Shown piece by piece: positions 1 to 64,000 of a DNA stretch of 64,000 bases. Numbering within the stretch: the stretch's first letter is position 1; each line of letters opens with the position of its first letter. Below the pieces are notes generated by a model. It was not told the origin of the DNA. It did not search any database and saw only the letters and a list, made by a program, of their open reading frames with translations. Location: NCBI GenBank assembly GCA_003024785.1, contig PUQB01000086.1, forward strand, positions 153,962 to 217,961, written 5' to 3'. The position numbers and the translations under genes were made by a program. This stretch comes from Selaginella tamariscina. Taxonomy: Eukaryota > Streptophyta > Lycopodiopsida > Selaginellales > Selaginellaceae.

Positions 1-1205
1 TTTTAGGCCAAAAAGGGTGTTGCAATTCTGTACTTGTGACAGTAGGCCCTTCTAACTCTTGAACAACAGTCTCTCAATAGTCGATCACATGCTTATATAG
101 TTCTGAGTAACCAGTTGCCTTATCAGAATTCTTTGGCATCGATTTTTGAACCCATGCCACATATTTTTTGATGCCATCAATAATAACCTCTTGTTCTTGA
201 GCTGGGCACTCAATGGAATAGGGTCTGATTGTCCTTCTGGGAGAAGTGGCTTTCCATTCTCTCCACTTTTGAAGAGCATTAACCCCTCTTTTGGTAACCA
301 CTCCTGCTCTGATGGCCGTAACTTGTATTGCATAATAGGTATACCATCTCGTATGGAGAAAAAGAATTGTAGCTGCACAAGGTGACCAATTAAAGAATCA
401 CTCCCTTCTTTGATATATTCCTTGAGAATTTTTTTGAAGTCTGGCACCTTAGTCACAAGCAAAGCACAACTTTTTTTAGAGATGCAGTTTTCAAAAAGAT
501 TCATCATATGCGGTAAGGTAAGTGCATTTGTCCTTTTTGTAGAGTTAGAGACCTTACTGAAGAACGCATCAATATCTTCATGAGTGTGACCATAAGAAAA
601 CTGAGTGTGATTGTCTCAAACACACCTTTGGCAACAAGCATTGACAAGTAAGCTAGCACATATCTAGAAAATAAAAGTAAGTATGAGCTTGAGAAACCCT
701 TAAGTAAAATGATTTACCTATTTTTGTTCTCACATGCACAATTATCCATCTGTAAAAGCAAATGACAAGGAAGCTTATTTGATGTTGAGGACACATGTAC
801 ACTATTTGAGCTAGATCCCTCCACTGAACCTGAACTCTCAACAGGGCCATCTTTGTGCAGGCTGCTGACAATGCCTCTCATATTCCCAAGTAGCCTCAAG
901 TGCAACGTGTTCATGAGAGCATTATGTAAAGGTTGAAGGTGTTGTTTCTTCACTTTGAGATCATTGATAGGATGTGTCTGTGAGTGGGCTTCAAGGTTTC
1001 TGAAACACATGGCCAACGACCCAATAGTGAAATTGGAGTCGCTAGACCAATGTGGAAGTGAAAAGTGTCCATATGACTCACAACCGTGTCCATGTGTTAG
1101 CACACCTATCAATGAAATCGGAAGTTTCATGACATTTCCAAGGCACTTTGGTGTTGTAATGAACTTTGAAATGCTGGTCTTTGAATGATCCATCTTGTCA
1201 TGGAT
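1..1205 (-). pseudogene. DUF7869-type transposase-like gene, left copy (C-terminal half)
   Basis: Read right to left, this encodes the C-terminal half of the protein also found at 59.9-63.0 kb. It enters at LIHDKMDHSKT (about 1205) and continues through SLPHWSSDSNFTIGSL and MDNCACENKNR. A 54-bp GT-AG intron follows (664-717). The next exon has the hallmark GHTHEDIDAFFSK (about 595-545), reached through one apparent base deletion, and runs to HPFWPK near position 5. Acidic residues in DKMD, DNC..ENKN and GHTHEDID are spaced as in an RNase-H-like/DDE enzyme; that fold assignment is my inference, the family resemblance is from knowledge. The N-terminal half is missing: at 1205 the reading frame is replaced abruptly by the palindrome array. 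An in-frame stop occurs near 74. The 3' end lies outside the window. This copy is broken, but it shows what is hidden in the gap of the right copy. Confidence 0.72.
664..717 (-). other. Intron in DUF7869-type gene (left copy)
   Basis: A 54-bp intron with donor GTAAATC after ...AATAG and acceptor TTTTCTAG before ATATGTGC. The right copy has the same intron at 61,813-61,866, of equal length. Splicing joins the DNC..ENKN block to an R-Y-x-LAYLS block, as expected for the family. Confidence 0.65.
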
Positions 1206-1625
1206 CAAGGGGGCGGGATTAATCCCGCCCACAACTCTGACGATGGGGAATAGGTGGCGGGATTAATCCCACCACAACTCTCTCCGAAGCTATGATTTCA
1301 AAGAGATCTCAGGATAAATCCTGCCCACAAATATTTAAAATAGGGAAGTGGTGGCGAGATTAATCCCGCCACCCCTTCTCTGCCTCCTAAAATGGTTGGC
1401 GAGATTAATCCCATAAATAACTCTTTTTAATAAATTCAAGTAACTTTTATTAATTAAAAGAGTTATCAGCGGGATTAATCCCGCCGCTCTTTTTAAGAGG
1501 CGGAGAAGCATTGCCCGGACTAATTCTGCCATAGCTATCAAAGAGATGGTGGTGGGATTAATCCCGCCACCTCTTTGAAGAGGCGAAAAAAAATGGCTGG
1601 ATTAATCTCACCGTCCCGGCTAACC
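1206..1625. repeat. Palindrome array, left copy (degenerate)
   Basis: About eight copies of the palindrome GGCGGGATTAATCCCGCC or close variants, spaced irregularly by roughly 25-60 bp. One is perfect (1212-1229). Others differ by one or two bases, for example near 1253, 1355, 1392, 1469 and 1545. The array is the inverted counterpart of 59,095-59,745 and starts exactly where the DUF7869-type reading frame breaks off. Confidence 0.8.
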
Positions 1626-2556
1626 GAGAATATTAAGTTAGAAGTATATTTAAATGGGATAAATCCCTAAAGAAATATATTGTAATCCTAATGCATTCAT
1701 AAATCCCTAAATTCTAAAATTTAAGAGAGAATGTAAGAGAGTGAATCTTTATAAATATATGTAAATTTGTTTATAATACTTACTTGTAAACAGCACTGAA
1801 GGCGCCGTGCTTTCCTATAAACAATAGCGCACATAATTTAATGTCGCTCCTAAGTTGATCACTAAGAAGAAAAAAGAAAATCTGAAGAGTGAAAAATAAA
1901 GAAATAAAGAAACCCTTGCCGGAGAAAGAACTAAATTTGAATTTGAGTGGGAAATTAAATGCATTTTTAAATTTACATGTCAGACTGACAATATTTATGT
2001 CAGAAATTCGAATTTTTTTGAAAATAACAGAAAAGAAAATTTAAGATGAATTGAAACAAATAATCGACAGTCTGACATATATACTCTCCAATTCCAATGA
2101 GTGTTTTAAAATTACATTTAATGTCATTCAAGTGATTCAAGCTGTTTAATATTACAAAATTTTGTAATTATTCTACATTCTTAATATTCAAGTATATATT
2201 ATTAAGTTTATATCATATATATATATACACTAATACAATAAATAAATTGATATATTATTATGTATCATTTAAAATATATTCATAGTTTGTTTATTATTAT
2301 TTTTCTTAATTACTCGAGTAATTAATTTACATTTCCTACTATTAATGGGATATTCTTTATTATTTTCTTAATATTTGAAGAATATTTCAATATTAAACTT
2401 GATTATCATAATTAAATTAATCTTATTCTTAATTATCTCAGTAATTATTCTACATTTGTATATATTAATGGGATTTTTTCAATTAATTTGTTATTATTTC
2501 AAGAATATTCCTATGTTAAACCTTATTATCAATATTAAATTAATATATATGGAGAA
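1626..2556 (-). repeat. AT-rich flank, inverted copy of 58.19-59.08 kb
   Basis: This is the reverse complement of the DNA left of the second palindrome array. Shared landmarks are the GGCGCCGTGCTTTCCT block (1801 here, 58,905 in the other copy), the CTCCGGCAAGGGTTTCTT block and the 'GAATATTC' AT-rich units. Coordinates of matching points sum to about 60,720 throughout. Similarity stops at about 2556, so the left element copy is truncated or rearranged there. No gene seen. Confidence 0.75.
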
Positions 2557-3190
2557 GGAGGCTGGAGACAAGCTTCAACCTTTGCCTCTTGGAACGTGGA
2601 TTTTGACAAGACCCCTAAGCATGGATTCATCAAAGTTAAGAGTAAGCTAACCCGAAGGTGGGACGTACCCTTGTCATTTGGAAGTTAGGGCGGCACAATA
2701 AAGGGTTGTACCTTAATGACACAAGCTGAATCTTGCACCGATAAAAGAGTAACAAACTCAGTCATGAACCTAAGAGCTCTCCTACCCATACTTTACCTTA
2801 TTTATGTGACAGAACCCCCCGTATGTGTAAGTGGGTTGGCACGGAATGCCAACCCTTAGTTAATGAGATGAGTTTTGCACACTAACCCCTACTCCTAAAC
2901 CCTACCAAAAAGGGTGGGGTTTTAGGGCGTGGGTTAGGGCAACCCTAAGAGTGTTCTTAATCCTATTTAATATGTTAAACTCATCTAATTAGGATGTCAA
3001 AATTGGGGGTGAATTTTTTAAAGATAAGTGCTACCTTCGTTTAGAGTTTCTCGTGATATCTAAGGACAGCCTTTCGGACTACTCCTAAACACTTAAGTGC
3101 ACTAAGCGGGGTTGTTTCTCATTAGATCTAAAGTTCATCAACATAATATAGTAGGTAACAACAATCAACATCCAAAGTAAATGGTCAAAT
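2557..3190. other. Unassigned sequence between repeats
   Basis: Moderate-GC stretch that is not part of the inverted repeats. It contains two AAACCCTA/TAGGG telo-box-like motifs around 2895-2950 and a near-palindrome GGTTGGCACGGAATGCCAACC near 2833-2853 (8-bp arms GGTTGGCA/TGCCAACC). No protein-coding signal that I trust. It could be a remnant of another mobile element. Confidence 0.4.
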
Positions 3191-3829
3191 CATGATAAAA
3201 AGTATAACAGAAAGAGCACAGAAAGTCATAAGTTATTTAGGGTGCTCTTGATAAACATATTGTTGTTTCACTTGTTGAGTAATTTTCCATCTTACATATC
3301 ATAAGTACGGTTTGAACAAAAGATGCATCAATATCCTAAATGCAATTTATTTCTTTTAACAACATTTTTGAAAATTAAATACAACCCCTACATGCACATG
3401 TATTACATAGTGTTAAGGTCTTTGTAATAAATGCAAAAAAAGAGGTTTTTATTCACTGCCCTACACTCTTAAAGTACTAAGTTCACGTCACGTTCTCCCG
3501 TGCGACTTGTAAGAAGTTGACCAACTTTATTCACTTATTCTATCTAAAATCAAAAACTATTCTTGAATTCTACTTGTATGAAAGCAAAATTTTTGATTTT
3601 TAATGTCATTCTCTTTCTCCGTATGTCCGGTGTAAAGTAAGGTCGTCCTCGGCAGCGCCGAAGACAAAGGCCCTAATCAAGCTGCACATCATGACCCGTA
3701 TATCTACGGACGTTGACATGCATGCAATATGCAACTTAGCTCTCCCCATTTTAATGATACATGTTAATAATTTTATTTAATAAGCTACTAACAAACGACA
3801 TGTTGCATTTCAACGGTAAAACACATGCG

Positions 3830-3885
3830 AATTGTTGGTGTGAAATCCACATCAAAGTACTTTTCGTACCGTTGATTTTTCAATC
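3830..3885 (-). promoter_or_regulatory. Orphan copy of GDSL upstream segment
   Basis: Read on the minus strand, it resembles the block found just upstream of GDSL A and F: CAACGGTACG, then a GTACTT..TG core, then GATTTCACACCAACAATTCGC. Here no GDSL gene follows, so this is probably the upstream region of a lost copy. Function is not shown; conservation of the block across four places is. Confidence 0.4.
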
Positions 3886-5689
3886 AAATCGAGGGTAAGT
3901 CACTATTAAAATATAAGACTTTAATTATTCACATTTTCTTTAAAGGGTCATATAAACATATCAAGATATATTTAAAATATATAAATTGTATTCTAAGTAC
4001 TTTTTAAGATTCAATGTAGTTTGATATATATAATATATTATATATGCAATAGAATTCAAACATGTGTATTATTCATACATTAGTAAAAACCTACTCGTGT
4101 TAGTATATTTTAAAGAGATATCTTAATTAATAATTTAAATTTTATTCCAGCATTGAATAGATGTCGGAGATCTCTATGTATTCTACGACTTAATGTCGTG
4201 CGCACATGAGACATGTCGAACCATAAATGTATATAATAAAAGTTATGTATTATAAACTTTAAGTTCTTAAACTGAGAAAAGCGAGTTTGACTTACTTATA
4301 GTGGATTTAAATTCATGTTTTTATTCAAATAAATATCTATATATTCTTTATATATATATATATATTATATATATAATATTCTGCAGTTTATATTAATTAT
4401 AAGAGATCTAATATAATAAATATATCTTAAGATGGAATAAGCAAACAAATTATTATACTAGGTAAAAATAAAAGCGAAAACTTAACCTTGAGAAGTAATT
4501 AAATCAAATCACAGTAATATTGTACTTTATAAATTCTAAGAACTCTTAATTTTAGTAGTGACATTTATGTTTAAATATAAAAACACCCACTGTTGATTTG
4601 GTAATGTGATTTTAATATATTTGAATATGTTTTGTAATATGTATACATTAATATAATTTTGAATTAAAATATATTTTAAAAGTGTACACAAAGTGTAAAG
4701 TTGTGTTTATGCATATGTACTGTATATATATTAAAACGTGTGGAACTATAAATGTATATGCACTATATATTATATCTATATATATAAATATATATATCAT
4801 TTAGTATATAATACACGTATGTGACCGACCTAAAGATGTGTGTATAAGCAGGTAAGAGAGTGTTTAAAGTAAGAAAAAGACGTAGTTTTGAGAGTGCTTT
4901 AGTATGCATGAGAGAACGTATATTGTATTAAGTGCTGACTAAACCGCCCTACATAAGTCCATATATACGTGTATGTTTAAAAGTATATACAACGTGTAAT
5001 GTGTGTTATGCATATATACTGTATGATAAAACATATTATTAAGACGTGTGGAACTATAAATGTATATGCATTATATATATATATAGAGCATATAACATGA
5101 CCTATGCGTGTGGTGAGAGTGTTTAAAGGAAAAGACGTAGTTTTGAGAGTGCACATATATATATACATTTAGCATATAACATGTGGTGAGAGTGTTTAAG
5201 GGAAAAGACGTAGTTTTGATTTGAGAGTGGCTACCATTCGTATATATGAATACTGTAATGCAGTATTATATATAGAAACCCATTTAAACTACACACTCTA
5301 TCTGGGATTAAATTTAAACACTAATTAAAAATGTTATGCAACTAGTTTTCTTTTGCGCTCTTTGGGTGTAACAAGACATAAACACGTGTTACTATGTTAT
5401 ATTAACTTATCTAGATGTCCGTTTAGGTATAATATATGAAAGCAGTAAGTTAATATAACGTAACAGCATTAATAGTAAGTTAATATAAGATAACAGCATC
5501 AATGAATCAACACACACCAATAGTCATCACACCGAGTGAAATGAGTCCTTACGATCATCCTTTGTGCCACAGCCTTCTTATTAGAAAGAGCAGCACTGCG
5601 TGCAACGAAACCCACCCAACAACCCAACCCATCCCAAAAAAATCTATTTATTAAGCATGATGTGCCTAGGACGATCGTAGAACTTATAC

Positions 5690-5921
5690 GAATGTTATAA
5701 TTAAAATGGGAATGTTTATAATTCCACTTTTTAATAATTAATAATTTTAATCATTTAATTTAATATTTTTTAATATAAAAAAATAATTTTTAAAATAATA
5801 TATTTTTAAAGAAAAAATATTATTTAAAATGTATGTTTAAAATATTAATAATTAATACATAAGTATTAATTAAATTCTTTTCTTTATATTCTCATTTTTA
5901 CTCATTTTAGTTACAACGTTC
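5690..5921. mobile_element. MITE related to the 48.7 kb element
   Basis: A 232-bp AT-rich element without coding capacity. Its terminal inverted repeats of about 20 bp read GAATGTTATAATTAAAATGG on the left and, reverse complemented, GAACGTTGTAACTAAAATGA on the right. The right end, read inward, also matches the sequence starting at 48,722, including the following GAATATAAA and TAATTAATACTTA blocks. It is therefore best read as a non-autonomous derivative of that larger element. I could not define a clear target-site duplication. Confidence 0.65.
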
Positions 5922-6469
5922 ATTTATAAAGGATTAAATTCATGGGAGAAATATTACTAATGCTTGGTGTTGAGGATGAGTCCCCAAGGTGAAACATGTA
6001 CAATCTCAAATGTAAAAAAAAAAAAAAAAAGAATGTACCTGGTGTTTTGTCTTGCTTTTGCAAAATAAAAACCTAAAGTGGGAACTCACATTTATTGCAC
6101 GTGTGGCATGTGTACTCTTGTTCGAAAATGAATAAGAATATTCTTTTTTACTTATTGTTATTTAAGTAAGTTTTGGTATGGTTTGTAGGCATGGTAATTA
6201 ATCTTTTACATAATTTTTTGTGAATTATTATATATAGTGTAATCTTTTTAATTATAGTTATTCAATTGCATACAAAAAATTATTTCAAACATCTTGTACT
6301 TTATTAATAATATTAAAATACATTACATTGTCAGAAATTGAAAATTAATAAATTAAAATTTCATTCCCATTTTAAGGATCAAAATTTCCCTCTTCATAAC
6401 CAATTATTCAATTTCTATCATTGTTTTTAATGGGTTTTTTTCACTATTTTATATGAAAATATAACAAGC

Positions 6470-7900
6470 TATTAATGCGAACGTAACAACATGATTTTCT
6501 TATCACAGTTTGTTCTTCATACAAATTTTACAATACCCATAAGAAGGACAATTATGTTGCAACAAATTCTAACAAGTCTTAGCAGGTTAACAAGAGATAT
6601 TTCAAGTGATAAAAAGACTTTCAACATTGACTTTGAATTGGGGAAGGACGTCACCATATATGTCATGTTCTTAAGAGCTCATCTAGTGATTCTTTGGAGG
6701 TTTTGCAGAATGATACATTTATGATAATAAAAACATGTACCTCTCGAGGTAATTTACTTTTGACCAAATAAGCCCATGTAAACTTATTCTTCATGTGTAA
6801 TGAAGCAGCCTATTAGGGATATTAATTTCAAACAAGTCACCATCATGGAATCATTGACATTTGGTATAATAGTGTTATTATACAATCAGTTGATTTACTC
6901 CTTGAGTCATGCAAAGAATTTGTTCAAAAATGCCAGTGAATCATTTGTATGGAAGTACCACCAAGCTTATGATGGTGATATGGTTTTTGAATTGTCATTA
7001 GTCCCTAGATTGTTAAAGAATTTAATGCTAAGGAAATGTGGTTATGTTTGGACTAGGAATCATGATTCCTAACGAAGGGATTTCAATGGCAATGTGCAAA
7101 TAAGTTAATGTCAGAGACATCTTTCATGTAGCAATATCAATTATTCTCACTCGACAAGAAGCTTGGGAACAATCAATAGTACTAGAACAACATCTTGAAA
7201 TTCAAATCATTTGTAAGACAAATTAATTCAAATCATGGTAAACTAATTATTGTAGATTTCAACCGAAATGTTACATTCATATGATGCCATCTACTACACT
7301 GTCATTTCATCCAATACAAAAATGAAGACAATTCATTCACATTGGTCTGCATAATCATTTGGTATTTAATAAAACATTAAGGAATGTAAAGAAACATGTT
7401 TTGAGCAAGTTGCAAGAATGTTTTGTGTAGACTCCAAGAGCTTCAATGGGCATCATCAAGATGGATGTAGCATCAAATATCATTTTTGAACGATTGACCG
7501 AGCCAACCCATCAACTAAAACTCTACACAAAAAGAACTACAGAATGTACTTGATAAAATTCTTCTTTTCACAAATAACCATATGTATGTTCCCTCAACCC
7601 ACTATTCTCAACACTGAGGAAAGTTAATCATTTACATTCTAATGTCATTGGCATAGAGTATTAAAAAATCATCACATAATCTACACCAATTTTACACCAA
7701 AGACGTGATCTTTTGGGGACTGTTGTAGTCTTTGATGCTAAGGATCTCGTTGATTAAAATGTAAATATTGCATTATTGGAAGTCTTTAACCCCATCCTTG
7801 GTACCAAGGACATGATTGCATCTATATAGGAATTTCCATCTTCAACATTGAGGATAGCAACCCCACTACCACCACATAAATATTAAATATATCAAACAAT
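6470..7900 (+). pseudogene. Decayed transposon-like protein unit, copy L
   Basis: This copy pairs with 32,950-34,300 (inverted) and 39,060-40,560 (inverted). Stretches of reading frame survive between stops, for example SRLTRDISS (about 6580-6610) and, near 7380-7500, a segment matching RNVKEHVFSKLQE and IIFERLT of the other copies. The unit resembles degenerate plant transposase-like proteins. No complete frame remains and I cannot name the family firmly. Confidence 0.4.
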
Positions 7901-9889
7901 TATTAATTCCTTCTCTTGTAAGATTAAGAACTTTTTGTACTCAAATAAAAAAAAATTAATTGTTATAATCAAGGGTTTGAACGAACTACTGGACCTTAAA
8001 AGTCCTTGAGATGGCTCTACCTAGAGTCATTTATATTTTTCGTTTAATGCATAAATAAGGTTTCTTATGTTTTCAAAATGTCTTATGTGGGAATGAATTC
8101 TAGCATGCACTTAATAAATAAGGTGCATCCTGGGCCAACTTGGAAGATGCCTATTTGTGTTTTAATTATATGCATTATGTTATTAATTGGGTCATAATGA
8201 ACATATTTGTTGACGATCACATGTAAGTGTTATTAGTACATTTTTATCACAACACGTATATCCTTTCTGTAGTTTTAAGTCTATTTAGATAGTTGTAATA
8301 TGTGAGATGAAGACTAAAGATGTGTGCATGAACTATGCTGTAATAAACTTGTTAGTGTTTATGTGTGTTTGGGCTTTGAAATATTACAAATATATGGTTT
8401 CATGGGTGATAAAGCTGTCATTGGATGGATTGTCATGAGTAAAGTCTTTGGTCACAATGTTGTACAAGAATGTGATTATCATTTCCATTGTACATAGAAC
8501 AATTGTTAGCACATGGATAAATATATAATTTCAAAAACATACAAATAATATCAGTCATTATGCCAAACGTTAGTAAATACCAAAAGTTTAGAGGAACAAT
8601 AAAGACTAAGTAAGGAACTTCTAATCAACAACACATATTTAACCCCCACACATGCCTTGCATGGTGGATGGTGAGAAAATCATTAGAACTGACATAGTTT
8701 ACAGGTAAATATATCATTATACTATTTAAAATAAGGTATAACTATATCCATTATAAGGAACTCTAGAGCAACAATCTCTTGTGTCCAATGTTACCATGAG
8801 AGAATTGGGACACTTTAGATGGAAGTAATATTCGGGAGCGGGAGGGAAGAAACTTGACATTGTAAAAGTTATCAAGCTTGATTTACTAACGCTTTCATGC
8901 AATGTGCATATACATATGTTGCCTCTTTGGATCAACATTTGGGTAACGATCCTTCGTCAACTAACCTCTTTACTAGACATATCACCAAACCCTTAAATCT
9001 ACAAGGGATGTGTAATGTTATTAAAGGAAGTCTCTCTAGAAGTTGTCATTAAATTCAAGGAACAAATAATTTAGAAACAAACAAAGCAATTGAAGAGAAA
9101 ATCGATGGCATTGATTTTGAGAAGTGATTTACATAGACTACATATATTGCATAGTAGCTAAGAAGTCTAGTTCAAAACTATATTTTGATAATGTTAACAT
9201 TGTGTAATTATGGAAAAAGAACTGATACATAATAAAGACTAAGCTATTTTAATAATCAGGAAATCAATCTTAATTTGTAAAAGAAATGTGGTTTTTTAAT
9301 TTGTTCTAATTTCTTTGATGTTATTTAAATTAGTGCAAATGAAAAAGTCACTCAATTGGTCTAGACTTGACCATGTAAATTGACTTTAAATTACTTTGAT
9401 TTTTATTATATGTTTAAATTGACTTATAAAATTAACTATAGCATACTCAACGTTGAGAATGAAGTAAATGTAAATATTATGAAGTATTAACATTTTTGTT
9501 TAACTCTTTATAATGATTGAATTACCTTTTGCATGATTTCTTTTAGTGTCAAAAAGTGTTTCTAATCCGTTTTCAATTGCTGCCATAACAAATATGAAAA
9601 ATAAAGAAATTGCAACTCTAACAAAAGTGGGGAATCAATTATGTCTAGAATGTCCCTACAAATATGGAGGGACATCGGGTCCAAATAAAAAAGAAGCCAT
9701 TAAAGAGAGCAGGAAAAGTTATGAGTTGTGGTGTTTCTCTTAAGGCGGCTCTCGATGAACATACTATTATTTCACCTCTATAGCAATTGTTCCATATTAC
9801 ATATCAAGAAGATGGTTTGAAGGAATGTTTAAAGTTTATTCATGGGGTTAAATAAAAGTGTACATAAAAACATCCCAATGGATTTTATA
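7901..9889. other. AT-rich DNA of left arm, no gene seen
   Basis: This is the mirror of 31,090-32,940. It contains short conserved patches such as the block at 8740-8800 that pairs with 32,030-32,090. A short open stretch at 9546-9743 (65 codons, lysine-rich) is not conserved as a frame in the mirror copy, so I do not call it a gene. Confidence 0.5.
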
Positions 9890-10240
9890 TAAACCTACTC
9901 TTATTCCCATCCCCCTAAACCCAAACATCGCTGAGTGTCCGAAAAAGAAAGTAATCGATTCAGACCTTTACGGGTCTAATCTCTCGCCCGGATATTATCT
10001 CGAGCTTCAATCTCCAAACCACAGCTCATAAGCACACACCAAAGCAAAAAGCAAACACAAACAAACGAGGCCAAACCAATCTGCAGCAGATGCCCAAAGT
10101 AACTCCATGATAACCACTATAGCATACCACATACACATCCACCAAGATCACACATCAAATGCCCAAGGATATGCCCAATACGCATCAGAATGACCACTAC
10201 ACACCAAACCTCTTTATAAACAAGGACTATCGTTGCAATT
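9890..10240. other. Left-arm-specific insertion of about 350 bp
   Basis: The two repeat arms align on both sides, but this stretch has no counterpart near 31.0 kb. It is less AT-rich than its surroundings and rich in CA and CCA runs (around 10,020-10,210). It encodes nothing I recognise. An insertion in this arm or a deletion in the other are both possible. Confidence 0.5.
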
Positions 10241-10774
10241 GCCCTCATTATGGTTTGAACAAAAGATTCATAATGACCATATTATAGTATCTTAAATGTA
10301 GTTGTGAAAGGTTTACATTTGTGAGAATTGATATACCCGTATGCGTTTGTACTAATTCATGTGTAAGGTTTGGCAATAAATGAGAAGAACAACGTTTTAA
10401 TTCACTAATATGTGCTTTTGAAGTATGATGTTCATGTCATGTTCTCCTGCACGTTGACCAACTTTTTTCACCTATTCTATGGAAAAACGAAAATCTATTT
10501 TTGAATTTTACTTTTATCAATGCCAAAAATTTAAATTTTTTAGTGTCAATTCTCCTTCTCCGTATGTACAGTATGAAATAAGGTCATCGTTGACGCCCAA
10601 GACAAAAGTAATTTATGCCTAATAAAGCTGCACACCAGGGAGTCATATACCTTAATCTGGGCGCAAGGAAGGGAGAACTAAATTACACGGACACGTACGT
10701 CAGCGCACATGCTCCCCATTTTAAGGATACATGTTAATAATTTCATTGAATAAGCACTGCAACGGTAAAACATG

Positions 10775-10870
10775 CGAATTGTTGGTGTGAAATTCACGTC
10801 AAGTACTTCCGCACCCTTGATTTTTTGATTAAATTGAGGGTAAGTCACTATCAAAATAAGTCTTAACGAC
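10775..10870 (+). promoter_or_regulatory. Conserved upstream segment of GDSL copy A
   Basis: Located about 110-210 bp before the GDSL A start. It contains TTCACGTCAAGTACTTCCG, with a TGACGTG core on the other strand, the typical shape of a plant bZIP-type site. The same block precedes GDSL F (30,543-30,620), and orphan copies lie at 3830 and 36,525. Repeated conservation suggests a promoter element; binding is inference. Confidence 0.4.
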
Positions 10871-10981
10871 TTTGTCTCAAGTTGTTTAAAGAGGATTTGG
10901 TCGGATGAGATTGATTTACATCCACGATTGGCACGTGTTATGTTTTTTTTTTCCCTTACAAAGGAGTTGAAGCGCACAGCA

Positions 10982-12394
10982 ATGGCTCTAATAGTTTGTA
11001 ATTCAGTGCTTCTGTCGATCTTATTTCAGGTAGTTATCAGCCAGAAATTCCCAGCCATTTTTCAGTTTGGGAATTCTCTGTCGGATCCCGGAATGCAGTT
11101 ATTGCATTTCCTGCTCATTATCATCTATTCACACAGCCTCCCTATGGAATGACTTACTTCGGACATGCACTGGGAGAAACACAGATGGCCGGCTTATCGT
11201 GGACTTCATAGGTATGTTTGTGTGTGTGCGCGCGCGCGTGTGGAGAGAGAGAGTGTGCAATCTAAGTTTTCTTTAATTAATTTATTTATCTAATAATGAT
11301 TATTTTTCAATATAGCAAGTGCACTTGGGCTTCCATTCTAAACCCATACTTGGCGTTTTCTAATTTTGGAAAATGGGGCTAATTTCGCTGTTCAGGGAGC
11401 CACCGCTCTAAGTTTTGATTGTTTTAAACTGCATAATTTTACAATTGGTTACCCAACAGTTGCACTCGATACACAGTTTAAATGGTTTCTCAACCTACAG
11501 AGACGCCAAAGACATAAACAAGCTGGTGGTGTGTGTGTGTTGAGAGAGAGAGAGAGATATATATATACATACATCGTACGTATGACATATATGTATATCA
11601 CTAGTTATATAATGCATAGTTTATATACAGGGAAGTTTCCAAGTGCAAAACAATTTGCAGAAGGATTATATAGTTGGTGAGATAGGTGGAAATGACTACT
11701 TACAATATACAAGAATGGAATTAGCTTCAAAGACCTATTGCAATACGTTCCATTGGTTGTAAGGAGCATCGAGAATATGATTAAGTAAATACATACATAA
11801 AACTTAATATTATAAACATATATCTGTTTGTTTTTTTTTTTTTTTTAGAGTTTATATCAAACAGGTGCAAGGAATTTCTTAGTAATAAATGTACCACTTC
11901 AAGGGTGTAATCAACCATACTTAGTACCACACGACTCTAAACCACAGTATGACAAGCTGGGATGTCTCCTGGAAGTCAACAAAGTTGGTCAACTCCATAA
12001 GTCAATGCTTGAGTCAACGGTCAAACATCTTTGGCAAGAGTTGACTGGCGCTGTTTTGACTATTGCTGACTTTTACGGTGCCATGGACAAGATAATAAAT
12101 AATCATCGTTATTATGGTAAGTATATGTGATATATGTAATGTTTATTTACATAAGTACTGTTTTGTAGGATTTAAGTATCTTTGGGAGCCATGCTGTGGA
12201 ATATTCGGAAACACAACAACAGTTCAATGTGGGGATACAGTTGTTATGAACGGAGTTGAAGTAAAAGCTGGAACCCTTCAGAACAATATATACTGGAATG
12301 ATCATTTACAGAGGCATTTTACAGGACTGTAGCATATTCTTTTTTATCTGGGGAATATTCAGATCCACCGGACACCTTCACGACATTCAAATGA
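10982..12394 (+). pseudogene. GDSL esterase/lipase copy A (frameshifted)
   Basis: Five exons with good splice sites can be laid out: 10,982-11,211; 11,316-11,528; 11,631-about 11,783; 11,849-12,116; 12,169-12,394. The family are secreted SGNH-fold ester hydrolases. Exon 1 starts with a hydrophobic signal peptide (MALIVCNSVLLS..), then QKFPAIFQFGNSLSDPG, where the usual GDSL aspartate is asparagine. Exon 2 keeps the NFAVQGA block, exon 3 GEIGGNDY, and exon 4 is fully open (89 codons, IADFYGAMDKIINN). Damage: single-base losses in exon 1 (CCCGGAATG, CATGCACTGG), compensating indels in exon 2, a lost donor and stop at the end of exon 3, and a one-base loss before the C-terminal histidine motif. 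It is the mirror partner of copy F and converges with copy B. Confidence 0.75.
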
Positions 12395-13112
12395 TTTTAA
12401 AAGTTTCAAAATATAAAAGTCAATCTATAATTTTAATATTTAATGATTTTTTTGTTAAATGATTCTTTTTATTATTAATATGTAATTATTACGAACTGTT
12501 AATGTTACTAGTTAATTGAACCAGTCATGTACTAATTGTAAAATAGGACGATGTATTTAATTAATCTTAAGACATCAACTACTTTTTTTTTTATTTTTTG
12601 TGAAATAGTAAGTATTAAATACTATAGCAGAATATATGTGTTTATGTGATATATATACGTTGAATTTCATATGCACGTTTCTTTTAAATATAAGCAAAGT
12701 GTATACTCACGCCACTTCATAATATATGCTATTCACGTCTAAAGAGACATAGAGTTACATAACTTATAAACAAACAGATAATTTTATTATTTATTTATTT
12801 TCATATAAATAGTTTATTAACTCCCACACCCTATTATAATAGTAAGATTTAATTAAAATTTCAGCATGAATAACAATGAAAGAAGACAAATGTTAATTAT
12901 TATAAAGAAGATTAATTATAAAATACTAAAATATATTAATAATAATCTTAAAATATACTTATAAATTTATAAATGTATACATATATAGTTCAAACTATAT
13001 TGAATCATAAAACTTGTTTAGAATAAAATTAAAAATACGGTATAATTTTAATACATTTTAAGAATATAAGAGCACGAAATTAATATAAATGTTCACACTT
13101 AGTACGGATATC
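12395..13112. other. Intergenic region between convergent GDSL A and B
   Basis: AT-rich sequence of about 720 bp between the 3' ends of two convergent GDSL copies. The mirror is 28,235-28,922. No coding signal. It may hold both polyadenylation regions, but no single signal stands out from the AT-rich background. Confidence 0.5.
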
Positions 13113-15530
13113 TTAGGATGTATAGGTTGATTTAGCCTTGTAAGTGTACGAATATTCCCTGATATGAAAGAATCTGCTACAACTTGTAGAATGCGTCTGT
13201 AAAATGGAAGTCGTTCCAGAAAATATATTGCGACGGATTGTCGCATGCCTTCCCTATTAATCAATCCCGTTGATAGTAACTCTGTCCCCACATTGAACCG
13301 CTGTTGTGTTGGTGAATATTCCACAACATACCTCCGAAAGATGCTTGAATCCTACACACAAATACATGTATATGTATTAATAATACACACTGTACATTTT
13401 ATGTATATGTACATGTACTATACAGCATATGTACATCCAAAGATATATGTAAGATTTATTTAGTTTACAATTATGTACTGCATATAAGTTGGTGTATGTT
13501 TCGACGTGCCTATATGTATATGGACGTGACTTATGATTATATAAGCTTACCATAGTCATGGTAATTGTTTATGACTTTCTCCATGATACCATAGAAGTCC
13601 CCAATAGTCAACAGTGAACCGGTCAGCTCTTGACTGAGTCCTTTGACCGTCGACTCAAGCATTGACCGGTGGAGTTGACCGACCTTGTTGAACTCTGAGA
13701 GACAGCCCAGTTTATCGTATTGCTGTTTAGGGTCGTGTTGTATTAAGAAGGGCAGATTACACCCTTGAATAGGTACATTTATTACTAAGAAATTCCTTGC
13801 ACCTGCTTCATATAGATCCTATACGTAGAAAACCGTATATATATACGGTTAAAACTTTTTAGTTATACATTCGTGAATATGTGTATAAATGTATATGTAT
13901 GTATATACATGTATATATGTATGTATATGTATGTATATTGTGTACCCGAATCATTTTCTCAATGCTCCATATAACCAATGGAACATATTGCAATAGGCCC
14001 TTGAAGCTCACTCCATTCTTGTATATGGCGAAGTAGTCATTCCCACCTATCTCACCAACTATATATAATCCTTCTGCAAATTGTTTAGCACTTGGAAACT
14101 TCCCTGTATATAAAACTAGACATGATAAATACATATTATATATTATATTTCCCTACAGAGGCATTTGCTTAATAATTTATAAACATTAATAAATATAATA
14201 TAAAATATCTCCCTCTCTACCTATCCTAAATAGTATATAAAAAAAGTTATATTAATTGTGATTTAAGTATGTGTACTCTAACAGAATGACTTATTAAAAC
14301 ATTATACACAAATATATACAATATATTATGGAAATGTCTGTTCTGCATGTGTATATGCACACACACGCACACCACTGGGCTTGTTATGAGCGGCGTCTCT
14401 TTGGAACTGGAGGAACCATTGGAGTTGTGTGTTGAGTTGGAAAGTGGGATATGGATATGTGAAATTATGGGAGTTATAGTAACTAAAACTTAGAGCTCCT
14501 GCTCCTTGAACTGCAAAGTTTGTTCCATATTGTAAGTTTGTTGATGCCAAGTATGGGTTGAGAAATGGAAGTCCATATGCACTTGCTGTAGAATAATGTG
14601 TAGGAGTTAGAACAAATCCGGCGATCACATGAATATGACATTTGCATGACATAATGAATACACATACATATACTTAAGTGATTAAAGCCGTATATGCATG
14701 TGTATGCAGTGATTAAATCCGTAGTCGAAAAAACGCTATGGAAATGTTTAATTACTAATTTAATTATTAATTTATTAATTACTAATTTAATTTAATTATT
14801 AATCCATAACATTTTTTTACTACGGCATATATCACTGTGTGTATGTAAGAGAGAGAATATGTATAAATACATCTAAATAGGTAATATAACATAATATATA
14901 TTATTGTATATATTGTGTTGCTTATACCTGACATTTGCATGACATAACGCTATTTGTATATACAAATATATTTTAAATGATTAAAGTTGTATATGCATGT
15001 GTGTGTGAAAGAGATATAAGTACATCCAGATAAATTTATATAAACATAGTAGAATAAATGAAATCCAAATAAGTAAATCTCTCTCTCTCATAATAGTATG
15101 TATTGTGTTGTTTATACCTGTCAATCACGAATTTGACATTTGCATGACATAATGCGTGTGCACGTCTATTTGGACACAAATCAATAAATTTTAAAGTGAT
15201 TGAAATCGTATATGCATGTGTGTATGTGGGTGCTGTTCTATGCGAATATGTAGTGCATATGTGCACACATATATACACACATATGACGTATATGCACATA
15301 CCTATGAAATCCACAATAACCCGGCCATCCGTGTTTCTGCCGGTAGCATGCCCAAAGTATGTCATGCCATAAGGAGGCTGTGTATATCGGTGGGAAATAT
15401 CGGGAAATGCAACGACTGCATTTCCGGGATCGGACAAAGAATCTCCAAACTGGAAAATTGCTGGGAATTTCTGGGCAAGAATTATTTGAAATAACAAGAA
15501 AAATACTGCAAAGTGAATAATTAAAGCCAT
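13113..15530 (-). CDS. GDSL esterase/lipase copy B (best preserved)
   Basis: Five exons: 15,302-15,530; 14,373-14,585; 13,946-14,103; 13,551-13,818; 13,113-13,351. All introns are GT-AG with consistent phases (1,1,0,1), giving about 368 residues, a normal size for plant GDSL lipases. I chose the ATG at 15,530 because it opens directly with a signal peptide (MALIIHFAVFFLLFQIILA). The blocks seen are FQFGDSLSDPGN (catalytic Ser), NFAVQGA, and VGEIGGNDYF (oxyanion Asn). Exon 4 is intact, ending LTIGDFYGIMEKVINN. Exon 5 has three one-base deletions relative to copy E (GAGTT to GATT, AAGG to AAG, AGGGG to AGGG); the first makes an early stop, and the three together restore frame. This suggests assembly error or very recent decay. 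The predicted product is a secreted ester hydrolase; substrate unknown. Confidence 0.78.
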
Positions 15531-16215
15531 TTTTACAAACAATGCCTTATCAAGCATTCTATATGTTGAGTAACTTTAATCTCAGTAGAAGAACAATTGC
15601 TTTTTAAAAGAAGAATTATTATAAAAAAAGTATTGAATAAGACATCTATTGACTTTTAAATTTCAAAAAATTTAAAAATCATTTTCAATATCAGATGTTA
15701 ATGTTTTAACTTTGAGAGTGTGACGTTGTAAACGTTAAAGCTATTTTATGCAAAAGTATAACTAGAGTATATATGATAAAAAAAAAATTTATAAATAAAT
15801 TATTTATTTAGATTATTCAACTTTTGAGTTTTAATAAAAATGATTTAAACGACTACTGTTATAAATAAAAAAAAAAATAAAAACACGTGCGAATTAGGAG
15901 TGGACTCAAATACTTTGGGTACCATTTAACATTAGTCCACATCAAAGTATTAAAGTTCTTTAAAAAGTCCTTAGAAACATATATATTGATTACTAAAAGC
16001 ATATCAATATATATTATTTTTATTTTAAATAAGTTCAATGTACTTTAAACTATATATACAATACAAATTTATGTGTTTACAAAACATGTGGATGGTATTT
16101 TATATCTTAAATATTATTATTTTATAATTATTATTTAAATAAAATTTCTATACATATAACATTTATTATATTATATAACCTAATTTCGTCTTAATATACA
16201 CATTATACTTAAAGA
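15531..16215. other. Upstream region of GDSL B
   Basis: Conserved with the regions upstream of GDSL E (24,880-25,560) and D (19,060-19,700), including the blocks ACTCTAGTTATAC and AACATCTGATATTGAAAATG. A TTTATAATAATT stretch near 15,610-15,625 (minus strand) is a possible TATA region. The distal part near 15,890-15,950 holds a diverged copy of the upstream segment seen before GDSL A and F. Confidence 0.4.
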
Positions 16216-17345
16216 TATTACATGCCATACTTGGTGTCGACAAACTTACAATACGGTGTAAACTTTGCAGTTCAAGGAGCAGGAGCTCTAAGTTTTAATT
16301 ACTATAGTTCTCATAATTTTACATTTCCATATCCCACTTTCCAACTCAACACATAGCTCCAAAGGTTCCTCCATTTCCAAAAAGACGCCGCTCATAACAA
16401 GCCCGGTGCCTGCCTGCCTGCGTGCCTATGTGTGTTCATATAAACATCATAATATATTTGCATATATTTATTTTGTGTATAATGTTTTTTTAATAAGTCA
16501 TTCTGTTAAAGTACACATACTTAAATCACAAATGTTAAATATCAACTTGAGGACAATTACTATTTTATATACTATTTAGGATAGGCAGAGAGGCAGATAT
16601 TTTATATTATATTTAATTAATGATTATAATTAATAATAAGCAAATGGAAATATAATATATAATATATATTTATTATGTCTAATTTTATATACAGGGACCA
16701 AGTGCAAAACAATTTGCAGAAGGATATATATAATTGGTGAGGTAGGTGAAAATGACTACTTCACAATATATACTTCAAAGGTCCATCTATTGGTTGTACA
16801 AAGCATCGAGAATATGATTCGGGTATAACATACATACATACATGTGTAAAAACTTAATATGTCTGTTTTTTCTGGTAGAGTTTATATCAAACAGGTGCAG
16901 GGGTGTAATCAACCATACTTAGTACCACGCGATTGTAAATCACAGTATGACAAGCTGGGGTGTCTCCTGGAATTCAACAGAGTTGGTCAACTCCATAGGT
17001 CAATGGTTAAGTCAACGGTCAAACATCTTAGTCGAGAGTTGACTGGCACAGTGTTGACTATTGCTGACTTTTACGGTGCCATGGACAAGATAATAAATAA
17101 TCATCGCGATTATGGTAAGTGCAGTAACATATGTAATGTTTATTTACATAAGTATTGTTTTGTAGGATTTAAGTATATCCTTCAGAACACATATGCTAGA
17201 ATGACCATTTTACAGAGGCATTTTACAGGACTGTAGCATATTCTTTCTTATCTGTGAATATTCAGATCCACCAGACAGACTTAGCATATGTAAGTCAATG
17301 CTTGAGTCAACAGTTGACAGTTGCTGACTTTACAACTGCTGTGTA
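16216..17345 (+). pseudogene. GDSL copy C (relic)
   Basis: Partial exons only. Exon 2-like sequence at about 16,230-16,405 contains the NFAVQGAGALSF block. An exon 3-like piece at 16,695-16,820 has lost several bases in the GEIGGND block. An exon 4-like piece at 16,879-17,115 matches copies A and F (IADFYGAMDKIINN) but has an internal deletion near its 5' part. The exon 5-like piece at 17,166-17,260 is shortened. A scrap of exon 4 is repeated at 17,290-17,340. Exon 1 is absent upstream. It mixes subtype-1 sequence (exons 2-3, like B/E) with subtype-2 sequence (exons 4-5, like A/F), so it may be a recombinant. Confidence 0.65.
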
Positions 17346-17559
17346 CTTATATGTGCGTGTGCGTGTGTGAGAGAGAGTCCAATCCTTCATATATGCATAC
17401 ATATACAAAATTTATAAAACGTAGTAACAGACATATTTTCTATGTATTCTATTGCACAAGAATATGGCATTTGCATGATCTATTTGTACACACATATGAA
17501 TTCATACATTTGTACATATGTACAAGTATCTACATACATTTTAAACGACTGAAGTCATA

Positions 17560-17735
17560 TATGCATATGTGTGTTGTTGTTCTATGCTTTTTCTTGGTGA
17601 TCACGATCTCATGGCATAATATCTTCGGCCAAGAATATGTCATAGATAGTAAGAAAAGCATATGTCCACACATATATACACACACCTCTATATATAATAT
17701 ATATATGAAATCCACAGTAAGCCGGCCGTGTCCAC
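17560..17735 (-). pseudogene. GDSL exon 1 scrap in reverse orientation
   Basis: On the minus strand, 17,706-17,730 reads GGCCGGCTTACTGTGGATTTCAT, the end of GDSL exon 1 with changes. It is followed by intron-1-like sequence with TATATGCATATG repeats. It is a short leftover next to relic C in the opposite orientation. Confidence 0.4.
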
Positions 17736-17769
17736 AGGGACAACAACAACGTAATGAACAACCTCATGT

Positions 17770-17879
17770 ATAGGTGACCTAACATTTTTTTAAAATTTGA
17801 TGCCAGATAGAGTGTTTAATAATTTAATTGGGTTACAAATGATAGCTAATTGATATTCTATAATTAATATTAATGTTTA

Positions 17880-17918
<39 letters not shown>

Positions 17919-19735
17919 ATAGATTTAATAATACCTAAATAGACATATATAAAGAATAATTAACCCTTTGTCTTTTTAATTAAATGTTAATATTAAATTA
18001 TTAAAGAGGCATAATACTCCCAAAGTAATCACTAGTTATAATAGAATGACTTAGATCTTCTTTGTTTAAGAAATTTTAATGACAACTAAAATATACTAAT
18101 GTGTAAGATAAAGTATTAACGATCTAATATATTTTAAAATATGCATTAGTTGGATGAATTAAATTTAATTAAATAAGAAGGTTTTATTCATAAAATGTAT
18201 CTTAAAAATATACATTAATTGAATGAATTAAATTTGTATATACATGTGTGCATCTAACAATGTTTCATTATGTAAATGCTTAATATGAATACTTATATAA
18301 ATTGCATCTTTAAATATACCATGGGTGTGTATTTGAAGGAAACTATGTTATGCTCCATTATTATTTTAAAGCTTGTTTTAAATATTTATATATGTATAGA
18401 TTTTGTTATTATAAGAAATTATAATAAATGTATTCATAATAATTTAATTTTAAGGAATGATATAATATAATTCAAACATGTGAGACATTGATGATTCAAT
18501 GAACTTCTTTAATTTGTGCATTAATAAAATTCTCAAATAATTTTACATGTCACAGAAAGCATATATTATAATAATAAATATTAAATTAAAAATAAAAGTA
18601 AAATAGATTAATAACTTTTTATATATAAACAAACTAAAAATATATTGACTAGACGTAACCTTCTGTATTATATATCAAAAACATATTACTTTGATGATTT
18701 TACTTTGTGATGATGAATTATTTTAATAAAGACTTTAGTAAAGTTAGATAGGCAATATTTTTATGCTTTTATATTTTTTAGTACTTTTTAAATTATTAAT
18801 ATGTTCTTGATAAGTTCATGAGTAAATCCCTTGCATTATTTTAAATAAAAAGATTAATTTCTTCGAACATAAAATATATAGAGTGTGTTTTTATGTGTAT
18901 ATAGTATGTTTACACAATATGCACTTTATATAACATAATATAATATTATAAAAAATTATATATCATCTCATTCAGATAATTACTTCATCTAATTCAACTT
19001 CAACTTTCAGAAACTAAATTTTCAATTAACTATGAAACATGATATATATTACGTGTGTGTGTGTGTGTGTGTGAGATATCTTTAAAAGATTAATTATAAA
19101 ATACTAAAATATAAATGATCTTAAGATAAAATATCATCCACAACATATAAATTTATATTGTGTATATATATCTATATCTATTTATCTATTTATATGTATA
19201 GTTCAAATTACATTGACCCATACAACTTACTTAAAATAAATTAATATATACTGATATATTTTTATTATATTTTATACTTCCAAAGAACATTGCACTATTA
19301 ATGTTCAAACTCAACGGTAGGAAAACTTGACGTGATGGTTGACGTGTTTTACTGTTTTCACAATAGTCTATGGCTCTAGTTTAAATCATTTTTATTAGAA
19401 CTCAAAAGTTTAAATAGTTTAAATAAATAATTTATTTATAAAATATTTTTATCATATATACTCTAGTTATACCTCCTGCACACTTCATTCATACGTTATA
19501 AAATAGCTTTAACGTCTTACAAAACGTCACATTAGCCTCTCAAGTACATCTCATATAGAAAATGATTTTAAAAAAAAAATTGAATTATAAAAAGTCAATC
19601 TATTTCTTATCAGTTTTTTTTCTATAAAATAATGGCTTTTATTTGCTTATGATTCTCTTTATCATAAAAAAGGTTAATATTAGAACAAGGCGATACTTAT
19701 TATTCAATTAATTTTAAGTCTTGAAAAGTTCCGTT
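17770..19735. other. AT-rich DNA with microsatellites, no gene seen
   Basis: Contains an (AT)n run at 17,884-17,912 and a (GT)n run near 19,052-19,072. From about 19,060 the sequence is a third copy of the upstream region of GDSL B and E. No exon or protein motif could be supported between 17.8 and 19.9 kb. Confidence 0.5.
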
Positions 19736-19739
19736 TTTA

Positions 19740-19905
19740 AAGGGTAAAAGGGCAGCACGATCCTTTACGATCCATTAGTTGAACTGCTGATCTCGCACGT
19801 GGGTGGGGAGTTGAATCCTCTTGCTCCCCAATTCGATTAAGGGAATTCCCTGCGCTGCCTCGGCAACCCGGTGCTTAACAGCAGTAACATCTGTGGTTTG
19901 GCACA
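19740..19905 (+). mobile_element. Candidate tRNA-derived SINE fragment
   Basis: A GC-richer insertion upstream of GDSL D, absent at the matching place of B and E. It contains GAGTTGAATCCTC (about 19,809-19,821), close to a pol III B box, preceded at tRNA-like distance by GTTGAACTGCTGATCTCGCA, which resembles the D-arm to anticodon part of a tRNA. I see no clear A-tail or target duplication, so this is tentative. Confidence 0.3.
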
Positions 19906-19959
19906 CCATAGAATGCTTGATAATAAGGCATTGTTGAGATTTGGATTTCTTTTGTAAAA

Positions 19960-22569
19960 ATGGCTTTAGTTATTCATTTTGCAGTGTTTTTCTTGTTATT
20001 TCAAGTAATTCTTGCCCATAAATCCCAGCAATTTTCCAGTTTGGGATTCTTTGTCCGATCCCGGGAATGCAGTCGTTGCATTTCCCGATATTTCCCACCG
20101 ATATACACAGCCTCCTTATGGCATGACATACTTTGGGCATGCTACCGGCAGAAACACAGATGGCCGGGTTATTGTGGATTTCATAGGTATGTGTATAACA
20201 TTATATGTGTGTATCAATATACATGCACACGCATTATGTCATGCAAATTCATAATTATATTATATGTTATTTATTTACATATACATTTACACTATGTATT
20301 GTGTTACTTATACCTGTCGATCATATGTCATGCAAATTGATATTATTTATTTATTAAATTCTATTTTATCTCTCTCTCTCTCTCACACACACACACATAT
20401 ACAACTTCAATCACTTAAAATATATTTATATATGTATAAACAACACAATACATAGAATAATATATATATATAGAGAGAGAGAGAGATTCATTCATTTTGC
20501 TATGTTATTAACTATTTGGATGTACTTACATGTATAGCTCTCTCTCACGCACACATGCATATACGACTTCAATCACTTAAAATATTATTTTGTGTACAAA
20601 TAGACATGCACATGCATTATGTCATGCAATGTCATATTCGTGATAGACAGGTATAAGCAACACAATACATATATAATTATTATTTATTTATTTGAATTTC
20701 ATTTATTCTACTATGTTATGTAATTTATCTGGATGGGATTCTTTCTCTCTCTCACACACACATGTCATACGACTTCAATCACTTAAAATATCTGTATGTA
20801 CAAATAGATGTGCACACTCGTATTGTCATGCAAATATCATATTTTTATGGTTGACATGTATAAGCAATACAATACATAATAATATAATTTATATTAACTA
20901 TCTCAATGTACTTATATGTATTCTTATCTCACATACACATGCATATAGACTTCAATCACTTACGTATATTTATATGTACAAATAGACGTGGACACTCTTA
21001 CGCCAAGCCAATTCATATTCTTGTGATCGACGGATTCATTACTATGTTATATTAACTTATTTAGATGTACTCATATGTTACTCTCTCTTCTCACACACAC
21101 GCGCGCGCGGGCAAACTAACCTACACATTATTCTACAGCAAGTGCATATGGACTTCCATTTCTCAACCCATACTTGGCGTCCACAGACTTACAATACGGT
21201 GCAAACTTTGCAGTTCAAGGAGCAGGAGCTCTAAGTTTTAGTTACTATAACTCCCATAATTTCACATTTCCATTTCTCACTTTCCAACTCAACACACAGC
21301 TCCAATGGTTCCTCCAATTCCAAAAAGACGCCGCTCAATAAGCCTGGTGCGTGTGTGTGTGCATATACACATGCAGAACAGACATTTCCATAATATACTT
21401 ATATATATTTATTCTGTGTATAATGTCTCTCTGACAAATCATTCTGTTAGAGTACCCATACTTAAATCACTAATGTTAAATATCAACTTGAAACAATTAA
21501 ATTTTGATATACTACTTAAGATAGGCAGAGAGGGAGATATTTATATTATATTTGATTAATAAAATAATAATAATATATTATTTATCATGTCTACTTTATA
21601 TACAGGGGATTTTCCAAGTGTTAAGCAATTTGCTGAAGGATTATATATAATTGTGAGATAGGTGGGAATACTACTTTGGCATATACAGGAATGGAGTGAG
21701 CTTCAAGGGCTTATTGCAATATGTTCCATTGGTTATATGGAGCATTGAGAAAATGATTCGGTACACACATATACATATACGTACATAATACATAACTACA
21801 TATACATACACATACATGTATAAACATATATGGTTTTTATGTATTTTTGTGTAGGATCTATATCAAGCAGGTGCAAGGAATTTCTTAATAGTAAATCTGC
21901 CTGTTCAAGGGTGTAAACCCGTCCTTAATACAACACGACCCTAGACAGCAATACGATAACTGGGATGTCTCCCAGAGTTCAACAAGGTCGGCCAACTCCA
22001 CCGTCAATGCTCAAGTCAGCGGTCAAGGACCTTAGTCAAGAATTGACCGGTTCAGTGTTGACTATTGGGGACTTCTATGGTATCATGGAGAAAGTCATAA
22101 ACAATCACCATGACTATGTAAGCATATATCACATCCATACACATTATATATATAGGCACGTCGAAACATACATATATCCACACACACGCACACCAACTTA
22201 TATGCAGTACATAATTGGTTATAAACTAAAAAATCTTACATATATCTTTGGATGTACATAAGCTGTTATAGTACCATGTACATATACCTAGAGTGTGTAT
22301 TATTAATACATATACATGTATTTGTGTAGGATTCACGCATCTTTCAGAGGTATTTGTGGAATATTCACCAACACAACAACGGTTCAATGTGGGGACAGAG
22401 TTACTATCAACGGTTTGATTTAATAGGGAAGGCATGCGATAATCCGTCACAATATATTTTCTGGAATGACTTCCATTTTACAGACGCATTCTACAAGATT
22501 GTAGCAGATTCTTTCATGTCAGGGGAATATTCGTACACATACAAGGCTAAATCAACCTATACATCCTAA
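19960..22569 (+). pseudogene. GDSL esterase/lipase copy D (frameshifted)
   Basis: Exons: 19,960 to about 20,187; 21,139-21,346; 21,606-21,760; 21,855-22,117; 22,330-22,569. The gene lies at the centre of the inverted repeat. Exon 1 opens with a signal peptide (MALVIHFAVFFLLFQVILA) but has one-base losses on both sides of the FQFG block, so GDSLSDPGN lies in another frame. Exon 2 keeps NFAVQGAGALSF. Exon 3 has lost bases inside GEIGGND. Exons 3 and 4 each lack the last G before the donor. The exon 5 end is close to copy E (FWNDFHFTDAFYK ... YKAKSTYTS). Intron 1 is about 950 bp and filled with repeats of a TCTC-CACACACATGCATATACGACTTCAATCACTT unit. As assembled it is non-functional; the many one-base changes could partly be assembly errors. 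Confidence 0.75.
20188..21138 (+). repeat. Tandem repeats in intron 1 of GDSL D
   Basis: About five to six imperfect repeats of roughly 150-170 bp. Each has a CT/CA dinucleotide run, then GCATATACGACTTCAATCAC, then a GCACACGCATTATGTCATGC-like block, then GATAGACAGGTATAAGCAACAC. The same repeat fills intron 1 of copy E (25,764-26,800), where it has a similar copy number. Copy B has two or three units. Confidence 0.65.
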
Positions 22570-23767
22570 GATATATCTATCCTAACTATGAACATTTTAT
22601 ATTAATTTCATGCTCTCATATTCTTAAAATGTATTAAGATTTATTAAAATTATACCAGTAAAATATTAATTTATCTAAACAATTTATGGTTCAATTAGTT
22701 TGAACTATATAACATGATATACATTTATAAGTGGTAAATATGTGGATGGTATAAATTATATTAAGTTATTAGTATATTTTAGTATTTTTAAAATTAATCT
22801 TTAAACATTGTTAATTACGTTGGAGTTTTAATTAAATCTATAATATAAATAGGATTAATGTATTTAGTGTGGCAGCTAAATAAACTATTTTTAATATGAA
22901 AAAAAAATTAAACTTACTGTTTATCTTATAAATTAGGTAACTCTATGTTTTAGTTTCAAAATTGATCTTCATACGTGTATACACATATTAAAGTGGTGAG
23001 TATACACTCTGCGTATATTCAAAAAAACGTGTATACGTAATTCAAGCGAACGTATATAACACGGGTCATAATATAAATACATAGCTTTCTGTTCATATAT
23101 ATATATATATCAAGAAAGCCAGGTCATATATTGTTTTATAGTATATTTCACACAAAATATAAGTAGCTGATGTATGAAATATTCCTACTTGAAATTAATT
23201 AAATACATTAATCACTATCGTCCTATGTTACAGTTAGTACATCGCTTTCTTTGTACGGTTCAATTAACTAGTAACATTAATAAATAATTACTTTTTAATA
23301 TTTTAAACTTTTAAAAATTATTTTAAATATCAGATGTTAATGTAGTAACTCGAGAGGCTTATGTGATGTAATAAAATTATTTTATAGAATATAAGTGATA
23401 TAAGTGGAGTGTGCAATGAACAAAAATATTTTATAAAGAAGTTTAGATTATTTATTTATATGAAATGTTAGCATTTTTAAGTTTTAATAAAAATAATTTA
23501 ATTATTATTAACTAAAACAAAAGTACATTTCAAGAGTGTATGTTAAGTCGGTGTCTGGTGGATCTGAATATTACCCAGACAAGAAAGAATATGCTACACT
23601 CCATGTAAAACGATCATTCCAGTATATATGATCTGAACTGAAGGATTCAATTAAAAACTCTATGTTTCATAATTATATTTATAAATATATGTACTATTAT
23701 TATTTATAAATATATGTATATAAAATTAATTATCATCGATATATTTTATTATTATTTCATAAGCATA

Positions 23768-23807
<40 letters not shown>

Positions 23808-24849
23808 CATATTTAAAACACACACAGACACACATATAAGTTTGAAATGGTGGAACATTTTAATATACACTTGTGATATAATAAATGTGGAATTTAAATG
23901 GTACACTACCATAACGTGCATATATATGGCTGATAAGCCACATTATTCTTAAGATAAATTTATAATTAGTATTCAAACCTCCTTAAATATTATTTTATAT
24001 GGTTAAAGATTTTAAAATAAATTTAAGTCATTCAATTAACATATCATAATTGATATTTAAAGTCCCATAACTTTAAACATAGAATATTAACAGAATTGAA
24101 AATGAAATTAAAAAGTATATTTAAAATATACTTTCTCATTGATATTAAAATTTCTTAAACCAAATTTGAGATTAAAATAAAATCTAAACTAGTCAATATC
24201 TTTAACAAATCCTGTATGAGAAATTTTAATGTATTTTGATTTTGATTTTATTTACTAATTTGATTAATCATATTTAACTAATGAAATAATAAGAAATTAA
24301 TATTGACATAAAATTAAGTTAGTATTAACTTGTGTTTATGCACTATATTATACACACACTATATTTTATACATCTTTTTAAGTTTTTATATACAAACACA
24401 CGTGCATATATATATATATGGACACACATACTGTAACATAGCGTTAGTTAGCTATATTCTTTGTTGAACAATTTTTTTTTAAAAAAAATTAAGAACTTTA
24501 TAATCCTAATGAGAAATGAATAATCTGGATGCTCAATTATTATAAGGAGGAATAAATGTTCTGGCTGCTCAATTATTATTCAGAAATCAAAAGTCACAGT
24601 AATGCAAGTTTGGGTTTGTGTTTGTTTTTATTGAAAATTAATTATCTTTAGTATAATATATGAAATATGTATACATAATATAAATGTGTAATGGATTTTT
24701 TACTTCATTAACATGTCCTTGGTGCCAAAGACAGCATTTTATTAAGATGTCCCATAAACCATGAGAAACTGTATGAACATTTGCATGGAATTGTACATAA
24801 GCGTACAACATGCTAAATGGCAATATCTTTAAATATAATGTGTATATGA
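22570..24849. other. AT-rich spacer between GDSL D and right arm
   Basis: No gene apart from the short GDSL scrap at 23,548-23,640. It holds a pure (AT)n run at 23,770-23,806 and AT-rich sequence. Short open stretches such as 24,638-24,823 show no family signal. Confidence 0.5.
23548..23640 (-). pseudogene. GDSL exon 5 fragment, subtype of A/F
   Basis: The minus strand matches the end of exon 5 of copies A and F: TATATACTGGAATGATC, then the GTAGCATATTCTTTCTT and GAATATTCAGATCCACC blocks. No other exon is nearby. Its position mirrors relic C (paired sum about 40,830), so the central inverted repeat once extended this far. Confidence 0.55.
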
Positions 24850-25425
24850 AATTAGGTTATATAATATAATAATGTTATATGTACATCAATTTTTTAAAGA
24901 TTAATTATAAAATAATAATTAAATCTTAAGATATAGAATACCATCCACATATTTGTAAACATATAAATTTATATTGTATATATTAGTTTAAACTACATTG
25001 AACTTCAATTAAAAATAATATATATTGATATGTTTTTAGTATATCAAAATATATATGTTTATATGGACGACACTCACTTTTTATTTTTTATTTTTTTTAC
25101 AGTAGTCTATGGCTCATTTTTATTAAAACTCAAAATTTTAAATAATCTAAATAAATAGTTTATTTATAATTTTTCTTTATATCATATATACTCTAGTTAT
25201 ACCTTCTGCACACTTCATTTATATTTTATAAAATAGCTTTAACGTTTCACCACGTCACTTGCGCACTCAGATGTTAAAACATTAACATCTGATATTGAAA
25301 ATGATTTTTAAAATTTTTGAAATTTAAAAGTCAATAGATGTCTTATTTAGTTCTTTTTATAATAATTATTTTAATGATATTTTAAGTTTTAACTGACTGT
25401 TACTAGCTACGATTCTTCTTTATTA

Positions 25426-25440
25426 TAAATATAAAAGCAA
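25426..25440 (+). promoter_or_regulatory. Possible TATA box of GDSL E
   Basis: TTATAAATATAAAAG lies about 125-135 bp before the ATG of copy E. It is a good plant TATA match, although the background is AT-rich, which limits its weight. Confidence 0.35.
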
Positions 25441-25562
25441 TTGTTTTTCTACTACAGATTGTCAATACTACTAGTTAACTTGATTAACTGAACTGCAAGT
25501 CTCAACATATAGAATGCTTGACATATAAGGAATTGTTGAGATTTCGATTTTTTTTTGTAAAA

Positions 25563-26504
25563 ATGGCTTTAATTATTCATTTTGGAGTATTTTTCTTATT
25601 ATTTCAAATAATTCTTGCCCAGCAATTTTCCAGTTTGGGGATTCTTTGTCCGATCCCGGGAATGCAGTAGTTGCATTTCCCGATTTGTCCACCGATGGCA
25701 TGACATCCTTTGGGCATGCTACAGACATAAACACAGATGGCCGGGTTATTGTGGATTTCATAGGTATGTGTATACACATTATATGTGCGTATATCACTTC
25801 TTATTATGACATATTCGCATAGAAAGCACACACTCGCGCGCGCGCACACGACTTCAATCACTTAAAATATACATGCACACGCAGTATGTTATGCAAATGT
25901 CTCTCTCTCTCTCACTCACTCACACACACACACACACAAATATATATATATATACATATATATATTTATTTATTTGGATTCTATTTATCTCTCGCGCATA
26001 TACAACTTCAATCACTTAAAATATATTTGTTTATGTATAGGCAATCCACATGTGGGATTGGTCCCCACATGAATTGTCATGCTTATGGAATGTGAACAAC
26101 ACAATACATAAAATAATATATATAGAAAGAGAGATTCATTTATGCTGTTATGTTATTAACTATTTGGATGTACTTACATGTAATACTCTCCTCTCACACA
26201 CACATGCATATACGACTTCAATCACTTAAAATATACTTGTGTACAAATAGACATGCACACGCATTATGTCATGCAAATGTCATATTCGTGATAGACTATA
26301 ATATTATTTATTTATTGAATTCCATTTATTCTACTATGTTATATTAATTTATCTGGATGTACTTATATGGATTCTCTCTCTTATACACACATGCACATAC
26401 GACTTCAATCACTTGAAATATCTGATGTGCACATTCGTTATGTCGTGCAAATGTCATATTCTTGTGATCGATAGGTATAAGCAACACGATACATAGAATA
26501 TATA

Positions 26505-26536
<32 letters not shown>

Positions 26537-28234
26537 ATGCTATATTAACTATACTTATATATATATTCTATTTCTCTCAGACATATGCATATACGACTTC
26601 ATTCACTTAAGTATATTTATAACACATACGTCAAGCCAATGTCATATTTCTTGTGGTCACGGATTCCTTACTATGTTATATTAACTTATTTAGATGTATT
26701 CATATGTCTCTCTCTCTCTCTCTCTCTTTTTTTCTTTCTCTCTCTCTCTCAAACACACACACACACGTGCGCAAACTAACTCCTACACATTATTCTAAAG
26801 CAAGTGCACATGGACTTCCATTTCTCAACCCATACTTGGCGTCCACAAACTTACAATACGGTGTAAACTTTGTAGTTCAAGGAGCAGGAACTCTAAGTTT
26901 TAGTTACTATAACTTCTATAATTTCACATTTCCATATTCCACTTTCCAACTCAACACACAGCTCCAATGGTTCCTCCAGTTCAGAAAGATGCCGCTCGTA
27001 ATAACCTGGTGCGTGTGTGTGTATATACACATGCAGAACAGACATTTCCATAATATACTTGTATATATTTATTCTGTGTATAATGTCTCTCTGACAAGTC
27101 ATTCTGTTGGAGTACACGTACTTAAATCACTAACGTTAAATATCAACTTGAGGACAATTATTTTTTATATACTATTTAGGAGAGGCAGAGAGGAGATATT
27201 TTATATTATATTTGATTAATGTTTATAAATAATAAGCAAATGCCTCTGTAGGGGAAATATAATATATAATATGTATTTATCATGTCTAATTTTATATACA
27301 GGAAAGTTTCCAAGTGTTAAACAATTTGCAGAAGGATTATATATAATTGGTGACTTCGCCATATACAGGAATGGAGTTTCAAGGGCCTATTGCAATATGT
27401 TCCATTGGTTATAGGGAGCATTGAGAAAATGATTCGGGTACACACACATATACATATACATATATTACATATACATACAAATATGCATGTATATACATAT
27501 ATATGGTATTTGTATAGGATTTATATCAAGCAGGTGCGAGGAATTTCTTAATAGTAAATCTACATGTTCAAGGGTGTAACCTAATACAACACGACCCTAA
27601 ACAACAATACGATAAACTGGGCTGTCTCCCAGAGTTCGACAAAGTCGGTCAACTCCACCGGTCAATGCTTGAGGAGATGGTCAAAAAACTCAGTCAAGAG
27701 TTGACCGGTTCAGTGTTGACTATTGGGGACTTCTATGGTATTATGGAGAAAGTATTAACAATTACCATGACTATGGTAAACATATATAATCATAAGTCAC
27801 ATCCATATACACATTGTACATATGGGCACGTCCAAACCACACACACACCAACTTATATGCAGTACATATAATATTGTTAATTGAATTGAATGTACATATA
27901 TCTCTGGATGTTCATACGTTGTATAGTACATGTACATATACATAAAATGTACAGTGTGTATTATTAATACATATACATGTGTTTGTGTGTAGGATTCAAG
28001 CATCTTTCGGAGGTATGTTATGGAATATTCACCAACACAACAGCAGTTCAATGTGGGGACAGAGTTACTATCAACGGGATTGAGTTAATAGGGAAGGCAT
28101 GCGATAATCCGTCGCAATATATTTTCTGGAACGACTTCCATTTTAGAGACGCATTCAACAAGGTTGTAGCAGATTCTTTCATATCAGGGGAATATTCGTA
28201 CATTTACAAGGCTAAATCAACCTATACATCCTAA
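25563..28234 (+). pseudogene. GDSL esterase/lipase copy E (deletions)
   Basis: Exons: 25,563-25,763; 26,801-27,008; 27,302-27,437; 27,518-27,775; 27,993-28,234. The signal peptide is kept (MALIIHFGVFFLLFQ). Exon 1 lacks about 10 bp before FQFGDSL, putting the Ser block out of frame, and about 20 bp after FPD. Exon 2 is open and keeps NFVVQGAGTLSF. Exon 3 lacks 18 bp that would encode EIGGND, so the oxyanion-hole Asn block is gone, and a few more bases near the 3' end. Exons 4 and 5 are well preserved. Exon 5 is complete to its stop, ending KAKSTYTS, with IFWNDFHF where the family usually has WDxxH. It mirrors B and converges with F. I call it a pseudogene because the deletions remove catalytic blocks, which sequencing error alone would not easily explain. 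Confidence 0.75.
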
Positions 28235-28720
28235 GATATCCATACTAAGTGTGAACATTTATATTAATTTTGTGCTCTTATATTCTTAAAATGTTACATT
28301 TATAAATTTATAAATATGGATGGTATATTATTAAGATTAATTATTAATATATTTTAGTATTTTATAGTTAATCTTCTTTATAATAATTAACATTTGTCTT
28401 CTTTCATTATTATTCATGTTGGAAATTTTAATTAAATATAATAAGGTGTGGGAGTTAAATAAACTATTTTATTATGAAAATAAATACATAAATAAAGTTA
28501 TCTGTTTATTTATATTAAGTTATGTAACTCTATGTCTCTTTATACGTGAATAGCATATATTATGAATACACTTTGCGTATATTTAAAAGAAACGTGTATA
28601 TGAAATTCAAGCAAACGTATATATATCACATAAACACACACGAAAGCCGGGTCATACAGTATTTAATATGTAACTTTCTGTTTAATTAAACTCTCTCTCA
28701 CACACACAGGTCATACTATT

Positions 28721-28752
<32 letters not shown>

Positions 28753-28922
28753 AAGTAGTTGATGTCTTAAGATTAATTAAATAATGTTACAATTAGTACA
28801 TGCTGGTTCAATTAACTAGTAACATTAACAGTTAGTAATAATTACATATTAATAATAAAAAGAATCATTTAACAGAAAAAATTATTAAATATTAAAAATT
28901 TTATATTTTGAAACTTTTAAAA
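28235..28922. other. Intergenic region between convergent GDSL E and F
   Basis: AT-rich region, mirror of 12,395-13,112. It contains CT/CA dinucleotide runs (28,690-28,710) and a poly-A run of 24 bases at 28,731-28,754. No coding signal. Confidence 0.5.
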
Positions 28923-30377
28923 TCATTTGAATGTTGTGAAGGTGTCCGGTGGATCTGAATATTCCCCAGATAAGAAAGAATACGCTACAGTCCTGTAAAA
29001 TGCATCTGTAAAGTGATCATTCCAGTATATATGTTCTGAAGGGTTACTACATGCCCCAGCTTTTCAACTCCGTTCATGACAACTGTATCCCCACATTGAA
29101 CAGTTGTTGTGTTTCCGAATATTCCACAGCATGGCTCCCAAAGATACTTAAATCCTACAAAACAGTAATTATGTAAATAAACATTACATATGTCACATAT
29201 ACTTACCATAATAACGATAATTATTTATTATCTTGTCCATGGCACCGTAAAAGTCAGCAATAGTCAACACAGCGCCAGTCAACTCATGACGAAGATGTTT
29301 GACCGTTGACTTAAGCATTGACTTATGGAGTCGACCAACTTTGTTGAATTCCAAGAGACATCCCAACTTGTCATACTGTGGTTTAGAGTCGTGTGGTACT
29401 AAGTATGGTTGATTACACCCTTGAAGTGGTACATTTATTATTAAGAAATTCCTTGCACCTGTTTGATATAAACTCTAAAAAAAAACAAAAAACAAAATAG
29501 ATATATGTTTATATATTAAGTTTTATGTACGTACTTACCCGAATCATATTCTCGATGCTCCCTACAACCAATGGAACGTACTGTAATAGGCCTTTGAAGC
29601 TTACTCCATTCTTGTATATTGTGAAGTAATCATTTCCACCTATCTCACCAACTATGTATAATCCTTTGCAAATTGTTCTGCACTTGGAAACTTCCCTGTA
29701 TATAAACTATGCATTATATAACTAGTGATATACATATATGTCGTACGTACAATGTATGTATATATGTATCTCTCTCTCTCTCTCTCTCTCACTCACACAC
29801 ACACACACACACCTAGCTTGTTTATGTCTTTGGCGCTCTCTGTAGGTTGAGAAACCATTTAAACTGTGTATCGAGTGCAACTGTTGGGTAACCAATTGTA
29901 AAATTATGCAGTTTAAAACAATCAAAACTTAGAGCGGTGGCTCCCTGAACAGCGAAATTAGCCCCATTTTCAAAATTAGAAGACGCCAAGTATGGGTTTA
30001 GAAATGGAAGCCCAAGTGCACTTGCTATATTGAAAAATAATCATTATTAGATAAATAAATTAATTAAAGAAAGCATTATTATCTCACCTAGATGGATCTG
30101 CACACTCTCTCTCACACACATACATACAAAGTACACACACACACACAAACGTACCTATGAAGTCTACGATGAGCCGGCCATCTGTGTTTCTCCCAGTGGC
30201 ATGTCCGAAGTAAGTCATTCCATAGGGAGGCTGTGTGAATAGATGAAATTGCGCGGGAAATGCAATAACTGCATTCCCGGGATCCGACAGAGAATTCCCA
30301 AACTGGAAAATGGCTGGGAATTTCTGGCTGATAACTACCTGAAATAAGATCGACACAAGCCAAACTATTAGACCCAT
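28923..30377 (-). pseudogene. GDSL esterase/lipase copy F (frameshifted)
   Basis: Exons: 30,155-30,377; about 29,813-30,024; 29,539-29,695; 29,207-29,474; 28,923-29,154. Start chosen at 30,377, where a signal peptide begins (MGLIVWLVSILFQVVIS). Exon 1 is intact and reads IFQFGNSLSDPGN, then PPYGMTYFGHATGRNTDGR; the GDSL Asp is Asn, as in A. Exon 2 gains one base near its end (AGAGAGCGCC) and meets a stop. Exon 3 loses one base in FAEGL but keeps GEIGGNDYF out of register. Exon 4 is fully open. Exon 5 loses one base before TGGAATGATCAC, so the last 40 codons, ending PPDTFTTFK, are out of frame. Every defect is a one-base indel, so a functional allele is conceivable if the assembly is at fault. 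Confidence 0.75.
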
Positions 30378-30542
30378 AGAGCCACTTGCTGTGCGCTTCA
30401 ACTCTTTTGTAAGGAAAAAAACACATAACACGTGCGAATCGTGGATGTGAAATCAATCTTAGCCGACCAAATCCTTTTTAAACAACTTGAGACAAAGTCA
30501 ACTTGACAACTTGACAGTGACTTATTACCTCGAAAAATCAAC

Positions 30543-30620
30543 GGTACGGAAGTACTTGACGTGAATTTCAATAAAATTATTAACATGTATCCTTAAAGGG
30601 AGCATGTGGTGCGCTGACGT
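30543..30620 (-). promoter_or_regulatory. Conserved upstream segment of GDSL copy F
   Basis: Counterpart of 10,775-10,870. The plus strand reads ACGGAAGTACTTGACGTGAA, with a bZIP-type TGACGTG core, 165-245 bp before the F start codon. The same core is at 36,540-36,560 with no gene attached. Confidence 0.4.
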
Positions 30621-31069
30621 CAACATCCGTACGTGTCCGTGTAATTTTTGTACAGTTCTCCCTCGGCGCACAGATTATATGACTTCCCGGTGTGCAGATA
30701 ATAGGGTGTGATACATAATTTATTTTAGTCTTTCGATTACCTTATTTCATACTGTACATACGGAAAAGGAGAATTGACACTACAAAAATTTGAATTTTTG
30801 GCATTGATAAAAGTAAAATTTAAAAACTAGATTTAGTTTTGACGTAGAATAGGTAAAAAGAAGTTGGTCAACATGCAGGAGAACACGACCTGAACCTTGT
30901 ATTTTAAAAGCACATATTAGTAAATAAAATGTGATTCTTTGCATCTATTGCCAAAATTTAATGTTGTCGAAGGAATAAACCTTTCACGATTACATTTAGG
31001 ATATATAATAAGATTATTGTGAATGTTTTGTTCAAACCATCCTTTTTATATGTAAAACAAAACAATTCC

Positions 31070-34000
31070 TGTAGAGGTGAAATAACAATATGTTCATGAA
31101 GAGCCACCCTAAGAGAAACACTTTAACTTACGACTTTTTCTACTCTTTCTAATGGCTTCCTTTTTGTTTAGACTTGATGCCCTTTCATATTTGTAAGATA
31201 AAGGGGACAGGGATGGACTATGCATTGAACATCTAGGTTCGGTCTCAAGTTGAGTATACTAGATTGAATATGGAAATAATTTTTTGTTAAAGCTACAATT
31301 TCTTCATCTTTCATATTTATTCTGATGGCAACCGACTCAATTATTCCAAAGAGTTAAACAAAAATGTTAAGACCTTGTAATACTTACAATTACTTTGTCT
31401 TTAACGTCTAGTACGCCATAGTTAATTTCATAAGTCAAGTTAAACATATAACAAAACTAAAAGTAATTTAAAGTTATTTTACATGGGCAAATCTAAACCA
31501 ATTGAGTAACTTTTCATTTGCACTAATTTAAACAACATCAAAAAAATTAACAACATGTCCTAAAGAACAAATTGGAAAATCACATTTCTTTTGCAAATTA
31601 GAATTGATTCCCGATCATTATATAATTCAATCTTTCTTATGTATCAGCTCTTTCTCCATAATTTTCCTTTGCACATGTTAACGTTGTTAAGATTTAGTTT
31701 TGAAGTAGACCTCTTGGCTACTATGTAATATATGTAATTTGGTCTATGCTAATTACTTCCAAAATCGATGTCACTAATTTTCTTTTTATTTTCTTTGTTT
31801 ATTTGTAAATTACTTATTCCTTAAATTCAATGCCAACTTTTGGAGAGACTTCCTTTAATAACATTACAACATCCTTTGTAGATTAGGGGTCTTGGTGACC
31901 TAAAAAGGCAGCATATGCATATGCACATTACATAAAACTGTTAATAGATTAAGCTTGATAACTTTTACAATATTAAGTTTCTTTCCTTATGCTCCCAAAT
32001 ATTGCTTCCATATGAAGTGTTCAATTCTCTTGTGCACAAGAGATTGTTGCTCTAGAGTTCTCTATAATGAATGTAGTTATACCTTGTTTTAAACAGTATA
32101 TTAATATATTTACTTGCAAATTATGTCAACACTAATGATTTCCTCACCATCCACCATGAAAGCCACGTGTGGAGCTTAAATATGTGTTGTTGATTAGAAT
32201 CTTATAAATTCCTCACTAAGTCTTTATTGTTCCTCCAAGCTTTTGGTATCTACTAATCTTTGGCATAATGACTGATGTTCTTTACATGCTTTTCGAAGTT
32301 ATATATTTATTCATGTGCTAACAATTGTTCTATGTACAATGGAAACAACAATCACATTCCTGCACAACATTGTGATAAAAAACTTTCCTCACAACAGTCC
32401 ATCCAGTGACAGCTTTATTGTTCATGCACACATCCTTAATCTTCATCTCGGATATTGCAACTATTTAAATATACTTCAAACTGTAAAAAGATATATGTGT
32501 TGTGATAAAATGTATTAATAACACTTACATGTGGTCATAAACAAATATATTCATTATGGCCTAATTAGTAACATGATGTATATGATTAAAACACAAATAT
32601 GCATTTTTCAAGTTGACCTTAAGATGCACCTTATTTATCAAGTGCATGCTAGAATTTATTCCCACATAAGACATTTTGAAAACATGAGGAACCTCATATA
32701 TGCATTGAGTAAAAAATATAAATGACTCTATATAGAGGACTTTTAAGGTCCAGTAACTTTTTCAAACCCTCGCTTGTAATAACTTTTTTTTTATTTTATT
32801 GAGTGCGAAAAGTTCTTAATCTTACAAGAGAAGGAATTACTAATTGTTTAATATATTTAATATTGCACTACATTTAAAGAGCGTCAAGGATTGACTTCAT
32901 TAGACATGATACTCATCCTTGGCATTGAGGACATGTGGTGGTAGTGGGGGTTGTTATCCTCAGTGCTAAGGATGGAAATTCTTATATAGATGCAATCATG
33001 TCCTTGGTACCAAGGATGGGGTTAAAGATGTCCAATGGTGCAATATTTAGCTATATATTTTGATAGATGAGATCCTTAGCGTCAAGGACTACAACAGTCT
33101 CCAAAAGACCACGTCTTCGATGCAACACTATTGTAGATTATGTGGTGATCTTCTAATACTCAGTGCCAAGGACATTAAAATGTAAATGATCGACTTTCCT
33201 TGGTGTTGAGGAGAGTGGGTTGAGAGAACATACATGTGGTTATTTGTAAGAGGAAGAATTTTATTAGGTACATTATGTAATTCTTTCTGCATCAATAGAG
33301 TTTTGTTTGATGGGTTGAGCTTGATCAATCGTTCAAAAATGATATCTGACACTACATTTATATTGATGGTGCCCATTGAAGCTTTCATGCAACTTGCTGA
33401 AAACATGTTCCTTTACATTCCTTGATGTTTTATTAAGTACTGAATGATTATGCAAACCAACGTGAATGAATTGCCTTGTCATTTTTGTATTGGATGAAAC
33501 AACGATGTAGCAAATGGCATCATATGAATACAGACATTTCAACTGAAATCTACAATATTTAATTTACTATGGTTTGAGTTAATTTGTCTTACAAACGATT
33601 TGAATTTCAAAATGTTGTTCAAGTATTGTTGGTTGTTCTTGAGCTTCTTATTCGAGTGATAATTATTAGCATTATTACATGAAAGATATCCCTCGCATCG
33701 ACTTATTCACACATAACTATTGAAATCCCTCCGTTAAGAATTATGGTTCCTAATCCAAACATAACCGCCATTTACTTTTTACATCCCAACATTGAATCCT
33801 TTAACAGTCCAAGGATTAATGGCAATTTCAAAACCATATTACCATCATATGTTGTGGTATTTCCATATACATGATTCACTTGCATTTTTAAATAAATTCT
33901 TTGCATGACTCAAGGGCATCAAATGATTACATAAGGACAATGTCATACCAATGTCAATGATTCTATGTTGGTGACTTGTTTGAAATTAATATTCCTAATA

Positions 34001-35060
34001 AGTTGCTTTCCTACACATGAAAAACAAGTTTTCATGGGCTCATTTGATTAAAAGTAAATTACCTCGAGAGGTACATATTCTTATTATCACAAGTATATTG
34101 TTTTACAAAACTTTTAAAGAATCACCAACTAAGTTCTCAAGAACATGAATGTAAGGTGTTTCTTACACATATAATATAATGACATCATTACCCAATTCAA
34201 AGTCAATGTTGAAAGTCTCTTCATTACTTGAACTATCTCGTGTTAACTTGCCAAGACTTATTAAAATTTGTTGCAACATAATTGTTCTTGTAAGTATTAT
34301 AAAATTTGTATAAAGAACAAATTGTGGTAAGAAAATTATGTTATTATGTTCACATTAATAACTCATTATATTTTATAAAAAAAATGAAGAAGAAATCCAT
34401 TAAAAACAGTGATAGAAATTGAATAACTAATTATGAAGAGAGAAATTTTTAATCCTTGAAATGGAAATGAAATTTTAATGTATTAATTTTTAATTTCAGA
34501 CAATGTAACATGTATTTGTATTATCGATAAGGTATAAGATGTTTGAAATAATTTTTTATACATAATTGAATGTTTATAATTGAAAAGATTGCACTATATA
34601 TAATAATTCACAAGAATTATGTGAAAGATTCATTATTATGCCTGTAAATCATACAAAAATTGCTTAAATAGTAATAAGTGAAGAGAATATTTTAAAAAGA
34701 CTTTGTAAATATATTTTAAATAAGATTCACATGTATATTTTAAAAAGACCCACATGTATATTTCAATAGAAGATTAAAAGAATTCTGATTTTTTTAAAGA
34801 GAGTATAACGTGCCGCACATGCAAAAAGCCATGTTGTATTCACACATAAATATGAGTGTGTTAATGTTGTTTTTCACTCTTTAGTTTTCTGTTTTGCTAA
34901 GGTGTTGACATGTGCACAAAGTTGTTTGACGGTAGCAAGAAAAAAGTCATGTACATTGTTGACTCCGACCCATTGTGATTATCTACCAAGTTGTGTGATG
35001 AACCCTAATTGTAAAAACAACAAGTTTAAGAAGGGTATATGAATCCTTGGCACTAGGGAA
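31070..35060 (-). repeat. Repeat block R1 (copy of 37.07-41.16 kb)
   Basis: A unit of about 4 kb that matches 37,070-41,165 directly and 6.0-9.75 kb inversely. The start landmark is AAGAGCCACCCTAAGAGAAA (31,099) and the end landmark is the TTCACTCTTTAGTTTTCTGTTTTG block (34,873). It contains the transposon-like pseudogene listed separately and otherwise AT-rich DNA. Confidence 0.75.
32950..34300 (-). pseudogene. Decayed transposon-like protein unit, copy R1
   Basis: Minus-strand frames carry IHVGLHNHSVLNKTSRNV (about 33,480-33,425), KEHVFSKL, and then IIFERLIKLNPSNKTLL (about 33,350-33,300) in another frame. The HxGxHNHxV motif followed by a helical block occurs, as far as I recall, in transposase-like proteins of non-seed plants. 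Stops and shifts break the frame. The function assignment is a weak inference. Confidence 0.4.
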
Positions 35061-35913
35061 AGTTAATATTTTTTTGGTATGTAATCTTGTACATCATGCC
35101 TAATAAATGGAATTTTTGCTGAATATGGGGATGGGTTCGGTTCTTGGGTGCTACTTGCTTGCTGCTCCTTTTAATAAGAAGGCTGGGGCACGAAGGATGA
35201 TCACGACTCATTTCACCGATCGGTGTTGATGGACTATTGGTGTGTTTGATTCACGATGCTGTTATGTTATATTAACTTACCTGGCAATCTTCATATATTA
35301 TACATATACGGACATCTAGATAAGTTAATATAACATAGTAACACGTGTTTATGCTTTGTTACAACCAAAGAGCGCAAAAGAAACTAGGTTGCATAACATT
35401 TTTAATTGGTGTTTAAATTTAATCCCAGATAGAGTGTTTAGTTTAAATGGGTTTCTATATATATGAATACTGCATTACAGTATTCTATAACGAATGGTAG
35501 CGTCTACTCTCAAAAACTACGTCTTTTCCTTACGTTAAACACTCTCACCTGCATATACACACACGCATAGGTCATATATATATATATATATATATATATT
35601 GATATACATTCACTTTTAAATATATTTAATTTAAAATTATATTAATGTGTCAGCATATTACAAATTATATATTCAAATATATTAAAATCACATTACTAAA
35701 TCAACAGTGGTGTTCTTTATATTTAAAATAAATCTCATTACAAAATTTAAGAATTATTAGAATTTATGAATACAATATTACTAGTGATTTGATTAATTAC
35801 TTCTCAAGGTTAATTTTTCGCTTTTATTTTGCCCTAGTATAAATTTGTTTGCTATTCCATCTTAAAATATATTTATTATATTAGATCTCTTCTAATTAAT
35901 ATAAACTGCAGAA

Positions 35914-35921
<8 letters not shown>

Positions 35922-35972
<51 letters not shown>
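35922..35972. repeat. (TG)n microsatellite
   Basis: About 25 uninterrupted TG units following a short AT run. The left-arm counterpart near 4350-4370 is an AT run without the TG expansion, so the expansion happened after the arms separated. Confidence 0.9.
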
Positions 35973-35974
<2 letters not shown>

Positions 35975-36524
35975 GAATATTTAAATATTTATTTGAAAAA
36001 AAAAACATTAATTTAAATGCACTGTAAGTAAGTCAAACTCGATTTTCTCTGTTTAAGAACTTTATAATACAAATACATTTATAGTTCGACATGTCTTGCT
36101 CGTGTGTGCACGATGTTAAGTCCTAGGATATATGATCTCCGACATCTATTCAATGCTGGAATAAAATTTAAATTATATAATTAAGATATCTCTTTAAAAT
36201 ATACTAACACGAGTAGGTTTTTACTAATGTATGAAATAATAAACATGTTTGAATTCTATATATATATAATGTATATATTAAGATGAAATTAAGTTAACAA
36301 TATGTAGTTTAAAGACTAATTATAAAATATACATATTAAGATATAATATAACATATAAATGCATATTTTATATGTATTTATATATATCAAACTACATTGA
36401 ATCTTAAAAAGTACTTAGAATAAAATTTATGTATACTAGTATAATTTTAAATTTATCTTAATATGTTTATATGACCTTTTAAGAAAAATGTGAATAATTA
36501 AAGTCTTATAGTTTAATAGTGACT

Positions 36525-36620
36525 TACCCTCAACGGTACGGAAGTACTTGACGTGGATTTCACACCAATAATTCGCATATGTTCTACCGTTGAAGCGCAA
36601 CATGTCATTTGTTAGTAGCT
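36525..36620 (-). promoter_or_regulatory. Orphan GDSL upstream segment
   Basis: CAACGGTACGGAAGTACTTG, then ACGTGGATTTCACACCAATA, nearly identical to the segment before GDSL F. Downstream in the expected direction (toward lower coordinates) there is only AT-rich DNA (35.5-36.5 kb) without GDSL exons. It is likely the upstream part of a lost gene copy. Confidence 0.4.
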
Positions 36621-37069
36621 TATTTAATAAATTATTAATATGTATCCTTAAAATGGGGAGAGCTAATTTGCATGTTGCACGCTGATGTCAACGCCCGTAC
36701 GTGTCCATTGGCCGAGGACAGATTAAGGGCCTTTGTCCTCGGCGTTGCCGAGGATGACCTTACTTTAGACCGGACGTACAGGAAAAGAGAATGACATTAA
36801 AAATAAAATTCAAGAATAGATTTGGTTTTTACATAGAATAAGTGAATAAAAGTTGGTCAACTTCCTATAAGTGGCACATTTTTAAAGTGTAAAGCAGTGA
36901 ATGAAAACCTTCTTTTTCACATTTATTACAAAGACCTTACACATGATGTAGTACATGTGCATGCACAGGTTGTATTCAATTTAGATATTATGATATGGTC
37001 ATTGTGCATCTTACAATACTGCTGATATGTAAGACGGAACAATTTTTCAAGAAGTAAAACAACAATATG

Positions 37070-40000
37070 TTTTTAAGAGCCACCCTAAGAGAAATGCGTT
37101 GACTTACAATTTTCTATGCTTTTTCTAATGGTTTTTTGCGTCTAGACTATTTATAAGGACATTTTGGGATAAAGGGAATGTAGGGATGGGGCATGTAGTT
37201 GAACATCTAAGTTCGGACATAGGTGTGAGTGTACTAGATTAACTACAGAAACAAAAATTGAATATTACTTTCATTAGGCCATAATTTCCTCGTCTTTCAT
37301 AATTATTTTGATGGCAATCAGAAAGGGATTAGAAACACTCTTTAGCACATTAAAAATAATTGTGCAAGAATGCAAAATGTTTCTTGTAAAAGGTAATTCA
37401 ATCATTACGAAAAGTTAAATAAAAATGTTAAGACTTCATAGTACTTACAATTACTTTGTCCTTAACATTGACATATGACAAAAATCAAAGTAATTTAAAG
37501 TCATTTTACTATACCTAGGAAGTCTAGACCAATTGAGTGACTTTTTCATCTAAGAAACTAGGAACAAGAACATTTTGAAGTTCTAGAGAACAAACTAAAA
37601 AATTGCATTTCTTTTGCAAATTAGGATTGATCCCTTAACACCTTGTTTTCCCAGTGTATCATTGTATAGCTCAATCTTTGTTATGTATCAATTCTTCTTC
37701 CACAATTTTCTTTTGCACCATGCCAGTGTTGTTAAAATTCAATTTTGAAGATGTTGTAGTTTTGGCCGGTCCTAGACTTCTTGGATACTATGCAATATAT
37801 GTAGTCTAGTCTATGCAAATCACTTCATGAAATTAGTGCCACTAATTTCCACTTCAGTCGCTTTATATGTTTATTAGTTACTTGTTTAAATTTAATGTCA
37901 ATTTCTAAAGAGGCTTCCTTCACTAGAATTACAATATCCCTTATGGATCTAAGAGTCTTGTTGATGTGTCTAGTAAAGAGGTCAGTTGACAAAGGACCGC
38001 TACCCAAATGCTGTCCCAAAGAGGCAACATACACATATGCATATTACATGAAAGTGTCTGTGAGATCAAGCTTCACAGCTTTCACAATGTCAAGTTTCTT
38101 CCCTCCCATTCTTGAATATTGCTTCCATTTGGAGTGTCTTGATTTTGTGAGGTTAACATTGGGCACAAGAGATTGTTACTCTAAAGTTCCATATAATGGA
38201 TATAGTTATACATTGTTTTAAGTAGTATAATGATATAATTATAAACTATGTCGGCTCTAATGATGTTTCTTCATTATTCACCATGCAAGCCATGTGTGGA
38301 GTTTGGGTATGTGTTTCTCTGTTGCATTACCTGTTAATCAAAATCTTATAAGCTCCTTACTCAATCTTTGTTGTTCCTCTAGGCTTTCAATATCTGCTAA
38401 TTTTTGGTAGAATGATTGATGTTCTTTGCATGCTTCTGAAATTATAATTTATCTATGTACTAACAACTACTTTGTGTATAATGGAAACAAAAACTACATT
38501 CTTGTACAACATCGTGACCAAAGACTTTTTTCATGGCATTTTATCCAATAACAACTTCATCACCCATGAAACCATGGATTTATGGTATTTCAAAACCTGA
38601 ACGCACAATAACACCAACAAGTTTATTCGAGCATAGTTTATGTGTAGTGACATTCTTAATCTTTATCTCACATATTGCAACTAGTAAATGGACTTCAAAC
38701 TACAGAAAGGATATATGTCTTGTGATAAAATGCATTAATAATACCTACATGTGATCATAAACAAATATGTCCATTGTAGCCCAATCAATAACATGATGCA
38801 TATGATTAAAAACAAAATAGGCATCTTCCAAGTTGGCCAAGACACAACTTATTTATCAAATGCATATCAGAATTCATCTTCACATAAGACATTTTGAAAA
38901 CATAAGGAACCTTATCTATAAATATTAATAACTTTAGGTAGGGCTACTTTTACGGTCCAACAGTTTGTTCAATCCCTCGCTTGTGAAGTTCTTAATTCTT
39001 TAAGAGAATGCATTAATAATTGTTTGCAATATCTTCAATATACGACATATTTAATGTTGCATTACATTCAACAAGTCCATCCTCAATGTTGAAGATGAAC
39101 TTCATTAGACATGATACCCATCCTCAATGCCCTAGGACATGTGGTGGTAGTGGGGGTTGTTATCCTCGATGCTGAGGATGGAAATTCCTAAATAGATGCA
39201 ATTTCATCCTTGGTACTAGGGATGGAATTAAGAATGTTCAATGTTGTTGTATTTAACTATATATTTCGATTGATGAGATCCTTGGTGCCAAGGACTACAA
39301 TAGTCCCCAAAAAGCCACATCTTTGGTGCAAAACTGGTATAGATTATGAGGCGACCTTCTAATCCTTAGTGTCAAGGACATTAGAATATAAATAAATGAC
39401 TTTCCTCGGCACCAAGGACAATGGGTTGAGGGAACATACTTGTGGTTATTTGTGAAAGGAAGAATCTCATTAAGTACATCATGGAGTTCTTTTTGTGTCA
39501 GCAAAGGTTTGGTTGATGGGTTGAGCTTAGTCAGTCGTTCAAAAATGATATTCAATTCCACATCCATTTTAATGGTGCCCATTAAAGCTCTTGGAGTTTG
39601 CACAAAACGTTCTTGCAACTTGCTGAAAACATGTTCCTTTACATTCCTTGATGTTTCATTAAGTACCAGATGATTATGTTGACAAACGTGAATGAATTGT
39701 ATTGTTATTTCTGTATTGGATGAAACAACATGTAGCAGATGGCATCACATCAACGTAGGCATTCTGACTGAAATCCACAATATCTACATCTAATTTTTTC
39801 ATGGTTTATGTTAATATGTCCTGGATTTCAAGGTGTTATTTTAGTATTACTAGTTGTTCCCGAGCCTCTTGCTAAGATAAGGACAATTTATATTATTACA
39901 TAAAAGATGTCCCCATATTGACTTATTCAAACACTACCATTGAAATCCCTCCAATGTGAATCATAGCTCCTAGTCTAGACATGACCATCATGCACTCTCT

Positions 40001-41165
40001 ACATCCTTAACATTAAATATGTTAGCAGTCCAAGGTCTAATGGCTATTTGAAAACCATATCACCATTGTATGCTTGTAGGACTTCCGTATACATGACTCG
40101 TTGACATTTCATCAACAAATTTTTGCGTGACTCGAGGAGCACATCAATAGATCATACAAGGACAATGTTGTACCAAGTATTAGTGATTCCATGCTGGTGA
40201 CTTTTTTGGAATTAGTATCCCTAATAGGCTGCTTCTATACACACAAAGAACAAGTTTACATGGGTTTATTTGGTCAAAAGTATATGTTCTTGTTGCCGCA
40301 AGTGTATCATTTGTAAAACCTCCAAAGAATCACCAAATGAGTTCTCAAGAACATGAATGCAAGGCATTTCTTACATATATATGATGATATCCTTCCCCAA
40401 TTCAAAGTCATGCTAAAAGTCTTTTCATCGCTTGTAATATCTCTTGTTAGTCCACCAAGACTTGCTGGAATTTGTCACAATAGAATTGTCCTTGTGGGTA
40501 TTGCAAAATCTACATGAAGAACAAATTGTGGTTTGTTATTAAGTTCGCAATGATAACTTGTTATATTTCCATGTGAAACAATGAAGGAATCCATTAGAAA
40601 CAGTAATAGAAATCAAATAGCTGGTCGTGAGAATGAGAAACATCTTTGATCTTTGAATGAGAATGAAATTGTAGTTTACTAGTCTTCAGTTTTGAACAAC
40701 GTAATGTATATTTGTATTATCAATAAGGTACAAGGTGTTTGAAATAAAATTTTGTAGACGATTGAATGCTCATAATTAAGAAGATTATGCTATATGTAAT
40801 AATTCACAAGAATTGTGAAAGATTGATTACCATGCATGCAAATCGTACAAAACTTGCTTAATTAGTAATAAGTGAAGAGAATATTATGAAAAGACTTTAC
40901 ATTTATATTTTAAAAGACCTTGCAAGTATATTCTGATATAAGGTTGGGAAGAATATTTTGCTCATTTTCTAACAAGATTGCCACATGTCGCACATGCAAC
41001 AAGCCACATTGTATTGGCATATATAAATATGAGTGTGCCAATGTTGTTTCACTTTTTAAGTTTTTTGTTTTGCAAAGCTATTGATGTGTTCCCGGAGCTG
41101 TTTCATGATAGCATGAAAAAATCAAGTACACTTTTGACTTGCATATGCATCCTCGGCACTGAGGA
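37070..41165 (-). repeat. Repeat block R2
   Basis: Direct repeat of R1. Conserved points include CTCTAAAGTTCCATATAATG (38,180), GGACATGTGGTGGTAGTGGG (39,133), and the end block TTTCACTTTTTAAGTTTTTT (41,047). Similarity to R1 ends near the GCACTGAGGAAGGT junction at about 41,160, where GC-rich DNA begins. Confidence 0.75.
39060..40560 (-). pseudogene. Decayed transposon-like protein unit, copy R2 (best copy)
   Basis: The longest surviving frame of the three copies spans 39,295-39,618. It encodes about 107 residues including ERFVQTPRALMGTIKMDV, IIFERLTKLNPSTKPLLTQK and DVLNEILPFTNNHKYVPST. Before it, in a shifted frame, are NTEITIQFIHVCQHNH and ETSRNVKEHVFSKLQ. The TPRA block after an H-rich motif is reminiscent of a moss/lycophyte transposase-like family that I cannot name with certainty. 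No start codon or full frame survives. Confidence 0.42.
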
Positions 41166-41669
41166 AGGTCTGGTTGACGGTAGTCCAACATCGTCACCCC
41201 GCCAGCCGACAGGGACGCCAACTAGCACGGACGAGCGACGGGACGAAGCGACAGATAGGGGAGGTACTTCAGGCAACGGCGTAACCAGGCATAGATCTGA
41301 TCGTCCGGACCAACTACCCAGGGTACGAAGGACAGCATGCATGAGGGAGGTGCATAAATGTGACAGGCAGGACTCTGTCACCAGGCGGCAGACCAGTGGG
41401 AAGGCGCCACCTGTATCTAGGGTCTAGCGGTAGGTAACCCACTATATAAGCCGGAAGGTGGGTAGTGGGTCGGGGTCTTTTAGGAGTCAAGTCTACGTCT
41501 TATATCTTGCTCCTCTGTCGGAGATAGTTTGTACTCGGACAGTCAATATATATATATATACACCATTTTCCTTCTATTCACCTTACAAGCGAGCATTCCC
41601 CGCTTGCCCTACTCCTGGGCCCAGCAGCGCTCTCTGCCAGGTCACTACAGTAGAACTTCCCCTACCTAT
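41166..41669 (+). other. GC-rich segment with TATA box, LTR-like
   Basis: The composition changes sharply from AT-rich to GC-rich. ACTATATAAGCCGG at about 41,440-41,453 is a strong TATA box. It is followed by CT-rich sequence and GCTTGCCCTACTCCTGGGCC, as in the R-U5 part of an LTR. It has no second copy in the window. It may be an LTR or promoter fragment of another element into which the chromovirus inserted; its continuation would be 47,762-48,720. Confidence 0.35.
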
Positions 41670-42222
41670 TGTCAAGCCACGATCCAGGAAATAGGAAGTG
41701 AGCAGGATTCCAAGAGTAGGAAGGCTTGACTCAGGAGCAGGATAGGAAACAAGACAGGAACTAGGAACTCAGGAGCAAGACAAGACGCAGGATAGGATCC
41801 AGGAGTAGGACTGGAACAGGACTGGATCTAGGAGCGAGATAGGAACAGGACTGGATCCAGGAGCAAGACAAGAGCAGGAGGCAAAGGAGCAAGAAGACAA
41901 GACAAGAACAAGACAAGAAATGATCGTAGAATGACTGGTGTTGATAGTAACTGATTGTACAACAATTAGGTCGGAGCTTTTATGCTCACAACTCCAAGCT
42001 AATCTAGTCATGAGTCTAATCTAGTCATGAGCTAAGAATAGTGTCCCTTATCCTCTAGGCATATCCTGTAGCATATCCTATAGGCATATCCTATAGGAAT
42101 ATCCTATAGGTATATCCTGTAGGAATATCCTGCAGGCATATCCTGTAACCCGTATCCTGTATCCGAAATCCTGCATCCTGTATCCTGTATCCGGAATGTA
42201 TATCCTGTATCGGGTTGTGACA
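41670..42222 (-). repeat. 3' LTR of the chromovirus
   Basis: 553 bp, starting TGTCAAGCCACGATCC and ending GGGTTGTGACA on the plus strand. It is rich in GCAGGA/ACAGGA runs in one half and in TATCCTGTA units in the other (42,050-42,215). It matches 47,248-47,761 almost throughout. The length difference comes from repeat-number changes in the AGGA-rich part and around the GGCATATCC units. Confidence 0.92.
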
Positions 42223-42240
42223 GCACCTCCTCCCTAAGGA
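42223..42240 (-). other. Polypurine tract
   Basis: Immediately inside the 3' LTR the minus strand reads TTAGGGAGGAGGTGC, a polypurine run in the expected place for plus-strand priming. Confidence 0.7.
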
Positions 42241-42674
42241 CGAGTTCCACGAGTCTTAGGACCTGGTTTAGCAGGATAATGCCGATGGAAGGCAGCAACT
42301 TTGGAAGAAGCATGGAGTAAGTTGGATGCAGGTTCCCAAGTGCGATCGGTAGGCAAATAACCTTTCCAATCCACCAAGTATTGAAGTTGGCGGCGATGAA
42401 GACGAGAATCAAGGATGGCTGCAACTTCGTACTCAGGTTCACCAGCAATGACCACAGGAGGGGGAGGAGAAGAAGCACGACCAGGAAGAGAAGAAGGATG
42501 ATACGGCTCCAACAAGGAGGTGTGAAACACAGGATGAAGTTTCACCGTGGATGGTAACTCGAGTCGGAAAGCTACAGGATTTACCTCCGCCACGATCCTG
42601 TAAGGGCCCAATCGTTGAAAATCCAACTTAGAAGAAGGCCTGTTGGTGCGAATGTGTCGACGAAGAAGCCACAC
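42234..42674 (-). pseudogene. Integrase C-terminus and chromodomain
   Basis: An open frame of 146 codons. It begins with the integrase C-terminal part (KLDFQRLGPYRIVAEVNPVAFRLELP, then KLHPVFHTSLLEPY) and ends with a chromodomain: EYEVAAILDSR, LQYLVDWKGY, and DRTWEPASNL. Chromodomains of this kind are thought to steer integration to certain chromatin. The piece itself is intact and runs to about 15 bp before the LTR, so the stop is at the natural end of pol. Confidence 0.88.
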
Positions 42675-43800
42675 GAGATCACCAATCTTGTATGCAGGTG
42701 CCGGCTGACGGTGAGCATCAGCATGATGCTTGTACGTTCCTGTGCCTGCTGAAGATGAACCTGGAGATCATCCTGTACCTGCGAAGATGCTGAGACGATC
42801 CTGTACTGCAGGAGCGGAAGAAGGAGAAGCGGAGGAGCAAAGTCAAAACGTGGATGGTGGCCTGTAAGAGCAAAGAAAGGTGTCTGGCCTGTAGATGCGT
42901 GAATGGAGTTGTTGTAGGCAAACTCCGCCATTGGAAGAAGGTCCAACCAGTTGTCCTGTTAACTGATGAAGCAACGAAGATATGTCCAAGGTCTGAATTG
43001 TGCGTTCGACTGCCCATCGTTTGGGTGATATCCTGAAGAAAGATCCGCTTTAACCTGTAGACTCCGAAGAAGCTCTCGCCAAAACTTGGACATGAATTGT
43101 GGACCTCGATCGGAAACAATGCTCTCAGGAAGACCATGATGTCGGAACACCTCACGGATCACCAACTCGGCAGTTGTCTGACCTGTAGCTGTCTTGTTGC
43201 AGGGTAGGAAATGAGCCCTTGGTGAAACGGTCAAACCACAAGAACTGCATCGAATCCACGAGAAGGAGGAAGATCTGTGAGGAAATCCATAGAAATGGAT
43301 CTCCAAGGAGCAGAAGGAACAGGAAGAGGACGAAGAAGACCAGAGGGTGCATGATGAGGCATCTTCGACCTGTACAGTGTCACAACTCCGTACAAACCTT
43401 CCACAAAACCTCGCAACCCAGGCCACCAATAGTTGCGAGTCACCAACTCAACTGTCTTGGCCACACCAAAATGTCCTGTAGCCGGGGTATCATGACAATC
43501 CTGTACCACACGAGTCCTGCAAACACCAACAGGAACGTACAGGAGACCTTCCCGGTACAGGAGTCCATCCTGTATGGTGAACAGGTTGTAGTCTGGACGG
43601 GAACTGGAGGAAGAGGAACTTGCAACGTCAGGATGAATGTGTGAGAACACATTCTTTGCCAAGTCGTCTGTAGCCAACTGCGAACGGACGTCCTGTAGGA
43701 GTGTTGAATTTGCTGGAGCCTGATGAACCTGCAGTGCCGCAAGCCGGAATCGATCAGGACCCAACAACACTTGCCTTTGACAGTCAAATGCAGGATCGCC
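42675..43800 (-). pseudogene. Integrase core (frameshifted)
   Basis: Pieces in three frames: zinc-binding H..H ([10 protein letters not shown]) and [10 protein letters not shown] near 43,480-43,400; a damaged CDTC region; [21 protein letters not shown] (first catalytic Asp) near 43,300-43,235; VSDRGPQFMSKFW (second Asp) near 43,110-43,070; and the GQ..ER region near 43,010, where a shift separates the catalytic Glu. At least three shifts break it. Confidence 0.85.
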
Positions 43801-45180
43801 CGGGCTTGGTGCAAGGTAAGAGCGCCTAGACAATGCGTCCGCCTTGCCATTCCGAAAACCGGGCCTGTAGACGATGACGAAGTCAAAACGTGATAGGAAC
43901 TCCGCCCACCTAGCCTGTCGCCGACTGAGAACTCGAGCCGTTTGAAAGTACTCCAGGTTCTTGTGATCCGTAAGAACTTGTACAGGATGTGCAGCACCTT
44001 CCAGGAAATGCCGCCACTCCTCAAACGAATCCACAATGGCCTTGAGTTCCTTGTCATGAATCTCGTAATTGATCTCCGCCGAAGGAACTTACGAGAGTGA
44101 AAAGCTACAGGATGAAGCAACTTGTCCTCTCCAACTTGCGATAGGACGGATCCTACTGCAAAATCCGAGGCATCTGCTTCAACGAAGAAAGGACGAGAAG
44201 GATCAGGATGTGCTAAAATCGGAGCTGTCGTGAAGGTGTCCTTGAGTGTTGTGAATGCATGTTCCGCCTTGTCGGACCAAGAGAAAACCTCTGTGCGCTT
44301 GGTGAGTTCCGTGAGTGGAAGTACACGCTTGGAGAAGTCCTGTATGAACCGCCTGTAGAAGTTTGCAAAGCCAAGGAAACATTGTACATCTCGTACAGAC
44401 TTGGGCCTCTCCCACTCCACGATGGTCTTCACCTTGTGCATGGAAACGCCAGCAGGAGAGACGATGTAGCCCAAGAACTCCACAGAATCCCTATCGAAAA
44501 AACACTTCTCCAACTTCGCATACAGGCCATGCTCGCGAAGCCGCTGTAGAACCAACGTACATGCTTGTCATGTGCCGCCTGGTCCTTGGAGAAAATCAAA
44601 ATGTCGTCGAGGTAGATCACCACAAACTGGTCCAAGAAGTCACGAAAGATGTCGTTCACCATGTGTTGGAACACGGCTGGGGCATTGGTAAGGCCGAAAG
44701 GCATCACCGTGTACTCGAAGTGTCCATACCTTGTACGAAAGGCAGTCTTCCACTCATCGCCGGACGAATCCGTACAAGGTTGTAGGCCCCTCGTAAGTCG
44801 ATCTTCGTGAACACCTTTGCTCCTCGCAGCCGATCGAGAAGTTCCGGGATCAATGGCAACGGGTACCGATTCCGAATGGTAGCTTGATTCAAACCCCTGT
44901 AGTCCACAACCAAACGTAAGCTCCCATCCTTCTTCTTGACAAAGAAGATAGGCGCTCCTGCAGGGGACTTTGAGTGACGAATGAAGCCGGATGCCAAGTT
45001 GTCCTCGATGTACTGGCGAAGAACCTCCAACTCTGTGGGTGACAATGCGTAAATCGGTCCGAACGGTGGAGTCTTTCCTTCTGCAAGATCAATAGGACAG
45101 TCGTAGGACCTGTGAACAGGAAGAACTGTAGCCTTGTGCTTGTCAAAAACGTCCTTAAAGTCGTGGTACTTGGATGGTAG
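43800..45180 (-). pseudogene. Reverse transcriptase and RNase H (frameshifted)
   Basis: RT blocks in order: [18 protein letters not shown] (45,060), [27 protein letters not shown] (first catalytic Asp, about 44,800), [15 protein letters not shown] (44,700), [12 protein letters not shown] (YLDD box, about 44,615), and [13 protein letters not shown] (44,480). The connection and RNase H follow, with FVEADASDFAVGSVLSQ (44,180), [11 protein letters not shown] (43,970) and GKADALSRR (43,840). One-base shifts occur near 44,740, 44,560 and 44,080. Confidence 0.9.
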
Positions 45181-46200
45181 AGAAGAAGGAGAAGAGAAGG
45201 AGTAGGCGAAGGAGATTGAAAAACAGGAGAGTCAGACACAGGAAAGGTAGAAGAGGACGTAGGAGTTACTTGAAAGGCAAAAAGGTGGAAAGGAGCAGGA
45301 TCAGTGGTAAGTTCATGCATGGTAGTGGTAAGAACTCGGAGAGGAGCAGGAGGGAGCTGTGACTGAAAAAGAGGAAGGATCTTGGGGGGTGGAACAGAGC
45401 AGAGTAACAAAAGAGGCAGGATTGGGAGAAACCTGTGTGGATGTTGACGAGTGTACAGGATTGGAAGAATCCTGTACAGAAGTCCGTGGTTGCACAGGAG
45501 TGAGGGAAGCCTGTGAGTGTGCTGACGAACCAACAGGAGGTGGATCCTGTTGAGGAGGAACCTTCGACACTGATACAGGATTGGAAGAACCCTGTACAGG
45601 AATCCGCAAACTTACAGGAGTGGAGAGAACCTGCGGATGTGCTGAGGAACTGACATGAGGTGAATCCTGTCGAGGAAGAGTCTTCAACACTGGTACAGGA
45701 ACAGGCACGGTCAATCCTGTAGCTTGTACTGCCTCAGACACCAAGGATGTATCCTGCACGCAGGAAGGTACAGGATTGATCCTGGCTGCTGGAGAGGAAA
45801 ACGTGAGCGTCCTAGACCTCCAGTCGATCTGCGGATTTGCAACAACGAACCATGGCATGCCAAAAATGATGGGAGTCGACCGAGTCTTGATCAAGTTGAA
45901 GGAAATCGAACAGTTGAATGCACCATGACTGCAAGAGAGAGGTGTGGTAGCGTGGGTAACTGCGCCAGAAGCAATCAAACGACCATCGGCCACCTCTACA
46001 GGAACTGCACGCTTCAACTTCACCACCGGAATGCCATGCTGAGCTGCAAAAGTGTCATCCATGAAACATGCATTTGCACCAGTGTCTAACAGGGCAAACT
46101 CCTTGAGCTCTCGGTTATTGAGGCGAATGTGTACAGGAAACTTGAGTGATGGAATGGTATGAGCAGCACCAATGGAGCCTGCACCTACGTCCAACTTCGC
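45181..46200 (-). pseudogene. Protease and Ser/Pro-rich linker
   Basis: Retropepsin-like aspartic protease with ALLDTGANACFMDD (catalytic DTGA, about 46,090) and IIFGMPWFV (about 45,860). It is followed in the same open frame by about 170 residues rich in Ser, Pro, Val and Gln (45,313-45,790) with two tandem repeats of about 40 residues (QDSPHVSSSAHPQ.., QDPPPVGSSAHSQ..). Such a long repetitive spacer between PR and RT is unusual. Confidence 0.82.
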
Positions 46201-47152
46201 GGCTCCTAGACGAAGTGGACATTGAACTTTCAGCTTCGGCTTCACGCGTCTTGAACTTTCTGGCTTTATTAGGACATTCCGCCACCTTGTGTCCTGCTGC
46301 ACCACAATACAAGCATAGGTTCTCACCCCGACGACGTTGCTTCTCAGCAGTTGAAAGTGGGCCACGCTTGGATTTGTTAACCTCCATAGGAACTGCTCCA
46401 GAAGGTGTCGTAGGAACATGTGCTACGGCTACAGGATTGGTTGGCAGGAACTGCTGACGGAATTTTTCCTGACGGCGCTCGAAACACGGTTGTCGCAACG
46501 AACGGCCTGTTGCATGATCTCCGCTAACGTTTGAGCATCCGGTAACGTAAGGAGAAGGTCCTTCACGTCATCCCTCAGCCCAAAACGAAAGTGTTCGATC
46601 AATGCAGTCTCGTCCCATGGAATGTTCGTGCACAATTGCTGAATTCGGATGCATAAACGGAAGCTGGTCTGGATCCTTGTGTGAGCCTCCGTAACTTTGT
46701 GCATGCAGAACGGTACTTATCAGGATCTCCAAAAAGGCTTCAAAGGCAGCCACGAAACCTTCAAAGTCTTCCATCAATGGGTCGTCACGCTCCAGCAAGG
46801 GAGCAACCCAAGCTCGTGGAGATCCACTAGTAGGATGCCAAAAGGCCAACCTTTTGTGCATCCGTCGAGTAGCGGCGTGGTTGCATGCGGATCAAGAGCC
46901 GGATCTGATTCAGGAAACCTTGGAAATCGGTTGCGACTGAACTTTTTGGCATGCTATCTTCGGCTCCGAGAAAAGTTCGATGAAGAGGAACCACCGATGC
47001 CTGAGAGAGAGCCTGCGCAGCAGCCTTGGAGGATGCATCAGCAGCTGCATGTGCCGCATGGTGGAACCTTGCAGTCGTGACCACTTGGCCAAAGTGGCCA
47101 GCTCATGAAGTAACATTTGGTGCTCGCGTTGAAAGCGCTCAAAATCAACCAT
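46115..47152 (-). pseudogene. Gag (frameshifted)
   Basis: Starts MVDFERFQREHQMLLHELAT at 47,152. Pieces follow in successive frames, including DSMPKSSVATDFQGFLNQI and the helical retrotransposon-gag core ALIEHFRFGLRDDVKDLLLTL (about 46,600). The CCHC zinc knuckle CLYCGAAGHKVAEC lies at about 46,310-46,270. At least four one-base shifts. Gag would form the particle and bind RNA. Confidence 0.85.
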
Positions 47153-47247
47153 ATCTTAGGAAAGAAAAAGGAGGAAAATGGAAGGAAAAGAATCAAGGAA
47201 AAAAAAGTAGCTGGAAACGAGAGCTATGAAAGCAGTTACTATCAAAC
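47153..47247 (-). other. Retrotransposon leader with presumed primer-binding site
   Basis: 95 bp between the 5' LTR and the gag start. The site next to the LTR reads GTTTGATAGTAACTGC on the minus strand, which I cannot match to a plant tRNA 3' end; it may be decayed. Confidence 0.4.
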
Positions 47248-47761
47248 TGTCAAGCCACGATCCAGGAACCAGGAAGAGCAGGATTCCAAGAAGGAAGGCT
47301 TGACTCAGGAGCAGGATAGGAACAAGACAGGAACTAGGAACTCAGGAGCAAGACAAGACAGGAAGGATCCAGGAGGACAGGAACAGGACTGGATCCAGGA
47401 GCAAGATAGGAACAGGACAGGATCCAGGAGAGACAGAGCAGGAGGCAAAGGAGCAGACAAGACAAGACAAGACAAGAACAAGAATGATCGTAGAATGACT
47501 GGTGTTGATAGTAACTGATTGTACAACAATTAGGTCGGAGCTTTTATGCTCACAACTCCAAGCTAATCTAGTCATGAGTCTAATCTAGTCATGAGCTAAG
47601 AATAGTGTCCCTTATCCTCTAGGCATATCCTGTAGCATATCCTATAGGTATATCCTGTAGGAATATCCTGCAGGCATATCCTGTAACCCGTATCCTGTAT
47701 CCGAAATCCTGCATCATGTATCCTGTATCCGGAAATCCTATATCTGTATCGGGTTGTGACA
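47248..47761 (-). repeat. 5' LTR of the chromovirus
   Basis: 514 bp with the same tips as the 3' LTR. On the minus strand it begins TGTCACAACCCGATACAG and ends GGCTTGACA. The two LTRs differ by several indels in short repeats plus a few substitutions, which points to an insertion that is not brand new. Confidence 0.92.
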
Positions 47762-48720
47762 CCTGTACACTGGCCCTCATGGCGTCTGGGAAGAGGCCAT
47801 CCAATACCTTTCATAACTCTGAGGTAAGGCTCAGCTTGCCAATTCGGACCCCCGGAGTTGGACGCCTTCAATAGCGTCCTAGTGACCACTGCAGCTTCTT
47901 GAGAAGCACCACATCTGGCCTGTAGAGTCCCCAACGACCATTTGTGGCGACCACAGAGGGATAGATAGTACACACAGATGGAGTTCACTGTAGCAAGTAG
48001 AGTGGAGGCCTGAAGAAGAGCCGGGATTAACTCATTCGAACAAATAGAGATTGACGAGCAATAGCTGGCCAGGAAGAATGCGACGGGCCGGCCGAGGGAA
48101 GGTTGGAAGGCGGCAGCGATGCACCTCATCTGTCGCAATCGGTCCCTGCCTCACCTACCCGAGAGAACGACGAAAATGCCGCATGGCCGAATCTCTGAGC
48201 AGCGGTAAAACCCGGCACACCAGCGGCAGAGGCGGTCGCACGCCGTCGACAGCGAAGAAGGATATGAAGGAACAGCAGCACGTCCGGACGACAGCATGGC
48301 AGCATGCGGGTATGAACAGCATTCGGACGGACTTCGCCTGACAATAACCTACGATGCAGGGTGGGATGGATGGCAAGACGACGAAAGCCCTCCGCCCTCG
48401 ATGTAGGTGAAAGTGACGACGAAGAGCCCCACACCAAAGAGCAGAACCAGTGTTTGACGAGTACCCCAAAGGAGGAAACCTCGTGCAGGACAAACCCTAG
48501 GAAAGGGCAGGCCTGCGACGGAGGCAGGAGTCTTGAGGGGGTGAAAGCATTGCGGATAGCGACGGGGGACGTGAGCCGGAAGCCCAACGTGACTAGCGCC
48601 AGAGGGACATAAGGTAGGAAACCCAGGGCCATCGTCACCCACCATGGTGACGCGAGGGCCCGTGTCTGCTGGAAAGAGGAGGAAGCTCATCCGGAAGGCC
48701 CTGCATCGATTGCAACAAGA
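47762..48720. other. GC-rich segment right of the chromovirus
   Basis: Continues the GC-rich DNA interrupted by the retrotransposon. Several overlapping open stretches exist on both strands (for example 48,126-48,690), but their peptides are Arg/Ser/Pro-rich and look compositional. I recognise no domain. It ends abruptly at the terminus of the next element at 48,721. Confidence 0.45.
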
Positions 48721-48746
48721 TGCACGTTGTAACTAAAGTGGGCATG
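48721..48746 (+). repeat. Left terminal inverted repeat
   Basis: Begins TGCACGTTGTAACTAAAGTG and continues GGCATG. It matches the reverse complement of 63,489-63,514 with two differences, and the right end of the MITE at 5921. The following AT-rich 50 bp also resemble the MITE interior. Confidence 0.7.
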
Positions 48747-49007
48747 ATACGTGAAAATGGGAATATAAAATAAATTACTAATTAATACTTAAGTTTTAAT
48801 TATTAATTAATCATTTAATTAATATGTAATTAAGCCTTAAATATTAATTAATTAATTAATTAATCCTTCAATAACCTTACTTAGTAAGGAATATTCCTAA
48901 AATATCTTAGAATATTCATATTATTCTAAAAATAGTTTACAATAATGAAGAAATACTATCAAACATAATTACAAATGAAATCATTTTCTTATCAACATGT
49001 TAATTTT
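48747..49007. other. AT-rich subterminal region
   Basis: Rich in TTAATTAA repeats (48,800-48,865) and the inverted pair GGAATATTCC/GAATATTC (48,890-48,925). Similar GAATATTC units occur at 63,370-63,425 near the other end. Confidence 0.5.
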
Positions 49008-50250
49008 TTATAAATACTTTCTTTCTATCATACAAAGAAATCTTTTCATTTTGTCTAAATCATCACTCTCCGGATTAATCAAATCATTTTGGTCAATATC
49101 TTGATGTTGTTGCCACCACTTAACACTCTCACGAATGCAATTGGGAGTTGCCATCCTTGTTAATACATAAGATGTGATAAGAGAAGGTCTGCATAAAGGC
49201 TCATCTAAAAACTGACGTTCCTTAAGAATAATATTATAAAGCGCCCGGTTGCTATCCTTCATTTTATAAAATTCAATATCACGAGAAAGAAAAGCTTCAG
49301 GAAATGTATGATACGGTGGATACTGCTCACAAAAATTTTCGAGATTCTTCTTTCTGAGGCACGTATCCAAGTAGTTCACTAGCTCATCCATGATATCGGT
49401 ATCAGAATATGGATCGAAAGTGATTGGATGAATACAAGCAATGTTTTGGTTGAGCATAGCCTTCTGAGGAGAGTCGTCTACTACTAAGATATGTGCATTC
49501 TTCGTTATCCTTAAGCGACTGATCTCCCCATGAGTCCCAATTATTCTTTCATTCTTGAAGAAGTATGGCTTGCTTTCCTTTCTTATATTGTGAAATTCGA
49601 GAGGTTTATGACACATTCGCTGGTCAAAAATCCAATCTTTACGAATCACCTCTTCTGCAACACTACAATGTTTCTTAAGTAAATCAACAGCGGTGTTAAG
49701 TTATGAATCTGCATGCATGACCAAATCCCCACAAGCGCACCCATCTCCTTAAGCTTTTGAAAGAGACGATCCAACCCTGGACGAAAAATAATATCATATC
49801 GAAATTTACCATGACAAGGAATGAAATCTCCTTGTTTGATTTCTGTTTTTCTATCCTGGGCCTTTGTCGATGAAGCAGAACACCATTGACATCCAACAAC
49901 ACAATATGGCCATGAGTAACATGAGATAGCGTTGCCTCTTGAATACTTTGCAAATCACTTGTTTGCTCCCTTTCACATTTATCCGTTGCCACTATTCGTT
50001 GCCTATCCCTTCATCATTTAATTGTACATCATCCTTACAAGATTCAGATATTGCATGCGCTGAAGAAATTGATTTCGGAACTGAAGCCAATAAAAATGAT
50101 GATGCAAAAACTGAAGTGGCCCCCATGGTAACGATGTTTTGAGCTGCATTATTATCCATTTCCTGCATGAACTCTGTCATTCTGACATGTGGCACAAGAA
50201 ATTGTCGCCAAACCCCTCTCTTACCTCATGGCAATGCTGAAAATCCATGT
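49008..50250 (-). pseudogene. FCP1/NIF-like HAD phosphatase gene (frameshifted)
   Basis: Domain blocks in order: HIVLLDVNGVLLHR (49,910-49,870), RPGLDRLFQKLKEMGALVGI (about 49,785-49,725), WSCMQIHN, EEVIRKDWIFDQRMCH, and LRITKNAHILVVDDSPQKAM with ITFDPYSDTDIMDELVNYLD (49,530-49,370). This is the layout of FCP1/NIF-type HAD phosphatases, with a motif-1 Asp in LLDVNG and the VDDSP motif. The usual DxDGT second Asp is Asn, as in many plant relatives from memory. A Met-rich, unstructured N-terminus (50,195-49,990) precedes it. Two or three one-base shifts break the frame (near 49,985, 49,850 and 49,690). The C-terminal 213 codons are open. Role in the element unknown; it may be captured host cargo. 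Confidence 0.68.
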
Positions 50251-50451
50251 TCTCAATTATTTCATTACATCTGCAAAATGATAATTAGCTGACCTTAAAA
50301 TTATCAAGGTATATTATTTACCTTGTTAATGTGTGACCCATGTTTGAACTAAAAGCTTCATTAATCCTTGAGAATTTATTTTCTGTACAAATATAAAAAA
50401 ATATACAAAAATGCCTTATGTTACACTCATTTACAACTATTCATCACTCTA

Positions 50452-53400
50452 TCAATTCATTATCAATTCTTCTTCGCTATTACCTTCTGAATGAGGCGAA
50501 GAAGGTCTAAGCCGCTTGTGAGATGGTTCAAGATCTTCTGCATCTTCTATTGATGTTTCCATGGGTCCTGGAGTGTGCGAATGTTCTGTACTCCTCGAGA
50601 TAACTTCCGGTCTAATATCTGATTGATGTTCGTTCTCAGACTCCGAGATTGAACCAGATTCACCTTCAGAGCTATCGCACTTATCTGGAGGGAACTTTCT
50701 CAAATACGCCTTTATGGATCGTTGGGGTACTCAGTTGAGACCCAATCTATCCACTTGTTCAGGTCCTCAACCATGGTCTTATCCTTCTCAACGGCAAACA
50801 CACATGTATGCCGAAGGTAACACTCCTTCAAGACGGACCCCCTAGTGCAGTAGTCAAAAACCCACGCATCACTGTGAGGACCCCTGATCAAGTTGACGAT
50901 GCTCCGTGCCGCTTGACTTGTAATGTTTGGATAACGTACATTGCCGAATACGTCACTCATACCTATCGGTGTATCGGATGGAGGTTCAGGGCCGTTGGAG
51001 TGCAAACAGATGCCTGGCCAGTCATTTGGAAGCTTGAAATTGTTTGGCGCATTCCTAACAACCAAGTGAACAACAGTATCAATGCACTTGGGATTAGCAT
51101 CGTTCATATAAAATCCTGTCCAACGATGTCTATTCTTCTTGGCGAAGGCGAAGGCAAAAGTATCGGTGACATGAGCAAGAATCAAGAAATAAATACCTGA
51201 AAAAGTAGGTATCAGTGAAGAGCGCAAGCATGAATTCAATAATAAATACCTTCTATGTATATGCTTGCACGGCTAAGTTTCTCCACCAGATCCTCTAGTG
51301 CCCTATCTGTCGAAAGATTTTTTGACACCCGCCGATCCATCACGAACAATTGAAACGGTTTCCTACAAGCAGTGATGTTACCCCATAAAGTCTCCGAATC
51401 TAACAACAAACATCTGTAGGGCTTGTCGTGATTCGTAGCATCCTCCTTTATAAGGTTCAATTCGGTTCTCCGCTGCTGAAGGACTGCCATAAGAGAAGGC
51501 GTCATCCCAATGTTCTCCTTTTTGGCGTTGGCGTGCAATAGATTCTTGCCTAGATCTTCCGATTGGTTCACCCATTCGACAAGCATATCATCGTTCGTCA
51601 CATGCAAATATTTGCTACCTCTTCATATGTTGAAGTCGAGGTCCAACCCAGTTTGTGGCAGTGTATTCCCAACCACTCCTTGAAATGCCTGACCGTCTTC
51701 AACTCCATTGCCTTGAGATGAAAAGGAGAGGTTGGGCTGCTGTTATTAATTTGTAGTTTGCCATCGATCACCAAATCAGCCAAGACTTCCATCTCCTCCA
51801 TCGTTGTTCCATTTAAAGGCTTCAACCATGTGAGCTTGAAATCGTTGTCTACATCCTTTGTAGATTGAACAGACTTAGCCTTCGGCGTCTTACTGGGTTT
51901 CTTTGCAGACTTTTCTGAGGGCTCCCCTTCACTTGTCTGCTTCTTCTTCAGTGTTCCTTTTGAAAAGGATTCCATAATCCCCAACCATTTGGCAAAGATC
52001 CTATCTTCGGGGCAAGAAATCAACATCATCAGAAATGATGTTTCCTTCCCGCCCACCTGGGCAAAATCAACTGCTGCAATTTCTTCAACTCTCTGAGGAA
52101 AAAGACAGATTAATATACCGGCGAGATAAATCCCGCCCAAACAATTTGCTTACCCGGTATTCCGCAGATTGTGTATTCCCTGCGGTAGCTCTTTGTGGTC
52201 GCTGAAGAGATTCCCACACGGCTCGCGTGTGTTTAAACTTCTCCCATATTTTGCTGTTGTAGTGGTTGGTGTCGGCAGCGTCCCATTCCGCCGATAACTT
52301 ATGGTACTGCTCGATTGTGAGATTCGGCTTAGCTAAAAACGCCGATCTTTTTGTCAGCTTCTCACGGGTATGCTCGGAAAGTTTTGTTGCCATCGTTCCT
52401 TTGTTGTGTTCATCGAGAAGTCGTTGGGCTGCCGTTATTGTGTGCTGGCCACTAATGATGTAGTACTTGATAGATCTTTTATTCTCCGTCTGAATCTTCA
52501 TGAGTTGTTCTGGTGTTGTGATCCAGACTTTGTCAGCACCCTTCCTTCTTTCATAGTATGGACACAAAACAGCATTATGTGGAACGGTATAAGAATTGTC
52601 GTCCTTCATCTTCTCCATGAGCTCAGCTACACGTTCCTGGTTGAGTGGCCTGTAATTGAAGTTTGGGTTGACGCTGCAATATTTAACCCTACAAGGATAA
52701 ATCTTATCATCCAACATCATTTCCTTGTGACTTATTGCAGCATGAGATGCCACAGGTGCAGCTGACAAAACGATTGATGATTTTCTTTTGCGATCCGAAT
52801 CAACATGTGTGATCCCCGACTGCAGCTGTTCTAGTGTTCTCGGCACACTCTTCCAGCTCCCGAAGCTTCCTAAGCAAATTGAACGTGATCTGTAGAGAAC
52901 CTGAGACCGAGCCACCCTCTCAATCTCCTTATGATGTCGCTGTGTTCTTCTTCAATGTGAAGAGGGAAGATTGCTCCACTTGCTGATTTTCTGTATTGTG
53001 AAGCAATATCTCCTGACAATACACCTACTCGATGAGTCTGAAGATCTTCGAAGTAGACATCCAGATGGATCCCCTCCATAGATGGGCTTTCGTTGAGTTG
53101 AAGAAGAACTCCAAGGTCAACATCATTAGTGAACACGTGAACGTCATTATCCACAAGTCGACAAAACCACCCGAGATTAATGTTGTAACTGACGACCTCT
53201 GGATCCGAGAACGTGACATTGGATGGAACAAGGCATATCTGTCGAGCATCGTCCAATCTGGGTTCGCAGCCTGCTTTCGGGTGCTTGACTAGCGAATCTA
53301 CTTTCCATTGTTTTGCTTGTCCATGAGATGTGACAGAGGTTAATTTGACAGCAACCATGGTTGCTCCAATGCGCTTCCCATTTATCTTAAAATATGGCCA

Positions 53401-53592
53401 AGTTGATTCCAGAATCCCCCTGCCCATCTCTTCTCCTGCTCTTGTCTTTAATGTCACTCAATTCCACATCTGAATACAAAAATGATTAGTTCAAGTATCC
53501 GAGTATAACAGATTTTATTTTAATTCTTACCCAGAATTTGACGACGACTCCATACTAATGACTCGATCTCCTTGTTTGATCAAATCGTCCTT
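50452..53592 (-). pseudogene. ParB-like plus methyltransferase-like gene (frameshifted)
   Basis: A multi-exon gene of roughly 900-1000 codons. A small candidate exon lies at 53,531-53,592 (KDDLIKQGDRVISMES). The N-terminal region (53,457-52,920) is unrecognised. A ParB/sulfiredoxin-like domain follows (about 52,740-52,420): RPLNQERVAELMEKMKDDN, then KYYIISGQHTITAAQRLLDE, matching the V.eL...G...P and GxHR.aA pattern of ParB N-terminal domains. Next is a Lys-rich linker (SEKSAKKPSKTPKAKS). The C-terminal region (51,600-50,710) includes YRCLLLDSETLWGN and then DAWVFDYCTRGSVLKECYLR, FAVEKD, resembling the FxGxG and 'vEkD' end of N6/N4-type DNA methyltransferases, but without a DPPY/DPPW motif. 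An acidic tail (EGESGSISESENEH) ends it. The intron at 52,093-52,153 is clear. One-base shifts occur near 52,900, 51,600 and 50,705. Confidence 0.6.
52093..52153 (-). other. Intron carrying a copy of the element palindrome
   Basis: A 61-bp GT-AG intron joining ..SAEYR to RVEEIAAVDF in phase 0. Its middle reads GGGCGGGATTTATCTCGCCG on the minus strand, a slightly degenerate form of the 18-bp palindrome that fills the arrays. Confidence 0.65.
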
Positions 53593-53695
53593 CTGCAAAA
53601 TAATACACTATAAATATAAATTATATAAAAACGCACACACACTTGTATAAACCCGAATATACAAAAATAATACACAGAGAGAAGTAGACGTAATT

Positions 53696-53782
53696 AACTG
53701 TCCGAAGCTCACATTTGTGTTAGTGCAAAAGAAAGATAACATTTCGTTTTAGAACCACCACAAATGTGAGCTCTGGACAGTT
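53696..53782. ncRNA. Candidate 87-nt hairpin, miRNA-like
   Basis: Two arms of 24 bp pair at 22 positions: 53,696-53,719 (AACTGTCC..GCTCACATTTGTG) with 53,759-53,782 (CACAAATGTGAGCT..GGACAGTT). The only defect is a 2x2 internal mismatch, and the loop is 39 nt. It lies about 100 bp upstream of the first candidate exon of the ParB-like gene. Size and shape fit a plant miRNA precursor or a tiny inverted-repeat element. No expression evidence. Confidence 0.4.
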
Positions 53783-53884
53783 TTACATAGATTCCTAGCT
53801 TTTACTCGAAATATTATGATAAGATGATAAAAGTAAATAAAATGAGATATGCAACTTATATATACTAATACACATATATATTCA

Positions 53885-55465
53885 CATGGAAATTAATCTC
53901 GCCACCCCTTCAATGCCTCCTGAAAGAGTGGGCGGGATTAATCTCGCCACCTTTCTGGAGGCCTTGAACGGGAGTGCGGAATTAATCTTGCCACCCTTCT
54001 CGGTCTCAGAGAGAACTGGGCAGGATTTATTTCTCACACCCCTTCAGTGACTCCAGAAAGGAGGCGGGATTAATCTCGCCCACCATGTAAGGATGGTTAA
54101 ATGAATTTCCCACCCTTCCCAATTCTCTCCATTGGTATGTTGAAAACCTTCTACGTCTCAGACAGAAACGTTTGGGATTGGTCCGACTCACCAATGGAGA
54201 AAAAAGGAAGGGTGGCGGGATTCATTCCTCCAACAGGCATTGAAGACTCGGCGGGATTAATCCCGCCGCCCAGGGCCTTCACTCGGTCCCTATGCGGCGG
54301 GATTAATCCCGCCGGACGCCAATTCCCTGCGCGGAATCGGGCGGGATTAATCCCGCCGCCTAGGCACTTCAGGCAGGCCAATGGCGGCGGGATTCCCGCC
54401 CGATTCCGAGCAGGGAATTGGCGTCCGGCGGGATTAATCCCGCCTCCCAGGCCCTTCACTCGGGCCTTAGTCGGCGGGATTAATCCCGCCGAACGCCAAT
54501 GCCCTGTGCGAAATCTTGCGGGATTAATCCCGCCGCCTAGGCCCTTCAGGCAGGCCAATGGCGGCGGGATAAATCCCGCCCGATTCCGCGCAGGGCATGC
54601 GTACGCGGCGGGATTAATCCCGCCCACCATGTAAGGGATGGTGAAATTAATCCCACCACCCTTCTCAGTTCCCTCCATTGGTATTTTGTAAACCTTCTCC
54701 GTCTCAGACAGAGTTAGTCGGGATTGATTCAACATACCAATGGGGTAATGAAGGTTCGGAGATTAATCTCGCCACCGGGTAATGAAGGTTCGGAGGCTAA
54801 TCCCGCCGCCCTCTCGTAAATCATGCGCTCACACATATATATTGGCTGCGGCATTTTTGAACAGGGATGGGTGGGGGCGGGATTAATCCCGCCGCTTATA
54901 TCCTGCGGAAGTGCCTGAGCGGCGGGATTAATCCCGCCGCCCTCCGCGAAGGGCATGAGCGTGGGGCCGGATTAATCCCGCGTTCATGTCCTGCGTGAAT
55001 TCCCTGGGCGGCGGGATTAATCCCGCCGCTCTACGACAAACAAGAGCGGCGGGATTAATCCGCCGCCCATGGCCTGCGTGAGGGGCCTCGCGGCGGGATT
55101 AATCCCGCCGCCCATCCCTGTAAATGCCCTGCGCGGAATCCGGCGGGATTAATCCCGCCCATTAGAACCTTCACACAGGCCATTGCCGGCGAGATAAATC
55201 CCGCCGCATTCCGCGCAGGGCATGGGTGAGCGGCGGGATTAATCCCGCCGCCGAGGCCCCTCACGCAGGTTATGGGCGGCGGGATGAATCCCCGCTCTTC
55301 GGTTTGTCGTAGAGCGGCGGGATTAATCCCGCCGCCCATAGCCTGCGTGAAGGGCCTCGGCGGCGGGATTAATCCCGCCGCCATGGCCCCAACCATATAG
55401 CGGCGGGATTAATCCCGCCGCCGAGGCTATAAACCTATAGCGGCGGGATTAATCCGCCGCTCGAG
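53885..55465. repeat. Palindrome array 1 of the element
   Basis: About 25 copies of the palindrome GGCGGGATTAATCCCGCC; roughly 15 are perfect, for example 54,250-54,267, 54,296-54,313, 54,340-54,357, 54,427-54,444, 54,607-54,624, 54,921-54,938, 55,092-55,109, 55,232-55,249, 55,362-55,379 and 55,402-55,419. Spacers are mostly 22-40 bp, of a few recurring types (CCCTTCA..GGCC, TGCCCTGCGCGGAATC and inverses), not unique. Copies before 54,240 are degenerate. The flanking blocks CCATTGGTAT..CTTCT..GTCTCAGACAGA at 54,130 and 54,675 are direct repeats. It reads open on both strands only because the palindrome encodes GGINPA in either direction. Confidence 0.93.
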
Positions 55466-55469
55466 GGCT

Positions 55470-56169
55470 TAGCGAGATAAAAACACACACATATATATAT
55501 GTGTGTGTGTATATATATATATATGTATGTATGTATGTATGTATAGGAGTGTACGTGTGTGTGCAAGAGATAGATAAATAAATAAAATTATACAGTACTG
55601 GTACACCTAATATATGTGTGTACATAGGTATATATATGTGTGTATATGTATATCGTGTGTATGCGTGTGAGCGAAACAAATAAAATCATACAGATAAACA
55701 AACACACACACACACATATATATACACAGGAGTGTGCGTGTGTGTGCGAAAGATAAAACTAATAAATAAATAAAATTATACAGATAAACACACACATATA
55801 TATGTGTGTATATAGATATATAATCTATAGAGAAAGAGAGAGAGTCTGTGAATATATAAGCATATATATAAACTAGTGTTGTATGTATGTATATATGTAT
55901 ATAGGTATATATATATGTGTATATGTATATTGTGTGTATGCGTGTGTGAGCGAAACAAATAAAATCATACAGATAAACAAACACACACACACACATATAC
56001 ATACACAGGAGTGTGCGTGTGTGTGCGAGAGATAAAACTAATAAATAAATAAAATTATACAGATAAACACACACATATATATATGTGTGTATATAGATAT
56101 ATAACCCATATGAATATATAAGCATATATATAAACTAGTGTTGTATACTATTTGTTAATATGCATTGAT

Positions 56170-56243
<74 letters not shown>

Positions 56244-56508
56244 GCAGTGTGCGGTGTGTGGAGAGATAGATCAATAAAAAAAAATTTACAGATACTGGTA
56301 CACATAATATATGTATGTATATATGTATATAGGTATATATATATGTGTGTATATGTATATCGTGTGTATGCGTGTGTGAGCGAAACAAATAAAATCATAC
56401 AGATAAACAAACACACACCCACACACACATATACATACACAGGAGTGTGCGTGTGTGTGCGAGAGATAAAACTAATAAATAAATTTATACGCACACTCCT
56501 ATACATAT

Positions 56509-56539
<31 letters not shown>

Positions 56540-56545
56540 GATCTC
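55470..56545. repeat. Microsatellite region with higher-order units
   Basis: Dense CA/TG, TATG and TATA runs, including a pure (TG)n at 56,188-56,240. On a larger scale a unit beginning ATATCGTGTGTATGCGTGTG, then GAGCGAAACAAATAAAATCATACAG, then AGGAGTGTGCGTGTGTGTGC, then AATAAATAAATAAAATTATACAG recurs at about 55,648, 55,928 and 56,357, so the region is a variable satellite with a period near 280 bp. No gene. Confidence 0.85.
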
Positions 56546-56720
56546 ACCTGTGTGCACAGCCGCCGCCGCTGATTTCACAGCCGCCGCCTCTTGAAACCCT
56601 AAGAATATACCTAAACCCTAAAGGAATTAAATATATATATTAACCCTAATAGAATATTCCTTCTGAGAATATACTTAAACCCTAAAAAGAATAAAATATA
56701 GATTCGCCCTAAACGAATAT
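56546..56720. other. Telo-box-like AAACCCTAA cluster
   Basis: GCCGCCGCC blocks (56,560-56,588) are followed by four spaced AAACCCTA/TAACCCTA motifs (56,595, 56,613, 56,642 and 56,673) in a repeat of about 60 bp with GAATATAC. In plants such motifs are common in promoters of growth-related genes; here no gene follows directly. Confidence 0.45.
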
Positions 56721-57519
56721 TTTTTCATTATATTTTAGCGCGTGCGTGTGCGTGGGTGTATCACATACACCTCAAAAATATAAATCATGCAGGGATTTAA
56801 CATGTGTGTGTCCATGAGAGTGTTAAAGTTTCATGTGTATCAATACATACATACACATTGCATATATTAATACACATAATATATACATACACACGTGTAT
56901 ACACACAGACATACACACATATTAGTACATAATATTAGAGAGACCGAGTACATATTATAGATCATGCATGGTGTATATGTTTGAGAGAAGAGAGACAGTA
57001 CATATTAACATGGATCATGCATGGTGTGTATGTATGAGAGAAGACAGAAAGTACACATATATACATACAGAGTACACATATATACATGCACACGTGTATA
57101 CACACAGACATACATACATATTACATGAGTAAATTCATTGTGTTACATATTAGGGTTTAGGGTTTAGGGTTTGCTCCCAACAAGCTTAATATAAATATTA
57201 CACATGTAAATTCAATGTGTTACATACAGTCACACAGATTGAGTACATATATCATACATGCGTTGAACATGATGTTTTCAATAAAGAAGCAACTATTTTC
57301 TTCAGTTTGGTTTAAGGTTGTGCATGTGTGTGCATATGTGTTTTTGTAAGTTCTTGTAATGCGTGTGTAAATTTATGATTGTGTTTATATATGTGTGCAA
57401 AACAAACATCGAATAATTAAGAAAATAATATTAATAAACACACTAGGAACATATTTTAAATTATACATAATAATATATGATTTTATCTAATATATAGCCA
57501 TATATAGTTTTAATAATAT
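56721..57519. other. CA/TA-rich sequence, no gene seen
   Basis: Contains repeats of ATCATGCATGGTGTRTATGT and ACATATATACATRCA (56,960-57,110) and the short interstitial telomere motif listed separately. No coding signal. Confidence 0.5.
57150..57172 (+). repeat. Short interstitial telomere motif (TTTAGGG)3
   Basis: TTAGGGTTTAGGGTTTAGGG followed by TTT. This is the Arabidopsis-type telomere repeat and supports a plant origin. It is too short to be a telomere; it may mark repair of a break or be a telo-box cluster. Confidence 0.85.
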
Positions 57520-58560
57520 ATATTAATTTAATATTGATAAAAAGGTTTAACATTGAAATATTCTTGAAATAATAAGAAATTAATTGAGAAAATCCCATTA
57601 ATATATACAAATGTAAATTAAGTACTCAAATAATTAACTAAATTAATTATCATAATCATGTTTAATATTGGAATATTCTTGGAATAATAAGAAAATAATA
57701 AAGAATATCCCATTAATATAAAGAAGATTAATTACTCAAGTAATTAAGGAAATGATATTAATATATATATTATTAAAACTATATATGACTATATATTAGA
57801 TAAAATGATGTATTATTATGTATAATTTAAAATATGTTCATAGTGTGTATTAATTTAATATTGATAATAAGGTTTAACATTGAAATATTCTTGAAATAAT
57901 AACAAATTAATTGAGAAAATCTCATTAATATATACAAATGTAAATTAAGTACTCAATAATTAACTAATTAATTATCATAATCATGTTTAATATTGAATAT
58001 TCTTGGAAATAATAAGAAAATATAAAGAATATCCCATTAATAAAAGAAGATTAATTACTCAAGTAATTAAGGAAATGATATTAATATATATATTATTAAA
58101 AATATATGACTAATATATTAGATAAAATGATGTATTATTATGTATAATTTAAAATATGTTCATAGTGTGTATTAATTTAATATTGATAATAAGGTTTAAC
58201 ACATGAATATTCTTGAAATAATAACAAATTAATTGAGAAAATCCCATTAATATATACAAATGTAGAATAATTACTGCAATAATTAAGAAACAAGACTAAT
58301 TTAATTATGATAATCAGGTTTAATATTAGAATATTCTTCAAATATTAATAAAATATTAAAGAATATCCATTGATACTAGGAAATGAAAACTAAATACTCG
58401 AGTAATTAAGAAAATAATAATAATAAACAGACTATGAATATATTTTAATGATACATAATAATATATCAATTTATTTATTATATAAGTATATATTTATATA
58501 TATATATATAATATAAATATACTTGAATACTAAGAATGTAAAATATAGTCTAAAAATTTC
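57520..58560. repeat. Tandem AT-rich repeat, about 320-bp unit, three copies
   Basis: Units start near 57,530, 57,857 and 58,177 with TTGATAATAAGGTTTAACAT. They share GAATATTCTTGAAATAATA, GAGAAAATCCCATTAATATA and GTAATTAAGGAAATGATATT. One further diverged unit leads into the region mirrored at 1626-2556. Confidence 0.8.
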
Positions 58561-59094
58561 GTAATATTAAACAGCTTGAATCACTTGAATAACATTAAAT
58601 GCAATTTTAAAATACTCATTGGAACTGGAGAGTATATATGTCAGAGTGTCGGATATTTGTGTCAACTCATTTTAAATTTTATTTTCTGTTCTTTTTAAAA
58701 AATTTGAATTTCTGACATATGTATTGTCGGTCTGACATGTAAATTTGAAAATGCATTTAATTTCCCACTCAAATTCAGATCTGGTTCTTTCTCCGGCAAG
58801 GGTTTCTTCATTTCTGTATTTTTCACTCTTTAGATCTTCTTTTTCTTCATAGTGATCATCTCAGGGGCGAGATTAAATTGGGTGCTATTCTTGATAGGAA
58901 AGCACGGCGCCTTCAGTGCTGTTTACAAGTATTATAAACAAATTTAAAAATACTTATAAAGATTCACTCTCTTACATTCTCTCTTAAAATTACAATTTAG
59001 GGGTTTAGGAATGCATTAGGATTATAATATATTCTGTTAGGGATTTATCCCGTTTAAATATCCTTTTAACTTAATATTCTAGGTTAACCGGGCC
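58561..59094 (+). repeat. Region mirrored at 1.63-2.2 kb
   Basis: Conserved with the left copy in inverted orientation, including CTCCGGCAAGGGTTTCTTCA and GAAAGCACGGCGCCTTCAGT. No frame conserved. It may be the upstream region of the DUF7869-type gene. Confidence 0.6.
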
Positions 59095-59745
59095 GGCGGG
59101 ATTAATCCGGCCATTTCTTTTTGGCCTCTTCGAAGAGGTGGCGGGATTAATCCCGCCACCATCTCCCGGGCAATGCTTCTCCGCCACTGAAAAAGAGTGG
59201 TGGGATTAATCTCGTCGATAACCTTCTCAACTGATGAAGAGTTACCAGAATTTATTAAAAAGAGTTGTCGGCGGGATTAATCCCGCCAACCATTTTAGGA
59301 GGCAGGGAAGGGGTGGCGGGATTAATCTCGCCACCACTTCCCTGTTTAAAGATTTGGGGCAGGATTTATCCCGAGATCTCTTTAAAATCATAGTTTTGGA
59401 GAGAGTTATGTGCGGGTTTAATCCCGCCACCCATTCCCCGTCGTAAGAATTGTGGGCGGGATTAATCCCGCCTTGGACTCCCTCCGACAAGGAAGAGCCG
59501 GGGGATTAATCCCGCCGCCTCTTCCTCCTCGGGGGGAGTCCGGCGGGATTATTCCCGCCGACTCTCTCCGGCGAGGATGAGTCGGCGGGATTAATCCCGC
59601 CGGCTCTTCCTTGTCGGAGGGAGTCCAAGGCGGGATTAATCCCGCCGACTCTCTCCGAAGGGGTTGAGTCGGCGGCGGGATTAATCCCGCCGACCGTTCC
59701 TTGTCAGAGGATTTGTGGGCGGGATTAATCCCGCCCATCAGTTGT
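59095..59745. repeat. Palindrome array 2 of the element
   Basis: Seven perfect copies (59,140-59,157; 59,270-59,287; 59,455-59,472; 59,584-59,601; 59,629-59,646; 59,674-59,691; 59,718-59,735) and about seven variants. The spacers, including CTCTCTCCG and CTTCCTTGTCGGAGG, differ from array 1. It ends about 140 bp before the start codon of the DUF7869-type gene, so it could act as its upstream control region. Confidence 0.92.
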
Positions 59746-59886
59746 ATTAATCAAACATGAGATATTATTCTAAACATAATTATGTATTATTGCATATGCA
59801 TATTATTAAGTAACCGTAATTCAGATTTCTTAGAAATATTGCATAAACAGATATCAAAATAATACAATTATTTATGTGCAGGACAT

Positions 59887-62800
59887 ATGTTTAATACTGG
59901 AGATAAAGTATGTCTTCTTCGGAACAACGAGATAGTTGGCACTGGAACTGTGGAAGTTCGAGATAATAATGCATCATGTCACAATATTGCCCAAGGATCT
60001 TGTGTGTACGTATGGGTGAACACCATTACAAGTATGTGATTCTGGGAATGGAATTTGAGGAGGTTCTCCTGTATTGTGGAATTTGGATGAAGTCAAGGCT
60101 GACACAGAATATGCAGAGTCACAAACAAATAGTAGCACGAGTTTTACCAGATGATGGCTTGCCTGCTGTAATAGATGAGGTGATTCTCTTTCTTCGTGAG
60201 ATTGAAGTCAGAAGAGGCATCATCACAGCTATAAATCCAATGGAGCAGTGTCAGAAGAGAAACTAGGTCCGACTTCGTGGGTGTAGTTGTGACAGAGGTT
60301 TCACCTAATGGCACATTGTATCCTGGATCCCTCGTGAGGTGGCGAACATCTGAATTAAGACGCAAGATGGTTCAACATATTCTGGTTGGATTTCATAATA
60401 ACAACCCGGAGAACAACTTATATTTGAAGAGGTTCCTTGCATTGGTCCTATTGTAAGAAAAAGGCGATTCATGGGTTTAGATCTTCCCCTGCAAGTTTCA
60501 GCAAGAGGGTAAAGATGGATCCTACATCTTCCGAAAGTGTTACGAGCATTTCCACGATTGACTGTTGCAAGAAGAAGTGTTGTCAGATGGCAGACCGGAA
60601 TGAAATTACCCAATGTAGACATGTCTTCGTATGCTCACCCAAAAAGCAAAGGCATGAGTTTGTATATCTGCACTAACTGGGTGTATTGATGGAATGGCCC
60701 TCGGACACAGGTTTCAGAGTACATCCATGGTATTTAATAAGGTGCCATCTGCTTCAAAGCTTGGTACAGTATATACGGATCCCAAAGACCAGTTCTACCG
60801 TCGGAGGGTGAGTGGCTAGATGGAGCGCGAACCTCAGTTCATGGGAACACTGGCTTGGTCAAAACCCGCTCTCACATCATGGCAGCCATAGAGATACTCA
60901 AAGGCTTTTGTGGAAGCAAATGCAGACAGGATGCCTCACAAATGCCAAACCACAAATGCAGGGGTCAGGGAAAATCTCAAGGTTTTTACCTTCAATCTAC
61001 ACTCAATTGAAACTGTGTGAACATGTGAACAAGTGCCTCAGTTTGATGGGGCTCCAAGCAATCTGCACTGGTACCTTCAACAACATATGGAATACTCATT
61101 TTAAGGATGTGGAGATTGCAAAACACTCTAGCTTTTCTAAGTGTGACACTTGTACATCATTGAAGGCTGCAGAGGCTTGTGCAAAAACCTTGGTGGAGAT
61201 CACTACCATTCAAAGGAAGATGGAGGCCCACATGATTGCACACAAACTTGCCGGTCTCAGTACTATGCACACCGCATGCTTTCTGTGTCACGCCCATCAG
61301 AGTACCTGTGCTTGATCCATGACAAGATGGATCATTCAAAGACCAGCATTCCAAAGCTCTTTGCAACACCAAAGTGCCTTGGAAATGTCATGAAACTTCC
61401 GATTTCATTGACAGGTGTGCTAAACACATGAACACGGTTGTGAGTCATATGGACACTTTTCACTTCCACATTGGTCTAGCGACTCCAATTTCACTATTGG
61501 GTCGTTAGCCAATGTGTTTCAGAAACCTTGAAGCCCACTCACAGACAAGTCCTATCAGTGATCTCAAAGTGAAGAAACAACACCTTCAACCTTACATAAT
61601 GCTCTCATGAACACATCTGCACTTGAGGCTACTTGGGAATATGAGAGGCATTGTCAGCAACCTGCACAAAAAAACAGATGGCCCTGTTGAGAGTTCAGGT
61701 TCAGTGGAGGGATCTAGCTCAAATAGTGTACATGTGTCCTTAACATCAAATAAGCTTCCTCGTTCATTTGCTTTTTACATATGGATAATTGTGCAGGCGA
61801 GAACAAAAATAGGTAAATCATTTTACTTAAGGGTTTCTCAAGCTCATACTTACTTTTATTTTCTAGATATNNNNNNNNNNNNNNNNNNNNNNNNNNNNNN
61901 NNNNNNNNNNNNNNNNNNNNNNNNNNNNNNNNNNNNNNNNNNNNNNNNNNNNNNNNNNNNNNNNNNNNNNNNNNNNNNNNNNNNNNNNNNNNNNNNNNNN
62001 NNNNNNNNNNNNNNNNNNNNNNNNNNNNNNNNNNNNNNNNNNNNNNNNNNNNNNNNNNNNNNNNNNNNNNNNNNNNNNNNNNNNNNNNNNNNNNNNNNNN
62101 NNNNNNNNNNNNNNNNNNNNNNNNNNNNNNNNNNNNNNNNNNNNNNNNNNNNNNNNNNNNNNNNNNNNNNNNNNNNNNNNNNNNNNNNNNNNNNNNNNNN
62201 NNNNNNNNNNNNNNNNNNNNNNNNNNNNNNNNNNNNNNNNNNNNNNNNNNNNNNNNNNNNNNNNNNNNNNNNNNNNNNNNNNNNNNNNNNNNNNNNNNNN
62301 NNNNNNNNNNNNNNNNNNNNNNNNNNNNNNNNNNNNNNNNNNNNNNNNNNNNNNNNNNNNNNNNNNNNNNNNNNNNNNNNNNNNNNNNNNNNNNNNNNNN
62401 NNNNNNNNNNNNNNNNNNNNNNNNNNNNNNNNNNNNNNNNNNNNNNNNNNNNNNNNNNNNNNNNNNNNNNNNNNNNNNNNNNNNNNNNNNNNNNNNNNNN
62501 NNNNNNNNNNNNNNNNNNNNNNNNNNNNNNNNNNNNNNNNNNNNNNNNNNNNNNNNNNNNNNNNNGAGATTGAAATGAATCACTGAGCATAGACGACATA
62601 GAAGCCAGTAGTGATGTGGAAGTGCAAACCCCACACTTTTTGGACAAAGGAACCAAAAACCTAAAGCATACTTTGATTGTTGCCAGGATCTTCAAAAACT
62701 AATGATGGTTCTCATTACTCTAGATGCGTCATATAATCAGCCTATTTGGATGGGTCAAATTATCGACACACCTGAAGTAATCACAAAAAATAGTATTGTT

Positions 62801-63010
62801 AAGGTTGCATGGTTCAAACCACAAAAAAGGCGACACGAGAAGGAGAGCGAAAGATATAATGGATGCCTAGAGAAAACATGGTCTCCCAATCAAAAAGACC
62901 CAGCATGTTTTATAAATGTTAAATCCATTCGATATGGGTGGATGTCAAGAAGTGTTGATAAAGTCACGATTAATAAAACTGCAAGGGAATGTATGTTTTC
63001 TGAAGCTTAA
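59887..63010 (+). pseudogene. DUF7869-type transposase-like gene, right copy (frameshifted, gapped)
   Basis: The start is taken at 59,887 (MFNTGDKVCLLRNNEIVGTG), the N-terminal block with CVYVWVNTI. Following frames give LVRWRTSELRRKM (60,330), then SRSTF-type sequence FNNIWNTHFKDVEIAKHS (61,085), FSKCDTCTSLKAAEACAK, LIHDKMDHSKTSIPKLF (61,315), LPISLTGVL, GHGCESYGHFSLPHWSSDSN and then NKNR. A 54-bp intron follows (61,813-61,866). The GHTHEDID part falls in the assembly gap. The C-terminus (62,600-63,010) reads QPIWMGQIIDTPEV, KVAWFKPQK and stops at 63,008. DUF7869 proteins are widespread in plant and animal mobile elements; I infer it moves the element. At least five one-base shifts interrupt it as assembled. 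Confidence 0.7.
61871..62565. other. Assembly gap (695 N)
   Basis: A run of N inside the DUF7869-type gene. The left copy at 1-663 covers the homologous sequence, about 660 bp. Confidence 0.99.
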
Positions 63011-63488
63011 AGCAATTACAAAATTATAAAATATCATATATTTAATATTCATAATTATTATAAACTCTTTAATAATAGTACAAATTGTATACTTAACTAT
63101 ATAAATTTAAAAAATGATATGGAAGATTGACTATATTATTATAGGATTTTATATATATATTATTACTACTACAAATTTTTAATTAATAATGTTATATTTA
63201 AATATTAATATTTTAATAACAACATCAATATTTATATAATGTACCTCTTATGCTCTTCCTTAATTGTTATATTAGGCAATATATTATATAATTTAATACC
63301 TTCTACTTTTATAATGTTATTAATTTTTTTTCAATGAATGCTATAATTTATTAAAGGGTAGAATACAAAATAGAATATTCTAAAGAATATTCTATTTTAA
63401 ACATATATTCTAAAGAATATTCCTTTAATATTAGAAAATGCTAATTAAATAGCTAAAATTGCTAATTATTAGGAAATGGGACTATAGC
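63011..63488. other. AT-rich right subterminal region
   Basis: No gene. Contains GAATATTCTAAAGAATATTC inverted units at 63,370-63,425 and short AT-rich repeats, similar in style to the left subterminal region. Confidence 0.5.
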
Positions 63489-63514
63489 CATGCCCATTTT
63501 AGTTACAACTTGCA
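63489..63514 (-). repeat. Right terminal inverted repeat
   Basis: The minus strand begins TGCAAGTTGTAACTAAAATG and continues GGCATG, pairing with 48,721-48,746 at 24 of 26 positions. Confidence 0.7.
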
Positions 63515-64000
63515 TTAAGGGTGGTGCGAAATGACCCTTAAACAATGACCCGAAGATAAATGGTGTAAGAATGCCTACTTGTCAATTACACTCACCTAAC
63601 CATGAGTTAATACCCAACCTTCTTAATCACAATGTTTTATAATCACATAATATGTTATTGTAAAATCCATACCTTTAACTAAAAATCATCAATTATTACA
63701 ATATCCCTAGGTGGTTGTCATACATGGTTGCCATATCCACTAGGTAAGTGTGAAAGAACACAATCACCATGGCACTATTACCAATGCTCATGTGACTATC
63801 CACATATCTTGGTCATGGTTCACTTGGAGGATTGATGCATGTTTCTAAACAATGTAAGAATTAATATGTTACACTTTGTGTATATATGTGAAATTACTAA
63901 CAATGGAATGTGAAACAAGTTTCATTTAAATTAAGCTTTTACATTTAAAGGATAATCACAATTAGTGAAGTTGCACTTGAGAGAGGTGTGAATACTAAAT
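63515..64000. other. Flanking DNA, nothing recognised
   Basis: Ordinary AT-rich sequence with no conserved frame, repeat or RNA gene that I can support. Confidence 0.5.

Follow-up and report, generated by a model that had tools for sequence, protein, structure and literature searches.

A probable giant Sola-like DNA transposon in an apparent land plant, with palindrome arrays upstream of its two main genes

Positions 48720-63515 of the window (the whole 64-kb stretch of DNA analysed here) are best read as a decayed, 14.8-kb giant DNA transposon of the cut-and-paste type, probably Sola-like and working as proposed below, a reading to which we assign a probability of about 0.7. There is good support for a giant DNA transposon bounded by these ends: since it was put forward in the preliminary description, the proposal has gained end-specific homology with a MITE, a 4-bp duplication in two insertions and a protein with a predicted transposase fold, while movement as one unit and the role of a methyltransferase-like part are features that we infer. 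In the proposed mechanism, the DUF7869 protein would be the transposase, an RNase H-fold DDD/E enzyme that cleaves at the 26-bp inverted repeats and integrates the element with a 4-bp duplication. A ParB-like/methyltransferase-like protein would serve as an accessory that recognises the 18-bp palindromes arrayed where its own gene and the transposase gene begin, and might thereby mark the DNA of the element or regulate it, for example to counter silencing by the host. An FCP1-like protein would be encoded by either a further accessory gene or a passenger picked up by the element.

The ends of the element, its flanking duplications and the related MITE are as follows.

48716..48719, no strand: left target-site duplication CAAG, three of four bases agreeing with the right side
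48720..48745, plus strand: left terminal inverted repeat, from window comparison and a pattern tested against shuffles
63490..63515, minus strand: right terminal inverted repeat, from window comparison and a pattern tested against shuffles
63516..63519, no strand: right target-site duplication TAAG, from flank comparison
5688..5923, no strand: MITE of 236 bp with both element ends, inverted relative to the element and flanked by TTAT/TTAT

The two terminal 26-mers differ at two positions, and a pattern spanning both has two matches in the 64-kb window and none in 100 dinucleotide shuffles. The inverted termini of the preliminary description are therefore real, each placed there one base off (48721 and 63514 in place of 48720 and 63515), and the MITE that it had reported to share them elsewhere in the window was found again. 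An A located six bases outside GTTGTAAC (GTTATAAT at one end) is common to all four ends of element and MITE. With the boundary set at that A, the flanks read TTAT/TTAT around the MITE and CAAG/TAAG around the element, an agreement at seven of eight positions over two insertions only, and the single full-length arrangement of the element that was seen accounts for the one mismatch. The alternative duplication TGCA, which lies five bases inward and matches at four of four positions at the element, was rejected, as it matches at one of four at the MITE.

Likeness between MITE and element extends beyond the repeats. Past the first 30 bases, the 5923 end of the MITE is similar to the element's left end (score 58, against a best of 53 in 200 shuffles) and its 5688 end to the element's right end (62 against 57 in 200), whereas the swapped pairings stay within the shuffles (42 against 55 and 43 against 50); the margin is modest, because mononucleotide shuffles were used on AT-rich sequence. 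The subterminal likeness is end-specific, and both ends of the 14.8-kb unit therefore form a natural pair, the MITE looking like an internal-deletion relative of the larger element. An empty insertion site was sought within the 64-kb window and none was found.

Three genes lie between the ends, and part of the element recurs in inverted orientation at the start of the window.

49008..49960, minus strand: FCP1/NIF-like HAD phosphatase gene (ORF 49008-49700 plus upstream pieces by eye)
50450..53560, minus strand: ParB-like/methyltransferase-like gene (domains by motif only, limits by eye)
59863..63010, plus strand: transposase gene of the DUF7869 family, in pieces, with an apparent intron (61813-61866) and an N gap (61871-62565)
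1..2550, minus strand: second, partial copy with an internal deletion, holding six palindromes (1212-1612) and DUF7869 pieces (85-615 and 714-1262)

The transposase-like DUF7869 gene proposed earlier was confirmed: Pfam DUF7869 (PF25273) was detected in the pieces of the second copy with E values of 1e-14 and 6e-12 and was the sole family given for the transposase pieces, and a homologue search with the joined DUF7869 query returned 207 relatives, two of the 120 listed being named as from the liverwort Riccia. The gap of 695 Ns within the gene had gone unmentioned in the preliminary description. The gene is thus a member of PF25273, but that Pfam entry assigns no function, whereas a homologue with 46% identity to the joined query (P0001) is predicted to adopt an RNase H transposase/integrase-like fold. 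Acidic positions are conserved in DUF7869, the choice of the third residue of the triad being tentative. The fold match was obtained via VIA-align, which itself notes that a middling Z can reflect a common arrangement; Foldseek alone gave no match in the PDB at E <=0.001 for the predicted structure of the DUF7869 relative. Among the papers searched for the word DUF7869, none used it, and a Pfam family without a named function is now tied to a predicted transposase fold.

Sola elements, according to the available portions of the papers describing them, have a DDD transposase, 4-bp duplications and terminal inverted repeats of 11-1124 bp, are mostly 2-9 kb long with some >15 kb, and occur in the moss Physcomitrella while being uncommon in flowering plants (PMC10741241); the duplications of Sola2 elements are AT-rich (PMC3627910), and further features of the superfamily come from PMC9033089. 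The present element resembles them in its predicted RNase H-fold DDD-type transposase (by the P0001 model), in its size, within a range that reaches >15 kb, and in its 26-bp repeats, which fall inside the published range (PMC10741241). Its 4-bp duplications can be compared in two insertions only, TTAT/TTAT for the MITE and CAAG/TAAG for the element. The Sola label is indirect, as the likeness is one of described features, and the element is therefore called Sola-like.

The putative ParB-like/methyltransferase-like gene was assembled by eye from the ORF pieces 52870-53457, 52085-52951, 51598-52149, 51236-51622 and 50712-51272; it contains short introns with GT-AG borders and one or more frame breaks. 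A ParB-like motif (RPLNQERVAELMEKM..IISGQHTITAAQRLL) and, in the methyltransferase-like part, a motif I-like VFDYCTRGS..FAVEKD were also recognised by eye, and DRRV stands where N6/N4 methyltransferases would have their tetrapeptide DPPY. The earlier naming of this gene drew on such motifs and found no support in Pfam, NCBIfam, PHROGs or PDB, which returned nothing of ParB or methyltransferase type; the weak, unrelated matches that they did give were dropped (Pfam IL31, 0.059, and DUF658, 0.072; PHROG 21535, 0.1; NCBIfam intein_Nterm, 0.084; PDB 4x1j, 0.93). A PDB match of the methyltransferase piece to 6xr1 (dTor_9x57R, E 9e-7) was rejected as well, as it adds up nine repeat matches, every one of 2.3-3.2 bits. 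Protein searches for ParB-methyltransferase relatives gave none at E 0.001 among 7508 candidates and none at 0.1 among 747, tblastn against phages gave none at E 10, the one pattern match in IMG/VR was not a relative, and no such gene is named among the annotations listed for two phage genomes. The single-sequence structure model of the protein had a pLDDT of 37 and was unusable.

The naming nevertheless appears plausible, because a published giant transposon has these two domains opposite its transposase. Sola1-1_Ec32 of Ectocarpus is a 21.5-kb Sola-1 transposon in which a gene for a ParB and an N4C/N6A DNA methyltransferase lies opposite the transposase (PMC12477816, which refers to Iyer 2011 and Petroll 2025). 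The present element is likewise a giant DNA transposon whose ParB-like and methyltransferase-like gene is on the strand opposite to the transposase gene, so that the two main genes diverge; it differs in that the host of Sola1-1_Ec32 is a brown alga, and the likeness is one of description rather than of protein sequence (PMC12477816, as far as available). The gene set had been thought to be without known plant precedent. The ParB and methyltransferase pairing is now seen to have one in a brown alga, while the available part of that report makes no mention, for Sola1-1_Ec32, of an FCP1-like gene, of palindrome arrays at both gene starts or of a DUF7869 fold (PMC12477816). The ParB-methyltransferase kind of giant transposon would accordingly be extended from algae to an apparent land plant, a host suggested by the introns, by a chromodomain Gypsy element in the window and by the Riccia relatives.

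The claim of an FCP1-like gene was borne out when one frame break, near 49.70 kb, was read through: Pfam NIF then matched with E 3.1e-11 and 43.7 bits, against a gathering threshold of 21.8, while the unbroken piece alone fell under the cut-off (E 0.0081, 16.3 bits). PDB matches of this piece to p27/CDKN1B (best E 0.038 joined and 0.072 for the piece) were rejected as weak.

Two dense palindrome arrays, already reported in the preliminary description and now counted as 38 copies of one 18-bp palindrome, stand at the starts of both main genes and constitute a concrete, testable part of this element.

53931..55459, no strand: array A with its 25 palindromes, upstream of the ParB-like gene
59095..59735, no strand: array B with its 13 palindromes, ending about 0.13 kb ahead of the DUF7869 reading frame
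52120..52137, no strand: single degenerate palindrome within what looks like an intron of the ParB-like gene
55469..58513, no strand: region separating the arrays, with a microsatellite block and AT-rich direct repeats

The palindrome, GGCGGGATTAATCCCGCC, has 45 sites in the 64 kb at <=3 mismatches, 23 of them exact: 25 in array A, 13 in array B, six in the second copy and one in the apparent intron of the ParB-like gene. Array A starts about 0.4 kb upstream of the first ATG of that gene, as placed by eye. A general count of palindromes gave 119 for the element and <=28 in 20 shuffles. Over the 38 array sites the palindrome holds 1.75 bits per position and the 26-base flanks 0.23 and 0.22; across all sites the palindrome alone is constant, as expected of a putative binding site. 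Among intervals of <100 bp between sites, 21 of 33 measure 44-46 bp. Larger blocks are duplicated within the arrays (e.g., 54249-54393 and 54426-54570, 91% identical), and since neighbouring units are duplicated as blocks, tandem duplication contributed to the build-up of the arrays.

The reader of these palindromes is most likely a protein of the element, and we infer that the ParB-like protein is the first candidate, because its own gene has the larger array in front of it and one site within it, and because ParB proteins bind palindromes. VANDALs provide the best analogy for how the palindromes might work, although they have a different transposase, that of MULEs, in place of DUF7869 and, to our knowledge, no ParB/methyltransferase protein. 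The VANC protein of Arabidopsis VANDALs, as described in the available part of the report, is transposon-encoded and causes DNA methylation to be lost across the elements; its targets are often tandem repeats that differ between related elements (PMC5735166). The pairing of an accessory protein with motif arrays would be common to both systems (PMC5735166), and anti-silencing in the present element is offered as a hypothesis on this analogy.

A more specific version, that a ParB-like and methyltransferase-like fusion loads on parS-like arrays, marks the element as self and keeps both promoters open against silencing, with each DUF7869 family having its own palindrome, is speculative, and we consider it rather doubtful. 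If a protein of the element does bind the palindromes, this would be a transposon that recognises and marks itself and, if so, the role of transposon-borne methyltransferases would become directly testable.

A possible alternative, a little less doubtful than that version and well short of the main reading, limits the transposon proper to the DUF7869 gene and the ends, with the ParB-like and FCP1-like genes as passengers and the palindromes as binding sites of the transposase or of the host. Pfam NIF, the family of the FCP1-like gene, is an ordinary eukaryotic one, and this gene has no palindrome nearby. Furthermore, a distant DUF7869 contig (L001), which is 4.3 kb long, is filed under a Synechococcales (cyanobacterial) metagenome genome and perhaps derives from a contaminating eukaryote, carries over 34-4091 a DUF7869-like frame of 963 residues (30% identity to P0001) with seven copies of a different, 21-bp palindrome around it, and no other ORF >160 residues. 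Palindromes found with a DUF7869 gene alone may therefore accompany the transposase, which makes transposase binding a serious rival to a ParB-like binder. On the other hand, the ParB-like gene has the larger array of 25 sites in front of it and one site within it, the brown algal element pairs the same genes, and L001 measures only 4.3 kb, so the absence of a neighbouring gene tells little.

In a repeated-palindrome test, L001 had seven sites, against <=3 in 40 dinucleotide shuffles, and one of nine control stretches also exceeded its shuffles (eight against <=5; window 20000-24327, with a TA/CA-rich motif), the rest having 0-3. The 21-bp motif had been picked after viewing inverted repeats; a control that used mononucleotide shuffles and left the choice of motif free yielded six further sites, against 0-1 in 20 shuffles. 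A second contig with a DUF7869 relative (L002), filed under a Bacteroidetes metagenome genome, had four sites against <=5, and its duplicated GTGTTCG/CGAACAC palindromes near the contig end (3268-3417 and 4986-5146) were within shuffles. By the general palindrome count, L001 had six against <=9 and L002 nine against <=8, with 30 shuffles each.

It is unlikely that the arrangement is a chance composite, in which an old mobile fragment and host genes came to lie between unrelated terminal repeats of the MITE family. One full-length arrangement is visible and the GC content of the flanks is sharply different (0.594 for 48220-48719 on the left and 0.33 for 63516-64000 on the right), as such a composite would have it, but the ends carry distinct subterminal sequences that match the respective MITE ends, and one palindrome is found upstream of both main genes. 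ParB-like and methyltransferase-like genes and such a size also occur in large DNA viruses. An integrated virus or virus-derived element (a Maverick/Polinton or giant-virus remnant) is disfavoured as very improbable despite the size, with no polymerase, capsid or packaging family in eight pieces searched in Pfam and eight in PHROGs, no DUF7869 relative confirmed among 54 IMG/VR pattern matches and no match at E <=0.001 in the viral structure library BFVD.

The element appears decayed, with frame breaks in all three genes that the preliminary description did not mention. The inverted partial copy that it had placed at 1-2556 matches the element in two segments: 660-1209 corresponds to 61870-61311 with 94.8% identity and 1212-2545 to 59472-58170 with 87.4%. 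It is internally deleted, without the equivalent of about 59473-61310, and it runs past the window edge, neither terminus lying inside the window. Both DUF7869 copies have frame breaks. Between the copies, divergence is lower over the coding piece and its intron (17 of 549 positions) than over the stretch made up of array and non-coding sequence (114 of 1291), and no sign of selection on the coding sequence was found, three of 17 coding substitutions being synonymous (p 0.83). Several differences between 61311-61870 and 660-1209 consist of single-base insertions or deletions and may reflect errors of a long-read assembly rather than mutations; either both copies are dead or the assembly carries many one-base errors.

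Outside the element, an inverted duplication of about 12 kb (3372-16219 and 24822-36982, about 80-90% identical in pieces) holds repeated pieces with the motif FGDSLSDPGN, which we take to be GDSL-lipase-like; three pieces of the duplication searched in Pfam gave no family at E 0.001. A Ty3/Gypsy retrotransposon with a chromodomain and broken reading frames occupies 41670-47761, between LTR-like repeats at 41670-42222 and 47248-47761 that are about 90% identical. Finally, the position of the element coincides with a sharp compositional border, GC-rich on the left and AT-rich on the right.
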